Assembly (NCBI RefSeq): GCF_014207705.1
Contig: NZ_JACHIU010000001.1
Coordinates: 4,952,501 to 5,016,500, forward strand
Origin: Sphaerisporangium rubeum
GTDB lineage: Bacteria > Actinomycetota > Actinomycetes > Streptosporangiales > Streptosporangiaceae
Length of the DNA: 64,000 nucleotides
Reading direction: 5' to 3'
Part shown: positions 1 through 64,000 of the stretch, in pieces
Layout of the letters: each line of letters starts with the position of its first letter
How positions within the stretch are numbered: the stretch's first letter is position 1
Position numbers and translations under genes: made by a program
Notes under the pieces: generated by a model
Told to the model about the DNA's origin: nothing
The model's database searches: none
The model's input: only the letters and a program-made list of their open reading frames with translations

Positions 1-622
1 TGAAGCGGTGCTCGGCGCGCGCGTCGGCGAGTCGCACCACCAGCCCGGCCCCCGCGGTCGCGGCGGCGAGATGGTCGGCCCTCGCTCGCGCGGCCTGCTG
101 GTCCTTCGGGTCGTCGGTGACGACGATCAGCGGCACACGGCGGTCGCGCGCCGTCAGCGTGTCGATCAACCGGGGGACGTCATGCTCGTCGACGATGTCC
201 GGTGTGTCCGTGAGGTCGACCGCACCGTCCGTGACCTGGCCTTTCCGCAGATACTCGGGAAGGAACCCCGGCGCGTGCCCCGCACCCGTCACGCCGGTCT
301 CCTCGACCGTGACGGTCACCCAGCCGGCCATCCCCTGGATGGCTTCGTGATAGACGATCCGGGTGCGTAACAGCGCATCCCCGATCGACTCCTCGATGCG
401 ATAACGGCCGCAGTCACCTTTTCGCTCGCTTCTGGCTCGTGTGCCGTCGGCTTCGAGGTCCTGCTGAGGTCTCCCCGCGTCCAGAGGCGGCAGCCCTTTC
501 CCGGCGAGCCACCCGCCGACGCTGCCACGCAGCCGGATGGAGATGGGTGCGGTCTTGTGCCGCAGGACGGCCGGCTTGTCACGCAGGACCGCTTGGTACA
601 GGCGAGTGCTGTTCGGGGGCAT
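1..622 (-). CDS. Unknown protein, N-terminal 207 residues (cut by left edge)
   Basis: A minus-strand reading frame starts at ATG 622 and stays open to the window edge, so the C-terminus is missing. I do not recognise the family. The visible part has a basic N-terminus, a central stretch that looks like a beta-rich domain (AGWVTVTVEE) and an alpha/beta stretch resembling a nucleotide- or metal-binding Rossmann edge (VPLIVVTDD). Codon use is GC-rich at third positions and there are no stops over 207 codons. There is no Shine-Dalgarno site, but the minus strand has TAGCGT (631-636) eight bases before the ATG, typical of an actinobacterial leaderless -10 element. It is on the opposite strand from the helicase at 1404, so any link with that gene is only by proximity. 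Confidence 0.55.
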   Translation of the reverse strand, partial: MPPNSTRLYQAVLRDKPAVLRHKTAPISIRLRGSVGGWLAGKGLPPLDAGRPQQDLEADGTRARSERKGDCGRYRIEESIGDALLRTRIVYHEAIQGMAGWVTVTVEETGVTGAGHAPGFLPEYLRKGQVTDGAVDLTDTPDIVDEHDVPRLIDTLTARDRRVPLIVVTDDPKDQQAARARADHLAAATAGAGLVVRLADARAEHRF

Positions 623-765
623 GAGGACGCACGCTATCCAGACAAAGTCGGGGGAACGTTTCCCAAAGGGGGTGAAGTTGGCCTGTTTCACATTTAGCGG
701 ATGTGAATAAAGCCCACGAGAAACCTTAGCCTCCCTGGCTTTCGTCGTGCCTCGAATCCCAAAGG

Positions 766-1071
766 TCACACCGACCGGTATCTGGCCTGGTCCCCCTGGC
801 GCAACCGGCCGGGCCCGCGACTCTTGGCCATGCGAGGCAAGCGGTCACAAGCAGCGCATTCGTAGCGAAGATCGACGCCGCCGCGCGGGCCCACTTCACA
901 GCGGACGAGTATGCGTCCGCAGCGGCCGCAGTCGTCGCCGAGCTGTCCGGTTCCCGGCGCCACACCCATGTGTCGCCGTTGAGCGCGGTGGACTGCGTCG
1001 GCGAAAGCGGGAAGGTGCGTCAGCGCTTGACGGACCTCCTTGGCGAGTTTCATCTCCAGGCCGCTACCCAT
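766..1071 (-). CDS. Small zinc-ribbon protein, hypothetical
   Basis: This is a 101-residue protein with two Cys pairs, CGRC near residue 46 and CAAC near residue 76. That spacing is typical of a zinc ribbon. The N-terminal 35 residues look helical and carry several basic residues and histidines. I chose ATG 1071 because GAGGAG lies about nine bases upstream. An internal ATG at 1053 is an alternative, but its GGAG is too close. Function is unknown; zinc ribbons of this size often bind nucleic acid or protein partners, which is inference here. It is transcribed away from the helicase gene at 1404, with about 330 bp of shared upstream DNA. A plus-strand frame overlaps it but lacks a ribosome binding site and recognisable features. 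Confidence 0.5.
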   Translation of the reverse strand: MGSGLEMKLAKEVRQALTHLPAFADAVHRAQRRHMGVAPGTGQLGDDCGRCGRILVRCEVGPRGGVDLRYECAACDRLPRMAKSRGPGRLRQGDQARYRSV

Positions 1072-1403
1072 GCCGCCTCGCTCCTCGCACCTGCTCAGAA
1101 ACCGTCGAAGTCGGCACGGCGCCGAGCAAACGATCATCGTTGGTGGCAGCTTGTTCTCGTCGCCAGACGGCTATTTGCGACAAAAGGGTTACAAGACGTC
1201 CTTGAGCTCTCCCAGTCAGACGATAAAGGATTTATTGCCTGTTTCCGGCGCTTTTTGGGCGAGCGCCTGCGCACGGATTGATACGAGATTCAACCGTTAC
1301 GCCGTTCCCGGCCCTCCGTGCGGAGCGTGTGGCTACGATCCCCCACTGTGACGCGCAGGGGCCGGCAGCTGACGACGGCCCATCGGCCTGGAGGAGGATT
1401 CGC

Positions 1404-4400
1404 ATGGACCGGTCACCGTCCCGTGCACGTGACCCTCGGCTCGTCGGTGACACGGCGCGACTGGTGGAGTTCCTGCGTGACCTCGCGGCAGGCCGGCGGG
1501 CTCCCATCCGGGACCTTCGCGAGCACAACGAGGTGTTGTGGCTGGCCGAGTTGCCGGAGAACGTCCAAGCCAGCCGGACAGCCGGCCTCGGTGAAGTGGT
1601 GTTCTCCGTCGAGCATGAGCCGAGTGTGCTTCCGCCTGCCGCGCCTGGGGTGCTGAACGGGTGGCTGCGGCGCGGGGAGGTCGCCGACCCGGAGGTGGAC
1701 GCGCCGACGCTCGGGGAGCAGGGGCCGGGGAAGGTCACGGAGACCGGTGCGGACGGCGAGCCCAGAGTCCGGCCGGAGCGTCAGGACGAGCGGCCCGATG
1801 TGGTCGCGGCGTACGCTCAGTGGCTGCCTGGTTGGCGCAAGTGGGCCGGTGAGGAGCGTCAGCGAAGGCACCGGCAGTCCTGGCACCGGAACCTGTACTC
1901 CGTTCACACCCAGCTCGGCCGGCTTGAGGACGAGCTGGAGTTGGTGCTCGCGGTCGGCCTGTTGTCGTGGATCGCTCCAAACGACACCCGTGTGCGGGAC
2001 CACCTGATCCGTACGCGGGTTCATCTGCACCTGGACCCGGACACCGAGCGCATCGACGTCGTGCTCGGTGAGACCGCTCCGGCTCTGCACGATCGTGAGT
2101 TACTCGCCGACCTTCCCGGTGTGGACTTCATGCGCGGTCAGCGCCTGCGGCAGCGTGTGCGTGAAGGGGAAGGCGTCGGGTTGCAGGACTCGGCGGTGGA
2201 CGTGCTGAAGTCCTGGTGTGACCGCGGGCTGGAGACGGCGGCCGGGTACCGGGACGTATGGGAGCCGTCACAGGGACCGATGGCCCAGGCGGAGGTACGG
2301 CTCGCACCGGCGCTGGTGTTGCGCAAGCGCGACCGGGGGACGCTGATCTCTTACTACAACACCATGTTGGACACCTTGACCGGCCCGGATCCGCAGGCGC
2401 CGCTGGGCTTCGCGCAGTTGGTCGGCGCCTTGGAACCCGCGGAACGCATGGAGTTCCTGCGTGAGCGCGGCACCGCCTCTCGCGGCACGATCGGGGACGA
2501 TCCCCTGTTCCCGCTGCCCGCCAACCCCGAGCAGCGCGACATCATGAAGCGGCTACGTGGGGACAACGGGGTCGTCGTCCAGGGGCCGCCGGGAACAGGG
2601 AAGACGCACAGCATCGCCAATCTGCTGTCCGCGCTGCTCGCGCAGGGCCAGCGGGTGCTGGTCACCAGCCAGAAGGCTCAGGCGCTGCAGGTACTCAGAG
2701 ACAAACTCCCTGATGAGATCGCCAAGCTGTGCGTGTCGATGACCGACCTCGGACGCGGCGGGTCGCCGGAGCTGGAAAGCGGCATCAAGGCGCTGTCCAG
2801 CCGGTTCTCGGGTTTCGACGCCGCGCGGCAGGCGAAGGTCATCACCGAGAAGCGACAGCAGCTCCACGCGGTGCGCGGCAAGGTCGCCGGTCTCACCGAG
2901 CGCGTCCGCGCGCTGCGCGAGTCGGAGACCTATCAGCACCCGGAGGTGGCTCCCGGATACGCCGGGACGCTCGCCGCGATCGTACGGCGGCTGCGTGAGG
3001 AGGAGGCGCGGTGCTCGTGGATGCCGCTGCCACCCGCCGACGCGCCGGCCACGCCGCCGTTGTCCGTCGGTGAGGCCGCCGAGCTGGCCGAGTTACTGGC
3101 GTCCGAGACACCTCAGCGGCGTGCGCGTCCCGCGCAACGCATCCCTGACGTGGCCTCCCTTCCAGGCGTGGACACAGTGCGGGGACTGGTCGCCGCGGAA
3201 CAGGCCGCGCGACACCTCGCGTTGGAGGCCCGCACGGAGGTGTCGGCGCGACTGGAACACGTCGATGTCACCGTGCTCACCCATCTCCACCAGGTGGCGG
3301 ACGACGTGACCCGGCTGCTGCGGGAACTGGGGCTGCCTGAGAACGTACAGAGATGGGACTCCGGTGACTGGACGGTTCGTGCCCTGAGAGATCTTCTGGT
3401 CGGCCGGGAGACGATGCTCTGGGATCAGCTCGCCGCGCACGCGAGGCGTCTCACCGACGCGCGGCGCGCGGTCGACACGCTGGGTTTCCGCACGGTCGAG
3501 CACTCCTCGTCGCAGGTGGCAGGCGGAGCCGTCCTGCAGTCCGCGCGCATGCTGCACGACCATCTCGCCGCCGGGAACCAGCTCAAGCGCGGTCCGTTCC
3601 GGCCCGCCGTGCAGAAGCAGGCGGAACCCTGGCTGAACACCACTCTGGTCGACGGTGTCACCCCGTCCACACCCGAGCTGCTCGCACTGGTCATCGCGGA
3701 TCTTGAGGGCCGGGCCGCCGTCGGCGAGCTGTCACGCGGCTGGTCACTGGTAGGCGTACAGATCTCCGCCGACCTGCCGCTGCAGCGCGCGGTGGCTCAG
3801 CTCACCGAGGCTTACGGCAAGCTGGAGAAGATCCGGCGGATCGGGGTCGCGGTGGCCGAGTCCACCGCGCGACTCGTCCGCGCCGGAGTCCACCTGCCGC
3901 TGCACACCCCGGAGGCCTGGGTCGAGTACGCCTCCGCGCTTCGCGCCGTACGCCTGGTCGTCGAGGCCGAGCAGGCGACCGAGCAACTCAAGTCCCTGTA
4001 CGCGAAGCTGCACCAGGAGATCACCTCAGGCCCCGCGGCACCGGAACTGAACGAGGCCGCACACGCGGTGGCCGCACGTGACGCGACGACCTACCAGCTC
4101 TGTCTCAACGCACTGGCCAGCGCGCACAGTGAACTCGCCGACCAGCGGCGGTGCGACCATCTGGCCGGACTGCTGCGCGCCACCCATCCGGCGCTGCTCG
4201 AACTTCTCAGGGAGGGACGATGGCGGCCGGAGTTCTCCACCTGGGACCGTGCCTGGGCCTGGGCCAAGGCGCAGACGTTCTTCAACGAACAGAGACGGCC
4301 CGGCTTGGAGCAGCAACTGGAAGCCGACCTCGAGGCCGCGACCGCGCGGAGTCTGCGCGTCACCGCGGAACTCGCCGCGGAACAGGCGTGGGAGGCCGCG

Positions 4401-6140
4401 CTCAGCAGGATGAACACGCGGCAGACGACGGCACTGAAGGCGTACCAGGACCACATGTCCAAACTCGGCAAGGGGACCGGGAAGCACGCCGAGCGGTACC
4501 GCACGTACGCTCGTGAGGCCATGGCCGACGCACGGGACGCCGTACCCGCCTGGATCATGCCGCTACGCCAGGTCCTTGAGTCGATCCCACCGGACCGCGA
4601 CTCCTTCGACGTCGTCATCGTGGACGAGGCCAGCCAGGCAGGCATCGACGCCTTGTTCCTGCTGTGGCTCGCGCCGCGGGTCATCGTGGTCGGCGACGAC
4701 AAGCAGTGTGCTCCCTCGGCCGTCCGCCACGGTGAGCTGGACCCCATTTTCGCCAAGCTCACGACCTACCTGCCGGACATGCCGGCCTATCTGCGAGGGG
4801 CGTTCACCCCGAACTCCAGCCTGTTCGACCTGCTGGCGACCCGGTTCGGCTCGGTGCTGCGCCTCAAGGAACACTTCAGGTGCATGCCGGAGATCATCGA
4901 CTTCTCGTCCCGCCAGTTCTACGCAGACGATCCACTGGTGCCGCTGCGCCAGTTCGGCGCGGACCGGCTGACGCCGCTGAAGGCCGTACGCGTCACCTCG
5001 GCGTACACAGAAGGCTCGGACACACGGCTGCGTAACCCCGTGGAAGCCGAAGCCGTCGTCGAGAAGATCCTCGAATGCGCCGACGACCCCACCTATGACG
5101 GCAAGACCTTCGGTGTCGTCGTCCTTCAGGGCTCCGGCCAGGTGAACCTCATCCACAACATGCTGCTGGACCGGATGGACGCCAAGGAGTGGACCAGACG
5201 GCGGTTACGTGTCGGCACGCCACCGGACTTCCAAGGTGACGAGCGCGACGTGGTGTTCCTCTCCATGGTGGTCGCGGAGAAACGGTCCGCGCTGACCAGC
5301 ACCGAGGCGCAGCGCAGGTTCAACGTGGCGGCCTCGCGCGCCAAGGACCAGATGTGGCTGTTCCACTCGGTCAGCCCGGATCTGCTGTCGCCTACCTGCC
5401 TTCGTCGCTCGCTGCTCACGTACATGACCAATCCCCCTGCGCCGCTGCTGTCACACACCCTGGACGACGTGACACCGCACGACCGGCACAAGGACTTCGA
5501 CTCGCTCTTCGAGCAGCGGGTGTACCTGCGGATCCGCGAACGCGGCTACCACGTGGTCCCGCAGTTCGAGGTCAACGGCCGCCGGATCGACCTGGTGGTG
5601 AGCGGCGCCAAGGGCCGCATCGCGGTGGAGTGCGACGGCGACCACTGGCACGGCACACCTGAGCAACGAGAGAACGACCTCGACCGCGAACGCGAACTGA
5701 AGCGCGCCGGCTGGCGCTTCTGGCGCGTACGCGAAAGCGAGTTCTCCTTCGACCCGGACAAGGCTTTGCTGCCCCTGTGGGACGAACTCAGCAGACGTGG
5801 CATCACCCCCGGCCAGGCGCAGCAGACCGGGACAGACGCTTCACGTGAGCCGGCCTGGAGCGCGGTGGAACTTCCCACGGACGCCGCGCCATCGGCCGAT
5901 CAGGAAATCTGGGAACCCGAGTTCACGCACCCGGACATCCGGGTCGACGGCATTGAGCCCGCTCTCACCTCGCTGAGTCCGTCCGGCTCCTTCTCCCCCA
6001 CTCTCACGGAGACACACCGGATCCGGACATGGGCACGCGGCCGCGGCTACACCGTCGGCGAACGCGGACGGCTACCGGCCCATCTGATCGAGGAATACGA
6101 CCAGGCCCACAGGATCCGGCCGCGAGACAACGACTCCTGA
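1404..6140 (+). CDS. SF1 (Upf1-like) helicase with C-terminal Vsr/DUF559-like nuclease and Lsr2-like tail
   Basis: A 1,578-residue protein. Walker A (GPPGTGKTHS) lies near residue 395, the DEASQ motif II near 1073 followed by GDDKQ, and the motif VI region (FNVAASRAK) near 1305. This is the COG1112/Upf1-type superfamily 1 arrangement, with a long helical insertion (about 450-1040) between the two halves. A PD-(D/E)XK-type nuclease resembling the MTES_1575/Vsr family follows at about 1365-1460 (FEVNGRRIDLVV, VECDGDHWHG, GWRFWRVRESEF). The last 40 residues contain IRTWARGRGYTV and RGRLPAHLIEEY, the pattern of the Lsr2 C-terminal AT-rich DNA-binding domain. ATG 1404 is preceded by GGAGGAG at seven bases; an upstream in-frame start at 1278 has no such site. 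Known helicase-nuclease proteins of this kind (for example Mokosh-type systems) are anti-phage; a defence role here is inference. Confidence 0.85.
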   Translation: MDRSPSRARDPRLVGDTARLVEFLRDLAAGRRAPIRDLREHNEVLWLAELPENVQASRTAGLGEVVFSVEHEPSVLPPAAPGVLNGWLRRGEVADPEVDAPTLGEQGPGKVTETGADGEPRVRPERQDERPDVVAAYAQWLPGWRKWAGEERQRRHRQSWHRNLYSVHTQLGRLEDELELVLAVGLLSWIAPNDTRVRDHLIRTRVHLHLDPDTERIDVVLGETAPALHDRELLADLPGVDFMRGQRLRQRVREGEGVGLQDSAVDVLKSWCDRGLETAAGYRDVWEPSQGPMAQAEVRLAPALVLRKRDRGTLISYYNTMLDTLTGPDPQAPLGFAQLVGALEPAERMEFLRERGTASRGTIGDDPLFPLPANPEQRDIMKRLRGDNGVVVQGPPGTGKTHSIANLLSALLAQGQRVLVTSQKAQALQVLRDKLPDEIAKLCVSMTDLGRGGSPELESGIKALSSRFSGFDAARQAKVITEKRQQLHAVRGKVAGLTERVRALRESETYQHPEVAPGYAGTLAAIVRRLREEEARCSWMPLPPADAPATPPLSVGEAAELAELLASETPQRRARPAQRIPDVASLPGVDTVRGLVAAEQAARHLALEARTEVSARLEHVDVTVLTHLHQVADDVTRLLRELGLPENVQRWDSGDWTVRALRDLLVGRETMLWDQLAAHARRLTDARRAVDTLGFRTVEHSSSQVAGGAVLQSARMLHDHLAAGNQLKRGPFRPAVQKQAEPWLNTTLVDGVTPSTPELLALVIADLEGRAAVGELSRGWSLVGVQISADLPLQRAVAQLTEAYGKLEKIRRIGVAVAESTARLVRAGVHLPLHTPEAWVEYASALRAVRLVVEAEQATEQLKSLYAKLHQEITSGPAAPELNEAAHAVAARDATTYQLCLNALASAHSELADQRRCDHLAGLLRATHPALLELLREGRWRPEFSTWDRAWAWAKAQTFFNEQRRPGLEQQLEADLEAATARSLRVTAELAAEQAWEAALSRMNTRQTTALKAYQDHMSKLGKGTGKHAERYRTYAREAMADARDAVPAWIMPLRQVLESIPPDRDSFDVVIVDEASQAGIDALFLLWLAPRVIVVGDDKQCAPSAVRHGELDPIFAKLTTYLPDMPAYLRGAFTPNSSLFDLLATRFGSVLRLKEHFRCMPEIIDFSSRQFYADDPLVPLRQFGADRLTPLKAVRVTSAYTEGSDTRLRNPVEAEAVVEKILECADDPTYDGKTFGVVVLQGSGQVNLIHNMLLDRMDAKEWTRRRLRVGTPPDFQGDERDVVFLSMVVAEKRSALTSTEAQRRFNVAASRAKDQMWLFHSVSPDLLSPTCLRRSLLTYMTNPPAPLLSHTLDDVTPHDRHKDFDSLFEQRVYLRIRERGYHVVPQFEVNGRRIDLVVSGAKGRIAVECDGDHWHGTPEQRENDLDRERELKRAGWRFWRVRESEFSFDPDKALLPLWDELSRRGITPGQAQQTGTDASREPAWSAVELPTDAAPSADQEIWEPEFTHPDIRVDGIEPALTSLSPSGSFSPTLTETHRIRTWARGRGYTVGERGRLPAHLIEEYDQAHRIRPRDNDS

Positions 6141-6187
6141 CCGGCAGACCGTTGCGTCCCCGCATCCTCACAACCGAACGAACCCCC

Positions 6188-6460
6188 TCACACCTGACGG
6201 TCCTCTGAGCACCGGACGGACCCGCTGGTAGCCGGTGGGGATGGGGGCTGTGGGGCTCGGGTCACGGCGATGAGGGTGAGGCCGAGGTCGCGGATCTTGG
6301 CGAGGAGTCCGTGGAGGTGGGCCTGGTCGGTCACCGGGCCGGTCAGGGAGGTGGTGGCGTCGTCGTTGTGGGTCACGGTCATGCCGGCCAGCCAGGTGGA
6401 CCAGTGGTCGTCCAGGTGGCCTTGCACCTGGATGGTGTAGGTGGGATGGTTCGTGGTCAT
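6188..6460 (-). CDS. Small conserved hypothetical protein, last gene of a membrane operon
   Basis: A 90-residue soluble protein of unknown function. The sequence starts with a short beta-like segment (YTIQVQGHLDD), then WSTWLAGMTV and a helix containing LLAKIRDLGLTLIAV. That gives a compact alpha/beta protein with a proline-rich, probably disordered tail after residue 70. Its ATG overlaps the stop of the DUF2306 gene as ATGA, so it is translationally coupled and almost certainly made with the two membrane proteins upstream. In actinomycetes, small proteins of this type commonly sit beside DUF4386/DUF2306 membrane genes (from memory). No signal peptide or membrane segment is visible. About 45 bp separate its stop from the end of the convergent helicase gene. 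Confidence 0.7.
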   Translation of the reverse strand: MTTNHPTYTIQVQGHLDDHWSTWLAGMTVTHNDDATTSLTGPVTDQAHLHGLLAKIRDLGLTLIAVTRAPQPPSPPATSGSVRCSEDRQV

Positions 6461-7278
6461 GGTCGGAGGGCTGTGGTGGGCTTCTGGCGGTGGATGGCCC
6501 ACTCGGCTACGGCGAGGTTGATGACCCACGCGGCTGCTTTGGACAGGTCGGCGACGAGGACGCTGTGGCCGAAGACGGCGCCTCCTATGCCTTCGGTGAA
6601 GGCCTGGGTGCCGGCGGCGAGGGCCAGTGCGTAGGCGCGGATCATCCAGGCGCGGTGGGAGGTGAAGGCGCGGCGGCGGGCCGCGGTGAAGCCGAGTACG
6701 AGGCAGGCGGTCATCGCTGTGCCGGCGACCAGGCGGGAGGCGAAAAGCAGGTCGCCGGTGCCTGGTTTGGTGGGGTACGTCAGGGTCATCCAGAGGGCTG
6801 AGGTGGCGACGACCAGGCCGGCGGCCACCAGGAGGCGGCCGGTGCGGCGGTGCCATCGGGGGTGGCTGCGGCGGAAGCGCGGGACGAACTGGAGTGCGCC
6901 GGCGAGTGCGTAGACGACGCTGCCGGTGATGTGTGCCGCCACGGGGATCGGGACGGTGTCGAAGCGGTGGTCGGCGGGGATGAGTTCGGGGCCGCCGGCG
7001 AGTTGGAGCAGGCGGAGGGTTCCTGCGATCAGGGGGACGGCGGCGAGCAGGACGAGAGCGGCAGCGAGGCGCCAACCGCTGCGTGCACGAGGGCGGCGGG
7101 CCGGGTTGCCGGTGAGCAGCGGAGTGGTCATCGGACGGCCTGTTCGACGGGGAGGGGTGGGGGTGGTCATCGGACCGCCTGCCGAGGACGGGGTGGCTGC
7201 GCTGTGAAGGGACGGGGAGGTCATCGGACCGCCTGCCGAGGACGGGGTGGCTGCGCTGTGAAGGGATGGGGAGGTCAT
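6457..7278 (-). CDS. DUF2306-type multi-pass membrane protein
   Basis: A 273-residue protein. After about 70 disordered, proline-rich residues there are about six hydrophobic segments, starting with LAAALVLLAAVPLIAGTL. The conserved parts of the family are visible: HITGSVVYALAGALQF, a following basic patch with HRRTGRL, and SHRAWMIRAYALA. DUF2306 proteins are predicted membrane proteins of unknown biochemical role. The ATG at 7278 overlaps the stop of the upstream membrane gene (ATGA), which fixes the start. Two further in-frame ATGs occur because the first codons are duplicated in a 54-bp tandem repeat, so alternative shorter forms starting at MTTPTPP or MTTPLLT are possible. The next gene overlaps its stop by ATGA. 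Confidence 0.85.
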   Translation of the reverse strand: MTSPSLHSAATPSSAGGPMTSPSLHSAATPSSAGGPMTTPTPPRRTGRPMTTPLLTGNPARRPRARSGWRLAAALVLLAAVPLIAGTLRLLQLAGGPELIPADHRFDTVPIPVAAHITGSVVYALAGALQFVPRFRRSHPRWHRRTGRLLVAAGLVVATSALWMTLTYPTKPGTGDLLFASRLVAGTAMTACLVLGFTAARRRAFTSHRAWMIRAYALALAAGTQAFTEGIGGAVFGHSVLVADLSKAAAWVINLAVAEWAIHRQKPTTALRP

Positions 7279-7283
7279 CGGAC
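7167..7283. repeat. 54-bp tandem repeat (two copies plus a partial) spanning a gene start
   Basis: A 54-bp unit begins at 7167 and again at 7221 with one mismatch; a third copy is truncated after about nine bases at 7275. Each unit is 18 codons in the DUF2306 frame and each carries an ATG preceded by GGTCCG. The duplicated peptide is MTSPSLHSAATPSSAGGP. The repeat multiplies candidate start codons but keeps the reading frame. Confidence 0.9.
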
Positions 7284-7955
7284 GGAGGCGGAGCGGCCGG
7301 CGGGGACGACCTGAGTGGTGGCTGGGCTTATGTGCCTTACGCGCCACAGGGAGAGGCCGAGGCCGATCAGTGCGATTCCGGTCGGTACGGCGAACGGACG
7401 GTTGAAGGCGTCAGGTAGTACCGACAAGGCGAGGGCGGAGGTCGTGGCGACGGCGAGCAGGGCCGCGGCCCAGCGTGCGAGTTCGGCGGCGCGGAACAGG
7501 GCGATGCCGAAGAGGAGGCCGCCGAGTGAGTAGCCGATGCCGGACAGGAGGAACAGTTCGTGGAGGTGGCCGATCTGGCCGCTCGCGGGGCCGCCTACGG
7601 CCTCTTCGATGACGTTCTGGACGTAGGCGGGGTCGGTGCGGGCCACGATGGGGAGGACGTAGCCGACGACGCATTCGATGGCGAACAGGGCCAGGTAGCC
7701 GATGGTCAGCAGCAGGTAGCCCGTGAGGCCGAGTACACCTAGTCGGTGGCGCTGGTGGAGGAACATGCCGGTGAAGCCGGTTAGGGCCAGGACGGCCATG
7801 ACGGCTTTCGCGGTCTCACGGATCAGAAGCTCGGTGGTGACGATGTGTGTGACGTCGGCCGGGGGGTGGTTGATCTGGACGCCGATGAAGATGGCGCCGG
7901 CGGTGGCCGCGCAGAGTCCGGTGGTGGCGGTCAGGCCTTTGGTGGTGAGGTTCAT
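7275..7955 (-). CDS. DUF4386-like membrane protein, first gene of operon
   Basis: A 226-residue protein with about six transmembrane segments (first TTGLCAATAGAIFIGVQI, last GIALIGLGLSLWRV). It resembles the DUF4386 family of small actinobacterial membrane proteins whose role is not established. ATG 7955 is preceded by AGGAAA at nine bases. It heads a three-gene unit with ATGA overlaps to the DUF2306 gene and then the 90-residue gene. The 476 bp upstream hold an array of six near-palindromic sites, so this operon is probably tightly regulated. The upstream MalT-like regulator on the same strand is the obvious candidate controller, though not proven. Confidence 0.75.
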   Translation of the reverse strand: MNLTTKGLTATTGLCAATAGAIFIGVQINHPPADVTHIVTTELLIRETAKAVMAVLALTGFTGMFLHQRHRLGVLGLTGYLLLTIGYLALFAIECVVGYVLPIVARTDPAYVQNVIEEAVGGPASGQIGHLHELFLLSGIGYSLGGLLFGIALFRAAELARWAAALLAVATTSALALSVLPDAFNRPFAVPTGIALIGLGLSLWRVRHISPATTQVVPAGRSASVR

Positions 7956-8039
7956 GTCGGGTTTCCTGTTCCGGTCGGGGTCGCGGGGGTGGCGTCCCGT
8001 CATGTCCCAGACGTTAGGAATCGACGTGGTGAGTCCACA

Positions 8040-8410
8040 TCATCCGATCGGGTGACCGGGATGGTGATTCTCGGTCCTCACCCGCCGGTTGGTGGCGCGG
8101 CCTTCGTGGGTCCTTATCGGCCGATCGGGTGAGGATTTGGCAGCCCTTCGCAGGCGGTCCGGTGTCGCGGCCTTGGCCGAGCCATATCGGCCGATCGGCT
8201 GAGATCCCGTGATTTCTCGCAGGTGGTACGGCATCGCGGCCGTGACGGGGCCGCATCGTCCGATCGGGTGAGGACCAGTGCTCCCCCGCAAGCAGGCCGG
8301 CATCACGACCTTGGCGGAGCCACGTCATCCGATCGGATGAGGACCAGTGCTCCCCCCTCAAGCAGGCCGGCACCACGGCCTTGGCGGAGCCGCGTCATTC
8401 GATCGGGTGA
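8040..8410. repeat. Six-copy array of palindromic sites, period about 70 bp (putative operator array)
   Basis: The core CCGATCGG (one copy TCGATCGG) occurs at 8044, 8121, 8191, 8260, 8329 and 8399, spaced 77, 70, 69, 69 and 70 bp. The fifth copy is a perfect 16-bp palindrome, TCATCCGATCGGATGA (8325-8340); the first differs by one base. The DNA between cores is also repeated, most clearly in copies 4 to 6 (shared blocks such as GGACCAGTGCTCCCCC), so the whole unit was amplified in tandem. The array fills the region between the end of the MalT-like regulator and the start of the membrane operon. No gene is supported here. An operator array or a mobile intergenic repeat are the two main readings. 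Confidence 0.85.
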
Positions 8411-8431
8411 GCTGAGTGATGGTCGCGGTCG

Positions 8432-11284
8432 TCACAGGAGATTGAGTTCTGTGGCTCTGGTTACGGCGGCGCGGCGGGTTCTCACTTCTAGTTTGGTGAA
8501 GATGTGTTTGGTGTGGGTGCGGAGGGTGTTGACCGAGACGTACAGGTGGCGGGCCATCTCGGGGCCGGTCAGGTCGGTCGCCAGGAGGCGGAGGACTTCC
8601 CGTTCGCGGTCGGTCAATTCTTCGGTGGTGGCCGGTGAGGTGGTGGTGACCGGTGGTGTCTCTGTGGCCGGGGTCAGCAGGTGAGCGGCGTAGGCGGTGG
8701 GCTCGGCGGTCGGTCGTTCTTCGGTGAGGGTGCGGAGGAGGTGTTCCATGGGGGTGCCTTCGTCCAGGAACAAGCGGCGGTAGCCGGCGGGGGTGGCGGC
8801 GGTGAGGGCTGTCTCCAGGTCGTCGAGTGCGGTGGTCGTGTCGCCGGTGGCGGCGTGGGTCAGTGCGCGGAGCATGTGGGACTCGATGACGCCGCCGATG
8901 CGGCCGGTGGTCGCCGCGGCGGTGGCGATGCGGGTCAGGGTGGATGTCGCCTCGGCCAGGTTCACGGCGGTGCCGTGGCGGTGCTCGGCGAGGAGCAGGC
9001 GGACGAGCGTGAGCTGGTCGTGCTCGTGCAGGTAGGCCGGTGGGTCGTTCAAGGTCACACCGGTGGTGCGCAGCCAGTCGGCGGCGGCCGCCAGGTCGCC
9101 TCGGGCCGCGTGGAGAGCCGCCTTGGTGGCGGCGATGGAGCGCAGGTCGGGGAAGAAGCCCGGCTGGTACGCGGCCTCGGCGTGGTCGAGCATCGTCAGA
9201 GCGCCGTCGAGGTCGCCGCGTGCGCGCAGGACCGCGGCCATGGTTCTGTACCAGCGGTGACGGTTCTCCGGCAAGGACGCGGCGTCGCCGAGGCGTCGTG
9301 CCGTGTCCAGGTGGACGGTGGCCGCGTCGAGGTCGCCTTGTTCGCGCAGGACGTCGGCGAGGCCGACGTGCAGGTCGCCGGTGGTGGAGAGCGGAACGGG
9401 GTGCCTCGCGGCGGCGGCCAGGGCTTGTTCGTACAGGCGGCGGGCCTCGTCGGGACGGCCGCGGCCGAACCACATGTCGGCGAGGACGACGGTCGCGCCG
9501 AGTCCGTCGGCGACGTTGCCGGCGGCGTGGAGGGAGGCGGCGGCGTCGCCGAACGTGTCCACGGCGGTGGTCAGGTCGCCGGCGGCCCAGGCCGCCATGC
9601 CGAGGAATCCGGAGGCCGCGCCACGCGTGAAATGGTCATCTGGCGTGGTGAGGTCCAAGGCGTGGCGAGCATGGATGGTGGTGCCGTCGACGTCGCCGCG
9701 GGCCTGGGCCACCGAGGCGCGGTAGACGGCGATCATCGCGGGTAGCCGGCGCAGCTCCTGGTCACGGGCCTCGGCCGCGTCGGCGAGCCAGGCACGCAAT
9801 TCGCCGGGGATGTCATGGGTGCGGCCGGGTGGTGTCTCGCCGGCCTCGAGGGACGGTTCGGTACTGCCCGGGGACATACCGGCGACATCGCGGGATGTCT
9901 CGGTGTCACCGGGTGCCGTGTCGGCGGTGCCGCGTGCCGTGCCGGAGGTGCCGCGTGGCGTGCCGGTGGCGGCGTTGAGCCAGGTCTCCACGCCGTCGAG
10001 GTCGCCTTCGGCGAGCAGGGTCCAGGCGGTGAATGTGGCGAGGAGTGGACGGCGGCGGATGACGGGGTGCGGGATGGCGTGTACGTAGGCGCGTGCGGTG
10101 TCGTCGCGGCGTTCTCTGCGTAGTTCGGGGAGGATGAGTTCGACCAGGTCGGCGGTGCGTTCGAGGTCGCCGGCGGCCATGGCGTGGGTGATGGCGTCCG
10201 GCAGTGAGCCGTGTTCGGCGTGCCAGCGGCAGGCGGCGGCGTGCAGTTCGGTGACTCGTTCCGGCCGGGTGGACTGGAGGCGGGCTCGGAGCGCGTCGGC
10301 GAACAGGTGGTGGTAGCGGTACCGGTCGCGGCGGTCGTCGAGCGGCACGACGAAGACGTTGTCGCGTTCGAGCGCCTCCAGCGTCGCCTGTGCGCCGGCT
10401 TGTCCGGTCACCGCCTCGCACAGTGACGCGTTCATCGCGTGCAGGACCGAGGTGTCGAGGAGGAACCGGCGTACCTCGTCACGTTGGCGGTCGAGGACCT
10501 CCTCCACCAGGTAGTCGAGGACGAACCGGTGGCTGCCGGCGAAGTCCCCGACGAACGCCGCGACGTCGTCCCGTCCACGCATCGACAACGCCGCCAGTTG
10601 GAGCCCGGCGGCCCAGCCTTCGGTCCGTTGGTCCAGCGTGCCGACGTCGGTGTCGCTGAGAGCGAGGCCCATCACGTCGTTGAGGAGCGTCCCCGCCTCG
10701 TCCGGGGTGAACCTCAGGTCCGCGGCCCGCAGTTCGACGAGCCCGCCGCGGCTCCGGAGCCGCGCCAGCGGCAGTGGCGGGTCGGAGCGGGTCGTGACGG
10801 CGACGCGGATGTGCCGGGGCAGGTGGTCGAGCAGGAAGCCGAGTGCCTCGTGGACGGGCCGCGCGGTGATCTCGTGGTAGTCGTCCAGCGCGAGAACGGT
10901 CGGTTCCGCCATCGCGTCGAGGTCGTTGACGAGGCTGGTGAGCACGATCTGGCCGGCGAGGTCGCCACCCGCGTCCAGCACGGTCCCGGCGTCCCTGCCG
11001 ACTCCGGGGTTCGTGGTACGGAACGCGGCGACGACGTGGGCCAGGAATCGCCTGAGGTCGTTGTCACCGGCGTCGAGCGATACCCAGGCGACCTGCCACG
11101 CGGTCCCGGCCTGTGCGAGCCATTGACTCAGGAGCGTGGTCTTGCCGAAGCCGGCCGGTGCGGAGATCAGGACGAGCCGGGCCGGGGTGTGCTCGGCGGC
11201 GGCCAGGCGATCGTGGAGGCGGAGGCGGGCCACGAGACCGGGACGCGGTTCGGGGACGTGGAGTTTCGTGGCCAGCACTGGCAT
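8432..11284 (-). CDS. MalT-type LuxR-family transcriptional regulator (LAL/STAND ATPase)
   Basis: A 950-residue regulator. Residues 1-30 match the usual LAL N-terminus ([19 protein letters not shown]). A P-loop [11 protein letters not shown] sits near residue 42 and a Walker B-like LALDDYHEI near 142. A long TPR-like region follows, then a C-terminal LuxR helix-turn-helix ([13 protein letters not shown] ... [16 protein letters not shown]). The length and order match MalT relatives, which activate transcription on binding a small inducer in the TPR part. A low-complexity insert ([14 protein letters not shown] and following, about residues 440-490, DNA 9821-9975) interrupts the TPR region. The minus-strand TATCGT lies six bases before the ATG, consistent with a leaderless transcript. 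The gene directly downstream on the same strand is the membrane operon with the palindrome array. Confidence 0.9.
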
Positions 11285-11363
11285 GCCTCGACGATAGACC
11301 AGAGGATCCCGCCTGAAGTAGGCCGCGACCTGGGCCGGAGCCGCCGGGTGCGGGGTGGGTCGT

Positions 11364-11702
11364 TCAGGTGGCGCGTCGCGTCAGCAGGTGCGCGCGGAGG
11401 CGGTTGAGCCGGGGCATGAGGCCGTAGATGACGATCGGCACGGCGATGGTCGCGAGGACGAAGGTCCGCAGGACGGTGCCGGTGCCGGTCAGCCACGGCC
11501 CGAGGGTCAGGTTGAGGACGGTGAGGGTCGGGAAGACCGCGATCCAGATCATGAGCGCGAGCTGATGCCGTCCGGGTGGGCCCACCGGCTTCCGCGCGGT
11601 GTCGGGGGACCGGGGTGGGCCCATCGGCTTCCGCGTGTCCTCGGGGGGCCCATCTGGGCCCATCGGCTTCCGCGGGCTCTCCGGCGAGGGTCGGTGTGAC
11701 AT
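11364..11702 (-). CDS. Small two-TM membrane protein with proline-rich repeat N-terminus
   Basis: A 112-residue protein. The first 45 residues are a disordered stretch with three copies of a RKPMGPP-like unit. The rest holds two hydrophobic segments ([18 protein letters not shown] and [20 protein letters not shown]) and a basic tail. The two-helix part resembles the membrane tail found after the monooxygenase domain in some actinomycete antibiotic-biosynthesis-monooxygenase-like proteins; here it stands alone. The ATG at 11702 has GAGAGGAAA seven bases upstream. It lies 32 bp downstream of the flavoenzyme gene on the same strand and is probably co-transcribed with it. Function unknown. Confidence 0.75.
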
Positions 11703-11734
11703 GACGGGTTTCCTCTCGTGGGTAGGGGGCTGTG

Positions 11735-12661
11735 TCAGTGTTCGTCGCGGTGTGCGCGGACGGCGTCGTGTACGTCCTCGTCGACGAGGTCGGCGTTGAC
11801 GGCGACGGCGGCGGCCGAGCCCTCGCCTGCGGCGGTGATGACCTGAGCGCGCGGGTTGCGGACGTTGCCCGCGGCCCAGACGCCGGGAACGGTGGTCCGG
11901 CCGGTGGCGTCGGTGACGACCCAGCCGGTGGCGTCGATGTCGCAGCCGAGTGTGAGGAACAGGCTGTTGTCCGGCGCGAAGCGCGGCGGCACGAAGACGA
12001 CGTCCCTGCCGACGATCCGGCCGTCGGTGAGCGCGACGCCGCGCAACGTGTCGTCCTCGACGACCACCCGTGCGACGTGTCCCTCGACGACGCCGACGGC
12101 GCGTGCGGCCAGTTGCTCGCGCTCGTCCTCGGTCAGGCTCGCGGGAGGAGCGAACAGGACGACGTCGTCCGACCACTGGCGCACGATCTGCGCGTAGCGG
12201 ACCGCTTCCTGCGACCAGCCGAGCACGCCGAACGCCTGACCTCGGACCTCGTAGCCGTGGCAGTACGGACAATGCAGGACGTCGCGGGCCCAGCGCTCGC
12301 GCAGCCCTTCGACGTCCGGCAGTTCGTCGCGCAGGCCGGTCGCGACCAGGACACGGCGCGCGCGGACGGTGACACCGTCGCTCAGTTCGATCTCGAACCC
12401 CGCGCCGGTCCGCCGCGCGCTCGCCACTTGTCCGTCGACGACGTCTCCGCCGTAGTCCTTGACCTCCCGCCGGCCTTCGGCCAGCAGTTCGCCTGGCGGT
12501 GTCCCGTCGCGGGACAGGAATCCGTGCATATGTGTCGCCGGCGCGTTCCGAGGCGCTCCGGCGTCCACCACGAGCACGTGGCGCCGGGCCCGGGAGAGGA
12601 CCAGCGCCGCGGACAGTCCGGCGGCTCCGCCGCCGATCACCACTGCGTCGTATCGATTCAT
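11735..12661 (-). CDS. Thioredoxin-reductase-like FAD/NAD(P)-dependent oxidoreductase
   Basis: A 308-residue flavoprotein. The FAD-binding GGGAAGLSAAL is at residues 10-20, the redox-active pair CPYC (followed by HGYEV) near 130, an NADP-type glycine region (GVLGWSQEAV) near 145, and the C-terminal FAD motif with GVWAAGNV. This is the compact TrxB-like class; such proteins often reduce disulfides or small thiol substrates rather than thioredoxin itself. I placed the start at ATG 12661, since the frame extends upstream into the divergent promoter region without homology. It is divergently transcribed from an XRE-cupin regulator 80 bp away, a common pairing suggesting direct control of this gene by that regulator. 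Confidence 0.88.
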   Translation of the reverse strand: MNRYDAVVIGGGAAGLSAALVLSRARRHVLVVDAGAPRNAPATHMHGFLSRDGTPPGELLAEGRREVKDYGGDVVDGQVASARRTGAGFEIELSDGVTVRARRVLVATGLRDELPDVEGLRERWARDVLHCPYCHGYEVRGQAFGVLGWSQEAVRYAQIVRQWSDDVVLFAPPASLTEDEREQLAARAVGVVEGHVARVVVEDDTLRGVALTDGRIVGRDVVFVPPRFAPDNSLFLTLGCDIDATGWVVTDATGRTTVPGVWAAGNVRNPRAQVITAAGEGSAAAVAVNADLVDEDVHDAVRAHRDEH

Positions 12662-12694
12662 GTCCACCAGGGTGCGGGGAGGTCTCCAGCAGAG

Positions 12695-12708
12695 GCAACG
12701 AATGTTGC
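12695..12708. promoter_or_regulatory. Inverted repeat in divergent promoter region (putative operator)
   Basis: GCAAC-GAAT-GTTGC forms a 5-bp inverted repeat midway between the flavoenzyme start (12661, minus) and the XRE-cupin start (12741, plus). Position and symmetry suit the operator of the divergently encoded regulator. Short arms make this tentative. Confidence 0.35.
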
Positions 12709-12740
12709 TGTTTCCGGGAAATGTGCCGACCATGGGGGTC

Positions 12741-13346
12741 ATGAGCGTCCATCAGCAGCCCATCGCCGACGCGCTCACCCAGGTGGGGCCGCGGCTGCAG
12801 ACGCTGCGCAAGCAGCGCGGCATCACCCTCACCGCGCTCGCCGCGGCGACCGGCATCTCCAAGAGCACCCTGTCGAGGCTGGAGACCGGCCTGCGCCGGC
12901 CCAGTCTCGAACTGCTCCTGCCGCTGGCGCAGGTCTACCAGGTCCCTTTGGACGACCTGGTCGGCGCACCGGAGGTCGGCGATCCACGCATCCGGCTCAA
13001 ACCCCGGCAGATCAACGGCCGCACGGTCCTGCCGCTGACCCGGCCCGGCGGTATCCAGGCATGGAAGATCGTCATCCCGCGGTCGCAGTCCACCCCGCGT
13101 CCGCGCGCACACGACGGCTTCGAATGGCTCTACGTGTTGTCCGGACGGATGCGGCTGGTCCTCGGCGAGCAGGACCTGGTGCTCGGCGTCGGCGAGGCCG
13201 CGCAGTTCGACACCCAGGTGCCGCACTGGTTCGGGAGCACCGGTGAGGGTCCGGCGGAGGTGCTCAGCATCTTCGACCGTCCAGGCGAGCGCATGCTGCT
13301 CCGCGCGACGGATGGACGTCCTTCGACCGACCTGGAGACCAGATAG
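12741..13346 (+). CDS. XRE-family regulator with C-terminal cupin domain
   Basis: A 201-residue protein. The helix-turn-helix spans about residues 14-68 (LRKQRGITLTALAAATGISKS, STLSRLETGLRRPSLELL) and a cupin fold about 105-185 (HDGFEWLYVLSGRMRLVLGE, GEAAQFDTQVPHWF). This HTH-cupin layout is typical of regulators that sense small metabolites and repress or activate an adjacent gene. An alternative ATG lies three codons upstream at 12732; neither has a strong ribosome site, and the short leader suggests weak or leaderless translation. It is divergent from the thioredoxin-reductase-like gene, its probable target. Confidence 0.88.
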   Translation: MSVHQQPIADALTQVGPRLQTLRKQRGITLTALAAATGISKSTLSRLETGLRRPSLELLLPLAQVYQVPLDDLVGAPEVGDPRIRLKPRQINGRTVLPLTRPGGIQAWKIVIPRSQSTPRPRAHDGFEWLYVLSGRMRLVLGEQDLVLGVGEAAQFDTQVPHWFGSTGEGPAEVLSIFDRPGERMLLRATDGRPSTDLETR

Positions 13347-13416
13347 TTACTTGTGCATCGAGTTCACATATGCTGTTCTGGAGAAGCACATCAGCTCTCA
13401 TGGAAGGACGCGTATC

Positions 13417-13956
13417 GTGAGCACCCCCGTCACGGCTCTGCACGAGTTCCGCACGCGGACATCGCGGAGCAGCCGCCGTTCACGTCAGGTGGAGCACAAG
13501 GAGTCGCTGCGGCGCGGCCGGGCCATGCATCTGATCGACATCGAGAACCTCGTGGGATCGACGCGGCCCACGACGTGTGAGGTCGAGGAGATCATGGTGG
13601 TCTACGAGACGCTCGTCCCCATAGGAGCGAGGGACCAGTACGTCGTGGCGGTGAACCACAACGCGCTCCTGGCGGCCGGGATCGCGTTCCGCGGGGTGCG
13701 ACTGCTCGCGCGGTCCGGGCCGGACGGCGCCGATCGCGCGCTGGTCGAGGCGGCGTACGACGACCGGATCGACCGGCGGTTCGAGCGGGTGGTGATCGGG
13801 TCGGGCGACGGGTACTTCACCGGACTCGCCGCGTGGCTCGGAGAGGCCGGCCGGCAGGTGACGGTGGTCTCTCGGGCCAAGTCGCTGAGCCGGCATCTCG
13901 CGGCCGCGGTGCCGGACGTCATCCGGCTGGAACCGCCGGCGCCGCACGCCGCCTGA
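13417..13956 (+). CDS. NYN-domain (PIN-like) protein
   Basis: A 179-residue protein. After a 36-residue basic leader, MHLIDIENLVGS begins a NYN/PIN-like fold. Acidic residues are positioned as in the family: the D and E of IDIEN, D of GPDGAD, D of SGDGYF. A C-terminal Rossmann strand follows (GRQVTVVSRAKS). NYN proteins are predicted metal-dependent RNases; short actinomycete forms like this are widespread but poorly studied. I chose GTG 13417 because AAGGA lies about nine bases upstream; the internal ATG at MHLID would be a shorter alternative. It ends at a strong bidirectional terminator and faces the secreted-protein gene. Confidence 0.8.
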   Translation: MSTPVTALHEFRTRTSRSSRRSRQVEHKESLRRGRAMHLIDIENLVGSTRPTTCEVEEIMVVYETLVPIGARDQYVVAVNHNALLAAGIAFRGVRLLARSGPDGADRALVEAAYDDRIDRRFERVVIGSGDGYFTGLAAWLGEAGRQVTVVSRAKSLSRHLAAAVPDVIRLEPPAPHAA

Positions 13957-13965
13957 TCAGCTCGC

Positions 13966-13994
13966 GCGGGTGCCGCCTTGGAGGCGGCACCCGC
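13966..13994. terminator. Perfect 12-bp hairpin between convergent genes
   Basis: Arms 13966-13977 (GCGGGTGCCGCC) and 13983-13994 are perfect complements with loop TTGGA, followed by TTTCCC. It sits between the stops of the NYN gene and the convergent secreted-protein gene, so it can end transcription in both directions. Confidence 0.8.
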
Positions 13995-14029
13995 TTTCCC
14001 GTTCACGCGCCTTGTGGACCGAGTTCGCG

Positions 14030-14458
14030 TCAGATGGGAATCGAGGCCGTCGCCGAGAGGTAGCCGTTGACCTCGACCCAGAAGTAGTTGCCCGAGCTCG
14101 ACCGGCTGACGGTCTTGTTGGGATTGTTGTAGCAGCCGGTGGACGTCACAGACTGGCCGCCACTCGTGTATGTCTTCAGGCCGATGTTGTCGCACTTGGC
14201 GTCGTAGGCGTAGATGACGACATTGGACCCCGAGAGAGTCGTCCGGCCGTACGAAAGGTAGCTGCCGACGCAGTTCGAGCCCGAGTAGGCGTAGATCGTG
14301 GCGTAGGTCGTCTCGTAGGACCTCTTGAAGCTGTACGGGCCGTTGTTGGTGCAGATATCGGCGGACGCGGACGCGGACGCAGGCGTCGCGACGGTGAGCG
14401 TCGCACAGGCCGCCGCCGAAACCAGGAGAGAGGTGACCAAATTTCTGAATGTACGCAT
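14030..14458 (-). CDS. Small secreted protein, unknown family
   Basis: A 142-residue precursor with a clear Sec signal peptide (MRTFRNLVTSLLVSAAACATL ending near an ASA site around residue 33). The mature part of about 110 residues is rich in Tyr, Ser and Asn and has four cysteines (CTNN, NCVG, KCDN, GCYNN), probably forming two disulfides. Repeated short beta-strand-like segments suggest a beta-sandwich or crystallin-like fold. I do not recognise the family. The ATG at 14458 has GAAGGAAG about six bases upstream. It is convergent with the NYN gene, separated by a hairpin terminator. Confidence 0.75.
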   Translation of the reverse strand: MRTFRNLVTSLLVSAAACATLTVATPASASASADICTNNGPYSFKRSYETTYATIYAYSGSNCVGSYLSYGRTTLSGSNVVIYAYDAKCDNIGLKTYTSGGQSVTSTGCYNNPNKTVSRSSSGNYFWVEVNGYLSATASIPI

Positions 14459-14721
14459 GGATTCTTCCTTCACGACGGGGATCGTCAGAATCGCCTCTGC
14501 TGTTCGTCGAAGTCCGGACCCGCAGAGCCGTAGGAAAAAGGAACCATGGACAGCCCGGCGGCCCTTGCGTGTCCGCGTCGCGTTCTTGCCTGTCCGTGCT
14601 CGGCAGGAAGGCCCCGGCCCGGGGACCGGTGACATCGAGCGGCGCGGTCCGTGTATTTGTTACACGTGTGAGGTGGCCGTGATTCCGAGATGTGGGGGTC
14701 TAGGCTACGGTTTGCTTGCGG

Positions 14722-16662
14722 GTGAGCAAGGGCCGGCGTGGGTGTGCCGGGAGAGATGAGCGGGAGGCCGTCATCAGCGGAGACGAGGCGACGGTCAGTT
14801 CGGCTGACATCGCGCGGATGGCGGGGGTGGGACGGGCCGCGGTGAGCAACTGGCGGCGGCGGTACGAGGATTTTCCCGAGCCGGTGGGAGGGACGGCGAC
14901 CAGCCCGGCGTTCTCGCTGCGTGCGGTGGAGCGGTGGTTGCTGCGGCAGGGGAAGGTCGAGGAGCTGCCGTTGCGTGAGCGGGTGTGGCAGCAGGTCAGG
15001 ATGGCGGGGGACGATCCGCGGCTCGGGGATGTGGTGGCGGAGGCCACCGAGTTGCTGCGGGGTCAGGGGAAGCCGCGGTCGGTGCCGCGGCGGGCCTGGG
15101 GGCTGATGCGGGAGTTCGCGCAGGAGGCCGGTGCGGCGGAGGTGGTGCGGTTCCTGCTGGAGCGGTTCGCCGACGTGCAGTCGCGGCGGCTCGGGGAGAC
15201 ACCGGGTGAGGTGGCGGGGTTCATGGTGCGGCTGGCGGTTCCGGGGCCGGGGACACCCATGGAGCCGGGGTCAGGGACGCCGATGGAGTCGGGGTCGATG
15301 ACGTTGATGGATCCGGCGTGCGGGCTGGGGGGTTTGCTGGCGGCGGCCGGTGGGGTGGGGCGGGTTTATGGACAGGAGCAGGAGGAGGCGCTGGCTCGGC
15401 TGGCGCGTGCTCGGCTGGAGCTGGCGGGGGTTGATGGGGAGGTACGCACCGGGGACTCGCTGCGGGAGGACGCCTGGGCCGGGGTGAGGGTGGACGCGGT
15501 GGTGTGTCATCCGCCGTTCAACGAGCGCAACTGGGGGTACGAGGAGCTGGCGAGCGATCCGCGCTGGGAGTACGGGTTGCCGCCGAAGTCGGAGTCGGAG
15601 CTGGCCTGGGTGCAGCATGCGCTGGCGAAGCTGCGGCCGGGGGGGCTCGCGGTGGTGCTGATGCCTGAGGTGGCGGCGAACCGGCGGTCGGGCCGCAGGA
15701 TACGGCGCAATCTGCTGCGGCGTGGCGCGGTGCAGGCGGTGATCGGGTTGCCGCCGGGGATGGCGCCGGGGACGGGGCTGCCGGTTCATGTGTGGGTGCT
15801 GCGCAGGCCGGAGCGGGACGACCGCACGCCGTCCAGTGTGCTGATGGCGGTCGCCGGGCCGGCGACGTTCGACGCGGTCGTGCGGCGGTGGCGCGAGTTC
15901 CAGGGTGATCCGGACGCGGTGGCGGACGTGCCGGGTGAGAGCCGCGCGGTGCCGATCATCGATCTGGTCGACGAGGATGTCGACATCAGTCCGGCGCGGC
16001 ACGTGGGGGCCGCGGGGCCGGAGGGGGGTGACTACGCCGGGGTGCGCGCGGCGTTCCTGAGCAGGCTCGACCGCCTGGCCTCGCTGGTGCCGGACGTGCC
16101 GCCTGGTCAGGCCCGCGATCTGCCGGCGGTGCCGCTGGCGGAGCTGGAGCGCACCGGCGCGCTGGCCGTGCACCAGTCCGGCCGGTACGACGTGGACGGC
16201 GAGGGTGAGCCGGTCCTGGAGGCCGCGCAGGTGTTCGGCGGCGGGCCCGCCGTGGGCCGCGCGCGGCCGGAGGGCCGTACGGTGATCGTGCGGGGGGACG
16301 TGGTGGTCGCGACCCGGGACCGCGAGGTCGCGACCCGGGTGGCCGAGGAGTCCGGGTCGCTGCTCGGGCCTCGGCTCACGTTGCTGCGGCCCGATCCCGA
16401 GCGCCTGGACCCGTACTTCCTGGCCGGGTTCCTGCGGGGTGTGCCGGTGAGCGCCGGCGGCACACAGTCGGGGGTGACGCGGTTCGACGCGCGGCGCGCG
16501 CAGGTGCCGCGCCTGCCGATCGAGGAGCAGCGCCGGTACGGCGAGGCGTGGCGCGCGCTTTCGGCGTTCGAGGACGAACTGCGGGACGCGGCGGCTCAGG
16601 GGCTGCTCGTGGCGGAGTCGGTGGCGCTCGGGCTGGCCTCCGGCACGCTCGGCCCTCCCTGA
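14722..16662 (+). CDS. Orphan N6-adenine DNA methylase-like protein: HTH + HsdM-like + HsdS-like fusion
   Basis: A protein of about 646 residues in three parts. Residues 10-70 form a helix-turn-helix (SSADIARMAGVGRAAVSNW). A methylase core at about 150-420 has motif I as DPACGLGGLL and motif IV as CHPPFNERNWG. A C-terminal region of about 200 residues (ending PRLPIEEQRRYGEAWRAL) resembles an HsdS target-recognition/conserved half. Type I methylases normally have N/D/S-PP-Y/F at motif IV; here the first residue is His, so activity is in doubt. There is no HsdR or separate HsdS nearby. The start is uncertain: GTG 14722 or TTG 14716; both lie just after a TAGGCT (14701-14706) -10-like element, suggesting a short-leader or leaderless mRNA. 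Residues just before motif I repeat a GTPME(P/S)GS unit. Confidence 0.8.
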   Translation: MSKGRRGCAGRDEREAVISGDEATVSSADIARMAGVGRAAVSNWRRRYEDFPEPVGGTATSPAFSLRAVERWLLRQGKVEELPLRERVWQQVRMAGDDPRLGDVVAEATELLRGQGKPRSVPRRAWGLMREFAQEAGAAEVVRFLLERFADVQSRRLGETPGEVAGFMVRLAVPGPGTPMEPGSGTPMESGSMTLMDPACGLGGLLAAAGGVGRVYGQEQEEALARLARARLELAGVDGEVRTGDSLREDAWAGVRVDAVVCHPPFNERNWGYEELASDPRWEYGLPPKSESELAWVQHALAKLRPGGLAVVLMPEVAANRRSGRRIRRNLLRRGAVQAVIGLPPGMAPGTGLPVHVWVLRRPERDDRTPSSVLMAVAGPATFDAVVRRWREFQGDPDAVADVPGESRAVPIIDLVDEDVDISPARHVGAAGPEGGDYAGVRAAFLSRLDRLASLVPDVPPGQARDLPAVPLAELERTGALAVHQSGRYDVDGEGEPVLEAAQVFGGGPAVGRARPEGRTVIVRGDVVVATRDREVATRVAEESGSLLGPRLTLLRPDPERLDPYFLAGFLRGVPVSAGGTQSGVTRFDARRAQVPRLPIEEQRRYGEAWRALSAFEDELRDAAAQGLLVAESVALGLASGTLGPP

Positions 16663-16667
16663 CCGGG

Positions 16668-16793
16668 ACCTCGATCACCAGACGGGTCCCCCGACGCGGA
16701 CCTCGATCGCCAGGCCGGGCCCGCGACCGAGACCTCGATCACCGAGTGGGCCTCCGACCGTGACCTCGATACCAGACGGACCCCCGGCCGGAA
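16668..16793. repeat. Four-copy tandem repeat, period 31-32 bp, downstream of the methylase gene
   Basis: GACCTCGAT recurs at 16668, 16699, 16731 and 16762, with flanking GGGTCCCCCGAC-type sequence conserved in part. The array begins right after the methylase stop. The 200 bp from 16663 to 16865 hold no supported gene. A short hairpin (TTGCC-GAT-GGCAA, 16816-16828) followed by CTTTT could be a weak terminator. Confidence 0.7.
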
Positions 16794-16865
16794 CCCTGCC
16801 GTTCTTTGCGAAGTTTTGCCGATGGCAAGGCTTTTCCGGTCCGAGGGCCCGTGCGGCACAGGTCC

Positions 16866-17258
16866 CTACCTGGGACAACGAGGGACGTCCCGGTGTGCGG
16901 CGAGGTGGCCGTCGCCGGGCCTTACGGCCGCCAGGGCTCCCATGTTGTCGATGAGCGACTGGATGCGGGCCGTCTGGGCCACGGCCGACGTGATCAGTTC
17001 GGGCCGGGCCGGCAGGGCTTTCAGCAGAGCGCGCAGGCCTTCGATGGAGTCACTCAGGTCGCACGTGACGCCGGAGGTGAGGCGGCGCCGGTGGCGTCTC
17101 AGCAGTTCCAGGCGTTCGGTGTCCTCGCTGACGCGGCCCATGATGTCGTCGACGAAGCCGCGCAGGCGCGCGAGTTCGGCGTCGCGCCAGGCGCGACCCG
17201 GCGGTCCGGGGAGTCGTGCGAAGGTGAACCGCGTCAGCCGGTCGATGGTCAGGTCCAC
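16866..17258 (-). CDS. DivIVA-like N-terminal-domain protein, hypothetical
   Basis: A protein of about 130 residues. The N-terminus (LTIDRLTRFTFARLP, then DAELARLRGFVDDIM) follows the DivIVA pattern, in which a short beta/loop segment precedes a helix with the spacing xVxxFLDxV. A long coiled-coil-prone helix follows (RVSEDTERLELLRRHRRRL), then a second helical stretch. DivIVA relatives bind curved membrane or scaffold growth proteins; that function is inference here. I prefer GTG 17258 because GGAAGGA lies eight bases upstream; an ATG three codons earlier (17267) directly abuts that site. It is divergent from the LuxR regulator at 17554 with 295 bp between. Confidence 0.6.
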   Translation of the reverse strand: MDLTIDRLTRFTFARLPGPPGRAWRDAELARLRGFVDDIMGRVSEDTERLELLRRHRRRLTSGVTCDLSDSIEGLRALLKALPARPELITSAVAQTARIQSLIDNMGALAAVRPGDGHLAAHRDVPRCPR

Positions 17259-17302
17259 TGTGGTCATCCTTCCCGGGGGGTGCTGCGAAGGGATGTGCCG
17301 CG

Positions 17303-17337
17303 TTGACGGCGCCTTGACGATGCCGTTGACGGTGCCG
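17303..17337. promoter_or_regulatory. Three phased TTGACG direct repeats (period 11-12 bp)
   Basis: TTGACG followed by a GCC(G) occurs at 17303, 17314 and 17326, about one helical turn apart, between the divergent DivIVA-like and LuxR genes. Heptamer-like direct repeats with 11-bp phasing are the usual architecture of SARP binding sites (known for ActII-ORF4/DnrI-type activators). A SARP is encoded at 20502. No specific regulator can be assigned. Confidence 0.4.
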
Positions 17338-17553
17338 TGAATTGGCCTTGCCTGGCAGCCGCCGTGGCGTCGGCCGTCCGGTGTCCGCTCTTGCCGTCGC
17401 GGTCCAAGGGCTTTGCCTTGTCAGTGGGAATGGACCGCTAGTTGAACGGTACGCAGCCGAGGCAGGGCCCGTATCGCACATCCGTGGGACATCTGGGTAC
17501 GCGCGACCGGGGGTGTGTGACAGCGGCGCGGGTCCAGATGGTGTCATGGAGTC

Positions 17554-20388
17554 ATGGGGGGCTTCTCGCACTCGTTCCTTGAGGCGGCGGATGGGCCTGG
17601 TTCGCAGCGGTCGTCATGGCGGGGATGGCGGGGCCGTGCGCGGGAATGGGATCTGGTGGCGCAGGCGCTCCGGTCGGCGAAGACCGGCCGGGGTGGGGTG
17701 GTGCTGGTCGAGGGACGGTCGGGGGCCGGGAAGAGCCGGTTGCTCGATCTCGCGGCTGCGGGGGCCGCCGAGCTCGGGCTGGACGTGGCGCGCGGCGCGG
17801 CGGACGAGGTGACCCGCCTGGTGCCGCTGGCGCCGCTGTCGTCGGCGCTCGGGGACCCGGGGCTGTTGTGGACCGGTGAGGAGACGGGGGCCACCGATCA
17901 GAGGCTGCTGATGCTGGAGCGGCTGCGGGGGCCGCTGGAACGCCGGGTGGCGTTGCGGCCGATGCTGCTCACCTTGGACGACACGCACTGGGCCGACCCG
18001 ATGACCTTGCTGGCCCTGCGGTCCATGACCAGGGACCTCGCCTCCTATCCGCTCGTGTGGATGCTGGCGCGGACCAAGGACGGCGGGGACGACCGGCTGT
18101 TCGACGTGCTGGAACGGGACGGCGCGTCCCGGATCGCGCTGCCGCCGCTCGCGGGACCGGCCGTGGTGGAGATCGTCCGCGACCTGCTGCGAGCGGAGCC
18201 AGAGGCCGACGTGCTGGCGCTGACGGGCCTCGCGGACGGCAATCCGTTCCTGCTGACAGAGCTGATCCGGCGGCTGCGCGGCGAAGGGGTCTTCGAGATC
18301 GCCGACGGTCATGTCCGTACGGTCCCGGCGCGGCTGCCGCGGGTCCAGGCGGTGACGCTGGAACGGCTGCGGGAGCTGTCACCGCGTACCAGGCACCTGC
18401 TGCAGGTCGCCTCGGTGCTCGGCCGTACGTTCGCGGTGCAGGACCTGGCCGAGATGCTCGGCGAGCCGACCCACCGGCTGCTGCCGATGCTGGACGAGGC
18501 GATGAGCGCCGGCATCGTCGGATCGGCCGGCGAGGAACTGGCCTTCCGGCACCATCTGCTGTGGCAGGCGGTCACGGGGACCGTCCCCCCGGCGGTGGGA
18601 CGTGCGCTGCACCGCGACGCCGGGGAGATGCTGCTCAAGCGCGGCGGGCCCGCCGTTCCCGCGGCGGCGCACCTGCTGCGCAGCGCGGGTCCCGGTGACG
18701 TGTTCGCGGTGCGCGGCCTGGACCAGGCGGCGCGCGAGGTGCTGCGCACCTCGCCGCAGACCGCGGCCGAGCTCGCGGGACGTGTGCTGGAGCTCAGCGA
18801 CCAGGCCGACCCCGAGTGGCCGGAGCGGGCCGCGACGGCGGTGGACGCGCTGACGCTGGTGGGCCGGCTGACCGAGGCGGCCGAGCTGGCCCGTGCCGCG
18901 ATGCGCAGGGCCTCCTCCGCGCAGACGCCGCGCCTGCGGTGCGCGCTGGCGTACATCCTGCTGCTGAGCGCGCGGCCGGAGGAGGCGCTGGCGGAGGCCG
19001 AGGACATGCTCGCCGGGTCGGATCTGCCGGAGCCGGTCCGCGACATCGTGGAGTGGACGGTGCTGTGGGGGTTGCTGTCGCTGAACGACCTGGACGCCGG
19101 ACGGCGGCGCGCGGCGACGGTGCTGACGCGGCGGCGGTGGCTCGGCGGCACGGCGCCGGTGGGGGCCCGGCTGATGCTGTCGCGGTTCGCCATGGCGGAC
19201 GGACGGGTCGCCGACGCGTTCACGCACCTGCGTGAGGCCGTGCGGATCTCGAAGGACGGCGGCGCGCTTCCCGCGCAGCAGCCGTACGCGCAGCTGATGC
19301 TGTGCCTGCTCCACCGGGCCGTGCGGCAGCCGGAGGAGGCTGACCTCGCGGTGCGGGCCGCCGAGGAGGAGATCGAGGCCGCGGGCCTGACGGTGCTCGC
19401 CGCGCACCCGGCGCTGTTCCGCGCGGGCCTGCACCTCGCGACCGGACGGCTCGACGACGCCGCGGACGAGGCGCGGGCCGCGATGACCACCGCCGAAGAA
19501 CTCGGGATCCGCCTGTTCATCCGGATGGGACTGTCGATGCTCGCGCTGACCGCGGTACGGCGTGGCGACGTGGACGCCGCGGTGAAGCACATGCGCAAGC
19601 ACCGGTCGGAGGGACCGGCGAACGGCATGCTGTTCGGCCTGCCCTGGCACCAGTGGGTGGACGCGCTGGTGACCGAGGCCCAGGGAGACCGCGAACGGGC
19701 CGTTGAGGTGCTGCGTGCGACGTACACCGACGCGCGTGAGCGGCGCTGGGCCGTCGGCACGGCGCCGCTCACCCCGGCGTGGCTGACCCGGCTGGCCCTG
19801 GACACGGGGAACGTCCCGTACGCGCGGGCCGTGGTCGCCACCGCCGAGCGTCTCGCCGGGGACAACCCTGGTTTCCCCTCGCTCGCCGCCGCCGCGGCGC
19901 ACGCGCGCGGCCTCCTCGGCCGCGACCCCGATGCGCTCACCGGTGTCGTCGCCGCGCTTCCGCAGCCGTGGGACCGGGCCTCCTGCGCCGAGGACGCCGG
20001 GGTCCTGCTGGCCGCCGATCCCGGCGCGCGCGACCAGGCGGTCGCCTGGCTCGACCAGGCACTCGACGGGTACCGGCGCATCGGGGCCCAGCGGGACGCG
20101 GCCCGCGTGCGGGCCCGGTTGCGCGCGCTCGGCGTGCGGCGGCGTCACTGGGCCCAGCCGCAACGGCCGCCGTACGGGTGGGACAGTCTCACCGACACCG
20201 AGCGCGCCGTGGCCGGCCTGATCGCGCAGGGGATGACCAACCGCCAGGCCGCCGAGCGGATGTTCCTGTCCCCGCATACGGTGTCCACGCACCTGCGCCG
20301 CATGTTCCCCAAGCTCGGTGTGGCGTCCCGTGTCGAGCTGACCCGTGTGGTCGCCGAGCACTGTCCTTCCTTGCTGCACGAGCAGTGA
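17554..20388 (+). CDS. Large ATP-binding LuxR-family regulator (LAL type)
   Basis: A 944-residue protein. An AAA/STAND ATPase is at about 30-350, with P-loop EGRSGAGKSRLL near 57 and a Walker B-like LLTLDDTHWADP near 145. A long helical TPR-like region occupies about 380-860. The C-terminal LuxR helix-turn-helix is at about 875-935 (LTDTERAVAGLIAQGMTNRQA, SPHTVSTHLRRMFPKLGV). Proteins of this design commonly control secondary-metabolite or morphological genes. ATG 17554 has only a weak upstream GGAG. It lies directly upstream of the SARP gene on the same strand, with a separate promoter between, so the two are neighbours but not obviously an operon. Confidence 0.88.
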   Translation: MGGFSHSFLEAADGPGSQRSSWRGWRGRAREWDLVAQALRSAKTGRGGVVLVEGRSGAGKSRLLDLAAAGAAELGLDVARGAADEVTRLVPLAPLSSALGDPGLLWTGEETGATDQRLLMLERLRGPLERRVALRPMLLTLDDTHWADPMTLLALRSMTRDLASYPLVWMLARTKDGGDDRLFDVLERDGASRIALPPLAGPAVVEIVRDLLRAEPEADVLALTGLADGNPFLLTELIRRLRGEGVFEIADGHVRTVPARLPRVQAVTLERLRELSPRTRHLLQVASVLGRTFAVQDLAEMLGEPTHRLLPMLDEAMSAGIVGSAGEELAFRHHLLWQAVTGTVPPAVGRALHRDAGEMLLKRGGPAVPAAAHLLRSAGPGDVFAVRGLDQAAREVLRTSPQTAAELAGRVLELSDQADPEWPERAATAVDALTLVGRLTEAAELARAAMRRASSAQTPRLRCALAYILLLSARPEEALAEAEDMLAGSDLPEPVRDIVEWTVLWGLLSLNDLDAGRRRAATVLTRRRWLGGTAPVGARLMLSRFAMADGRVADAFTHLREAVRISKDGGALPAQQPYAQLMLCLLHRAVRQPEEADLAVRAAEEEIEAAGLTVLAAHPALFRAGLHLATGRLDDAADEARAAMTTAEELGIRLFIRMGLSMLALTAVRRGDVDAAVKHMRKHRSEGPANGMLFGLPWHQWVDALVTEAQGDRERAVEVLRATYTDARERRWAVGTAPLTPAWLTRLALDTGNVPYARAVVATAERLAGDNPGFPSLAAAAAHARGLLGRDPDALTGVVAALPQPWDRASCAEDAGVLLAADPGARDQAVAWLDQALDGYRRIGAQRDAARVRARLRALGVRRRHWAQPQRPPYGWDSLTDTERAVAGLIAQGMTNRQAAERMFLSPHTVSTHLRRMFPKLGVASRVELTRVVAEHCPSLLHEQ

Positions 20389-20428
20389 CCGACAATTCAC
20401 ATCTTTGGAAATAACAGGATTTTTCGCA

Positions 20429-20459
20429 TTGCGCGCGGAACGGTGACACGGATTAGGTT
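20429..20459 (+). promoter_or_regulatory. Candidate promoter of the SARP gene
   Basis: TTGCGC (20429-20434) and TAGGTT (20454-20459) with a 19-bp spacer lie in an unusually AT-rich 113-bp gap (20389-20501) upstream of the SARP ATG. Initiation about 7 bp downstream would leave a leader of about 35 nt containing AGGAG. Confidence 0.4.
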
Positions 20460-20501
20460 TCTGACAGGGGATCCCGCCGAGCCTTTCAGGAGAACCAAAC
20501 G

Positions 20502-23501
20502 ATGGAGTTACGGCTCCTTGGTCCGGTCGAGGTGTGGAACGGTGAGCGGCAGGTGCCGCTCGGGGGTGGGAAGCCGCGCGCGCTGCTCGCGGCGTTGTTG
20601 CTCGACGCGGGACGGGTGGTGACCGTCGAGCGGCTGATGGAGGCGATCTGGCAGGAGGACCCCCCGGTGACGGCACGCGGGGTGCTGCAGACGTACGTCG
20701 CCTCGCTGCGGCGCGCGTTCACCGCGGCGGGACTGCCGGCGATCATCGTGTCGCACCGGGTGGGGTACGCCGCCGAGGTGCCGCACGACGCGCTCGACAG
20801 ATGCGTCTTCGAGCGGCTCGTCGAGGACGGACGGCGCGCGGCGCGCGGCGGGGACCACGCCGGAGCGGCGCGATCGTTACGGGAGGCCCTGGCGCTGTGG
20901 CGGGGGCCGGCCCTCGGGGGGATCGACGACGCGTGCCTGCGTTCGGAGGTGGCGCGGCTGGAGGAGCTGCGGCTGACGGTGGTCGAGGAGCGCGTCGCGG
21001 CGGACCTCGCGGCGGGACGGGCCGAGGGCCTGGTGGACGAGCTGACCGAGCTGGTCGCGGCGCATCCGGCGCGTGAGCGGCTGAGGCGCGACCTCATGGT
21101 GGCCCTGTACCGGTCCGGCAGGCAGACCGACGCGCTGGCCGTCTACCAGCAGAGCAGGCGGGTCCTGGTCGAGGAGCTCGGCATCGAGCCGGGGCCGGAG
21201 TTACAGGCGGTGCACGAGGCCGTGCTGCGGTCGGACCCCGCGCTGCTCGGCCCGGCGAGGCCCGCCCCGCCTCGGCAGCTCCCTCCCCCGCCGCCTGACT
21301 TCACGGCGCGCGACGAGGAGATCGCCGAGCTCGCCGGCCGGCTCGGCAAGCCGGACGCGCGGCCGGTCTGCGTGATCTTCGGGCCGGGTGGCGTCGGCAA
21401 GTCGGCCCTGGCGCTGAGCGCCGCGCACGAGCTCGCGGACCTGTACCCCGACGGCCAGCTCCACGTCGAGCTGCGCGGCACCTCCGAGGCACCCGCCACC
21501 CCGCTTGAGGTCCTCGGCCGGCTGCTGAGGGAACTGGAGCCCGGCGCGTCGCCGCCGGCCACGCCGGAGGAGTGCGCCGCGCGGTACCGCACGCTGCTCG
21601 CCGACCGGCGCAAGCTGGTCGTGCTCGACGACGCCGCCACCGAACGGCAGGTGCGGCCGCTGCTGCCAGGCGCGCGCGGCTGCGGCGTGATCGTGACCTC
21701 ACGCAACCGGCTGTCGGGCCTCGCCGGCGCCACGGTGCTCGACCTCGGCCTGCTGCCGGACGCCGCCGCCACACGGCTGCTCGCGCGGGTCGCGGGGCCC
21801 GAGCGCGTCGCGGCCGAGCCGCAGGCGGCCGAGCGGATCGTGCGGCAGTGCGGCGGCCTGCCGCTGGCGCTGCGCATCGCCGGCGCGCGGCTGGCGTCCC
21901 GCAGGCAGTGGTCGGTGGCACGGCTGGCCGACCGGCTGGCCGACGAGCAGCGCAGGCTGGACGAGCTGGCCGTCGGCGACCAGGAGGTGCGGGCCGGCAT
22001 CGCGCTCAGCTACGACATGCTGCCGGGCCAGGCGAAGACCGCGCTGCGGCGCCTCGGCCTGCTCGGCCTGCCGTACTTCCCGGTGTGGGTGGCGGCGACG
22101 GCCATGGAGACCGGCCTGGACGAGGCCGAGCGGGTGCTGGACCACCTGGTGGACACCTCGCTGGCGAGCGTCGTGGACATCGACGCGGCGGGACGCACGC
22201 GGTACCGGCTGCACGACCTGATCCGGTTGTTCGCCAGGGAACGCGCGCACGCCGAGGAGGAGCGGGCCGGCCGTGAGGCGGTGGTGCGCCGTGTGCTCGG
22301 CGGGTGGCTGTGGCTGGTGGAGCGGCTGAGTGAGGCCGTGCCGACCGGCGCGATCCCGATGCGCGCCACGCCGGGTCTCGCGCGGCCGGTGGACGCCGAG
22401 GTGCTGCGGGTGGCGCTCGCCGACCCGCACGGCTGGCTGCGCGGCGAGGAGGAGGCGCTGATCGTCGCGGTGGAGCTGGCGGCGGCGCTGGACCTGGACG
22501 ACATCGCGGTGGAGCTGGCCGCGGCGTTGTCGTCGGTGGCGTTCGAAGGCAGCCAGTACGTCTTCGACAACCCGTTCGCGGCGTGGCACCGCACCCACGA
22601 GGCTGCGCTGGCGGTGGCGCGGCGCACCGACAACGCGCTCGGTGAGGCGACGCTGCTCGCGGGGCTCGGTCACCTGTACTACGAGCGCGACCAGTACTCG
22701 GAGTCCCGCGAGTACCTGAGCCAGGCGTTGTCGCTGTTCCGCACCGCGCGGGACGCCAGAGGCGAGGCCGCGACGCTCGCCGCGCTCGGCGCCGCGTGCC
22801 GCGAGCAGGGGTACCTGCCGGAGGCGCTGCACTTCCTGAACCGCGCCGGCCTGCTGTGGGCCGATCTCGCCGACCCCGCGGCGCTCGCGCACGTCAGGCG
22901 GCTCGCCGGCAGTGTGCACCTGGAACGCGGCGACTACGCGGCGGCGCGTGCGGAGCTGACCGGCGCGCTGTCGCTGTACCAGGCCGAGGGGAACCGCCGC
23001 GGCGAGGGCCTGACGCTGCGCACCCTGTCGATGTACCACCGCGCGAGAGGCGAGCTGACGCGCTCGGCGGAGCTGTGCGAACGCGCGCTGGCGATCTTCC
23101 GGGAGCTCGGTGACCGGCTGCTTGAGGCGTACTGCATGCGGTCCCTCGGCAAGACCCTGACGCGGCTCGGCCGCCACGACGCGGCGCGCGGCGAACTGAC
23201 CGGGTCGCTCGCCGTGACCCGATCGCTGCACGACCGGTGGGGAGAGGCCTGCTCGCTGCGCACGCTCGGCGAGCTCGATCTCGCCGAGGGACGGCTCTAC
23301 CAGGCCAAGGAGCGCCTCACCGAGGCGCTGGCGCTGTGGGAGACGCTGCGCGCCGCGCTGTTCCGCGCACGCACCCAGCGCGACCTGGCCCGCGTGCACG
23401 AGGCGCTCGGGGACGACGACGCCGCCAAGAAGATCATGGCGGAGGCGCTGGAGACCTTCCGGCTGCACGAGGCACGGGAATTCACCGAACTCGGCGGCTG
23501 A
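20502..23501 (+). CDS. AfsR/SARP-type regulator (OmpR-like DNA-binding + BTAD + NB-ARC + TPR)
   Basis: A 999-residue protein. The winged-helix DNA-binding domain is at about 1-90 (MELRLLGPVEVW, GGGKPRALLAALLLDAG) and the bacterial transcriptional activation domain at about 97-245 (ending EELGIEPGPELQAVHEAVL). The NB-ARC ATPase is at about 265-550 (P-loop FGPGGVGKSAL near 290, VVLDDA, CGGLPLALRI). A TPR region runs to the C-terminus. The layout matches AfsR, a phosphorylation- and ATP-dependent activator of antibiotic pathways in Streptomyces. ATG 20502 has AGGAG nine bases upstream. The next gene (VanX-like dipeptidase) is 100 bp downstream. Targets are unknown; the NRPS cluster about 26 kb away is possible, and phased repeats at 17303 resemble SARP sites. 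Confidence 0.92.
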   Translation: MELRLLGPVEVWNGERQVPLGGGKPRALLAALLLDAGRVVTVERLMEAIWQEDPPVTARGVLQTYVASLRRAFTAAGLPAIIVSHRVGYAAEVPHDALDRCVFERLVEDGRRAARGGDHAGAARSLREALALWRGPALGGIDDACLRSEVARLEELRLTVVEERVAADLAAGRAEGLVDELTELVAAHPARERLRRDLMVALYRSGRQTDALAVYQQSRRVLVEELGIEPGPELQAVHEAVLRSDPALLGPARPAPPRQLPPPPPDFTARDEEIAELAGRLGKPDARPVCVIFGPGGVGKSALALSAAHELADLYPDGQLHVELRGTSEAPATPLEVLGRLLRELEPGASPPATPEECAARYRTLLADRRKLVVLDDAATERQVRPLLPGARGCGVIVTSRNRLSGLAGATVLDLGLLPDAAATRLLARVAGPERVAAEPQAAERIVRQCGGLPLALRIAGARLASRRQWSVARLADRLADEQRRLDELAVGDQEVRAGIALSYDMLPGQAKTALRRLGLLGLPYFPVWVAATAMETGLDEAERVLDHLVDTSLASVVDIDAAGRTRYRLHDLIRLFARERAHAEEERAGREAVVRRVLGGWLWLVERLSEAVPTGAIPMRATPGLARPVDAEVLRVALADPHGWLRGEEEALIVAVELAAALDLDDIAVELAAALSSVAFEGSQYVFDNPFAAWHRTHEAALAVARRTDNALGEATLLAGLGHLYYERDQYSESREYLSQALSLFRTARDARGEAATLAALGAACREQGYLPEALHFLNRAGLLWADLADPAALAHVRRLAGSVHLERGDYAAARAELTGALSLYQAEGNRRGEGLTLRTLSMYHRARGELTRSAELCERALAIFRELGDRLLEAYCMRSLGKTLTRLGRHDAARGELTGSLAVTRSLHDRWGEACSLRTLGELDLAEGRLYQAKERLTEALALWETLRAALFRARTQRDLARVHEALGDDDAAKKIMAEALETFRLHEAREFTELGG

Positions 23502-23601
23502 CCTCCCGCGCGACCACCGGTTACAGCGTCCTTGGAGCGGTCTACCGCATCATTGCGCACGGCGGCTCACCGGGAGCGCCTGGAGTGGTCACGGAGGGCC
23601 C

Positions 23602-24264
23602 ATGTCGGAGATCGTGCTCCTGTCGGATCCGCGTATCCACGCGGTGCCGGTGAAGGAGTGCGGCGAGCCCCTGGTGGATCTGCGCGCCATGGAGGTCGTA
23701 CGGGTCGACGAGCGGCTCGCCGATCCCGAGGGCCTGTTCGCGCACGTACGCCTGAGCGTGGCCGACCGGCTGGTCGCCGCGCAGACGCAGTTGCCGCGCG
23801 AGCTCCGCCTGCTGGTCGTCGAGGGTTTCCGGCCCGCCGCGCTGCAACGGAGCTACTTCGAGGAGTCCGTCGCGGCGCACCTGGCCGAGCACCCCGGCTG
23901 GGACGGCCACCAGGCGTACCTGGAGGCCAGCCGCTACGTCTCGCCACCGGAGGTGGCGCCGCACGTGTCCGGCGGCGCGGTGGACCTGACGCTGTGCACC
24001 GCGTCCGGCGTGGAACTGCCGATGGGGACGCAGGTCAACGCCACCCCGCCGGAGAGCGACGAGGCGTGCCACACGGCGTACCCCGGCATCTCCCCTGAGG
24101 CGCGGCGCAACCGCGACACCCTCGGCGCCGTGCTCACGGCCCTCGGTTTCGTCAACTACCCCACCGAGTGGTGGCACTGGTCGTACGGCGACCGCTACTG
24201 GGCCTTCGTCACCGGGGCCCGCTCCGCCAAGTACGGCATGAGCGACGGTCCCCCGGCCTCCTGA
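23602..24264 (+). CDS. VanX-like D-Ala-D-Ala dipeptidase (peptidase M15D)
   Basis: A 220-residue protein with the zinc-site motifs of the M15D family. These are HVSGGAVD (HxxGxAxD, near residue 125), an upstream substrate-binding Arg region (VVEGFRPAALQ, near 74) and EWWHWSYGDRYWAF near 192, supplying the catalytic Glu and third His. VanX-type enzymes cleave D-Ala-D-Ala; in producers or soil actinomycetes they serve glycopeptide resistance or peptidoglycan recycling. No vanH/vanA partners are seen, so a housekeeping or recycling role is more likely than resistance. There is no signal peptide, so it acts in the cytoplasm. GGAGG lies five bases before ATG 23602. A double hairpin terminator follows. 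Confidence 0.9.
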   Translation: MSEIVLLSDPRIHAVPVKECGEPLVDLRAMEVVRVDERLADPEGLFAHVRLSVADRLVAAQTQLPRELRLLVVEGFRPAALQRSYFEESVAAHLAEHPGWDGHQAYLEASRYVSPPEVAPHVSGGAVDLTLCTASGVELPMGTQVNATPPESDEACHTAYPGISPEARRNRDTLGAVLTALGFVNYPTEWWHWSYGDRYWAFVTGARSAKYGMSDGPPAS

Positions 24265-24272
24265 ACCCGCGT

Positions 24273-24331
24273 GTGCGCCGCCGCTTCCCGGCGGCGCACG
24301 GGGCCGCCCGTCCACGGGGGCGCGGGCGGCC
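24273..24331. terminator. Two consecutive hairpins between convergent genes
   Basis: The first hairpin has perfect 10-bp arms 24273-24282 and 24290-24299 (GTGCGCCGCC) with a 7-nt loop. The second has 9-bp arms 24302-24310 and 24323-24331 (GGCCGCCCG). Together they separate the dipeptidase gene from the convergent F420-reductase gene and probably stop transcription both ways. Confidence 0.75.
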
Positions 24332-24343
24332 TTCACGCGTGGG

Positions 24344-25165
24344 TCAGCGTGCGTCGAGGATCGGGATGAGCTGGTCCTCTTCGTACGCCAGGTGTGCCTC
24401 CAGCTCGGCGATGAGCCGGTCCACGTCGGTGAGGAGCGTGGCCGTGTCACCGCCGTCGAGGGTCTTGCGGAGTTCGCCGAGGATGACGGCGACCCGCTCG
24501 TGTTCCTCGTGCAGGCGGGCCATGGTGGGGGCCAGCTCGGGGTGCTGCCGCGCGAGCGCGGCGAACATGCCTCTGTCCTCGCCGGTGTGGTGCATGTGCA
24601 GGCCCTGGCAGACGGTGAGGCAGTTCACGCGCAGCTGCGCGCCGAGCACCGGGCCTGAGCGCGCGACCTCGGCGCGGACCAGATCGAGCTCACGGCGGAA
24701 TGTCTCGTGGATCCGCTTGAGCGCCTCCCCCCACGACGAGGCCGTAGGAGGACCGGCGAAGGCCTGGCGGAGCGCGACGACCGGCAGGACGCGGGACGTC
24801 TTGGCCTGGTAGGCGGCCCAGCCTGGGTCGGCCTCGGCGGCGCGCGCGAAGATCTCGTCGCGTTCCTCGCCGGTGAGGACGGTGGCGTGGGCCTCGTAGG
24901 TGAAAAGGCCGGTCTCCACGGTGACGACCGGGTTCGCCACGAGGTTGTGGTACCAGGCGGGGTGGCGGGGTGCGCCGCCGGCGGAGGCGATGACGAGGAT
25001 GCGCTCACCGTCCGGCAGGTAGCCGACGGGGGTGGTGTGCGGGGCTCCGGAACGCGCGCCGGTGGTGGTGAGCAGGATCAGGCGCGCGTCCGTGAACGGC
25101 CCGCCGACCCGTCCCGCGTTGGCGCGGAACTCCTCGATGACAGACTCGTTGAAATCGATCGGCAT
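24344..25165 (-). CDS. F420-dependent nitroreductase-like domain fused to a hemerythrin-like domain
   Basis: A 273-residue two-domain protein. Residues 1-130 match the deazaflavin (F420)-dependent DDN/DUF385 family (LILLTTTGARSGAPHTTPVGY, HPAWYHNLVANPVVTVE). Residues 145-273 match a hemerythrin HHE cation-binding domain, with candidate di-iron ligands HETF, HMHHTGED, HEEHERV and HLAYEEDQ. DDN-type enzymes transfer hydride from reduced F420 to quinones, fatty acids or nitro compounds; hemerythrin domains bind O2 or sense redox state. The fusion suggests a redox-sensing or oxygen-linked reductase, which is inference. The ATG at 25165 is chosen over an upstream frame extension because homology starts at PIDFNES; AGAAAG lies upstream. 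It may share transcription with the methyltransferase gene 184 bp upstream. Confidence 0.88.
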   Translation of the reverse strand: MPIDFNESVIEEFRANAGRVGGPFTDARLILLTTTGARSGAPHTTPVGYLPDGERILVIASAGGAPRHPAWYHNLVANPVVTVETGLFTYEAHATVLTGEERDEIFARAAEADPGWAAYQAKTSRVLPVVALRQAFAGPPTASSWGEALKRIHETFRRELDLVRAEVARSGPVLGAQLRVNCLTVCQGLHMHHTGEDRGMFAALARQHPELAPTMARLHEEHERVAVILGELRKTLDGGDTATLLTDVDRLIAELEAHLAYEEDQLIPILDAR

Positions 25166-25349
25166 TCGATTCTTTCTTCTCCAGGTGTGAAGCACAGGGG
25201 TTGGACGACAGGAGAGGAAAGAAGAAGGCGGGGCACGGGCCCGCCGCGCGGTCACGCGCGGGCCGGGTGCCTCACTCGCTTGTGGCCCATGGCCGACCCG
25301 GCAGTCACGGATCCGAGCCTAACGACCCCGGCCCGCCGGTGCGACGGAT

Positions 25350-26144
25350 TTACCGGCGGTACGCGACCCGGAGCTCGGCCAGGTAGCGCTTGGTGACGTG
25401 GCCGCCGTGGCGGCCGTCGATGAGGGACGCCACGCAGCCGTACAGCCCGGCCCGCGCGTCCGGCGGCAGCGCGCGGTGGTTGGAGTAGGTGTTCAGCACG
25501 TCGACGTACCCGGCGGTCGTGTACGGCACGTCCCACTCGTGGCGGCGGAACTCCGGTGCGCCGAACCGGCCGGACTTCTCGATCTCGGCGCCGTCCATGG
25601 GGATGTCCGCCGCCGGGGACTGCCGCAGTCCCGGCGGGGTGGCCGGGTCGAACCGCTCGTAGCAGTCCTGCACCGCGACGAAGAAGTCGACCGTGCCGCC
25701 GAGCACGTGGTGGGTGGTGACGGTGGCGAGCGCGCCGCCGGGACGCAGGGCCGCGGCGGACTTCTCCACGCGGACGGCCGGGTCGATCCAGTGGAACGCG
25801 GTGGCGCAGAAGACGAGGTCGAACGGCTGTTCCGGCAGCGGCCAGTCCTCGAACGCCGCGGTCACCACCTCGACGCCGGCGAACCCGGCGAGGTTGCGGC
25901 GCGCCACCTTGGCCATGCCGGCGCCGAGCTCCACCGCGACGATCTCGCAGCCCATCTCGGCGAGCGGCACCGTGGCCTGTCCGGTGCCGCAGCCGATCTC
26001 CAGCACGCGGCACCCGGGGCCGGCGCCGGTGAGCTCGGCGAGGTCCTGGTAGAGCGCGGCCGGGTAGGCCGGACGGGAACGGTCGTACAGCTCGGCGTCC
26101 TCGTCGAAGGTCTGCCGCAGGCTGCCGCGATCACGGTCGAGCAT
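25350..26144 (-). CDS. Class I SAM-dependent methyltransferase
   Basis: A 264-residue protein with the SAM-binding motif VLEIGCGTGQAT near residue 48, an acidic end of strand 2 (VAVELGAGMAKVAR) and the post-I motif FDLVFCATAFHWID near 108. This FHWID variant is typical of a family often annotated as generic Methyltransf_11/25 enzymes. Substrate cannot be told. No signal or membrane segments. It is divergent from the class V aminotransferase gene, with about 160 bp between them holding an AGGTA-N4-TACCT inverted repeat (26198-26211) that could be an operator. The intergenic DNA downstream (25166-25349) shows no supported gene. Confidence 0.85.
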   Translation of the reverse strand: MLDRDRGSLRQTFDEDAELYDRSRPAYPAALYQDLAELTGAGPGCRVLEIGCGTGQATVPLAEMGCEIVAVELGAGMAKVARRNLAGFAGVEVVTAAFEDWPLPEQPFDLVFCATAFHWIDPAVRVEKSAAALRPGGALATVTTHHVLGGTVDFFVAVQDCYERFDPATPPGLRQSPAADIPMDGAEIEKSGRFGAPEFRRHEWDVPYTTAGYVDVLNTYSNHRALPPDARAGLYGCVASLIDGRHGGHVTKRYLAELRVAYRR

Positions 26145-26302
26145 GATCGCAGGTTACCCGACGCGCCGGGACGGCGAAATCGAATTATCGGCTTTCCAGG
26201 TAGGTTTACCTCATTTACTGCCGTCCGCTGATTTCCACGCTTTGTCGCCAGATATGTATGTCAATGATTAAACAATTGCGTCCAACGAGGCATGCTGGTC
26301 GG

Positions 26303-28006
26303 ATGGTGACTCAGCAGGAAACGCGTGTGGAGCTGAAGGACGAGCCACCGGCGTCGCCGCTGCTTGAGCGGATCAGGTCAGGTGTCATCGGCGACGACGC
26401 GATCCTCCACGGTCCGTACGGCGCGCGCCGTATCGTCTACGCCGACTACACCGCGTCCGGCCGCTCCCTCGACTTCATCGAGGACTTCATCCGTGACCGC
26501 GTGCTCCCCTGTTACGCCAACACCCACACCGAGAGCTCCGGCACCGGCCTGCAGACGGGACGATTACGCGAAGAGGCCAGGAAGGCCGTGCACGAGGCCG
26601 TCGGCGGCGGCCCCGGCGACCTGGTGATCTTCTGCGGGTCCGGCGCGACCGCGGCCGTCAACAAGCTCATCGGCATCCTGGAACTGCGCCTCCCCGACGG
26701 GCTCGCGCGCCGGTACGGCCTGCTGGACCGCATCCCCGTACGCGATCGGCCGGTGGTGTTCGTCGGCCCGTACGAGCACCACTCCAACGAGCTGCCGTGG
26801 CGGGAGAGCATCGCCGAGACCGTCGTCATCGGCGAGGACCGGCGTGGCCAGATCGACCTGGCCGCGCTGCGCGCCGGGCTGGAACGGCACGCGGGCCGGC
26901 CGCTGATCGGCAGTTTCTCCGCCGCGTCCAACGTGACCGGCATCCTGTCCGACACCGACGCGGTGTCCGCGCTCCTGCACGAGCACGGGGCCCTGGCGTT
27001 CTGGGACTACGCGGCGGCCGGGCCGTACGTGCCGATCCGCATGGGGCCGAGCGCGCCGGGCCTGCGCGACCACAAGGACGCGATCTTCCTGTCCCCGCAC
27101 AAGTTCATCGGCGGCCCGCAGACCCCCGGCGTGCTGGTGATGCGGCGCGACCTGGTGAGAGGCGGCGTACCTGCCGCGCCTGGCGGCGGCACCGTGCTGT
27201 TCGTGGACCCCGCGGGCCACCGGTACCTGGACGACCCGGTGGCCAGGGAGGAAGGCGGCACCCCGGCCATCGTCGAGTCGATCAGAGCGGGCCTGGTGTT
27301 CGGCCTGAAGCAGGCCGTCGGCACCGACGTCATCCAGGCCAGGGAGGAACGGCTGTGGCGCCGCGCGCTGGAGCGCTGGGCCCGCAACCCCGCCATCGAC
27401 ATCCTCGGCGACCGCGACGCGCGGCGGCTGCCGATCGTGTCGCTGCGCGTCCGGCACGGCGAGCAGTTCCTCCACCACAACTATGTCGTCGCCGTGCTCA
27501 ACGACCTGCTCGGCGTGCAGGCGCGCGGCGGCTGCTCGTGCGCCGGGCCGTACGGCCACCGGCTGCTCGGCATCGGCGACGCGCGGTCCCTGGAGTTCCG
27601 CACCGAGATCGCGCGCGGCTGGGAAGGCGTCAAACCCGGCTGGGTCCGCGTCAACTTCAACTACTTCATCTCCGAAACCGTGTGCGACTACCTGATCGAC
27701 GCCGTCGACCTGGTCGCCACCGCCGGCCACCGCCTGCTCCCCGACTACCGCTTCACCCCCACGACCGGCCTGTGGCGCCACAGGGACTCTCCCGCCACGC
27801 CACCCGCGAGCCTCGCCGACCTGCGGTACGACTCCCCCGCACCGGCCGCGGGCCGCGCGCCGGAGTCCGCGCTGCCGGCCCAGATGGACCAGGCCCGCGC
27901 GCTGCTGCGTTCCCGTCCCGACACGGTCGACCCACGGCCACCGGAGCTACCGGCCGGGTTCGAGCGGCTCCGGTGGTTCCCGCTGCCTGCCGCGTGCCTG
28001 GAGTGA
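26303..28006 (+). CDS. Class V aminotransferase / cysteine desulfurase-like PLP enzyme
   Basis: A 567-residue protein. The PLP lysine is in SPHKFIGGPQTPG near residue 260. The family's aromatic/His stack shows as THTESSGTG and FVGPYEHHSNELPW, and the cofactor Asp region as LAFWDYAAAGPY. A Cys-rich loop, ARGGCSCAGPYGH near 405, sits where SufS-like enzymes carry the catalytic Cys, so cysteine desulfurase or selenocysteine lyase-type chemistry is possible. The protein is about 150 residues longer than SufS, mainly through a C-terminal extension of unknown role. The start is uncertain: ATG 26303 is preferred over 26258, but neither has a strong ribosome site. No Suf/Isc genes are nearby. It ends four bases from the convergent PASTA gene with no hairpin between. 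Confidence 0.85.
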   Translation: MVTQQETRVELKDEPPASPLLERIRSGVIGDDAILHGPYGARRIVYADYTASGRSLDFIEDFIRDRVLPCYANTHTESSGTGLQTGRLREEARKAVHEAVGGGPGDLVIFCGSGATAAVNKLIGILELRLPDGLARRYGLLDRIPVRDRPVVFVGPYEHHSNELPWRESIAETVVIGEDRRGQIDLAALRAGLERHAGRPLIGSFSAASNVTGILSDTDAVSALLHEHGALAFWDYAAAGPYVPIRMGPSAPGLRDHKDAIFLSPHKFIGGPQTPGVLVMRRDLVRGGVPAAPGGGTVLFVDPAGHRYLDDPVAREEGGTPAIVESIRAGLVFGLKQAVGTDVIQAREERLWRRALERWARNPAIDILGDRDARRLPIVSLRVRHGEQFLHHNYVVAVLNDLLGVQARGGCSCAGPYGHRLLGIGDARSLEFRTEIARGWEGVKPGWVRVNFNYFISETVCDYLIDAVDLVATAGHRLLPDYRFTPTTGLWRHRDSPATPPASLADLRYDSPAPAAGRAPESALPAQMDQARALLRSRPDTVDPRPPELPAGFERLRWFPLPAACLE

Positions 28007-28010
28007 GGGG

Positions 28011-30494
28011 TCACCAGATGTTGCAGATGCGGAACTCCCTGCCACCGAAACCGGTGGACTTGAAGTGGTTGTACTCGAAGCTTCCCGGCACGGCCCACAC
28101 CCAGGTGCCTTCGCCGTTCATCAGCGCGAACAGCTCTTTGGTGCCGGCCGGTTTGTCCGAGAAGCAGGCGAAGGCCGGTCCTTCCGCGACGAATCCCGCG
28201 TGCTCTCCCGCGCCGGGTGAGAAGTAGTAGCTGCCGGGTTCATGGCACTGAGCGGCCTTCTGGCAGCTGAACCGGTAGATGGGAACCAGTCCCGGCACGC
28301 TGTTCACCTGGTCGGGCTGGTAGACCTTCCCGAGCGTGCTCTGCGAGCTCCACCCGGCCGGTCCCGCGCCGCCGGGGGAGATGAAGTTGGCGCGGCCCGG
28401 CGCGGGGGCCTTGTAGCGCAGCAGGTCGGTCGGCGCCGTGGACTCGTAGGTGTACGTCACCTTCGTCCCGGCCGCCAGCCGGCCGCCTGGCGGCGGGTCC
28501 TGCTTGATGACCTTGTTCAGGTCGAGCGTGATCTCGTTGTCGTTGGGTGCGCACTCCAGCGCCTCCTGGCGCAGCAGCGCACAGGCCGCGTCCGGGGCCT
28601 GGCCCACGAGGTTCGGCACCAGAGGTTCGCCGAGGTAGGTGACGGTGACCGTGCCGCCTGGCGCGAGACCGGCCCCGGCCGCGGGGGTCTGGGTCTGGAC
28701 CACGCCGGTGGGTGCCCCGCGGCCGGCCTCCTGCTGCGCGCAGGCGAGACCCGCCTGCTGCACGGCCGCGCACGCCTCGGCGACCGGACGTCCCTGGAGG
28801 GAACCGACCTCCACCTGCGCCGGGGAGACCACGGTGACGGTGGTGCCGGTGGCGGCGGGGGTGTCGGGCTTGGGGTCCTGCTTGGTCACCACACCGACCT
28901 GCGTGGCCGCCTTGGCCAGGCCTTCCGCGCTCTGCGCGCACTTGAGCCGCGCCTTGAGCACCGCCTCGCAGGCCTGCGCGGCGGGGACGCCGACGACGGC
29001 GGGGACGGTGACCGGGCCGCGGTACCGGACCGTGACGGCGCTGCCGCGCGCCGCGCGCGTCCCCGCCGGAGGGTCGGTGGCGAGGACGACGCCGGTGTCC
29101 CCCTGCGCGTCCTCGCCGCTCTCCGCGACGGCCAGGCAGCGGAACTTCGGACGCAGCCGCGCGCAGGCCTGCTCGCGCGGCTTGCCGACGACGTCCGGCA
29201 CGACCTCGTCCTTCGGTGTGGGTGCGGCGCTCGGCCGGGAGACGCGCGGTGCGGTGGTGACCGGCGTCACGGGCCTCGCCGGCGGCGGCTGCTCGTCCTG
29301 CTGGACGGTCGGGGTCGGTGTGGGGAGCGGCTTGTCGGACGGGCCGCCTTCGCCGCTGGTGTCGATGCTGGTCTTCTTGCCACTCGCGTCGAACGTCAGG
29401 GTGACGGTGCTCTGGGGGTCGTTCACCCAGACCCGCTCGTCGCGCACGGTGAGCTGGAACTCGTTCGAGGGGCTCGGCACCTTCTCGGCCCGCACCTCGC
29501 CGGTGGCGAGGTCGGCGATGAGGACCTGCAGGTCGGTGAAGTCGGGGACGTACACGCGTCCGTGGTGGACGACGGGTGCGGCGAAGGTGTGTCCCGCGCG
29601 GCCGGGGAGCCGGATGTTCCTCGCCTGGCGGGAGTTGAAGTCGCCGGTGGTCAGCACGCCGGTGCTCGGCACCACGACGGCGACGACCGGGGACGCCGTC
29701 CCCGGCTGCGACACCAGGCCGTCGCGCGCGCCGAGGTCGACCTGCCTGCGCAGGCCGCCTGCGTCGTGGAGCGCCGCCTGACCGGTGGCCTGCCGGTAGA
29801 CGACCGGCAGGTCGGAGACCAGGGTGAGCGCGGCGGACTCGCCGGGCTCGGTGACCCGCTGACGGCCCTTCACGGTGGTGCCGTCGATCTCCAGGAGTTC
29901 GCCGTTCGTCACGGACAGGGCCCAGGCCGTTCCCTTGGAGTCGACCACGGCGGCGGTGACCGGCGGGGTGGTGACCTCTCCCGGCTGACCACGCTTGCCG
30001 TCCAGCTTCCGCAGCCGGCCGTTCCTGTGGTCGACGGTGTAGGTCTCGCCGCCACCGGTGGTGAGGTCGAGCTGTCCCTTGGCGTCCGGGTGCCTCTCGG
30101 TCCGGTCGGGCTTCAGGGTGTCGGTGGGGAGGCGGGTCGCGACGCCGGTGTCGTTGTTGACGACCCAGACGGAGTCCGGCCCCACCTGGACCACTTCAAG
30201 GGTTTCCTTGCCTACTGCGAGGTTCACTGCTGTTTGAGCGTCAACGTGCTGATTGTCGGCATTGACGCGCAGTACTTTGCCGCCTTTCTGCAGATAGGCA
30301 CTGCCGTCCCCGAAAGCAGCCTTCGACGTGCGGTATCCCGCGCCGAAACCGACGGCCGTCACCAATGCGGCGACGGCGACACCGATTACTGCGCGATTGA
30401 TCCAGATGCTGGGCTTTCCACCTGATGGGAGCCGTCGCAGCCGTCCTACGGCCGATCTTCCAGCGGACAACAGCGAAGTCACCAAGGCGGACAT
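28011..30494 (-). CDS. Transmembrane protein with propeller-like region and four PASTA repeats
   Basis: An 827-residue protein. A single N-terminal membrane segment (AVIGVAVAALVTAVGFGAGY, about 33-53) is followed by an extracellular beta-rich region (about 60-385) with propeller-like WVVNN, AWALSV and RVWVND blades. Then come a Pro/Thr linker and four PASTA-type repeats (VVPDVVGKPREQACARL; VPAVVGVPAAQACEAVL; VGSLQGRPVAEACAAVQ; VPNLVGQAPDAACALLR). A C-terminal domain of about 130 residues (VPIYRFSCQ ... EGPAFACF) loosely resembles DUF5648 repeats. PASTA domains bind peptidoglycan fragments and usually sit on Ser/Thr kinases; here the sensor is separate from the kinase at 36253. GGAAGAG five bases before ATG 30494 fixes the start; a TTG eight codons upstream is rejected. 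It is divergent from the FHA regulator. Confidence 0.85.
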   Translation of the reverse strand: MSALVTSLLSAGRSAVGRLRRLPSGGKPSIWINRAVIGVAVAALVTAVGFGAGYRTSKAAFGDGSAYLQKGGKVLRVNADNQHVDAQTAVNLAVGKETLEVVQVGPDSVWVVNNDTGVATRLPTDTLKPDRTERHPDAKGQLDLTTGGGETYTVDHRNGRLRKLDGKRGQPGEVTTPPVTAAVVDSKGTAWALSVTNGELLEIDGTTVKGRQRVTEPGESAALTLVSDLPVVYRQATGQAALHDAGGLRRQVDLGARDGLVSQPGTASPVVAVVVPSTGVLTTGDFNSRQARNIRLPGRAGHTFAAPVVHHGRVYVPDFTDLQVLIADLATGEVRAEKVPSPSNEFQLTVRDERVWVNDPQSTVTLTFDASGKKTSIDTSGEGGPSDKPLPTPTPTVQQDEQPPPARPVTPVTTAPRVSRPSAAPTPKDEVVPDVVGKPREQACARLRPKFRCLAVAESGEDAQGDTGVVLATDPPAGTRAARGSAVTVRYRGPVTVPAVVGVPAAQACEAVLKARLKCAQSAEGLAKAATQVGVVTKQDPKPDTPAATGTTVTVVSPAQVEVGSLQGRPVAEACAAVQQAGLACAQQEAGRGAPTGVVQTQTPAAGAGLAPGGTVTVTYLGEPLVPNLVGQAPDAACALLRQEALECAPNDNEITLDLNKVIKQDPPPGGRLAAGTKVTYTYESTAPTDLLRYKAPAPGRANFISPGGAGPAGWSSQSTLGKVYQPDQVNSVPGLVPIYRFSCQKAAQCHEPGSYYFSPGAGEHAGFVAEGPAFACFSDKPAGTKELFALMNGEGTWVWAVPGSFEYNHFKSTGFGGREFRICNIW

Positions 30495-30563
30495 CAAGCT
30501 CTTCCATTCGCGAAACAAGCGGCCAAATCCAACACGCCATAACTGGCGATGTCCGAGAATAGG

Positions 30564-30611
30564 ACCTTACGTCCACCCGGCGGCGTCGTGCGTGGTGGGA
30601 AACCCTCCCCA
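30564..30611 (-). promoter_or_regulatory. Motif TGGGAAACCCTCCCCA with TAAGGT -10 (first copy of the shared operator)
   Basis: The near-palindrome lies at 30596-30611. On the minus strand a TAAGGT (30564-30569) follows after 26 bp, pointing at the PASTA gene; on the plus strand the FHA regulator ATG begins 21 bp after the motif. One base differs from the perfect copy at 31318. Confidence 0.6.
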
Positions 30612-30632
30612 GAGAAACCGTTGGAGAAGATC

Positions 30633-31310
30633 ATGACCGTGATGCGGGTCGAAAGGCGGGACCACGTCGTCGAGCTGACCGCCGATGACCGCCTCACCTT
30701 CGGCCGTGCACGCGACTGCACGATCTGCCTGGACCCGGAGGACACCGGCATCTCCCGCGTCGCCGGCGCCGTCGCGTACGACACCGGCACCTGGTGGCTG
30801 TCCAACGTCTCGGAGACCCGGCCGCTCTCGACGGTCGACGACCTCGGGTTCCGCAGCGTGCTGGCCCCCGGCCGCCGCGTCGCCGTCGAGTCCCTCACCA
30901 AGGTCCTGGTCGACGGCTCGCACCACCGCCACGGCCTCACCCTGACCCCGGCCGCGACGACCGCTCCCCCGCCTGCCGCCGTCACCCCGGCACCCGGCAC
31001 CACCCCCACGGCGACCGGCGCCGAGGTGATGATCAGCGCCGCCGACCGCCTGGCGATGACGGCGCTGTTCATGGGCTACCTGGAGGACCCGCCTCGGTAC
31101 GACCCCCACCCCAAGGACTACGCCGCCGCCGCGTCCCGGCTCGGCTGGCCGCGCACCACTCTCGTCAAGCGCATCGAGTACCTGCGCACCCGGCTCGACG
31201 CGGCGGGGGTCCCCAACATGAGAGGGTTCAACGCGCTGGCCAACCTCGCCGAGTACGCGCTCAGCCGGGGCCTGGTCACCCGCGAGGACCTCGCCGCGCT
31301 CCCCCGCTGA
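30633..31310 (+). CDS. FHA-domain protein with C-terminal helix-turn-helix (probable regulator)
   Basis: A 225-residue protein. The N-terminal part (about 1-100) has the FHA signature order: LTFGRARDCTICL, then SRVAGAV, then WWLSNVS. FHA domains bind phosphothreonine. After a Pro/Thr linker, residues 140-225 form a helical DNA-binding-like domain (DYAAAASRLGWPRTTLVKRIEYLRTRL), common to a family of actinomycete FHA regulators. GGAGAAG just before ATG 30633 fixes the start. The Ser/Thr kinase at 36253 is the obvious enzyme for creating its phosphopeptide ligand, and the 16-bp palindrome upstream of this gene and of both WXG100 genes is its obvious candidate target; both links are inference. 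Confidence 0.82.
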   Translation: MTVMRVERRDHVVELTADDRLTFGRARDCTICLDPEDTGISRVAGAVAYDTGTWWLSNVSETRPLSTVDDLGFRSVLAPGRRVAVESLTKVLVDGSHHRHGLTLTPAATTAPPPAAVTPAPGTTPTATGAEVMISAADRLAMTALFMGYLEDPPRYDPHPKDYAAAASRLGWPRTTLVKRIEYLRTRLDAAGVPNMRGFNALANLAEYALSRGLVTREDLAALPR

Positions 31311-31317
31311 GGTCCGC

Positions 31318-31363
31318 TGGGAAACCCTTCCCATACCGCCGCCGCCGGTGCGCCGTCTAGCGT
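31318..31363 (+). promoter_or_regulatory. Motif TGGGAAACCCTTCCCA with TAGCGT -10 upstream of WXG100
   Basis: The perfect palindromic copy (arms TGGGAA/TTCCCA) is at 31318-31333, with TAGCGT at 31358-31363 after a 24-bp gap. Transcription starting near 31370 would give a 30-nt leader with AAGGAG before the WXG100 ATG. The same motif-to--10 geometry recurs at 42674. Confidence 0.65.
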
Positions 31364-31400
31364 CGTCGCCGACATCGGACGACGGCGAAGGAGCCATGTG

Positions 31401-31664
31401 ATGACGGTCATCGGCGGCGAGATCCCCCAGTTGCACTCGCTCAACTCCAACTTCCAGCGGCAGGCCACCGCCGTGGACACCCTGCTGCGCGAACTGCGCA
31501 ACGAGCTGGCGGGGACGTACTGGCGCGGCGGCGCGGCCGACCGCTTCCGCGCCTCGTGGAGCAGTGAGTACGAGCCGGCGCTCACCCGCCTGTCGGCGGC
31601 GCTGCAGGACGCCGCCTCCGAGGTGCGCCGCCGCGCCGAGGCGCTGGAGCAGGTCGGCGGCTGA
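31401..31664 (+). CDS. WXG100-family protein (ESAT-6-like)
   Basis: An 87-residue helical protein with two long helices joined by YWRGGAADRF, which carries the W-x-G turn of the family near residue 42. WXG100 proteins are small dimeric substrates or partners of type VII secretion systems. The C-terminus (EVRRRAEALEQVGG) is charged and lacks a clear YxxxD/E export signal. AAGGAG lies seven bases before ATG 31401; an overlapping GTG one codon upstream is possible. It is the first gene after the palindrome promoter and is followed 38 bp later by the FtsK/EccC-like ATPase, its probable export motor. Confidence 0.9.
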   Translation: MTVIGGEIPQLHSLNSNFQRQATAVDTLLRELRNELAGTYWRGGAADRFRASWSSEYEPALTRLSAALQDAASEVRRRAEALEQVGG

Positions 31665-31702
31665 CGAGTTCAGGACGGATCAGGACACAGGGAGGACCGG
31701 CG

Positions 31703-34700
31703 GTGGAGCGCGAGATGCGGGTCGTGACGGATGGCCGGGAGACGGCCGTCGTGCTGCGGGCCGGGCCCGGCGCCACCGTGGCCGACCTCGTCCGCGCGCT
31801 GCCGGCGGCCGGCCTGCCTCCCTGCTCCGGCGTCCCGCTGTGGCTGGACGGCCACGCGGTGCCGCAGGACAGGCCGCTCGCGGAACTCCGGCTGCCGGCG
31901 GGGGCCCGCCTGGAGTTCGCGTCCCACCCCGTGAGCCCCGCCGGGACGGCGAGCCCGTCCCCGGGGCTGGAGGTGGCGGTCGCCGGTGGCGCCGGCGGCG
32001 CGGCGTCGGCCCCGCTGGTGGCGGGGACGGCGCTGACGGTGGGAAGAGCCGCAGGAGGGCTCACGCTGGCCGACCCCGAGGTGAGCCGTACGCATGCGAC
32101 GCTGCTGCTCACACCGGACGGTGACGCGGAGCTGAGCGACGCGGGCTCGCGCAACGGGGTGGCGTGGCAGGGGGTGCGGCTCGACGGCAGCGCCGTCGTG
32201 GCGCCGGGGGAGGTGTTCGGGGCCGGGGAGACCGTGCTGGCGGTGCGGGAGAGCGACCCCGCGGACGCGCCGGTCGAGGCCGCGGGGGACGTGCTGCTGT
32301 TCAACCGGCCGCCGCGCATACCGCTGACCCGGCCCGCACCGGTGTTCACGGTGCCGCGCCGGCCGGACGAGCCCCGCAGGGTGCGCTTCCCCGTGGTGGC
32401 GATCGTGCTGCCGCTGGTCCTCGCGGCGGCGGCCTACGCGCTGTTCCCCGGCGCGGGGTACTTCCTGATCTTCCTGGCGCTGTCGCCGGTCCTGATGCTC
32501 GCCAACGTCGTCTCCGACCGGCGGGGAGGACGGCGTGAGCACCGCGAGGCGGTCAAGGAGTACGAACGCAGGCGTGCGCTGCTGGAGGAGGCCCTCGCCG
32601 CCGCGGCCGGCGAACAGGGACGGACGGGACGCGACGCGCTTCCCGACCCGGCGCGGCTGCTGCGCGTCGCGACAGGGCCGACCCGGCGGCTGTTCGAGCG
32701 CCGGCCGCACGACGAGGACTTCCTGCGGCTGCGGGTGGGGCTCGCCGCCACGCCGGTCGAGGCGGCGTTCACCGGACCGGGGACCGAGGAGCCGCCGGAG
32801 CGTCCCGTGGTGCACCACGCGCCGGTCGCGATCGACCTGGCCGCCGCCGGGGTGCTCGGCGTCGCCGGGCCGCGCGAGGCGGTGCTCGCCACGGCGCGGG
32901 CCGTGCTGGCGCACCTGGCGGTGCTGCACGGGCCGCACGACGCCGGGCTCGTGGTGCTGACCGGCGCCGAGGAGGCGGCGGACTGGGAATGGGTCACGTG
33001 GCTGCCGCATTCGCTGCCGCACTCCCCCGACTTCGCCTGCCGGCGCATGGTCGCCACCGACGCGCGGCAGGCCGGCGCGCGGCTCGCCGAGCTCGGGTCA
33101 CTTGTCGCGGAACGGCGTGCCGAGCGCCGCGCCACGCTGCGCGCCGGCGGGCCGAGCGGACGGCGTCTCGTCGTGGTGGCCGACCGCGCGCGGCGGCTGC
33201 GTGAGCTGCCGGGGCTCGCCGAGCTGCTCGCCGAGGGGCCGGAGGCGGGGGTGTACGCGATCTGCCTGGACGACGACGAGACCAGTCTCCCCGACGAGTG
33301 CCGCGCCACCGTCGTCGTCACCAGCGCGTCCGGCACCAGGGCCCGGGTGCGCAGGCCCGACGGGTCGCTCACCGAGTCGGTGCTGCTCGACCGGCTCCCC
33401 GCCGGGGACGCGCTGCGCCTCGGCCACGCCATGGCCCCGATACGGGTGCTCGGCGGCCGGTCCGGCGGCGGCGCCGAGCTTCCCGCGTCCGTCGGCTTCC
33501 TGGAACTCGCCGGGCTCGGCGCCACCCCCACTCCGGAGGAGATCACGCGGCGGTGGGCCGCCGGCGGCCCGAGCACGGCGGTGACGCTCGGCGTCGGGGC
33601 CGAAGGGCCGGTCACGGTGGACCTGCGGCGCGACGGGCCGCACGCGCTGATCGCAGGGACCAGCGGCGCGGGGAAGTCCGAACTGCTGCAGACCCTCGTC
33701 GCGGGGCTGGCGCTCGGCAACACCCCCGAGGCGCTGTCGATGGTCCTGGTGGACTACAAAGGCGGCAGCGCGTTCGCCGAGTGCCGTGACCTGCCGCACT
33801 GCGCCGGCATGGTCACCGACCTGGACGGTCACCTGGTGTCCCGCGCGCTCGCGTCGCTCGACGCCGAGCTGAAGCGGCGCGAACGGCTGTTCGCCGAGGC
33901 CGGCGCCAAGGACATCGAGGACTACCTCGCGGCGGGACGCGCGCTGCCGCGCCTGGTGATCGTCATCGACGAGTTCGCGTCCCTGGTGGAGGAGGTCCCG
34001 GAGTTCGTCACCGGGGTCGTCGGCATCGGGATGCGAGGCCGCAGCCTCGGCGTGCACGTCGTGCTCGCCACGCAGCGGCCGGCCGGCGTCGTGAACGCCG
34101 AGCTGCGGGCCAACCTGAACCTGCGGATCTGCCTGCGCGTCACCAGCGCCTCCGACAGCGGCGACGTCATCGACGTCCCCGACGCGGCCCGGCTGTCGCG
34201 CCACGTCCCCGGCCGCGCGTACCTGCGCGCCGGCCACTCCGACCTCACCCTGCTCCAGGTGGCCCGCGCCGGACGGCCGCGCGAGCTGCCGGGGACCGGC
34301 GCCGCCGAGCAGGTCACCGTGACCCGGCGTACCGTCGCCGAGGCGGGGTCGGCGGCACCGGTGACCGCGCCGCCGCCGGCCGGACAGGACCGGGAGACCG
34401 ACCTCGGGGTGCTCGTCGCGGCCGTACGCGACGCCGCGACGCGCGGCGGGGCCCGCACGGCGCCTAGCCCGTGGCTGCCGCCGCTGCCTGAGCTGGTGAC
34501 CGTGGACGACCTGGACGCAGGGGACGGCGGCCTGGACACCGGGAACACCGGCCTGAACCTCGGGGACGGCGGCCGCGCGCCGTTCGCCGTGCCGCTCGGG
34601 CTCGGCGACCATCCCGGCGAGCAGGCGCAGCGGCCCTTCCTGCTGGACCTGGAACGGACCGGGCCGCTGCTGGTCGCCGGGATGGCACGCAGCGGCCGGT

Positions 34701-36256
34701 CCACCGTGCTGCGCACCCTCGCCGTCGAGCTGGCCCGGCGGCACGGGCCGGCCGACGCGCACCTGTACCTGCTCGATCAGGGAAACCGGGCCCTGGCTCC
34801 GCTGGCGGCGCTGCCGCACTGCGGCGCGCACGTGGACGGCGACGACGCCGACCGCACCGCGCGGGTCCTCGCGCTGCTGAACTCGGAGGTCGACCGGCGG
34901 CAGCGCCTGCTGTCGGCCGGCGGGTACGCCTCACCGGCCGAGCAGCGCGCGGCGTGCGGCGGCGACGCGCTGCCGTACCTGGTGCTGATGCTCGACGGCT
35001 ACGAGACGTTCGTCGCGCGGTACGCCGACCTGGACGGCGGCCGGCTCGTCGACGCGCTCGACGGGCTGCTGCGCCGCGGACCGGCCGCCGGGGTGGTCAC
35101 GGTGATCTCCACCGACCGGTCCGGTTTCACGCAGCGGCTCGCCGGCGCGACGGCGGCCCGCCTGGTGCTGCGGCACGCCGACCGCGACGACCTCGCCGCG
35201 TACGGGATCAACCCGCGTGAGGCGCCGCGCGCGATGCCACCTGGCCGGGCCATCGCCGTCCCCTCCATGGTGGAGACGCAGATCGCGATGCTCGACGCCG
35301 ACCCCGAAGGCGCGGCCCAGGTCGCCGCGGTGGAACGCTTCGCGCAGAAGTGCCGGCGCCGCTGGGACGGCGTCCCGGAGGACCGGCTGCCGCACCCGGT
35401 GGACCCGCTGCCGTCCCGGATCACCGCCGCGGAGGCCGGACGGCTCAGGAGGACCCCCGCGCCGCCGGAGCCCACTGTGTGCACGATCGGGGTGGGGGGA
35501 GACCGGCTCGGGCCGGTCGACCTCGACCTGGCCGGGCTCGGCCACGTGTTCCTCGTCGCGGGACCGGCCCGCTCGGGCCGCAGCGGCGCACTGCTCGCCG
35601 TGGCCAGGTCACTGACCACGACCGGCCGACCCGGCGTGACAGTGGGACCCCATGGCGTGGCCGACGCGGCGGCGGGACCGCTTGGCACGGCCGGAACGGC
35701 GGCGGGAGCATATGGCACGGCCAACGCCGGAGCGGGACCCCACAGCGCGGCCGGCCCGGCGGCGGGATCGTCCGGCGCGGCCATGAGGCTTCCCGTGATC
35801 GCGGTCTGTCCCCGGCAGTCCCCGCTGCGTACGGCCCACGGGGTGGCGGCGGTGCTGGACGGCGGGGACGCCGAGGCGTTGCGGGTGGCGCTCCACGCGC
35901 AGGAGGGGCCGTGCGCGGTGCTGGTGGACGACGCCGAGCTGCTCGCCGACGGACCGTGCGCGACGGTGCTTGAGGACCTCGCGCGGACGGCGCGGGACCG
36001 GGGTCATGTGCTGGTGGCGGCGGGGACGACCGAGGATCTGCAGATGCAGCGGTACCGTGGCTGGCTGTCGGCGGTGCGGCGCGCGCGGACCGGGTTGCTG
36101 CTCACCCCGTCGTCCTCGGCCGACGGCGACCTGTTCGACCTGAAGCTGCCGTCGTCGACCCGTGGAGGGCTGCCGCCGGGACGAGGGCTGTTGGTCACCC
36201 CTGGCGGCCGGATGACGGTGCAGGTGCCGCTCTGTGATGAGGAAATTCACGGATGA
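31703..36256 (+). CDS. FHA-FtsK/SpoIIIE (EccC-like) type VII secretion ATPase
   Basis: A 1,517-residue protein. A ubiquitin-like or beta N-terminus (1-75) is followed by an FHA domain at about 105-190 (LTVGRAAGG, VSRTHATLLL, DAGSRNGV). Two adjacent membrane segments are at about 230-275 (VVAIVLPLVLAAAAYALF, GYFLIFLALSPVLMLANV). ATPase 1 is canonical, with P-loop GTSGAGKSELLQT near 650 and Walker B RLVIVIDEFASL. ATPase 2 (AGMARSGRSTVLRTL, near 995) and ATPase 3 (AGPARSGRSGALLAV, near 1290) are degenerate in part. This three-ATPase order is that of EccC, the motor of type VII secretion; the built-in FHA domain is the streptomycete-like variant. GTG 31703 has GGAGG eight bases upstream. Its stop overlaps the kinase start by ATGA. 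Confidence 0.92.
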   Translation: MEREMRVVTDGRETAVVLRAGPGATVADLVRALPAAGLPPCSGVPLWLDGHAVPQDRPLAELRLPAGARLEFASHPVSPAGTASPSPGLEVAVAGGAGGAASAPLVAGTALTVGRAAGGLTLADPEVSRTHATLLLTPDGDAELSDAGSRNGVAWQGVRLDGSAVVAPGEVFGAGETVLAVRESDPADAPVEAAGDVLLFNRPPRIPLTRPAPVFTVPRRPDEPRRVRFPVVAIVLPLVLAAAAYALFPGAGYFLIFLALSPVLMLANVVSDRRGGRREHREAVKEYERRRALLEEALAAAAGEQGRTGRDALPDPARLLRVATGPTRRLFERRPHDEDFLRLRVGLAATPVEAAFTGPGTEEPPERPVVHHAPVAIDLAAAGVLGVAGPREAVLATARAVLAHLAVLHGPHDAGLVVLTGAEEAADWEWVTWLPHSLPHSPDFACRRMVATDARQAGARLAELGSLVAERRAERRATLRAGGPSGRRLVVVADRARRLRELPGLAELLAEGPEAGVYAICLDDDETSLPDECRATVVVTSASGTRARVRRPDGSLTESVLLDRLPAGDALRLGHAMAPIRVLGGRSGGGAELPASVGFLELAGLGATPTPEEITRRWAAGGPSTAVTLGVGAEGPVTVDLRRDGPHALIAGTSGAGKSELLQTLVAGLALGNTPEALSMVLVDYKGGSAFAECRDLPHCAGMVTDLDGHLVSRALASLDAELKRRERLFAEAGAKDIEDYLAAGRALPRLVIVIDEFASLVEEVPEFVTGVVGIGMRGRSLGVHVVLATQRPAGVVNAELRANLNLRICLRVTSASDSGDVIDVPDAARLSRHVPGRAYLRAGHSDLTLLQVARAGRPRELPGTGAAEQVTVTRRTVAEAGSAAPVTAPPPAGQDRETDLGVLVAAVRDAATRGGARTAPSPWLPPLPELVTVDDLDAGDGGLDTGNTGLNLGDGGRAPFAVPLGLGDHPGEQAQRPFLLDLERTGPLLVAGMARSGRSTVLRTLAVELARRHGPADAHLYLLDQGNRALAPLAALPHCGAHVDGDDADRTARVLALLNSEVDRRQRLLSAGGYASPAEQRAACGGDALPYLVLMLDGYETFVARYADLDGGRLVDALDGLLRRGPAAGVVTVISTDRSGFTQRLAGATAARLVLRHADRDDLAAYGINPREAPRAMPPGRAIAVPSMVETQIAMLDADPEGAAQVAAVERFAQKCRRRWDGVPEDRLPHPVDPLPSRITAAEAGRLRRTPAPPEPTVCTIGVGGDRLGPVDLDLAGLGHVFLVAGPARSGRSGALLAVARSLTTTGRPGVTVGPHGVADAAAGPLGTAGTAAGAYGTANAGAGPHSAAGPAAGSSGAAMRLPVIAVCPRQSPLRTAHGVAAVLDGGDAEALRVALHAQEGPCAVLVDDAELLADGPCATVLEDLARTARDRGHVLVAAGTTEDLQMQRYRGWLSAVRRARTGLLLTPSSSADGDLFDLKLPSSTRGGLPPGRGLLVTPGGRMTVQVPLCDEEIHG
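35645..35782. repeat. In-frame 30-bp minisatellite in the third ATPase of the EccC-like gene
   Basis: About 4.6 imperfect copies of a 10-residue unit of the GP(H/L)GxAxxAA type interrupt the third ATPase domain just after its P-loop helix. The insert keeps the reading frame. Confidence 0.7.
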
Positions 36257-38148
36257 GTCGGTGTATGACCACTGTGAGTGGTTATAGTACGACCGCAGTG
36301 CCGCCAGGAGCACGCTACGTGCCGCACCGCGGCCCTCGCGCGGACACCACTGCCTCACCGCTCGTGGATCGCGGCCCTCGTGCGGAGACCGCTGGCTCAC
36401 CGCTCGTGGATCGCGGCCCTCGCGCGGAGACCGCTGGTTCACCGCTCACGGACCCCGGCCCACGTGCGGAGACCACTGCCTCACCGCTCACGGACCCCGG
36501 CCCACGTGTGGAGACCACTGCCTTGAACAGCGACCCCGCCGCGTTACCGACCCTTCCCCCGGGAGGGGCACGTGGGCCGGACCCCGGTGCCGCGCCGGTC
36601 CCCCTCGGCCGCGGCTACCGGCTGGAGCGGCTCATCGGCCAGGGCTCCAACGGCCGGGTCTACGAAGGACGCAGGATCGCCGACGAGCACCCTGTCGCGA
36701 TCAAGGTGCTTCGCGAGGAGTACGCCGCCGACCGTGAGGCGGTCGCGCGGTTCCTGCGCGAACGTATGGCGCTGCGGTCCCTCGACCATCCCCATCTGGT
36801 GCCGGTGCACGACCTGGTGGTCGAAGGGGACACGCACGCCATCGTCATGGAGCTGGTGACCGGGGAGACGCTGCGCGACGCGATGGCGCGGGACGCGTTC
36901 GACGCCGACCGGGGCATGACGCTGCTCGGCCAGGTCGCGTCGGCGCTCGCGGCGGTTCACGCGGCCGGCATCGTGCACCGCGACCTGAAGCCGGAGAACG
37001 TGCTGGTGACATGGCGCGGCGGCGAGCCGTGGGCCCGTCTCACCGACTTCGGGGTGGCGCTGGTGGCCGACGGCCAGGTGCTCACCCGGGTCTCCCAGCT
37101 CGTCGGCACCCCCGCCTACCTGGCCCCCGAACTGGCGCAGGGCCGTCCCGCCGGGACCGCCGTGGACGTGTACGCGCTCGGCGTCATGGCGTACGAGCTG
37201 CTCGCCGGCCGGCGGCCCTTCACCGGGGACACCCCGATGGCGCTGCTTCGGGCCCACCTGGAGGACGAGCCGGCCCGGCCCGGCGGCGTCAACGACGAGG
37301 TCTGGCGTGTGCTGTCGGCGTGCCTCGCCAAACGACCGCAGGACCGGCCGCAGGCGGAGCCCTTGGCCGGCGACCTCACCCGATTACGTGGCCGCACCGG
37401 CGCGCTGCCTCCCGGCGCGCCACCCCCGATCCCACCCTCCGTCACCCCGTCCCCCGACCAGGCCTCCCCGGCGCGCTCCTCCGCGCCGCACGCTACCGGG
37501 TCCCCACCGGCCGCTCCGGGATCGGCCTTCACAGGACCGGCCACCGCTGGACGGACTACTACAGGACCGGCTCATAACGGACCGGCCACCACCGGACCTG
37601 CTAATGCGGGACCGGCCGCCACCGGATCGGCCGCAACGGGGAACGTGCTCCCCGAGGTGCTCGCGACGAGCGGTGCGACCGTGCTCGTCCCCGAGGCACC
37701 CGCGAAGCCTTCCGCGCCGCGACGGCGCCTGCTGTGGCCGGTGCTCGGTGCGCTCGGGCTGCTGGTCGCGGCGACCGGCGCGGGGATCTGGTACGGGACG
37801 TCGTCCCCGTCGGCGACGCCGCCCGCCGCGACCGCGTCACCGGGGCCGGCCCTGCAGTTGTACTCGGTGCCGCTGGTGCTCACCAGTCCCGAGCGCGGCA
37901 CCATCAAGATCGACTTCGCGGACGCGTCGTCGGCGCCGGGGTTCGTCAAGTACGTGGTGTTCCGGGGGAACCTCAAGATCGCCGATCCGTCCGCCGGTGA
38001 CGCGCCGCCGTACCTCGTCCACAAGCTCGACAGCCGCACCAGGTACTGCTACCGCGTCATGGTGCTCGTCGACTCGGCCGGTCCCGTGCCGGCCGATCAG
38101 AAACCCGTGTGCCGTGCCGCCGACGGACGCGCGGCACGGCAACAGTGA
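36253..38148 (+). CDS. Transmembrane Ser/Thr protein kinase with C-terminal FN3-like ectodomain
   Basis: A 631-residue kinase. A repeat-rich disordered N-terminus of about 115 residues precedes the kinase domain (about 120-390). The kinase has G-loop LIGQGSNGRVYEG, VAIKVL lysine, HRDLKPENV catalytic loop, DFG and a GTPAYLAPE activation segment. A Thr/Pro/Ala linker and one membrane segment (LLWPVLGALGLLVAATGAGI, about 497-516) follow. The extracellular domain of about 105 residues (GTIKIDFADASSAPGFVKYV, RTRYCYRVMVLVDSAG) looks like a fibronectin-III fold. Unlike PknB it has no PASTA repeats; these are on the protein at 28011. ATG 36253 overlaps the EccC stop (ATGA) and GAGGAAA lies eight bases upstream. 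Likely substrates are the FHA proteins of this locus. Confidence 0.92.
   Translation: MSRCMTTVSGYSTTAVPPGARYVPHRGPRADTTASPLVDRGPRAETAGSPLVDRGPRAETAGSPLTDPGPRAETTASPLTDPGPRVETTALNSDPAALPTLPPGGARGPDPGAAPVPLGRGYRLERLIGQGSNGRVYEGRRIADEHPVAIKVLREEYAADREAVARFLRERMALRSLDHPHLVPVHDLVVEGDTHAIVMELVTGETLRDAMARDAFDADRGMTLLGQVASALAAVHAAGIVHRDLKPENVLVTWRGGEPWARLTDFGVALVADGQVLTRVSQLVGTPAYLAPELAQGRPAGTAVDVYALGVMAYELLAGRRPFTGDTPMALLRAHLEDEPARPGGVNDEVWRVLSACLAKRPQDRPQAEPLAGDLTRLRGRTGALPPGAPPPIPPSVTPSPDQASPARSSAPHATGSPPAAPGSAFTGPATAGRTTTGPAHNGPATTGPANAGPAATGSAATGNVLPEVLATSGATVLVPEAPAKPSAPRRRLLWPVLGALGLLVAATGAGIWYGTSSPSATPPAATASPGPALQLYSVPLVLTSPERGTIKIDFADASSAPGFVKYVVFRGNLKIADPSAGDAPPYLVHKLDSRTRYCYRVMVLVDSAGPVPADQKPVCRAADGRAARQQ
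36328..36537. repeat. Five-copy in-frame 42-bp repeat in the kinase N-terminus
   Basis: Five copies of a 14-residue unit (RGPRAETAGSPLVD and variants with PGPR or PLTD) lie between the kinase start and its catalytic domain. DNA copies are highly similar, implying recent expansion. Confidence 0.9.
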
Positions 38149-38162
38149 GCTTCGGAGGCCAC

Positions 38163-39149
38163 ATGTCGAGCGAGACGACGGAGACCTCCGTCGACGCGGC
38201 GTCGTACTTCGCCGCCGGGTTCACCGCGCTGCGCGCCAACGTCGAGCAGGCGCTCACCGGCAAACCGCTCGCCGTACGGCTGGCGCTGACCTGCCTGTTC
38301 GCCGGGGGCCACCTGCTGGTGGAGGACGTCCCCGGTGTCGGCAAGACGACGCTGGCCAAGGCGATCGCGGCGTCGGTGGACGCGAGCTGGCACCGCATCC
38401 AGTTCACCCCCGACCTGCTGCCGTCCGACATCACCGGCACCATGGTGTACGACCAGCGGCAGAGCACGTTCGAGTTCCGGCCCGGCCCGGTGTTCGCGCA
38501 CATCGTGCTCGCCGACGAGATCAACCGCGCGTCGCCGAAGACGCAGTCCGCGCTGCTCGAGGTCATGGAGGAGCGGCAGGTCACGGTCGAGGGCCGCAGC
38601 CACCTGGTGCCGTCGCCGTTCCTCGTCGTCGCCACGCAGAACCCCGTGGACCTGGAAGGCACCTACCGGCTGCCTGAGGCGCAGCTCGACCGGTTCCTGC
38701 TGCGCATCGCGGTCGGCTACCCCGACGTCACGGCCGAACGCGACGTCCTGCTCGGCCGGGCCCGCGCGGGAGGCGCGCCGGCGCTGCGGCCGGTGGCCAA
38801 GGTGGAGCAGGTCCGCTGGATGATCGAGTACGTCTCACGGATCCACGTCGGGGACGCCGTCGCCGAGTACGTGGCCCGCCTCGCCGAAGCGACCCGCAGC
38901 CACCCCGGCCTGCGTCTCGGCCTGAGCCCTCGCGGCAGCCTCGCCATGGTCCGCGCCGCGCAGGCGTGGGCCGCCGGTGAGGGCCGCGGTTTCGTCACCC
39001 CCGACGACGTCCGGGCCGTCGCCGAGCCGGTGGCCGCGCACCGCCTCCTGCTCGACCCCCAGGCCGAGATCGAGGGCCAGACCTCCGCCGGCATCCTGAG
39101 CGACCTGCTCGTCACCGTCCCCGCGCCGGTCCCCGCCGCTCTGCGATGA
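38163..39149 (+). CDS. MoxR-family AAA+ ATPase
   Basis: A 328-residue protein. Walker A is VEDVPGVGKTTLAKA near residue 55, Walker B HIVLADEINRASPKTQSALL near 110, sensor 1 VVATQNPVDLEGTY near 158, and the C-terminal lid GLSPRGSLAMVRAAQAWA near 260. MoxR proteins are chaperone-like ATPases that almost always work with an adjacent DUF58 protein, as here; they often mature or activate envelope complexes. GGAGG five bases before ATG 38163 fixes the start. It follows the kinase by 14 bp and its stop overlaps the DUF58 start (ATGA), so it belongs to the long type VII-like operon. Confidence 0.93.
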   Translation: MSSETTETSVDAASYFAAGFTALRANVEQALTGKPLAVRLALTCLFAGGHLLVEDVPGVGKTTLAKAIAASVDASWHRIQFTPDLLPSDITGTMVYDQRQSTFEFRPGPVFAHIVLADEINRASPKTQSALLEVMEERQVTVEGRSHLVPSPFLVVATQNPVDLEGTYRLPEAQLDRFLLRIAVGYPDVTAERDVLLGRARAGGAPALRPVAKVEQVRWMIEYVSRIHVGDAVAEYVARLAEATRSHPGLRLGLSPRGSLAMVRAAQAWAAGEGRGFVTPDDVRAVAEPVAAHRLLLDPQAEIEGQTSAGILSDLLVTVPAPVPAALR

Positions 39150-40477
39150 CCGCTCCCCCGCCGCGCGAGCCACAGCTCACCGGTTCCGGCTCCGGTCCCC
39201 GCCGCCGTCCGGCGACCCTTCCCTCGCCGCGTGGGCCTCGGCTCACCGGTTCCGGCGTCGCTGCGGCCATCGCCGGCGTCGTCCTCGTGGCGTCGGGCTC
39301 GGCGACCGGCTACCCGGCACTGGCGGGGCTCGGCGCGTGCGCGCTCACGCTCGTGCTCGGCGCCGTGCTGCTGGTGTCTCCTCCGGTACGGCTGGAGGGG
39401 AGCCGCACGGTGACACCGGGACGGGTGACCGTGGACACCGGCGCCACCGGACACCTCGTCGTGCGGAACACCGGCAGGCTGTCCACCGGCCGCGCCACCG
39501 CGTCCGACGGCCGCGCCACCGCGTCCGACGGCCACGCCGCCGCGTCCGACGGCCACGCCGCCGCGGATGACCGCCGCGCCACCGCACCCGGCAGCGGCCC
39601 CACGATGTCCGGCGGCGGCGCGCGCTCCGGCGTGCTCGTCCCACCGCTCGCACCCGGCGCCGAGGCGCGCGTCGAGTACGCCATCCCCACTCCGCGCCGC
39701 GGCCTGGTGACGGTCGGCCCGCTGACCCTCGACCGGCGCGACCCCCTCGGCCTGGCCCGCCGCACCGACCACCTGGCCCCCGCCACCGTCCTGTGGGTGC
39801 GGCCCCGCGTCCACCCCTTGGCCGCGCCACCGGCCGGCCTGGCCCCCGGGCAGGAGATCCGGCGCGACCGCGCCGCCGAGAGCGCGAGCGCGTACGACGG
39901 GCTGCGCGAGTACCGCGCCGGTGACGACCCGCGCCGCATCCACTGGCCGTCCACGGCGCGCACCGGCCAACTGGTCGTCCGCAGGCCGGTCGAAGGCACC
40001 GGCCCCGGCGCCGCCGTCGTCCTCGACACCCGGACGGCCGCGTTGTCCCCTGCCGCCTTCGAGGACGCCGTCGAGGTCGCCGCGTCGGTGATGACCGCCG
40101 CAGGTCCCGGCGACGGAGCCGTCACGCTGCACATACTCGGCGAAGATCCCGCCGCCGCGCTCCGCGCCGGCGCGCGCGGCCCCGTGGACCGGCTCACCCT
40201 GGCGGAGCAGGCCGACTCCGGCGTCGCGTCGCTGCGGTCCCTGGTGCGCGGCACCGGGCCGAGTGGAGCGTTGATCCTGATCACCGGGACCGATCCGGAG
40301 GTGCCGCCGCTGCTCGCGTCGGGACGGCGGTCGTCCGGCCGCGCCGTGCTGGTACGGCTGGCCCCGGACGAGACGTCCACCACGGTGCGGGACGGCGCCG
40401 GCCTGACCGTGATCAGCGCCACGTCCGCACGCACGGCCGTGTCCGCGCTCGGCCGGTTCGGCGGTGGCGGACGATGA
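39146..40477 (+). CDS. DUF58-domain membrane protein
   Basis: A 443-residue protein. Two hydrophobic segments at about 35-80 (GVAAAIAGVVLVASGSATGY, ALTLVLGAVLLVSPPV) anchor it. The DUF58 signature is clear: AYDGLREYRAGDDPRRIHWPSTARTG split around residue 260, followed by a von Willebrand A-like region (AVVLDTRTAAL). DUF58 proteins pair with MoxR ATPases. Near residue 115 there are four 7-residue repeats (GRATASD/GHAAASD, DNA about 39488-39571), an in-frame minisatellite in the loop between the membrane part and the DUF58 core. The ATG overlaps the MoxR stop. Confidence 0.9.
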   Translation: MTAPPPREPQLTGSGSGPRRRPATLPSPRGPRLTGSGVAAAIAGVVLVASGSATGYPALAGLGACALTLVLGAVLLVSPPVRLEGSRTVTPGRVTVDTGATGHLVVRNTGRLSTGRATASDGRATASDGHAAASDGHAAADDRRATAPGSGPTMSGGGARSGVLVPPLAPGAEARVEYAIPTPRRGLVTVGPLTLDRRDPLGLARRTDHLAPATVLWVRPRVHPLAAPPAGLAPGQEIRRDRAAESASAYDGLREYRAGDDPRRIHWPSTARTGQLVVRRPVEGTGPGAAVVLDTRTAALSPAAFEDAVEVAASVMTAAGPGDGAVTLHILGEDPAAALRAGARGPVDRLTLAEQADSGVASLRSLVRGTGPSGALILITGTDPEVPPLLASGRRSSGRAVLVRLAPDETSTTVRDGAGLTVISATSARTAVSALGRFGGGGR

Positions 40478-40493
40478 GGCGTGCCGGGGACAC

Positions 40494-42650
40494 ATGGTGA
40501 ACGCAGTGAACGCGGTGAACGCGGTGAACATGGTGAACGCGGAGACAGGCGGGGGGAAGAACGGCGGAGCAGGCGGGGGCCGGGTCGTCGGTGTCGCGCT
40601 GGCGACGTCGCTCGGGCTGGCACCCATGGTCGCGTTCGCGGGGGTGTTCGGACGCACGCCGGGTGAGGCGCTCGGTGACGCGCGGTACGTGCTTCCCGTC
40701 GCGGGGGCCGCGGTGGTGGCCGGAGTGATCTGCCTGGTGGCCGGGGCCGTGCCACGGCTCGCGCCGGTCACGCGGCTCACGCTGGGGCTCGCGGGACTTG
40801 TGGCGTACGTCGCGCTGGTGCTGCCTTCGCGGGCCTTCGAAGGACCTCGGCTGCTGGTGACGTCGGTGCCGCCGCTCGACCCCTCCGGCGCGGAGCTCGC
40901 GACGGTGGCCTTCGTGAGCGGAGCGGCGGCGCTCGCGGCGGCGGAGTCGGTGCTGCGCGGCAAAAGCGCGGTATGGGCCATGGCCGTGCCGGTGGCGGGG
41001 GTCGCCGCCGGGCTGGCGGTGGCGGGGTCCGCAGGAACGGCCGGATGGCTCGCGCCGGCGCTGGCGGCCGTGTGTGCCGCGCTTCTCGCGCTGCGGGCCC
41101 GGCCGGCGGGTGGAGTCCTGCGGGCCGTGGTGGCGGTGCCGTTGGTCGGGGCCGGGGTGGCGGCCGGACTGCTCGGGCCGGCGCTGGTGGCCGTGTTGCC
41201 GGGTCGCGCGGAACCGGCGGACGCGCGTGAGCTGGTGCCGCAGGCCGTGCGGCCCCGGCAGGGGGTCAGCCCGTTGTCGCAGTTCCCGGCCATCCGCAGC
41301 GGCAAGCTGCCGGTGCGGCTGCGGGTGACGACGACCGGACGGGAACGGCTGCGGTACGCGACGCTGGCGCGGTTCGACGGGACGTACTGGACCAGTGACG
41401 CGACGTTCTGGCGGGCCGGCACGCGTCTTCCCGGCGCTCCGGACGGCGGCACGGACGCGCGGACGGTGGACACGCGGGTGCGGCTCGTCGAGGCCGGGCC
41501 GGTCGGCATGGTGGTGAGCGCGGGACGGCCGGTGGAGGTCTCGGTGCCGGGACTCGGGGTGGACCCCGGCACCGGTGACGTGGCGCTGCCTGACGACCGG
41601 CCCCCGCCTGGCGAGTACACCGTGCGGGGCTCGGTCCCCGTGGTGGACGCAGCCGCGCTCGCCGCGGACCGGCCGGTGACCGTGCCGGGGACCGACCGGG
41701 CCGTCGCGGCGGTCGCCGACGAGGCGCGCGGGATCGCCGGGGACCGGCACGACCTCGCCGCGCTGCGCCGCCTCGCCGGTCACTTCGCCGGCGGCAGGTT
41801 CCGGTCGGAGTCGGGGCCGCAGGCTCCTGGCGGACACGGGATCTTCCAGATCCGGCGGCTCCTTGAGACCCGTGCCGGGACGGCCGAGCAGTACGCGTCG
41901 GCGTTCGCGGCCATGGCGAGGTCTCTCGGGTACGACGTCCGCGTGGTGGTGGGGTTCACCCTCGGCCGGCCGGCGGCCGGTGGCGGACGGACGGTGACGG
42001 GTCAGCAGATCGACGCCTGGGTGGAGGTGCGGTTCGCCGAGTCGGGGTGGGTGCCGTTCCATCCGGCTCCCACGCGGGACGGCGAGACACCGGAGCGGGA
42101 GACCGCCGAGGAGTCCGAATCCGAGCCCTCGGCCGCGTCGGACAAGGACGCCGACCCGTCCACACCCGGTCAGGGCCGGAAGGCGACCGGCCCCGCCGGT
42201 ACGTCCTCCCCGGCGGTGCCGCTGACGCTCATGGTGGCCGTGCTGCTGGCGCTGCTGGCTTGCGTGCCGCTGCTGAAACCGGCGCTCCGCGTGCGCAGAC
42301 GCCGCGCGCGGGACCCGGTGCGGCGTGTCACCGGAGCCTGGCGCGACACCATGGAACGTCTCGCCGACGCGGGACTTCGCGTCCCCGCCTCGGCCACCAC
42401 CGGCGAGGCCCGCACCCGCGCGTCGGCGGGCTTTCCGACCCTCACCGAGCCGCTCGGAGCCCTCGCCGGCATCGTGGACCACACGATGTACGGCCCCGCG
42501 CCGGCTGGCCCGGCCGACGCGGACCGCGCCTGGGAACTCGCCGACACCGTACGCGACCGCCTGCGCCGCACCCTGCCTCGCGGCCGGAGGTTGTCGGCCG
42601 CGCTCCGGCCGCCGCGCCACCGGCTGTCACCGCGACTCCGCCGTCGCTGA
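40494..42650 (+). CDS. TgpA/DUF3488-like membrane protein with degenerate transglutaminase domain
   Basis: A protein of about 718 residues. About six to seven N-terminal membrane segments (residues 25-240) precede an extracellular transglutaminase-like domain (about 390-540), one more membrane segment (VPLTLMVAVLLALLACVPLL, near 590) and a cytoplasmic C-terminal domain. In active transglutaminase-like proteins the motif is (G)xCEQxA and HAWVEV; here the corresponding stretches read GTAEQYASAF and QIDAWVEVRF, so both the nucleophilic Cys and the His are replaced. The fold is otherwise conserved (WVPFHPAP). It is probably a structural or binding component rather than an enzyme. The start is uncertain: ATG 40494, or GTG 40464 overlapping the DUF58 stop. 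The first residues are a (V/M)NA repeat encoded by 9-bp units. Confidence 0.85.
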   Translation: MVNAVNAVNAVNMVNAETGGGKNGGAGGGRVVGVALATSLGLAPMVAFAGVFGRTPGEALGDARYVLPVAGAAVVAGVICLVAGAVPRLAPVTRLTLGLAGLVAYVALVLPSRAFEGPRLLVTSVPPLDPSGAELATVAFVSGAAALAAAESVLRGKSAVWAMAVPVAGVAAGLAVAGSAGTAGWLAPALAAVCAALLALRARPAGGVLRAVVAVPLVGAGVAAGLLGPALVAVLPGRAEPADARELVPQAVRPRQGVSPLSQFPAIRSGKLPVRLRVTTTGRERLRYATLARFDGTYWTSDATFWRAGTRLPGAPDGGTDARTVDTRVRLVEAGPVGMVVSAGRPVEVSVPGLGVDPGTGDVALPDDRPPPGEYTVRGSVPVVDAAALAADRPVTVPGTDRAVAAVADEARGIAGDRHDLAALRRLAGHFAGGRFRSESGPQAPGGHGIFQIRRLLETRAGTAEQYASAFAAMARSLGYDVRVVVGFTLGRPAAGGGRTVTGQQIDAWVEVRFAESGWVPFHPAPTRDGETPERETAEESESEPSAASDKDADPSTPGQGRKATGPAGTSSPAVPLTLMVAVLLALLACVPLLKPALRVRRRRARDPVRRVTGAWRDTMERLADAGLRVPASATTGEARTRASAGFPTLTEPLGALAGIVDHTMYGPAPAGPADADRAWELADTVRDRLRRTLPRGRRLSAALRPPRHRLSPRLRRR

Positions 42651-42673
42651 CGTCCGTCACGGTCCCCGCGCGA

Positions 42674-42718
42674 TGGGTAACCCTTCCCATTTCGCCGGGG
42701 CCGCGGCGCTCCTAGGGT
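42674..42718 (+). promoter_or_regulatory. Motif TGGGTAACCCTTCCCA with TAGGGT -10 (leaderless promoter)
   Basis: The third copy of the shared palindrome is at 42674-42689, one base different from the perfect copy, and TAGGGT at 42713-42718 follows after 23 bp. The next ATG is at 42726, seven bases after the -10, so the transcript should be leaderless. Confidence 0.65.
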
Positions 42719-42725
42719 CGCTGCC

Positions 42726-42977
42726 ATGAGCGCGAACCTGATCGCGGGACAGCCCGCGGTTCTCAGTGATGTCGCGGCCGTGCTCGGGGAGGCGGCCGCC
42801 GGGCTGCCTGTCACGCGAGGAGCGGCCGTGTCGGTGGGGGACGGGGCCGCGGACGCGGCCGTCCACGAGTTCGGCAGCCGGTGGTCGGAGCATCTGCACG
42901 ACCTCGGCCAGGTCATGGCGGTCACCGCACGGCAGGCACGCCTGACGGCGATCGCGTTCCGGCTGGCAGGGGGGTGA
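42726..42977 (+). CDS. WXG100/ESX-like small helical protein
   Basis: An 83-residue, largely helical protein (DVAAVLGEAAAGLPV ... VHEFGSRWSEHLHDLGQVMAV). Size, helical hairpin layout and position fit an ESX-family partner, but the W-x-G turn is not strict: the centre reads EFGSRWSEH. It resembles the type VII excreted-protein-like (DUF2580/EspC type) family more than classical ESAT-6. There is no Shine-Dalgarno site; with the -10 seven bases upstream, leaderless translation is likely. It is followed six bases later by the effector-like gene, so the two probably act as secretion partner and cargo. Confidence 0.75.
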   Translation: MSANLIAGQPAVLSDVAAVLGEAAAGLPVTRGAAVSVGDGAADAAVHEFGSRWSEHLHDLGQVMAVTARQARLTAIAFRLAGG

Positions 42978-42983
42978 CGGCAC

Positions 42984-44279
42984 ATGGACGAGGACGCGGG
43001 GATGCCTGACGCGGTGCGGCGTGCCTCCGGCGACGCCGGGGCTCGCGCGTACGCGCTGGACGGGACCGGCCGGTCGATCGCGGCGGTCCGCGGCGGCCTG
43101 TTCGGCGGGCCTTCGGCGTTCACCGGGCCCTGCGCGGACCGGTTCCAGGGCACGCTGGACGGGCTCGGCGCGCGGGTGCTCGCGGCCCGCACCGCGCACG
43201 AGGAGATCGCGGACGCCTTGCGCAGGACCGTGGCGCCGATCCAGGAGGAACAGCGGACGCGCAGGGAACTGCGGCGTGCCGAGGAGCGGCTCGGCGAGGC
43301 CGAGCGCGCGCTCGCCACGGTGCGGACGTCCGGGCCGGATGACGTGGCGGACCCGGCGGCGGTGGCACGGGCCGAGCGCGACGTCGAGCAGGCCCGCGAG
43401 GAGGTGCGGCGAGCGCGGCGGCGGCACGAGGAGGCCGAGCAGGAGAGGCGCAGGGTCGTCCGTGAGCTGACGGTGGCCTGCCGTACCGGCACGGTCTTCG
43501 GCCCGCTGCCGGCGGCCCCCGGTGTGTCGGCCGGCGCGACGGCCGCGGCGCTGACCACGCTGCTCGGGCCGCGGCTGATGGACGAGCGTTCCGTCAAGAA
43601 TCCCAACTCGCTCGGCCGCAAGGCGGGTGGCCGTGGGGTCACACCGCAGGAGATCCGGCGGTTACAACGGAACGGAGCGTCCCCCAGGGAGGCGATGCTC
43701 TCGCTGCTGTACTTCAGGGCCAACAAGTCAGGGGCCGTACGCGATGGGAAAGGCTGGGCTCTTGGATTCCGCGAGTACGACGTGACCGCCACCGTGGGCC
43801 GGGTCGGTGAACGGACCGGGGCACGGTTCGACGCACGAACGGCGGCCTACCTGTTGAGGCTCAACCCTGAGGCGAACGTGAAAGCCGGTCCTGTCCGCGC
43901 CAAGGCCGCGTTGGACGCCAGGATCCTTGGGGCCGAGGCGTCCACCGCGAACGAGTTGAGCTTCGGCAAGAAGGGTGGCCGGCTGGCTGCCGGCGGTGAA
44001 CTCTTCGCAGGCGCGAGGACAGGCGTACCTGTAGAGGTCGAACTCGGGCCCGTGAAAGCCGTCGCCAAGCCTGAAGGCTGGCTCGGCGCCGGTTTGGCGG
44101 GTAACTTCGACGCCGAATTCCATGACGGAAAGCTCAAGATCAAGGGTGCGGCGGGCCTGGCGGCCGGCCTCGGCGCCAAGGTCGCAGGTGGCGCCGAGAT
44201 CGACGTCGCCAAGCTGGCCCGTGATCTCGGCGACGGCGTCGCCGACAACGCCAAGAAACTCGTGAGGGCCTTTCCGTGA
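42984..44279 (+). CDS. Putative type VII-secreted effector-like protein (helical N-terminus, glycine-rich C-terminus)
   Basis: A 431-residue protein. The N-terminal 100 residues are helical with a WXG/LXG-like layout, followed by a strong coiled coil (about 85-165; RRELRRAEERLGEAERAL, AREEVRRARRRHEEAEQ). The C-terminal half (about 270-430) is Gly/Ala-rich with alternating beta-like repeats (AGLAAGLGAKVAGGAEIDVA). That composition is seen in several actinomycete type VII-associated large proteins. No nuclease, ADP-ribosyltransferase or other toxin motif is apparent. It is coupled upstream to an ESX-like partner and downstream (GTGA overlap) to a small soluble protein, the gene order expected for partner, cargo and chaperone or immunity protein. 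The assignment is by layout, not by recognised domains. Confidence 0.65.
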   Translation: MDEDAGMPDAVRRASGDAGARAYALDGTGRSIAAVRGGLFGGPSAFTGPCADRFQGTLDGLGARVLAARTAHEEIADALRRTVAPIQEEQRTRRELRRAEERLGEAERALATVRTSGPDDVADPAAVARAERDVEQAREEVRRARRRHEEAEQERRRVVRELTVACRTGTVFGPLPAAPGVSAGATAAALTTLLGPRLMDERSVKNPNSLGRKAGGRGVTPQEIRRLQRNGASPREAMLSLLYFRANKSGAVRDGKGWALGFREYDVTATVGRVGERTGARFDARTAAYLLRLNPEANVKAGPVRAKAALDARILGAEASTANELSFGKKGGRLAAGGELFAGARTGVPVEVELGPVKAVAKPEGWLGAGLAGNFDAEFHDGKLKIKGAAGLAAGLGAKVAGGAEIDVAKLARDLGDGVADNAKKLVRAFP

Positions 44280-44893
44280 ACGTCACGACGCACGTCTCCA
44301 CCGGCATCGAAGCCGCCACCGAAGACCACACCGAAGACCGCGCCGAAGACCGCGCCGGAGACCGCGCCGGAGACCGCGAGAAGCGTGGCTGGACCGCGGT
44401 CCCATGGCCGAACATCGCCTCCCCCGGTCTCAGTCCCTTCCGCATCGAACTGCCGGACCGATGGACCGCGATCGAACCCCCTGGTGCGCTCATCGCGTTC
44501 CTCGGACCGGAGAACGGCGGCTTCCGGCCGAGTGTCGTGGTGTACGGGGAGCGGCTGCCGCAAGAGGTCACGCTCGCCGAGGCCGCTGAGGGGCTGCTGT
44601 GGGACACCGGGGCCGACAGCGCCACCGGGCCGCTGGCCGACGAGGACTTCCCCTTGCACGCGATCCGGGAGGCCGTCGTCAGCGTGGACGGCATGGAACT
44701 GCGTGAACTGGCCGTGGCGACCGAGGCCGGTGACATGTCGTCAGGCGGGCTGCGCAGCGTATTCACGCTGCTCGCCACGCATCTGGTGTCGCGGACGGCG
44801 GCGGACGAGCCGGTGCTCGTGGACATCCTCTCGTCGTTCGCCTGCGAGCGTGCGCCGGCAGGCAAGGACGGTGCGCGTACGGTCAAGGACTGA
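44276..44893 (+). CDS. Soluble partner protein of the effector-like gene (LpqN/PsbP-like fold suspected)
   Basis: A 205-residue protein starting at a GTG that overlaps the preceding stop (GTGA), so its synthesis is coupled to the effector-like protein. Residues 13-34 are an acidic/basic 4-residue repeat (EDRAEDRAGDRAGDR). The remaining domain (about 50-200; FRIELPDRWTAIEPPGALIAF, VVVYGERLP) resembles the LpqN/DUF1795 (PsbP-like) fold seen in mycobacterial lipoproteins and in type VII-linked proteins. It has no signal peptide or lipobox. An accessory, chaperone or immunity role is possible; I cannot separate these. Confidence 0.7.
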   Translation: MNVTTHVSTGIEAATEDHTEDRAEDRAGDRAGDREKRGWTAVPWPNIASPGLSPFRIELPDRWTAIEPPGALIAFLGPENGGFRPSVVVYGERLPQEVTLAEAAEGLLWDTGADSATGPLADEDFPLHAIREAVVSVDGMELRELAVATEAGDMSSGGLRSVFTLLATHLVSRTAADEPVLVDILSSFACERAPAGKDGARTVKD

Positions 44894-44910
44894 TCACCGG
44901 GTCGCAATAC

Positions 44911-44999
44911 GAATTAGGTGCGCCACCACACGTAATCCGGCCGGAACGGTGTACGCGAGAAGAGCGGCACCAGGCCGTTGTTCAACGGGAGGAGCACCG
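44911..44999 (+). promoter_or_regulatory. Conserved leader of metalloprotease copy 1
   Basis: A block beginning GAATTAGGTGCGCCACCA and ending GGGAGGAGCACCG precedes the TTG start. It is shared with the other two copies. CCGTTG-TT-CAACGG just before the ribosome site can form a 6-bp hairpin. Confidence 0.6.
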
Positions 45000-46406
45000 T
45001 TGTCCTTGAAGTTCAGACGCCTTGTGTCCGTACTGGCCGCCGCGGGGGCCGCCGTCATGATCGCGACGGGTCCCGCCGCGGCGTTCGCGCCGCCGTACGA
45101 TGATCTGCCCACGGGGCCGTACCCACAGCCCGCGGACGTGGACGTTCCCAAGCGCGGGTGTGCGGCGACCTTGTCCGATCCGACGAACGCGACCGGGAGC
45201 ATCCCGGCGATCCAGGTGATCTACGCCTGGCATGACGGCGGCGGGAACAACTACGCGGCCCATGTGGAGAAGATCGCCAAGATCGTGGACCGGATGGACT
45301 GGGCTCTCGACGAGTCCACCAACTATGACCAGCACATCAACTTCAGTTGCCGCTCGGGGTACGACACCAGCACGTACTCGGGGTACGCGCAGGCGCTCGT
45401 GGTGCCTGAGAAGATCGAGAACGGGGTGATCGGCGGGAAGACGTTGACAGGCGTCGTCGCGGCGGACCTCGCGGCGGCGGGGTACGACGTGCCGAACCGC
45501 AGGTATCTGGTGTTCGAGGACTTCAACGGGACGGCGGAAGCGATGTACGACACCCTGGCCAACGGCGGCACCGGCAGCGGCATCGGTGTGGCCGTCTCCG
45601 GCGGGTGGGGCGGCAACATGTTGCACGAGTTGCTGCACCTCGGACACGCGGACTACGTGGACCACTCCAAGGTCACCGAGACGCCGGACGTGCTCAGCTA
45701 CCCGGACGTGATGTCGAATCCGTCCTTCGACTGGCAGCTCGACCACAACTTCAACAATTACTACGACCCCAGCGAGACCACCGCGACCTTCTACACCGAC
45801 AACTACTCCGACACCCGCAAGGTCAACGTGGCGACGTGGCCGTTCTTCACCACGCCGACCTGCTGTGACGTCGGCTACAGCAACGACCTGCTGACCGCGC
45901 AGGAACGCACGATCGAGGCCGAGGCGCCGTACGGCTACCCGTCGGGGTTCGGCACGTCCGGCGGCGGGTGGATGCAGGTGACGCCGCCGGGACCGGACGC
46001 GGCCACATCGGCGCGGTACTACGACGGCCGGCGGTCGCTCACCATGAACGTCCAGTCGCACGCCGACGGGTTCGTGTCGGTGACCCGTAAGCCGGCGGTG
46101 ACGGCGGGACAGCGGTACAAGTTCTGGGCCTGGCTGACCACCTCGACGTCCGGCAACATCAGGCTGCGCCTGTCCTGGTACAACTCCTCGAACACGCTGC
46201 TGTCCACCAGCGACAGCTCGCTGTACGGGCTGACGTCGAGCTGGGCCGAGTACTCGGTCTCCGCGGTCGCGCCGGCGAACGCGGCCTCCGTACAGCTCTC
46301 GGTGATGAGTCCGTCGGGCCAGACCTTCGCCTACCAACTGGACGCGCTCCAGCTCAACCACTGCAACAACGGCAAGACCACCGACGGCTGCCGCCTTCCC
46401 GGCTGA
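45000..46406 (+). CDS. Secreted HExxHxxGH metalloprotease-like protein with C-terminal CBM-like domain, copy 1
   Basis: A 468-residue precursor starting at TTG, with GGAGG eight bases upstream. The signal peptide ends near GPAAAFA (residue 28). The catalytic-type domain (about 40-300) contains NMLHELLHLGHADY near residue 205, a zinc-binding HExxHxxGH motif as in metzincin-like zincins, plus a CC pair (TPTCCDVGY). The C-terminal 150 residues (SLTMNVQSHADGFVSVTRKP ... WAEYSVSAVAPANAASVQL) resemble CBM_4_9-type beta-sandwiches, ending in a disulfide-like HCNNGKTTDGC tail. Peptidase activity is inferred only from the motif. It is the most diverged of the three tandem copies and is followed by its own terminator hairpin. 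Confidence 0.85.
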   Translation: MSLKFRRLVSVLAAAGAAVMIATGPAAAFAPPYDDLPTGPYPQPADVDVPKRGCAATLSDPTNATGSIPAIQVIYAWHDGGGNNYAAHVEKIAKIVDRMDWALDESTNYDQHINFSCRSGYDTSTYSGYAQALVVPEKIENGVIGGKTLTGVVAADLAAAGYDVPNRRYLVFEDFNGTAEAMYDTLANGGTGSGIGVAVSGGWGGNMLHELLHLGHADYVDHSKVTETPDVLSYPDVMSNPSFDWQLDHNFNNYYDPSETTATFYTDNYSDTRKVNVATWPFFTTPTCCDVGYSNDLLTAQERTIEAEAPYGYPSGFGTSGGGWMQVTPPGPDAATSARYYDGRRSLTMNVQSHADGFVSVTRKPAVTAGQRYKFWAWLTTSTSGNIRLRLSWYNSSNTLLSTSDSSLYGLTSSWAEYSVSAVAPANAASVQLSVMSPSGQTFAYQLDALQLNHCNNGKTTDGCRLPG

Positions 46407-46416
46407 CCCGCCGACC

Positions 46417-46447
46417 GGCCTGTCCGGCCCTCCCGGCCGGACAGGCC
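46417..46447 (+). terminator. Hairpin after metalloprotease copy 1
   Basis: Perfect 11-bp arms GGCCTGTCCGG (46417-46427) and CCGGACAGGCC (46437-46447). The equivalent hairpin follows each paralogue. Confidence 0.75.
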
Positions 46448-46566
46448 CCGGCGCGCCGGTCAGGCGATCCGGCGGCATCCGCGTGGGATGTTCCGCTCCG
46501 CAACCGTGCACCCATGAGCAAGCACAGTGCGCACAAGGTCAACGTGAAATCGTCGAACCGAAGTAC

Positions 46567-46649
46567 GAATTAGGTGCGCCACCAGAAACCCGGCCTGAAC
46601 GGTTGTCCGCGAAGCGGCACCGGGCCGTTGTTCAACAAGAGGAGCACCC
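46567..46649 (+). promoter_or_regulatory. Conserved leader of metalloprotease copy 2
   Basis: Same block as before copy 1 (GAATTAGGTGCGCCACCAG ... AAGAGGAGCACCC). The hairpin before the ribosome site is shortened to GTTG-TT-CAAC. The upstream AACCGTGCAC and GATGAGCAAGCACAGTGCGC-like stretch is shared with copy 3. Confidence 0.55.
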
Positions 46650-48041
46650 TTGTCACTGCAGCTCAAGCGCCTCGTGTCCGCGCTGGTCGCGGCCGGTGCC
46701 GCCGTGGTCCTCGCGGCAGGCCCGGCAGCGGCGTTCGCACCGCCGTACGATCCGGAACCTTATGGGCCGTACGCGCAGCCGGTGGACGCGAGCGTTCCCA
46801 AACGGGGCTGTACGACGACACTGTCCAATCCGAAGGTCACGACCGGAAGCATCCCGGCGATCCAGGTGATCTACGCCTGGCATGACGGCGGCGGCAACAA
46901 CTACGCCACGCACGTGCAGAACATCGCCAAGATCGTGGACAGGATGGACTGGTCGCTCGACGAGTCGACCAACTACGACCAGCACCTCAACCTGAGTTGC
47001 CGCACCGGGTACGACACCAGCACGTACGCGGGGTACGCGCAGGCACTCGTGGTGCCTGAGAAAATCGAGAACGGCGTGATCGGCGGAGAGACACCGGTCG
47101 GTGTCATCACGGCCGATCTCACCGCCGCCGGGTACGACACCTCCAACCGCAGGTACATCGTGTTCGAGGACTTCGACGGCACGGCGACCGCCTCCTACGA
47201 CCCTGTGAGCGGCCTCGGCGCGGCGACCGTCGACGGCTGGGCCAGTGGCAGCATGCTGCACGAGTTGGTGCACCTGGGCCACCCGAACTACGTGGACCAC
47301 TCCAAGGTCACCGAGACGCCGAACGTCCTCAGCTACCCGGAGCTGATGTCGAACCCGTACTACGACTGGCTGCTCGACCACAACTTCAACACCTACTACG
47401 ACCCGAGCGAGACCGGCGCGACCTTCTACACGAGCAACTATCCCGACACCCGCAAGGTCAACGTGGCCGCCTGGCCCTACTTCACCACGCCGACCTGCTG
47501 TGACGTCGGCTACAGCAACGACCTGCTGACCGCGCAGGAACGCACGATCGAGGCCGACTCGCCGAGCGCGACACCGTCGGGCTTCAGTGTGTCCGGTGGC
47601 GGGTGGATGCAGGTCACCCCATCGGGACCGGACTCCAGCACGTCGGCCAGGTACTACGACGGCCGGCGGTCGCTCACCATGAACGTCCAGTCGCACGCCA
47701 ACGGCTTCGTGTCGGTGACACGCAAGCCGGCGGTGACAGCCGGACAGCGGTACAAGTTCTGGGCCTGGCTGACCACGGCCACATCCGGAAACGTCAGGCT
47801 GCGCCTGTCCTGGTACAACTCCTCCGGCACCTTGCTCTCCACCAGCGACAGCTCGCTCTACGGTCTGACGTCGAGCTGGGCCGAGTACTCGGTCTCGGCG
47901 ATCGCACCGGCCAACGCGACCTCCGTACAACTGTCGGTGATGAGCCCGTCCGGCCAGACCTTCGCCTACCGGCTCGACGCTCTGCAGCTCAACCACTGCA
48001 ACAACGGCAAGACCACCGACGGCTGCCGCCTTCCCGGCTGA
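46650..48041 (+). CDS. Secreted HExxHxxGH metalloprotease-like protein, copy 2
   Basis: A 463-residue precursor with a TTG start and GAGGAG upstream. Signal peptide as in copy 1 (LVAAGAAVVLAAGPAAAFA). The zinc motif reads SMLHELVHLGHPNY. The order of domains matches copy 1: N-terminal catalytic-type domain, then the CBM-like C-terminal domain ending HCNNGKTTDGCRLPG. Large blocks are nearly identical at DNA level to copy 3 (for example about 46850-47170 against 48470-48780), showing recent duplication or gene conversion. The main differences lie in the loop before the zinc motif (DPVSGLGAATVDGW against DPLNSIGVATADGW), so the region around the active site is the variable part. Confidence 0.85.
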   Translation: MSLQLKRLVSALVAAGAAVVLAAGPAAAFAPPYDPEPYGPYAQPVDASVPKRGCTTTLSNPKVTTGSIPAIQVIYAWHDGGGNNYATHVQNIAKIVDRMDWSLDESTNYDQHLNLSCRTGYDTSTYAGYAQALVVPEKIENGVIGGETPVGVITADLTAAGYDTSNRRYIVFEDFDGTATASYDPVSGLGAATVDGWASGSMLHELVHLGHPNYVDHSKVTETPNVLSYPELMSNPYYDWLLDHNFNTYYDPSETGATFYTSNYPDTRKVNVAAWPYFTTPTCCDVGYSNDLLTAQERTIEADSPSATPSGFSVSGGGWMQVTPSGPDSSTSARYYDGRRSLTMNVQSHANGFVSVTRKPAVTAGQRYKFWAWLTTATSGNVRLRLSWYNSSGTLLSTSDSSLYGLTSSWAEYSVSAIAPANATSVQLSVMSPSGQTFAYRLDALQLNHCNNGKTTDGCRLPG

Positions 48042-48051
48042 CCCGCCGACC

Positions 48052-48083
48052 GGCCCGTCCGGCTCCTCGCGGCCGGACGGGCC
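48052..48083 (+). terminator. Hairpin after metalloprotease copy 2
   Basis: Arms GGCCCGTCCGG (48052-48062) and CCGGACGGGCC (48073-48083) are perfect complements with a 10-nt loop. Confidence 0.75.
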
Positions 48084-48176
48084 ACCCGCGCCTCGGAAAT
48101 TCCGCTCCGCAACCGTGCACCGATGAGCAAGCACAGTGCGCGCATGGTCAACGAAAAAATCGTCGGATCAAAGTAC

Positions 48177-48257
48177 CAATTAGGTGCGCCACCAGAAATC
48201 CGGCCGAACGGTGTCCGCGAAGCGACACCGGGCCGTTGTTCAACGGGAGGAGCACCC
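48177..48257 (+). promoter_or_regulatory. Conserved leader of metalloprotease copy 3
   Basis: CAATTAGGTGCGCCACCAG through GGGAGGAGCACCC, with the full CCGTTG-TT-CAACGG hairpin restored. Differences from copy 1 are concentrated in the middle of the block. Confidence 0.55.
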
Positions 48258-49649
48258 TTGTCACTGCAGCTCAACCGCCTCGTGTCCGCGCTGGTCGCGG
48301 CCGGTGCCGCCGTGGTCCTCGCGGCGAGTCCCGCCGCGGCGTTCGCGCCGCCGTACGACCCCGAACCCACCGGGCCGTACGCGCAGCCCACGGACGCGAA
48401 CGTTCCCAAGCGGGGCTGTGCGACGACACTGTCGGATCCGACGAACGCGTCCGGGAGCAACCCGGCGATCCAGGTGATCTACGCCTGGCACGACGGCGGT
48501 GGCAACAACTACGCCACGCACGTGCAGAACATCGCCAAGATCGTGGACAGGATGGACTGGTCGCTCGACGAGTCGACCAACTACGACCAGCACCTCAACC
48601 TGAGTTGCCGCACCGGGTACGACACCAGCACGTACGCGGGGTACGCGCAGGCACTCGTGGTGCCTGAGAAAATCGAGAACGGCGTGATCGGCGGCGAGAC
48701 CCCGGTCGGTGTCATCACGGCGGACCTCGCCGCCGCCGGGTACGACACCTCCAACCGCAGGTACGTCGTGTTCGAGGACTTCGACGGCACGGCGAACGCC
48801 TACTACGATCCGCTGAACAGCATCGGTGTGGCGACGGCCGACGGCTGGGCCAGCGGCACCGTGCTGCACGAGCTGCTGCACCTGGGCCACCCGAACTACG
48901 TGGACCACTCCAAGGTCACCGAGACGCCGAACGTCCTCAGCTACCCGGACGTGATGTCGAACCCGTACTACGACTGGCTGCTCGACCACAACTTCAACAC
49001 CTACTACGACCCGAGCGAGACCGGCGCGACCTTCTACACGAGCAACTATCCCGACACCCGCAAGGTCAACGTGGCCGCCTGGCCCTACTTCACCACGCCG
49101 ACCTGCTGTGACGTCGGCTACAGCAACGACCTGCTCACGGCACAGGAACGCACGATCGAGGCCGACGCGCCGTACGCCACGCCGAGCGGCTTCACCGCCT
49201 CAGGCGGCGGCTGGATGCAGGTCACCCCGCCGGGACCGGACGCCGCCACCTCGGCGCGGTACTACGACGGCCGGCGGTCGCTCACCATGAACGTCCAGTC
49301 GCACGCCAACGGCTTCGTGTCGGTCACGCGTAAGCCGGCGGTGACGGCGGGACAGCGGTACAGGTTCTGGGCCTGGCTGACGACCTCGACCTCCGGGAAC
49401 GTCAGACTGCGCCTGTCCTGGTACAACTCCTCCGGCACCTTGCTGTCCACCAGCGACAGCTCGCTCTACGGCCTCACGACGAGCTGGGCCGAATACTCGG
49501 TCTCGGCGATCGCACCCACCAACGCCGCCACCGTACAACTCTCGGTGATGAGCCCCTCCGGCCAGACCTTCGCCTACCAACTCGACGCACTCCAGCTCAA
49601 CCACTGCAACAACGGCAAGACCACCGACGGCTGCCGCCTTCCCGGCTGA
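48258..49649 (+). CDS. Secreted HExxHxxGH metalloprotease-like protein, copy 3
   Basis: A 463-residue precursor. TTG 48258 is chosen because the signal peptide, spacing and GGAGG site match the other copies. The frame also stays open upstream to an ATG at 48123, which would place 45 non-signal residues in front, so that start is rejected. The zinc motif is TVLHELLHLGHPNY. The C-terminal CBM-like domain is intact. It shares extended near-identical DNA with copy 2. The gene ends at a hairpin that also faces the convergent methyltransferase gene of the NRPS cluster. Confidence 0.85.
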   Translation: MSLQLNRLVSALVAAGAAVVLAASPAAAFAPPYDPEPTGPYAQPTDANVPKRGCATTLSDPTNASGSNPAIQVIYAWHDGGGNNYATHVQNIAKIVDRMDWSLDESTNYDQHLNLSCRTGYDTSTYAGYAQALVVPEKIENGVIGGETPVGVITADLAAAGYDTSNRRYVVFEDFDGTANAYYDPLNSIGVATADGWASGTVLHELLHLGHPNYVDHSKVTETPNVLSYPDVMSNPYYDWLLDHNFNTYYDPSETGATFYTSNYPDTRKVNVAAWPYFTTPTCCDVGYSNDLLTAQERTIEADAPYATPSGFTASGGGWMQVTPPGPDAATSARYYDGRRSLTMNVQSHANGFVSVTRKPAVTAGQRYRFWAWLTTSTSGNVRLRLSWYNSSGTLLSTSDSSLYGLTTSWAEYSVSAIAPTNAATVQLSVMSPSGQTFAYQLDALQLNHCNNGKTTDGCRLPG

Positions 49650-49660
49650 CCCGCCGACCG

Positions 49661-49690
49661 GCCCGTCCGGCCCCTCGCGGCCGGACGGGC
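49661..49690. terminator. Hairpin between metalloprotease copy 3 and the NRPS operon
   Basis: Perfect 10-bp arms GCCCGTCCGG (49661-49670) and CCGGACGGGC (49681-49690). It lies between convergent genes and probably serves both. Confidence 0.75.
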
Positions 49691-49700
49691 ACCGCCTCCC

Positions 49701-50933
49701 TCAGGTCGCGTGGCGGGCCACGAGGTACGGGAAGGCGGGGGTGGACACCATGGTCCGCAGGCGGCGCAGCGCCTGCGGACCCGGTGTCCGTTCCGCGGCG
49801 GCCAGGACGTCACGCATGGATCGCGAGCCGTCGGCCAGGGCCACCACGTCGTGGAACTCGCCGGGGTCTCCCCCGGCCCGCGCCGGCCGTTCCAGGGGCC
49901 GGTAGCCGCCGGACGGGCCGAGGATCCACACGTCCTCTTCGCTTTCGACGCGGGTCATGACGGTGTCGAGGAACGCGCGGTCCCTGGCGGCTTCCTGGCT
50001 GCGCGGCAGCGGGTTGCCGGCGCGGCGCGCGTAGAACCACAGCAACGGTGAGCGGTCGAAGAGCAGCAGGTTGCACACCTGCCAGCGGACCTGGTCGTCC
50101 AGGTCCTCCAGCCGTTCGCGCAGCCGGTCGTCGGCGAGCGGCACCTCCCACATGTACGTGCCGAGCGCGCGGCCGAGGGGGCTGACACACGGCGCCTCCA
50201 GCGCGAGACCGGCCCCGGCGGCCAGGTCGCCGAGCGCGGCGACGGAGTACGTCCGCTCGCAGGGGTTCAGCCAGGTGTCGGCGAACTGCACGTCCGGGTC
50301 GTCCTTCTCGGCGCGCAGCCGCTCCGCCAGGAGGCCCTCGCCTTGGAACGCGGCGGCGAGCCGTTTGGCGTACCAGATGTCCTGCGGCCGGCCGATGAGC
50401 CGGGTGGCCTCCTGGAACGCGGTGAACTCGCGGCGATGGAAGTCGTTGTACACCATCAGTTCCAGCACGCCGGCCGGTTTGAGGGCCGCCGCGAGCGACC
50501 GCAGCAGCGCGCCGGGGTCGGGGTTGTGGTGGATGACGCCGGTGCAGGCGACGTAGTCGAACTCGTCGCGGTACGGGGCCCCGGCGATGCCTTCCTCGCG
50601 CAGCTCCAGGTTGGGTGCGCCGACCTGCTCGGCGGCGGCGGCGCACATGCGCAGCGACTCCTCCGACACGTCGCTGCCGACGACGGTGGCCTCGGGGTGG
50701 CGCAACGCCGTGATGAGGGCCTGGTTCACGCCGCAGCCCGGCACCCAGATCCGCGCGTCGCGCGGCATCCTGGTGTGGGTGAAGTCGCCGAGTTCCTGCG
50801 AGATCAGCGCGGCGTACAGGCCGGGGTCGTGGGGCCGCGCGAGGCGGGTGACGTGCCACGGGTAGGGGAACTCCGAGTAGAAGTCCCCGATGACCCGCTC
50901 GTGCTCGGTCCCCGCGGTCTCAGCGGTACGCAT
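49701..50933 (-). CDS. SAM-dependent methyltransferase of the NRPS operon
   Basis: A 410-residue protein. The SAM site is IWVPGCGVNQALI near residue 62, then VVGSDVSEESLRMC, and the acceptor-side motif FDYVACTGVIHHNPDPGALL near 125. A C-terminal region of about 200 residues (WQVCNLLLFDRSPLLWFYARR) has no clear assignment. Class I methyltransferases of this size in NRPS operons usually methylate an amino acid side chain, an N- or C-terminus, or a hydroxyl; the target cannot be told. GGGAGG lies six bases before ATG 50933. The first 14 bases overlap the MbtH gene, so it is the last gene of the nine-gene operon. Confidence 0.85.
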   Translation of the reverse strand: MRTAETAGTEHERVIGDFYSEFPYPWHVTRLARPHDPGLYAALISQELGDFTHTRMPRDARIWVPGCGVNQALITALRHPEATVVGSDVSEESLRMCAAAAEQVGAPNLELREEGIAGAPYRDEFDYVACTGVIHHNPDPGALLRSLAAALKPAGVLELMVYNDFHRREFTAFQEATRLIGRPQDIWYAKRLAAAFQGEGLLAERLRAEKDDPDVQFADTWLNPCERTYSVAALGDLAAGAGLALEAPCVSPLGRALGTYMWEVPLADDRLRERLEDLDDQVRWQVCNLLLFDRSPLLWFYARRAGNPLPRSQEAARDRAFLDTVMTRVESEEDVWILGPSGGYRPLERPARAGGDPGEFHDVVALADGSRSMRDVLAAAERTPGPQALRRLRTMVSTPAFPYLVARHAT

Positions 50934-51098
50934 CGTGCGCCTCCCGTACGGTGCGCGGACGCATGTCGGTCCACACCTGGTCGATGTGGCGCAGGCACTC
51001 CTCCTCGGTACCGGCGGCGCCTTCGGCGTGCCAGCCGGCGGGGGGTTCGCGGTCGGCGGGCCAGATCGAGTACTGGCCCTCGTCGTTGATGACGACGA

Positions 51099-51102
<4 letters not shown>
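50920..51102 (-). CDS. MbtH-like protein
   Basis: A 60-residue protein with the family pattern. NDEGQYSIWPADREPPAGW at residues 6-24 is followed by the Glu/Cys helix (EECLRHIDQVWTDMRP) ending in the invariant W-x-DMRP. MbtH-like proteins bind NRPS adenylation domains and are often needed for their solubility and activity. Its ATG overlaps the NRPS stop as ATGA, so it is made in step with the NRPS it serves. Confidence 0.96.
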
Positions 51103-55099
<3,997 letters not shown>

Positions 55100-55103
<4 letters not shown>

Positions 55104-56359
55104 TCCCGTGTGCCTTCCGCGAGAACGCAGCCGAGCAGCACCTCGGCGCCGTTGATCAGGTCGGCGGCGTCGGTCCACTCCCCCGCCGCGTGGCTGACAC
55201 CGCCGCGGCTCGGCACGAAGATCATGCCGATGGGGGCCAGGCGGGCCATCCACTGCGCGTCGTGGCCCGCGCCGCTCGGCAGCGTCCGATGGCTCAGTCC
55301 GAGGTCGCGGGCCACCTCCTCGATGCGGCGTCGCCGCTCGGCGTCGCACGGCGCGGGTGCGACGTGCTGCCGGGGCTCCACGTCGATGGACGTGCCGCTG
55401 CCCGCGGCGATCACGGCGGCCTCCGAACGCAGGCGGCGCACCGCGGCCTCCAGCGCGTGCGCCGACACGTCACGCAGGTCCACGGTGAGGCGGACCTCGC
55501 CGGGGATGACGTTCCACGTCCCCGGCCGCACCGCGCAGGCCCCGGTGGTGGCGACCCGCACGAGGCCCTGCTCCCCCGCCATGGCGGACACGGCGAGCAC
55601 GACCCGCGCGGCGGCGACCAGCGCGTCCTTGCGCAGTTCCATGGGGGTGGTGCCGCCGTGGTTGGTCTCGCCGCGCACGGTGACGTCCACCGAGCAGCGG
55701 CCCGAGATGCCTTCGACGACGCCGATGCGCAGTCCCTCCGCTTCGAGCACCGGGCCCTGTTCGACGTGCAGCTCCAGGTAGGCGGCGATGGACCCGGCGG
55801 CCCAGCGGGCCTGGCCGATGTGCGAGCTGTGGCCGCCGGCGGCGTCCACGAGCGCGCCGAGCGTCCTGCCGTCCCGCGCGACCGTGCTCAGCTCCGCCGG
55901 GTCGACCTCGCCTGCGACGGCGCGTGAGCCGAACATGGGACGGGCCCCGGCGGTGCCTTCCTCGTCGCTGAACGCCACCACCTTGACGGGGTGGTCGAGC
56001 ATGATGCGGTGCTCGTTCAGGGTGCGGACCACCTCGACGGCGGCGAGGACGCCGTAGGCGCCGTCGAACGCGCCGCCGCCGGGAACGGTGTCCAGGTGCG
56101 AGCCGAGCACGAGCGCGCCGAGGCCGGGACGGCGGCCGGGGTAGCCGCCGATCAGGTTGGCCGCGGGGTCGACCCGCACACGCATGCCGGCCTCGCGCAT
56201 CAGTCCGGCGACGAGTTCCCTGCCGCGTACGTCGGCCTCGCCGAACGCGAGGCGCGAGAGACCCCCTCCCGGCAGCGCGCCGATCTGGCGCAGCCGGTCG
56301 AGGGTGTCGAGCAGCCGGGTGCCGTCGACACGGGCCCGCAGGCCTGAGGTGACGGTCAT
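55100..56359 (-). CDS. M20-family amidohydrolase (allantoate/N-carbamoyl amino acid hydrolase-like)
   Basis: A 419-residue metallopeptidase-fold protein. The di-metal ligands are visible: GSHLDTVPGGGAFDGAYG near 85, FSDEEGTAG near 130 and ELHVEQGPVLE near 190; the C-terminal ligand region holds SGAGHDAQW and VSHAAGEWT. This is the carbamoylase/allantoate amidohydrolase branch (AmaB/HyuC/AllC). Such enzymes hydrolyse N-carbamoyl, N-acyl or ureido groups. In this operon it may remove a protecting group from an intermediate or release an amino acid precursor, which is inference. ATG 56359 overlaps the aminotransferase stop and its own stop overlaps the NRPS start. Confidence 0.9.
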
Positions 56360-57432
56360 GCCGGCGTCCTGACCGGGTGCCGCCAGCCGGCGGGGTCGGC
56401 GGCGCGGCCGTGCTGAGAGTCGATCATGAGCTGGTGCACGGCCCGGCTGACCGGTCCTGGGGTGCCGTCGCCGATGGCCCAGGTGCTCTCGCCGTCGGTC
56501 ACCGAGCCGACGGCGGTGACCACGGTGGCCGTGCCGGAGGCGAACGTCTCGGTGATCTCCCCGGACGCGCACTCCTCGCGCCAGCGTTCCGGGGACATCC
56601 GTTCGTGCCGCACCGTGTACCCGAGGCGCGCGGCGAGAGCGAGCACCGTGTCGCGGGTGACGCCGGGGAGGAAGCTGCCGGTGAGCTCGGGGGTCACGAC
56701 AACCGCCTCGGAGCCGGTGCCGCGCACGAAGAACAGGTTGGCGCTCCCCATCTCCTCGATCCAGCGGCGTTCGGCGGCGTCCAGCCAGACCACCTGGTGG
56801 CAGCCGGCCTGGCCCGCCTTGGTCTGCGCGAGCAGCGTGGGTGCGTAGTTGCCTGCGTACTTGACGTCGCCGGTGCCGCCGGGGAACGCGCGGGGGAAGT
56901 CGCGGCACACCCACACCGACAGGCTCTCGATGTCCTCGCCGAAGTAGTTGCCGATGATCATCGCGATGGCCACGAACGTGAATTCGCGCGCCGGCCGTGG
57001 CACGAGGTTCTCCTCGGAGGCGAACATGAAGGGCCGCAGGTACAGCCGCCAGCCCGGCTGGTCCGACATGGCCCCGTGGTCGGCCGCCACCAGCGTCTCA
57101 AGGGCCCGCACGAAGTGCTCCTCCGGCAGCGGCGGCATGGACAGGCGCCGGGCCGAGCGCTGGAAGCGGCGCGCGTGGTCACGGGGCCGGAAGATCGCGA
57201 CCGTGCCGTCCTGCTGCCGGTGCGCCGCGAGGCCCTCGATGATGGACTGGCCGGTGTGCAGCACGGCCGTCGCCGGCGGCAGCGACAGGTCGGTGCGCGG
57301 GCCGAGGACGGGGCCGGTCCAGCCCTCGTCCACCGTCCAGCGCATCGTCACCATGTGCGCGGTGAACCCGCCGATCTGCGCGCCGTCCAGGCCGGTCTCG
57401 CCGTGCCTCGCCTCGGCGTCGATGGTCGTCAT
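56356..57432 (-). CDS. Branched-chain amino acid aminotransferase (IlvE-like)
   Basis: A 358-residue class IV PLP aminotransferase. The PLP lysine lies in GGTGDVKYAGNYAPTLLAQ near residue 195. EEMGSANLFFV near 232 and GVTRDTVLALA near 262 are the usual cofactor-phosphate and substrate loops, and SIIEGLAAHR near 62 is typical of the family. It reversibly aminates 2-oxo acids. Next to LeuA, LeuC and LeuD it would convert an elongated or branched keto acid into the amino acid used by the NRPS. AAGGAGCC just before ATG 57432 fixes the start; there is an 11-bp gap after the NTF2-like gene. Confidence 0.93.
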   Translation of the reverse strand: MTTIDAEARHGETGLDGAQIGGFTAHMVTMRWTVDEGWTGPVLGPRTDLSLPPATAVLHTGQSIIEGLAAHRQQDGTVAIFRPRDHARRFQRSARRLSMPPLPEEHFVRALETLVAADHGAMSDQPGWRLYLRPFMFASEENLVPRPAREFTFVAIAMIIGNYFGEDIESLSVWVCRDFPRAFPGGTGDVKYAGNYAPTLLAQTKAGQAGCHQVVWLDAAERRWIEEMGSANLFFVRGTGSEAVVVTPELTGSFLPGVTRDTVLALAARLGYTVRHERMSPERWREECASGEITETFASGTATVVTAVGSVTDGESTWAIGDGTPGPVSRAVHQLMIDSQHGRAADPAGWRHPVRTPA

Positions 57433-57443
57433 CAGTGGCTCCT

Positions 57444-60095
<2,652 letters not shown>

Positions 60096-60102
60096 GGATG
60101 CC

Positions 60103-61464
60103 TCACAGGTCGTCGGGTGCGGCCAGCCGGCCGCGTACGGCGGTCGCCGCGGCCACCGCCGGCGACACCAGGTGGGTGCGTGCGCCGGAACCCTGCCGGC
60201 CCTCGAAGTTGCGGTTGGTCGTGGACGCGGCCCGCTGGCCGGGAAGCAGCCGGTCGCCGAGGCCGATGCACATCGAGCAGCCCGGCAGCGCGCGGAAGTC
60301 GGCGCCGGCCTCGGCGAACACCCGGTCCAGGCCCTCCTCGACGGCCTGCCTCCTGACCTTGGCCGACCCCGGCACCACGACGGTCTCGACGGCGGTCCTG
60401 CGGCCCCTCAGCACGTCGGCGGCGACACGCAGGTCCTCGATGCGCGAGTTGGTGCACGAGCCGACGAACACGACGTCCACCGCGATGTCGCGCATCGCGA
60501 CACCGGGCCGCAGGTCCATGTACCGCAAGGCGCGCTCGGCGGCGGCGCGGCGGTCGTCGCCGAACGCCGCCGGGTCCGGCACACTGGCGTCGATGGGGAC
60601 GCACTGGCCGGGGTTGGTGCCCCACGACACGTGCGGCCGCAGGTCACCGGCGTCGTACCGCAGTTCGGTGTCGAACACCGCGTCCTCGTCGGTGCGGAGC
60701 GACCGCCAGTACGCCTCGTCGTCCCGCGTCACGCCGTCCAGGTGGCGGAAGGTGACGTCGTCCGGCGCGACCATGCCGGCCCGCGCACCCATCTCGACCG
60801 CCATGTTGCACAGCGTCAGCCGGCCCTCCATGGACAGCCCGGTGACGGCGTCGCCGCGGAACTCCACGACGTGGCCCTGACCGGCGGCGGTACCCGCCTC
60901 GGTGATGAGGGCCAGCACCAGGTCCTTGGCGGTCACCCCGGCCGGCAGGCTCCCTGTCACGGTGACCGCCATGTCCTTCGGCCGCGCCATGGGGAGTGTC
61001 TGGGTGGCGAGTACGTGCTCCACCTGGCTGGTGCCGATACCGAAGGCCAGTGCGCCGTACGCGCCGAGCGTGGTGGTGTGCGAGTCGCAGCACACGATCG
61101 TCATGCCGGGCCGCACCAGGCCGAGCTCAGGCGCGATGACGTGCACGATGCCCTGGGTTCGCTGACCGAGACGGTGCAGCGGGATGCCGAACTCGGCGCA
61201 GTTGTCCGCCATCAGCGTCCGGTACCTGCGGGTCACCGGGTCACCACCTGACCCCGCGACCGTCGGTGTCGTGTGGTCCTCGGTGCCGACGGTGAGATCG
61301 GGACGGCGCACCCGGCGGCCGGCCCGGCGCAGACCGGCGAACGCCTCGGGGGTGTTCACCTCGTGCAGCAGTTGCAGGTCGATGTAGAGCAGGTCGTCGC
61401 CTGTGGAGCCGTGCCGCACGACGTGCGACCGCCACACCTTCCGCGCCAGAGTCTCGCCGGCCAC
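60103..61464 (-). CDS. leuC: 3-Isopropylmalate dehydratase large subunit (LeuC)
   Basis: A 453-residue aconitase-fold protein. The [4Fe-4S] ligands are present: Cys in [15 protein letters not shown] near 335 and the CSMC pair in [13 protein letters not shown] near 395. Catalytic-loop sequences [30 protein letters not shown] and the substrate-binding [11 protein letters not shown] are also conserved. GTG 61464 is preferred because GAGG lies seven bases upstream; an in-frame ATG at 61518 extends into the divergent promoter region. It is the first gene of the nine-gene biosynthetic operon. With LeuD it should form the isopropylmalate isomerase, here perhaps acting on a pathway-specific substrate. 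Confidence 0.94.
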
Positions 61465-61630
61465 GCCGTCACCTCGGATTCCCGCTTTCCGTGATATTCG
61501 ACGACAATGCAACGGCATTTCACCTGACCTGGTCTACGGCCGATGAATTGAAATGACTCCACCCCGGGTTGAACCGTTGTGCACCGGCGGACGATGACAG
61601 GCACAGGGGGTGCGGGCCGATATTTGAACC
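61465..61630. promoter_or_regulatory. Divergent promoter region of the biosynthetic operon and the oxygenase gene
   Basis: A relatively AT-rich 166-bp gap that must hold both promoters. GGTTGAACC (61567-61575, a short palindrome) and TTGAACC (61624-61630) repeat toward the oxygenase start. I cannot assign -35/-10 elements with confidence. Confidence 0.5.
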
Positions 61631-62626
61631 ATGCAGCCATTCCATGTGTTCAGCGACGCGGAGCGTGACGAGCTCCGCGGTGTTCTCGGCGCCGTCGCCG
61701 GGAACCCCTACGACGGTTACGAGGATTTCGCTCGCGCGGTGGCCGCGGCCCCCGCGCCGGCGTTCTTCGCCGACATCTGCCGGCGGATCAGGCGGGAACG
61801 GGACGAAGGGATCTCCGACACCCACGTCCTGCGCGACTGCCCCATGGACGACGACGTGCCTGAGCTGGAGCTCGACGACCCGGTGGCCGACAAGTACCGC
61901 AAGAAGCGGACGTTCGTCGGCGAGGCGTTCCTCCAGATGTTCTCCCACCTGGCCGGCACCCCGCTGATGGCGTACGGCAGCCGCAACAACGGCGACTTCT
62001 TCACCGACGTGATCGCGATCAACCGGTACAGCGGCATGCAGACCGGATTCAGCGACAGCGAGCTGGTGTTCCACAACGACCGCACCGCGCACTGGGCCCG
62101 CGCCGACTACATCGCGCTGCTCGGCATGCGGTGTCCCGAGGAGGAGGTCATCTACACGACCTTCGTCAGCGGCCGTTCCCTGCTGGCCTGTCTCACCGAG
62201 GAGCAGCAGGAGGCGCTGCGCAAGCCGGACTTCTACACGCCGTTCGACGTGTTCTCGCGGGACACCAACCTCCGCCAGCAGATCTCGGAGGACCACCCGA
62301 TTCTGGAGAACGACCACAGCTTCCGCTACGTCGAGACGCACACCACCGTCACCCCCGGGGCCCCCGCGGCGGCCAAGGACGCGCTCATCGCGATGAAGAA
62401 CGCGCTGTGGCGCGCCGACAAACAGCGGCACCGGCTGATGAGAGGCGACCTGCTGCTGTTCGCCAATCAGGACGGGCTGCACAGCAGGGACCGCATCGAG
62501 ATCCTCGACGCCGACCGCGCGCGCACGCGGTGGCTGCTGAAGACGTACTCCTTCCGCGACCAGGAGGCCCGCGACAGGTACGCGGGCCGCTGGCTCGGCG
62601 GCGTCCCCGGCAGGATCGCCGACTGA
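61631..62626 (+). CDS. Clavaminate synthase/VioC-type Fe(II)/2-oxoglutarate oxygenase
   Basis: A 331-residue protein of the CAS-like (TauD superfamily) group that includes AsnO, VioC and clavaminate synthase. The iron site reads FHND (HxD, near residue 140) with the distal His in NQDGLHSRDRIE near 285. The helix after the HxD motif (HWARADYIALLGMRC) and RPxxRxxx-like C-terminus (RTRWLLKTYSF) match the family. These enzymes hydroxylate or desaturate free amino acids (Asn, Arg) or dipeptides. Together with the Asn-like NRPS code, a hydroxy-amino acid substrate is plausible. The ATG has no clear ribosome site. It is divergent from LeuC. Confidence 0.82.
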   Translation: MQPFHVFSDAERDELRGVLGAVAGNPYDGYEDFARAVAAAPAPAFFADICRRIRRERDEGISDTHVLRDCPMDDDVPELELDDPVADKYRKKRTFVGEAFLQMFSHLAGTPLMAYGSRNNGDFFTDVIAINRYSGMQTGFSDSELVFHNDRTAHWARADYIALLGMRCPEEEVIYTTFVSGRSLLACLTEEQQEALRKPDFYTPFDVFSRDTNLRQQISEDHPILENDHSFRYVETHTTVTPGAPAAAKDALIAMKNALWRADKQRHRLMRGDLLLFANQDGLHSRDRIEILDADRARTRWLLKTYSFRDQEARDRYAGRWLGGVPGRIAD

Positions 62627-62643
62627 CCGGACCCGCGGACACC

Positions 62644-62789
62644 TCGGCCCGGCCGTCCGGCCGGGCCGATGGCGTGCCGTGAGCCGATGCGCGCGCGGCG
62701 TGCCGTGACCCGCGTCCACGTCTGTGGCGTGTACGCGGGTCACGGCACGACCGAGTGGGGCACGGCCGTGGTGGCCGTGCCCCACTCGG
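62644..62789. terminator. Three consecutive perfect hairpins between convergent genes
   Basis: Hairpin 1 is at 62644-62669 (12-bp arms, TCGGCCCGGCCG). Hairpin 2 has 16-bp arms 62700-62715 and 62733-62748 (GTGCCGTGACCCGCGT). Hairpin 3 has 17-bp arms 62751-62767 and 62773-62789 with a 5-nt loop. All are perfect, unusually strong for a terminator, and lie between the oxygenase and LOG genes. No gene is supported in 62627-62796. Confidence 0.8.
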
Positions 62790-62796
62790 GGGACTG

Positions 62797-63417
62797 TCAG
62801 GCCGCGCCGAGCATGCCGGCGGCGAGGCGTGACTCGATGTGGTCGAGTGCCTCGTCCACGGTGGCGGAGACGTGGAACAGCGGCGGGCCGCCGCGGGTGA
62901 AGCCGCGGCGGTGGATGTCGGCGAACAGCGCGAACAGGTTGTCGAAGATCCCGTCCACGTTGAGCAGCGTGATGGGTTTGGGGCATTCACCCAGGTAGGA
63001 CAGGGACACCACTTCGAGTATCTCGTCCAGGGTGCCGTAGCCGCCGGGGAGCGCGATGAAGGCGTCCGCCTGGTCGATCATCAGGCGTTTGCGCTCGAAC
63101 ATGTCCTCGGTCACGACGAGCCGCTGGCCGGGTTCCAGCAACGGCCGCTCGATCTCCAGCAGGGACGGGGGGATGATCCCCGTCACCTCCGCTCCCGCGC
63201 GCAGCGCGCCTCGGGCCAGCGAACCCATCAGGCCGACCCCACCGGCGCCGTACACCAGGCGGTGGCCCCGCAGTCCGAGCGCGGCGCCGACCGCCTCGGC
63301 GACCGGCGGTCCGAGCGGCGACAGGCCGGGACGCGCGCCGCAGAACACGCAGATGGACAGCTTCCTGGCCGCAGGCGTCCCCGGAGTGACGGGAGGCGGC
63401 ATGGTCGTCTCGCTCAT
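62797..63417 (-). CDS. LOG-family protein (cytokinin riboside 5'-monophosphate phosphoribohydrolase-like)
   Basis: A 206-residue protein of the TIGR00730/LOG family. ICVFCGARPG near 22 is followed by VYGAGGVGLMGSLARGAL near 55, a catalytic-site Arg/Glu region (FERKRLMIDQADAFIALPGG) and the signature PGGYGTLDE near 124. LOG enzymes hydrolyse nucleoside 5'-monophosphates to free base and ribose 5-phosphate; older databases call them lysine decarboxylases. In a biosynthetic cluster such an enzyme could supply or process a nucleobase-type unit, or be unrelated. It lies 13 bp downstream of the synthase-like gene at the right edge, probably in one operon with it. Confidence 0.9.
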   Translation of the reverse strand: MSETTMPPPVTPGTPAARKLSICVFCGARPGLSPLGPPVAEAVGAALGLRGHRLVYGAGGVGLMGSLARGALRAGAEVTGIIPPSLLEIERPLLEPGQRLVVTEDMFERKRLMIDQADAFIALPGGYGTLDEILEVVSLSYLGECPKPITLLNVDGIFDNLFALFADIHRRGFTRGGPPLFHVSATVDEALDHIESRLAAGMLGAA

Positions 63418-63430
63418 GACCCCCCGGCCC

Positions 63431-64000
63431 TCAGTGCGTCCGCGCGCCGACCGGGACGAGCTCGGCGGCGAGGCGGCGCTCCAGCACCGTGATGTCCTCG
63501 CAGTCGGCTCCCGGCCGCTCGGTGATGTGCCTGCGGTACAGCTCCTCCAGCTTGTCGTCGCTCACCTCGACCCCGATGCGGGACAGGATGTGGCGCAGCA
63601 CGGCGCGGCCGGAGTGCCTGGCGATGAGCATGGAGCGCTCGCGGCCGAACAGCGCGGGTTCGACGAACTCGTAGGTGCTCGGGTCGCGCAGCATGCCCTG
63701 CTGGTGCATGCCGGCGGCGGTGCCGAACGCGAACTCCCCGAAAATGGCCTTGTTGCGTGGCTGCGCCATGCCGATGACCTGCCGCAACTGCGTGTAGATG
63801 GCGTACATGCCGCCGGGGTCGACATCGGTGTAGAGGCCGTACCGGTCACCCTTGTAGTGCAGCAGGGCCACCAGTTCCTCCATGGCGGTGTTCCCGGCGC
63901 GCTCGCCGATGCCGCCGATCGTGGTCTGCACACCGTCGGCGCCGCCTTGCAGGCCGGCCACGGTGTTGGCCAGCGACAGCCCGAAGTCCTCGTGGCAGTG
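63431..64000 (-). CDS. Isopropylmalate/homocitrate synthase-like enzyme, C-terminal 189 residues (cut by right edge)
   Basis: The visible frame begins HCHEDFGLSLANTVAGLQGG, the catalytic His-x-His segment of DRE-TIM acyltransferases. It continues with GIGERAGNTAMEELVALL and the FGEFAFGTAAGMHQQGML segment where substrate-binding residues lie. It ends about 50 residues later without the LeuA regulatory domain, so it is of the short type (homocitrate synthase, NifV-like, or specialised citramalate/phosphonomethylmalate synthase-like). The N-terminal half, which would carry the acceptor-specificity residues, is outside the window. Together with LeuA at 57803 the cluster has two different acetyl-CoA-condensing enzymes. 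Confidence 0.85.
   Translation of the reverse strand, partial: HCHEDFGLSLANTVAGLQGGADGVQTTIGGIGERAGNTAMEELVALLHYKGDRYGLYTDVDPGGMYAIYTQLRQVIGMAQPRNKAIFGEFAFGTAAGMHQQGMLRDPSTYEFVEPALFGRERSMLIARHSGRAVLRHILSRIGVEVSDDKLEELYRRHITERPGADCEDITVLERRLAAELVPVGARTH

Follow-up and report, generated by a model that had tools for sequence, protein, structure and literature searches.

How actinobacterial type VII secretion systems are turned on outside the mycobacteria seems, to our knowledge, little known, and no operator has been described for such a system among the literature matches listed. A locus of Sphaerisporangium rubeum, contained in the stretch of 64,000 nucleotides analyzed here as a whole (the window), raises this question directly, as its genes for WXG100-type and PASTA-repeat proteins are preceded by copies of one palindrome. 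The first-pass annotation proposed a regulon in which these copies, at a fixed distance from a -10 element, serve as activator sites for an FHA-HTH protein encoded between them, possibly gated by a kinase of the same locus. The genes of the cluster are as follows.

28011 to 30518, minus strand: PASTA-repeat protein, an 835-aa open reading frame without a recognized kinase domain (Pfam PASTA, 4.8e-32, the only family found).
30633 to 31310, plus strand: FHA-HTH protein, proposed regulator acting at the palindrome (FHA core residues; weak Pfam FHA and HTH matches).
31401 to 31664, plus strand: WXG100 protein, WXG1 (Pfam WXG100, 2.9e-08).
31703 to 36256, plus strand: EssC/EccC-like secretion ATPase with an N-terminal FHA domain (NCBIfam EssC, 525.6 bits; Pfam FHA and FtsK_SpoIIIE).
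36253 to 38148, plus strand: Ser/Thr kinase, its translation showing the motifs HRDLKPEN and DFG (Pfam Pkinase, 2.7e-52).
38109 to 39149, plus strand: MoxR AAA ATPase (Pfam AAA_3, 4.4e-64).
39146 to 40477, plus strand: DUF58 protein (profile match).
40464 to 42650, plus strand: TgpA-like transglutaminase membrane protein (profile match).
42726 to 42977, plus strand: small 83-aa protein, WXG2 (no Pfam match; homologues in G342, G330, and G286).
42984 to 44279, plus strand: 431-aa protein, kept with WXG2 in the same three genomes.
44276 to 44893, plus strand: 205-aa protein of the WXG2 operon, kept with the two preceding genes in these genomes.

In the broad sense the locus is of type VII, with an FtsK/SpoIIIE-type EccC/EssC ATPase beside a WXG100 gene, the ATPase scoring below the NCBIfam cut-offs (778.4 bits for EssC; EccCa and EccCb likewise). 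Among the ten proteins encoded from 28011 to 44279, the ESX (T7SSa) families EccB, EccD, EccE, and mycosin were unmatched at E up to 1e-3, while the WXG100 protein, FHA-bearing ATPase, and kinase are features of T7SSd. T7SSd, T7SSe, and related variants are treated by Garrett et al. 2024 (PMC11217815), in the parts of which covered here they resemble this locus in uniting WXG100, an FHA-bearing EssC-like ATPase, and a Ser/Thr kinase in one cluster. T7SSd also includes TsdH, with one TM helix, and TsdI, a large Ig-like envelope protein, neither of which was recognized by family profiles among the ten scanned proteins. The sole transcriptional regulator in the covered parts of that article is TsiN, a LytR-like protein of T7SSi, and the words MoxR and PASTA are absent from its main text. 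As for the genes behind the palindromes, Pfam bears out the WXG100 and PASTA assignments made at first, whereas the third, WXG2, matches nothing in Pfam at E up to 1, so that its label "WXG100-like" refers to size and context only. The 431-aa protein, with no Pfam family at its cut-off, is a candidate secreted substrate.

The palindrome, an inverted repeat with arms TGGGAA and TTCCCA separated by 4 bp, was found exactly as annotated: TGGGAAACCCTTCCCA occurs at 31318 with no mismatch, and a search of the window at up to three mismatches gives just two other matches, the copies at 30596 and 42674 with one mismatch each. Shuffled windows give an expectation of 0.14 such matches, and none of 100 shuffles had three. 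Throughout the 7.5 Mb genome, these three are the only sites with at most one mismatch; allowing two adds a single fourth place, with two mismatches and no TANNNT at 23 or 24 bp. The sites and the -10 elements assigned to them are listed below.

30596 to 30611, minus strand: palindrome A, TGGGGAGGGTTTCCCA as read on that strand, in the intergenic region from which the PASTA and FHA-HTH genes diverge.
31318 to 31333, plus strand: palindrome B, exact TGGGAAACCCTTCCCA (window scan).
42674 to 42689, plus strand: palindrome C, TGGGTAACCCTTCCCA (window scan).
30556 to 30561, minus strand: TATTCT, 34 bp from palindrome A and probably the -10 of the PASTA promoter.
31358 to 31363, plus strand: TAGCGT, 24 bp downstream of palindrome B, assigned as -10 to the WXG100-ATPase operon.
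42713 to 42718, plus strand: TAGGGT, -10 element 23 bp after palindrome C.

Palindrome A is common to the PASTA gene and the divergent FHA-HTH gene. Its equivalent is present in all nine genomes of the discovery set, which consists of the window and eight relatives selected by FHA-HTH homology; in two of them, just 10 of the 12 motif positions agree. Equivalents of palindrome C occur in G342 and G330, and also in G286, where they lie away from the ATPase cluster.

A fixed spacing of 23 to 26 bp had been claimed for all three promoters. It holds for the two WXG-type promoters, at 24 bp for TAGCGT and 23 bp for TAGGGT, and TANNNT stands at 23 or 24 bp before WXG1 in 8/8 discovery genomes, window included, that have the WXG1 region on the contig (that of G030 ends too soon to be counted). 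For PASTA it was rejected. TAAGGT (30564 to 30569, minus strand, offset 26), originally taken as the PASTA -10, does exist but was discarded because the aligned relatives lack it; TATTCT or TATTGT is found at 33 or 34 bp in five of nine genomes (window, G330, G342, G286, and G334), and TANNNT lies at offset 23 in G002, G216, and G030 and at 25 in G146. TATTCT at 34 bp is probably the PASTA -10, and, given the conservation of this element, the spacing there is about one helical turn above the "fixed" one. The WXG2 ATG comes 36 bp after palindrome C, from which its mRNA is probably leaderless.

At these promoters, the -35 position, which the palindrome adjoins with its centre near -43, is without consensus, and the base following the palindrome is T in 20/20 promoters picked for having the -10. 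A sigma-70 promoter scan found none, a result of little weight given that shuffles led to an expectation of only 0.1. The WXG-type promoters have the class II layout: a fixed operator beside a weak -35, with a -10 present.

Whether this geometry is peculiar to the cluster can be judged from other genomes. In the discovery set, TANNNT at 23 or 24 bp accompanies 14 of 40 site orientations, compared with 1 of 44 for palindromes elsewhere in the places inspected, a control count taken after removal of one true site (L085). Besides this row, L040 (on the contig of L064) and L187 (a second copy in G620) were left out. The offset spectrum was drawn from 26 sites of the window and relatives that match the motif at 11 or more of its 12 positions, five of these sites coming from loci added after inspection: TANNNT occurs 13 times at 23, five times at 24, once at 33, and four times at 34, while the remaining 42 offsets together account for five occurrences. 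The 23/24 bp class therefore holds 18 of 52 orientations, where the frequency at the other offsets would predict 0.24. TANNNT is missing from both 23/24 and 33/34 at four of the 26 sites (L067:1258, L130:14571, L140:4096, and L079:9574). Where the WXG1 operon has been displaced from the FHA-HTH gene, as in G334, G216, G002, and G572, the site goes along with it, and in G286 the site is likewise still found at the WXG2 operon, which there lies outside the cluster. The site is conserved in two families, with the same genes behind it and the same -10 distance in diverged surroundings. In four further genomes, the WXG1 site recurs in 4/4 with TANNNT at 23. All four are of the family of the discovery member G146, and the sites of one, G606, are almost the same as in G146. 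Seven of nine sites in these further genomes have the element at 23/24, two lack it, and TANNNT is found at other offsets five times. None of 22 sister ATPase loci has an upstream site.

As to the refutation proposed with the first-pass annotation, a motif scattered over unrelated promoters, the palindrome by itself is indeed scattered and not specific: it turns up in 148 of 297 genomes of the family, the present one counted, about once per genome and in most rows hardly commoner than its reversed control, whereas its combination with the -10 was, in the places inspected, nearly confined to the cluster; genome-wide specificity rests on the bare-palindrome counts and the places inspected for a -10. 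The site density of 21 in non-cluster against 26 in cluster loci is not usable, as half of the controls were selected for the palindrome. Overall, conservation across genomes and the further-genome test strongly support the proposed regulon, and the conserved geometry is that expected of an activator site, from which activation itself is inferred.

The protein most likely to bind the palindrome, on grounds of co-occurrence and synteny, is the FHA-HTH protein, as first suggested. Eight of 297 genomes have this ATPase clade, and the same eight, own included, have the closest FHA-HTH homologues; as the two genes are linked, this co-occurrence mostly reflects a cassette. The window protein matches its domain families weakly: Pfam FHA scores 15.4 bits (cut-off 20.7) and HTH_8 has an E of 0.01. 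Of 18 homologues, 14 match FHA at E up to 1 (the best at 4.7e-06), with HTH weak. The FHA core residues G24, R25, S41, R42, and N58 are invariant in 18/18. A histidine is usual after the FHA-domain serine, and the homologues carry Ala, Thr, or Ser where it would stand. The structure model is of low confidence (pLDDT 55), with a helical C-terminus. No match was obtained in a search of solved structures with the 18-member profile or in a plasmid search. For relatives below about 45% identity, the only EccC-like ATPase nearby (E up to 1e-4) is one partially matched in L073, and none of their sites has TANNNT at 23/24, so the motif is not extended to them. This operon is absent from the stretches examined around the FHA-HTH relatives of G042, G014, G226, and G196, and 0 of 8 sites from 12 loci of relatives without it show the 23/24 geometry.

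Taken together, it is quite probable that the FHA-HTH protein is an activator of the cluster, acting from a palindrome immediately next to the -35 position. WTGGGRA-N4-TYCCCAT would be the operator of a cluster-specific regulon of this EssC-like type VII system, bound by the FHA-HTH protein most likely as a dimer and most likely as a class II activator, given that the palindrome adjoins the -35 position, with its centre near -43, at promoters without a good -35. Its targets would be the WXG100-ATPase-kinase-MoxR-DUF58-TgpA operon and the WXG100-like substrate operon, with the PASTA gene probably activated from one helical turn further off. The FHA domain probably reads phosphothreonine from the kinase of the WXG100-ATPase operon, in which case a feedback loop would close; such gating is plausible in view of the kinase in the operon and the invariant FHA core. 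A more elaborate version, rather less likely than not, is a phospho-switch within one protein: the operon kinase would phosphorylate a threonine whose binding by the FHA domain sets DNA binding, and one palindrome would switch secretion genes, substrates, kinase, and sensor together, with the PASTA protein as a possible wall sensor alongside the kinase. Among the candidate phosphosites would be linker residue 126, a T in a T-x-x-G setting in 9/9 cluster-linked orthologues by alignment.

The chosen layout has known precedents. Class II activators, such as CRP, are centred at -41.5 and place a palindrome next to the -35 in fixed helical phase, as here, but CRP belongs to a different protein family, and the centre here is nearer -43. 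EmbR, which is phosphorylated by Ser/Thr kinases, is a kinase-controlled fusion of an FHA and a DNA-binding domain; its DNA-binding domain is of the SARP type, and the N-terminal DNA-binding/BTAD region and C-terminal FHA differ from the present protein in order and fold. The closest known regulator, likened by domain order and gene setting rather than by sequence, appears to be EspM of ESX-1 in M. marinum and M. tuberculosis: in the parts of the sources covered, it has an N-terminal FHA and a C-terminal HTH, lies divergently beside a type VII locus, and binds the divergent intergenic region (PMC7002343, PMC11005418). Its divergent partner is whiB6 instead of a PASTA gene, and the present system is of the EssC-like kind, its ATPase carrying an FHA domain and its cluster a kinase. 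EspM represses whiB6 and ESX-1 genes (PMC7002343, PMC11005418), whereas the geometry here suggests activation.

EspM, as an FHA-HTH repressor encoded beside ESX-1 and binding the intergenic region upstream of its own divergent gene, also provides the model for an alternative, in which the FHA-HTH protein represses the cluster and phosphorylation releases it. The distance of 21 bp from the end of palindrome A to the start codon of the FHA-HTH gene would suit autorepression, but the recurrent placement 23 or 24 bp before the -10, upstream of the promoter core and beside a -35 without consensus, points to an activator, which makes repression rather unlikely. It is quite improbable that another DNA-binding protein encoded elsewhere recognizes the palindrome, with the FHA-HTH gene as no more than a passenger of the cluster. 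The many genomes with the bare palindrome, most without this FHA-HTH protein, and the relatives that occur without the site geometry would fit such a binder; yet palindrome and -10 together are found with orthologous FHA-HTH clusters and almost never among the other palindromes inspected, the sites bracket the FHA-HTH gene, and no further DNA-binding protein was recognized among the ten scanned proteins. That the repeats arose by chance or as structures such as terminator stems or recombination sites, with no regulatory role, is extremely unlikely: the background frequency of the bare palindrome would allow it, but not readily the two-family conservation or the success of the further-genome test, counting if those genomes are independent.

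Activation by the FHA-HTH protein thus remains the preferred reading, and it yields a precise candidate operator, a promoter geometry, and a candidate regulator for this type VII system. Members of the regulon, among them substrate operons at other places in the genome, would be recognizable by the site, and the way is opened to testing directly whether the kinases and FHA proteins of such clusters act on transcription or on the secretion machine itself.

The palindrome TGGGAAACCCTTCCCA is present three times in the window at up to three mismatches, starting at 30596 (A), 31318 (B) and 42674 (C), as opposed to 0.14 copies expected from shuffles, which bears out the three copies claimed in the first-pass annotation. 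With at most two mismatches, it occurs at four places in the 7.5 Mb chromosome, three of which are the window sites; the fourth (two mismatches) has no TANNNT, the -10 element considered here, at 23/24 bp. The surrounding cluster comprises the following genes:

28011-30518, minus strand: PASTA protein
30633-31310: FHA-HTH protein
31401-31664: WXG100 protein
31703-36256: EssC/EccC-like ATPase with FHA domain
36253-38148: Ser/Thr kinase, with HRDLKPEN and DFG motifs in the translation
after the kinase, in this order: MoxR ATPase, DUF58 protein, TgpA-like transglutaminase
42726-42977: 83-aa protein, WXG100-like by size and context (WXG2)
listed after WXG2: 431-aa protein, then 205-aa protein

Elsewhere in the window, three tandem paralogous secreted-looking proteins (45000-49649) have a HELVH/HELLH motif in translation, as in metalloproteases, and the second (46650-48041) and third (48123-49649) weakly match a carbohydrate-binding domain. 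A large BTAD-NB-ARC-TPR regulator adjoins a LuxR-type AAA regulator (20502-23501 and 17554-20388), and a single-module NRPS (condensation, adenylation, carrier, thioesterase; 51099-55349) adjoins a methyltransferase gene.

The promoter geometry was assessed by tallying TANNNT 0-45 bp downstream, in both directions, at 26 non-redundant sites from the window and relatives, each matching 11 or all 12 motif positions. Counted from the palindrome end, the element lies at offset 23 in 13 cases, 24 in five, 33 in one and 34 in four, the other 42 offsets totaling five. Together, offsets 23/24 account for 18 of the 52 orientations, from 17 of the 26 sites; extrapolating from the remaining offsets would give 0.24. 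Five of these sites come from loci added once their sites had been seen (L128, L140, L143 and L036); the window plus the eight loci for which FHA-HTH homology was the sole criterion give 14 such orientations out of 40. Control palindromes, from genomes without the cluster or from outside it, have the element at 23/24 in 1 of 44, leaving out L085, a true site before WXG2 in G342. Around FHA-HTH relatives that lack this operon (twelve loci), 0 of 8 sites have it. A T directly follows the palindrome in 20/20 aligned promoters, which were chosen for having a -10 element (mostly TAGCGT) and include two matching the palindrome at 10/12 positions. If a 17/18-bp spacer is assumed, a -35 hexamer would begin with this T, and the palindrome would abut the -35 position with its center near -43. 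A consensus sigma-70 scan of 30300-43000 gave no match, which is weak evidence because only 0.1 was expected. Tandem palindromes precede WXG100 in two genomes (L067:1226 and 1258; L185:16014 and 16036), with starts 32 and 22 bp apart, and only the copy closer to WXG100 has TANNNT at 23/24. The sole control palindrome with the element (position 1501 of L120, offset 23) precedes a 203-aa ORF, with an ATG at 37, and its genome, G029, has no close FHA-HTH match.

The fixed -10 spacing proposed in the first-pass annotation holds across relatives for the WXG-type promoters (23/24) but not for PASTA in five of nine genomes. The TAAGGT at offset 26 chosen there as the PASTA -10 is not shared by relatives; instead, CCTATT(C/G)TC is common to the window, G330, G342, G286 and G334 and places the -10 at 34, 34, 34, 33 and 34 bp, respectively, one helical turn past 23/24. 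The equivalent promoter has TANNNT at 23 in G002, G216 and G030, and at 25 in G146.

Homologs of FHA-HTH are patchily distributed, being found in 23/149 relatives (E <=1e-3) and 30/297 family genomes (E <=1e-8), own genome counted in both, and a named species collection yielded a single relative, in Nonomuraea turkmeniaca. Around 20 homologs, for which ~8-20 kb were fetched, PASTA adjoins the FHA-HTH gene in eight (G330, G342, G286, G334, G216, G002, G030 and G146, the last alone belonging to another family than the window); the other 12 have no such operon on the stretch. WXG100, ATPase and kinase genes accompany seven of the eight, the contig of G030 stopping before that region, and MoxR six. 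The palindrome lies between FHA-HTH and PASTA in 8/8 (10/12 positions in G216 and G030) and before WXG100 in all seven with that region on the contig, including G334, G216 and G002, where the WXG100-ATPase operon lies apart from FHA-HTH. Equivalents of palindrome C exist in G342, G330 and G286, the last of which has its WXG2 operon on a contig other than that of the ATPase cluster and without an adjoining TgpA.

A class-wide search (E <=1e-30; 7/394 genomes) added G450, G620, G572 and G606, whose loci were unused for the motif, though they share a family with G146, which was used, and the G606 sites are nearly identical to those of G146. All four have a site before WXG100 with TANNNT at 23, also in G572, whose operon is ~6 kb from FHA-HTH, and a site between FHA-HTH and PASTA (10/12 positions in G450) with TANNNT at 24, 24, 23 and 25. 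Excluding L187, a near-identical second G620 contig, 7/9 sites with at least 11/12 positions have TANNNT at 23/24, the exceptions being one of a G572 tandem pair and the G606 site at 25; TANNNT stands at other offsets five times over these 18 orientations.

Genes 3' of the sites encode WXG100, small WXG100-like and PASTA proteins, and directly the kinase in G002 and G572 (10/12 positions in the latter). In the discovery set (window plus eight relatives), six WXG2-type sites have their ATG 35-37 bp past the palindrome and ~6-8 nt past the -10, which makes leaderless mRNAs probable. For a seventh site before a small protein (G216 L069:4353), the distance to the ORF is 259 bp. Two further ATGs, in G620 and G606, lie at 36 and 37. 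A pair of divergent transcripts might start from the single palindrome L066:12889 (G334), where TANNNT lies at 23 in one direction and at 24 in the opposite one. Nothing on its minus side reads as a convincing ORF.

FHA-HTH is the sole DNA-binding candidate recognized among ten scanned cluster proteins. The eight family genomes whose ATPase reaches 59% identity or more across a 400-aa fragment are exactly those with FHA-HTH at E <=1e-53, and the next match (G042, 3e-41) has no such cluster nearby; linkage accounts for part of this co-occurrence. Of the 22 sister ATPase loci taken from the top of a much longer list (46-50% identity across that fragment), 0/22 have a palindrome of at least 11/12 positions in the ~600 bp before the ATPase, and one has such a palindrome within the ATPase gene, without a -10. 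The FHA core residues G24, R25, S41, R42 and N58 are invariant in 18/18 homologs, and the histidine that FHA domains usually have is replaced. Family matches of the window protein fall below cut-off, and a poor structure model gives N-terminal strands, a low-confidence linker (~109-132) and C-terminal helices.

Most likely, FHA-HTH would bind the palindrome as a dimer and activate transcription from immediately upstream of the -35. The kinase is encoded in the operon that would be activated, so phospho-control with feedback would be a natural possibility. The main rival is that FHA-HTH may repress instead, by analogy with EspM, an FHA-HTH protein that, according to two reports, represses ESX-1 genes and binds the intergenic region next to its own, divergently transcribed gene; the same protein gives this type of T7SS regulator a precedent (PMC7002343, PMC11005418). 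Kinases and FHA proteins have been described before in T7SS clusters, and phospho-control of T7SS assembly and activity has been suggested (PMC11217815). Among the literature matches listed, none presented a common operator, set at a fixed distance within the promoters, for a cluster of this kind.
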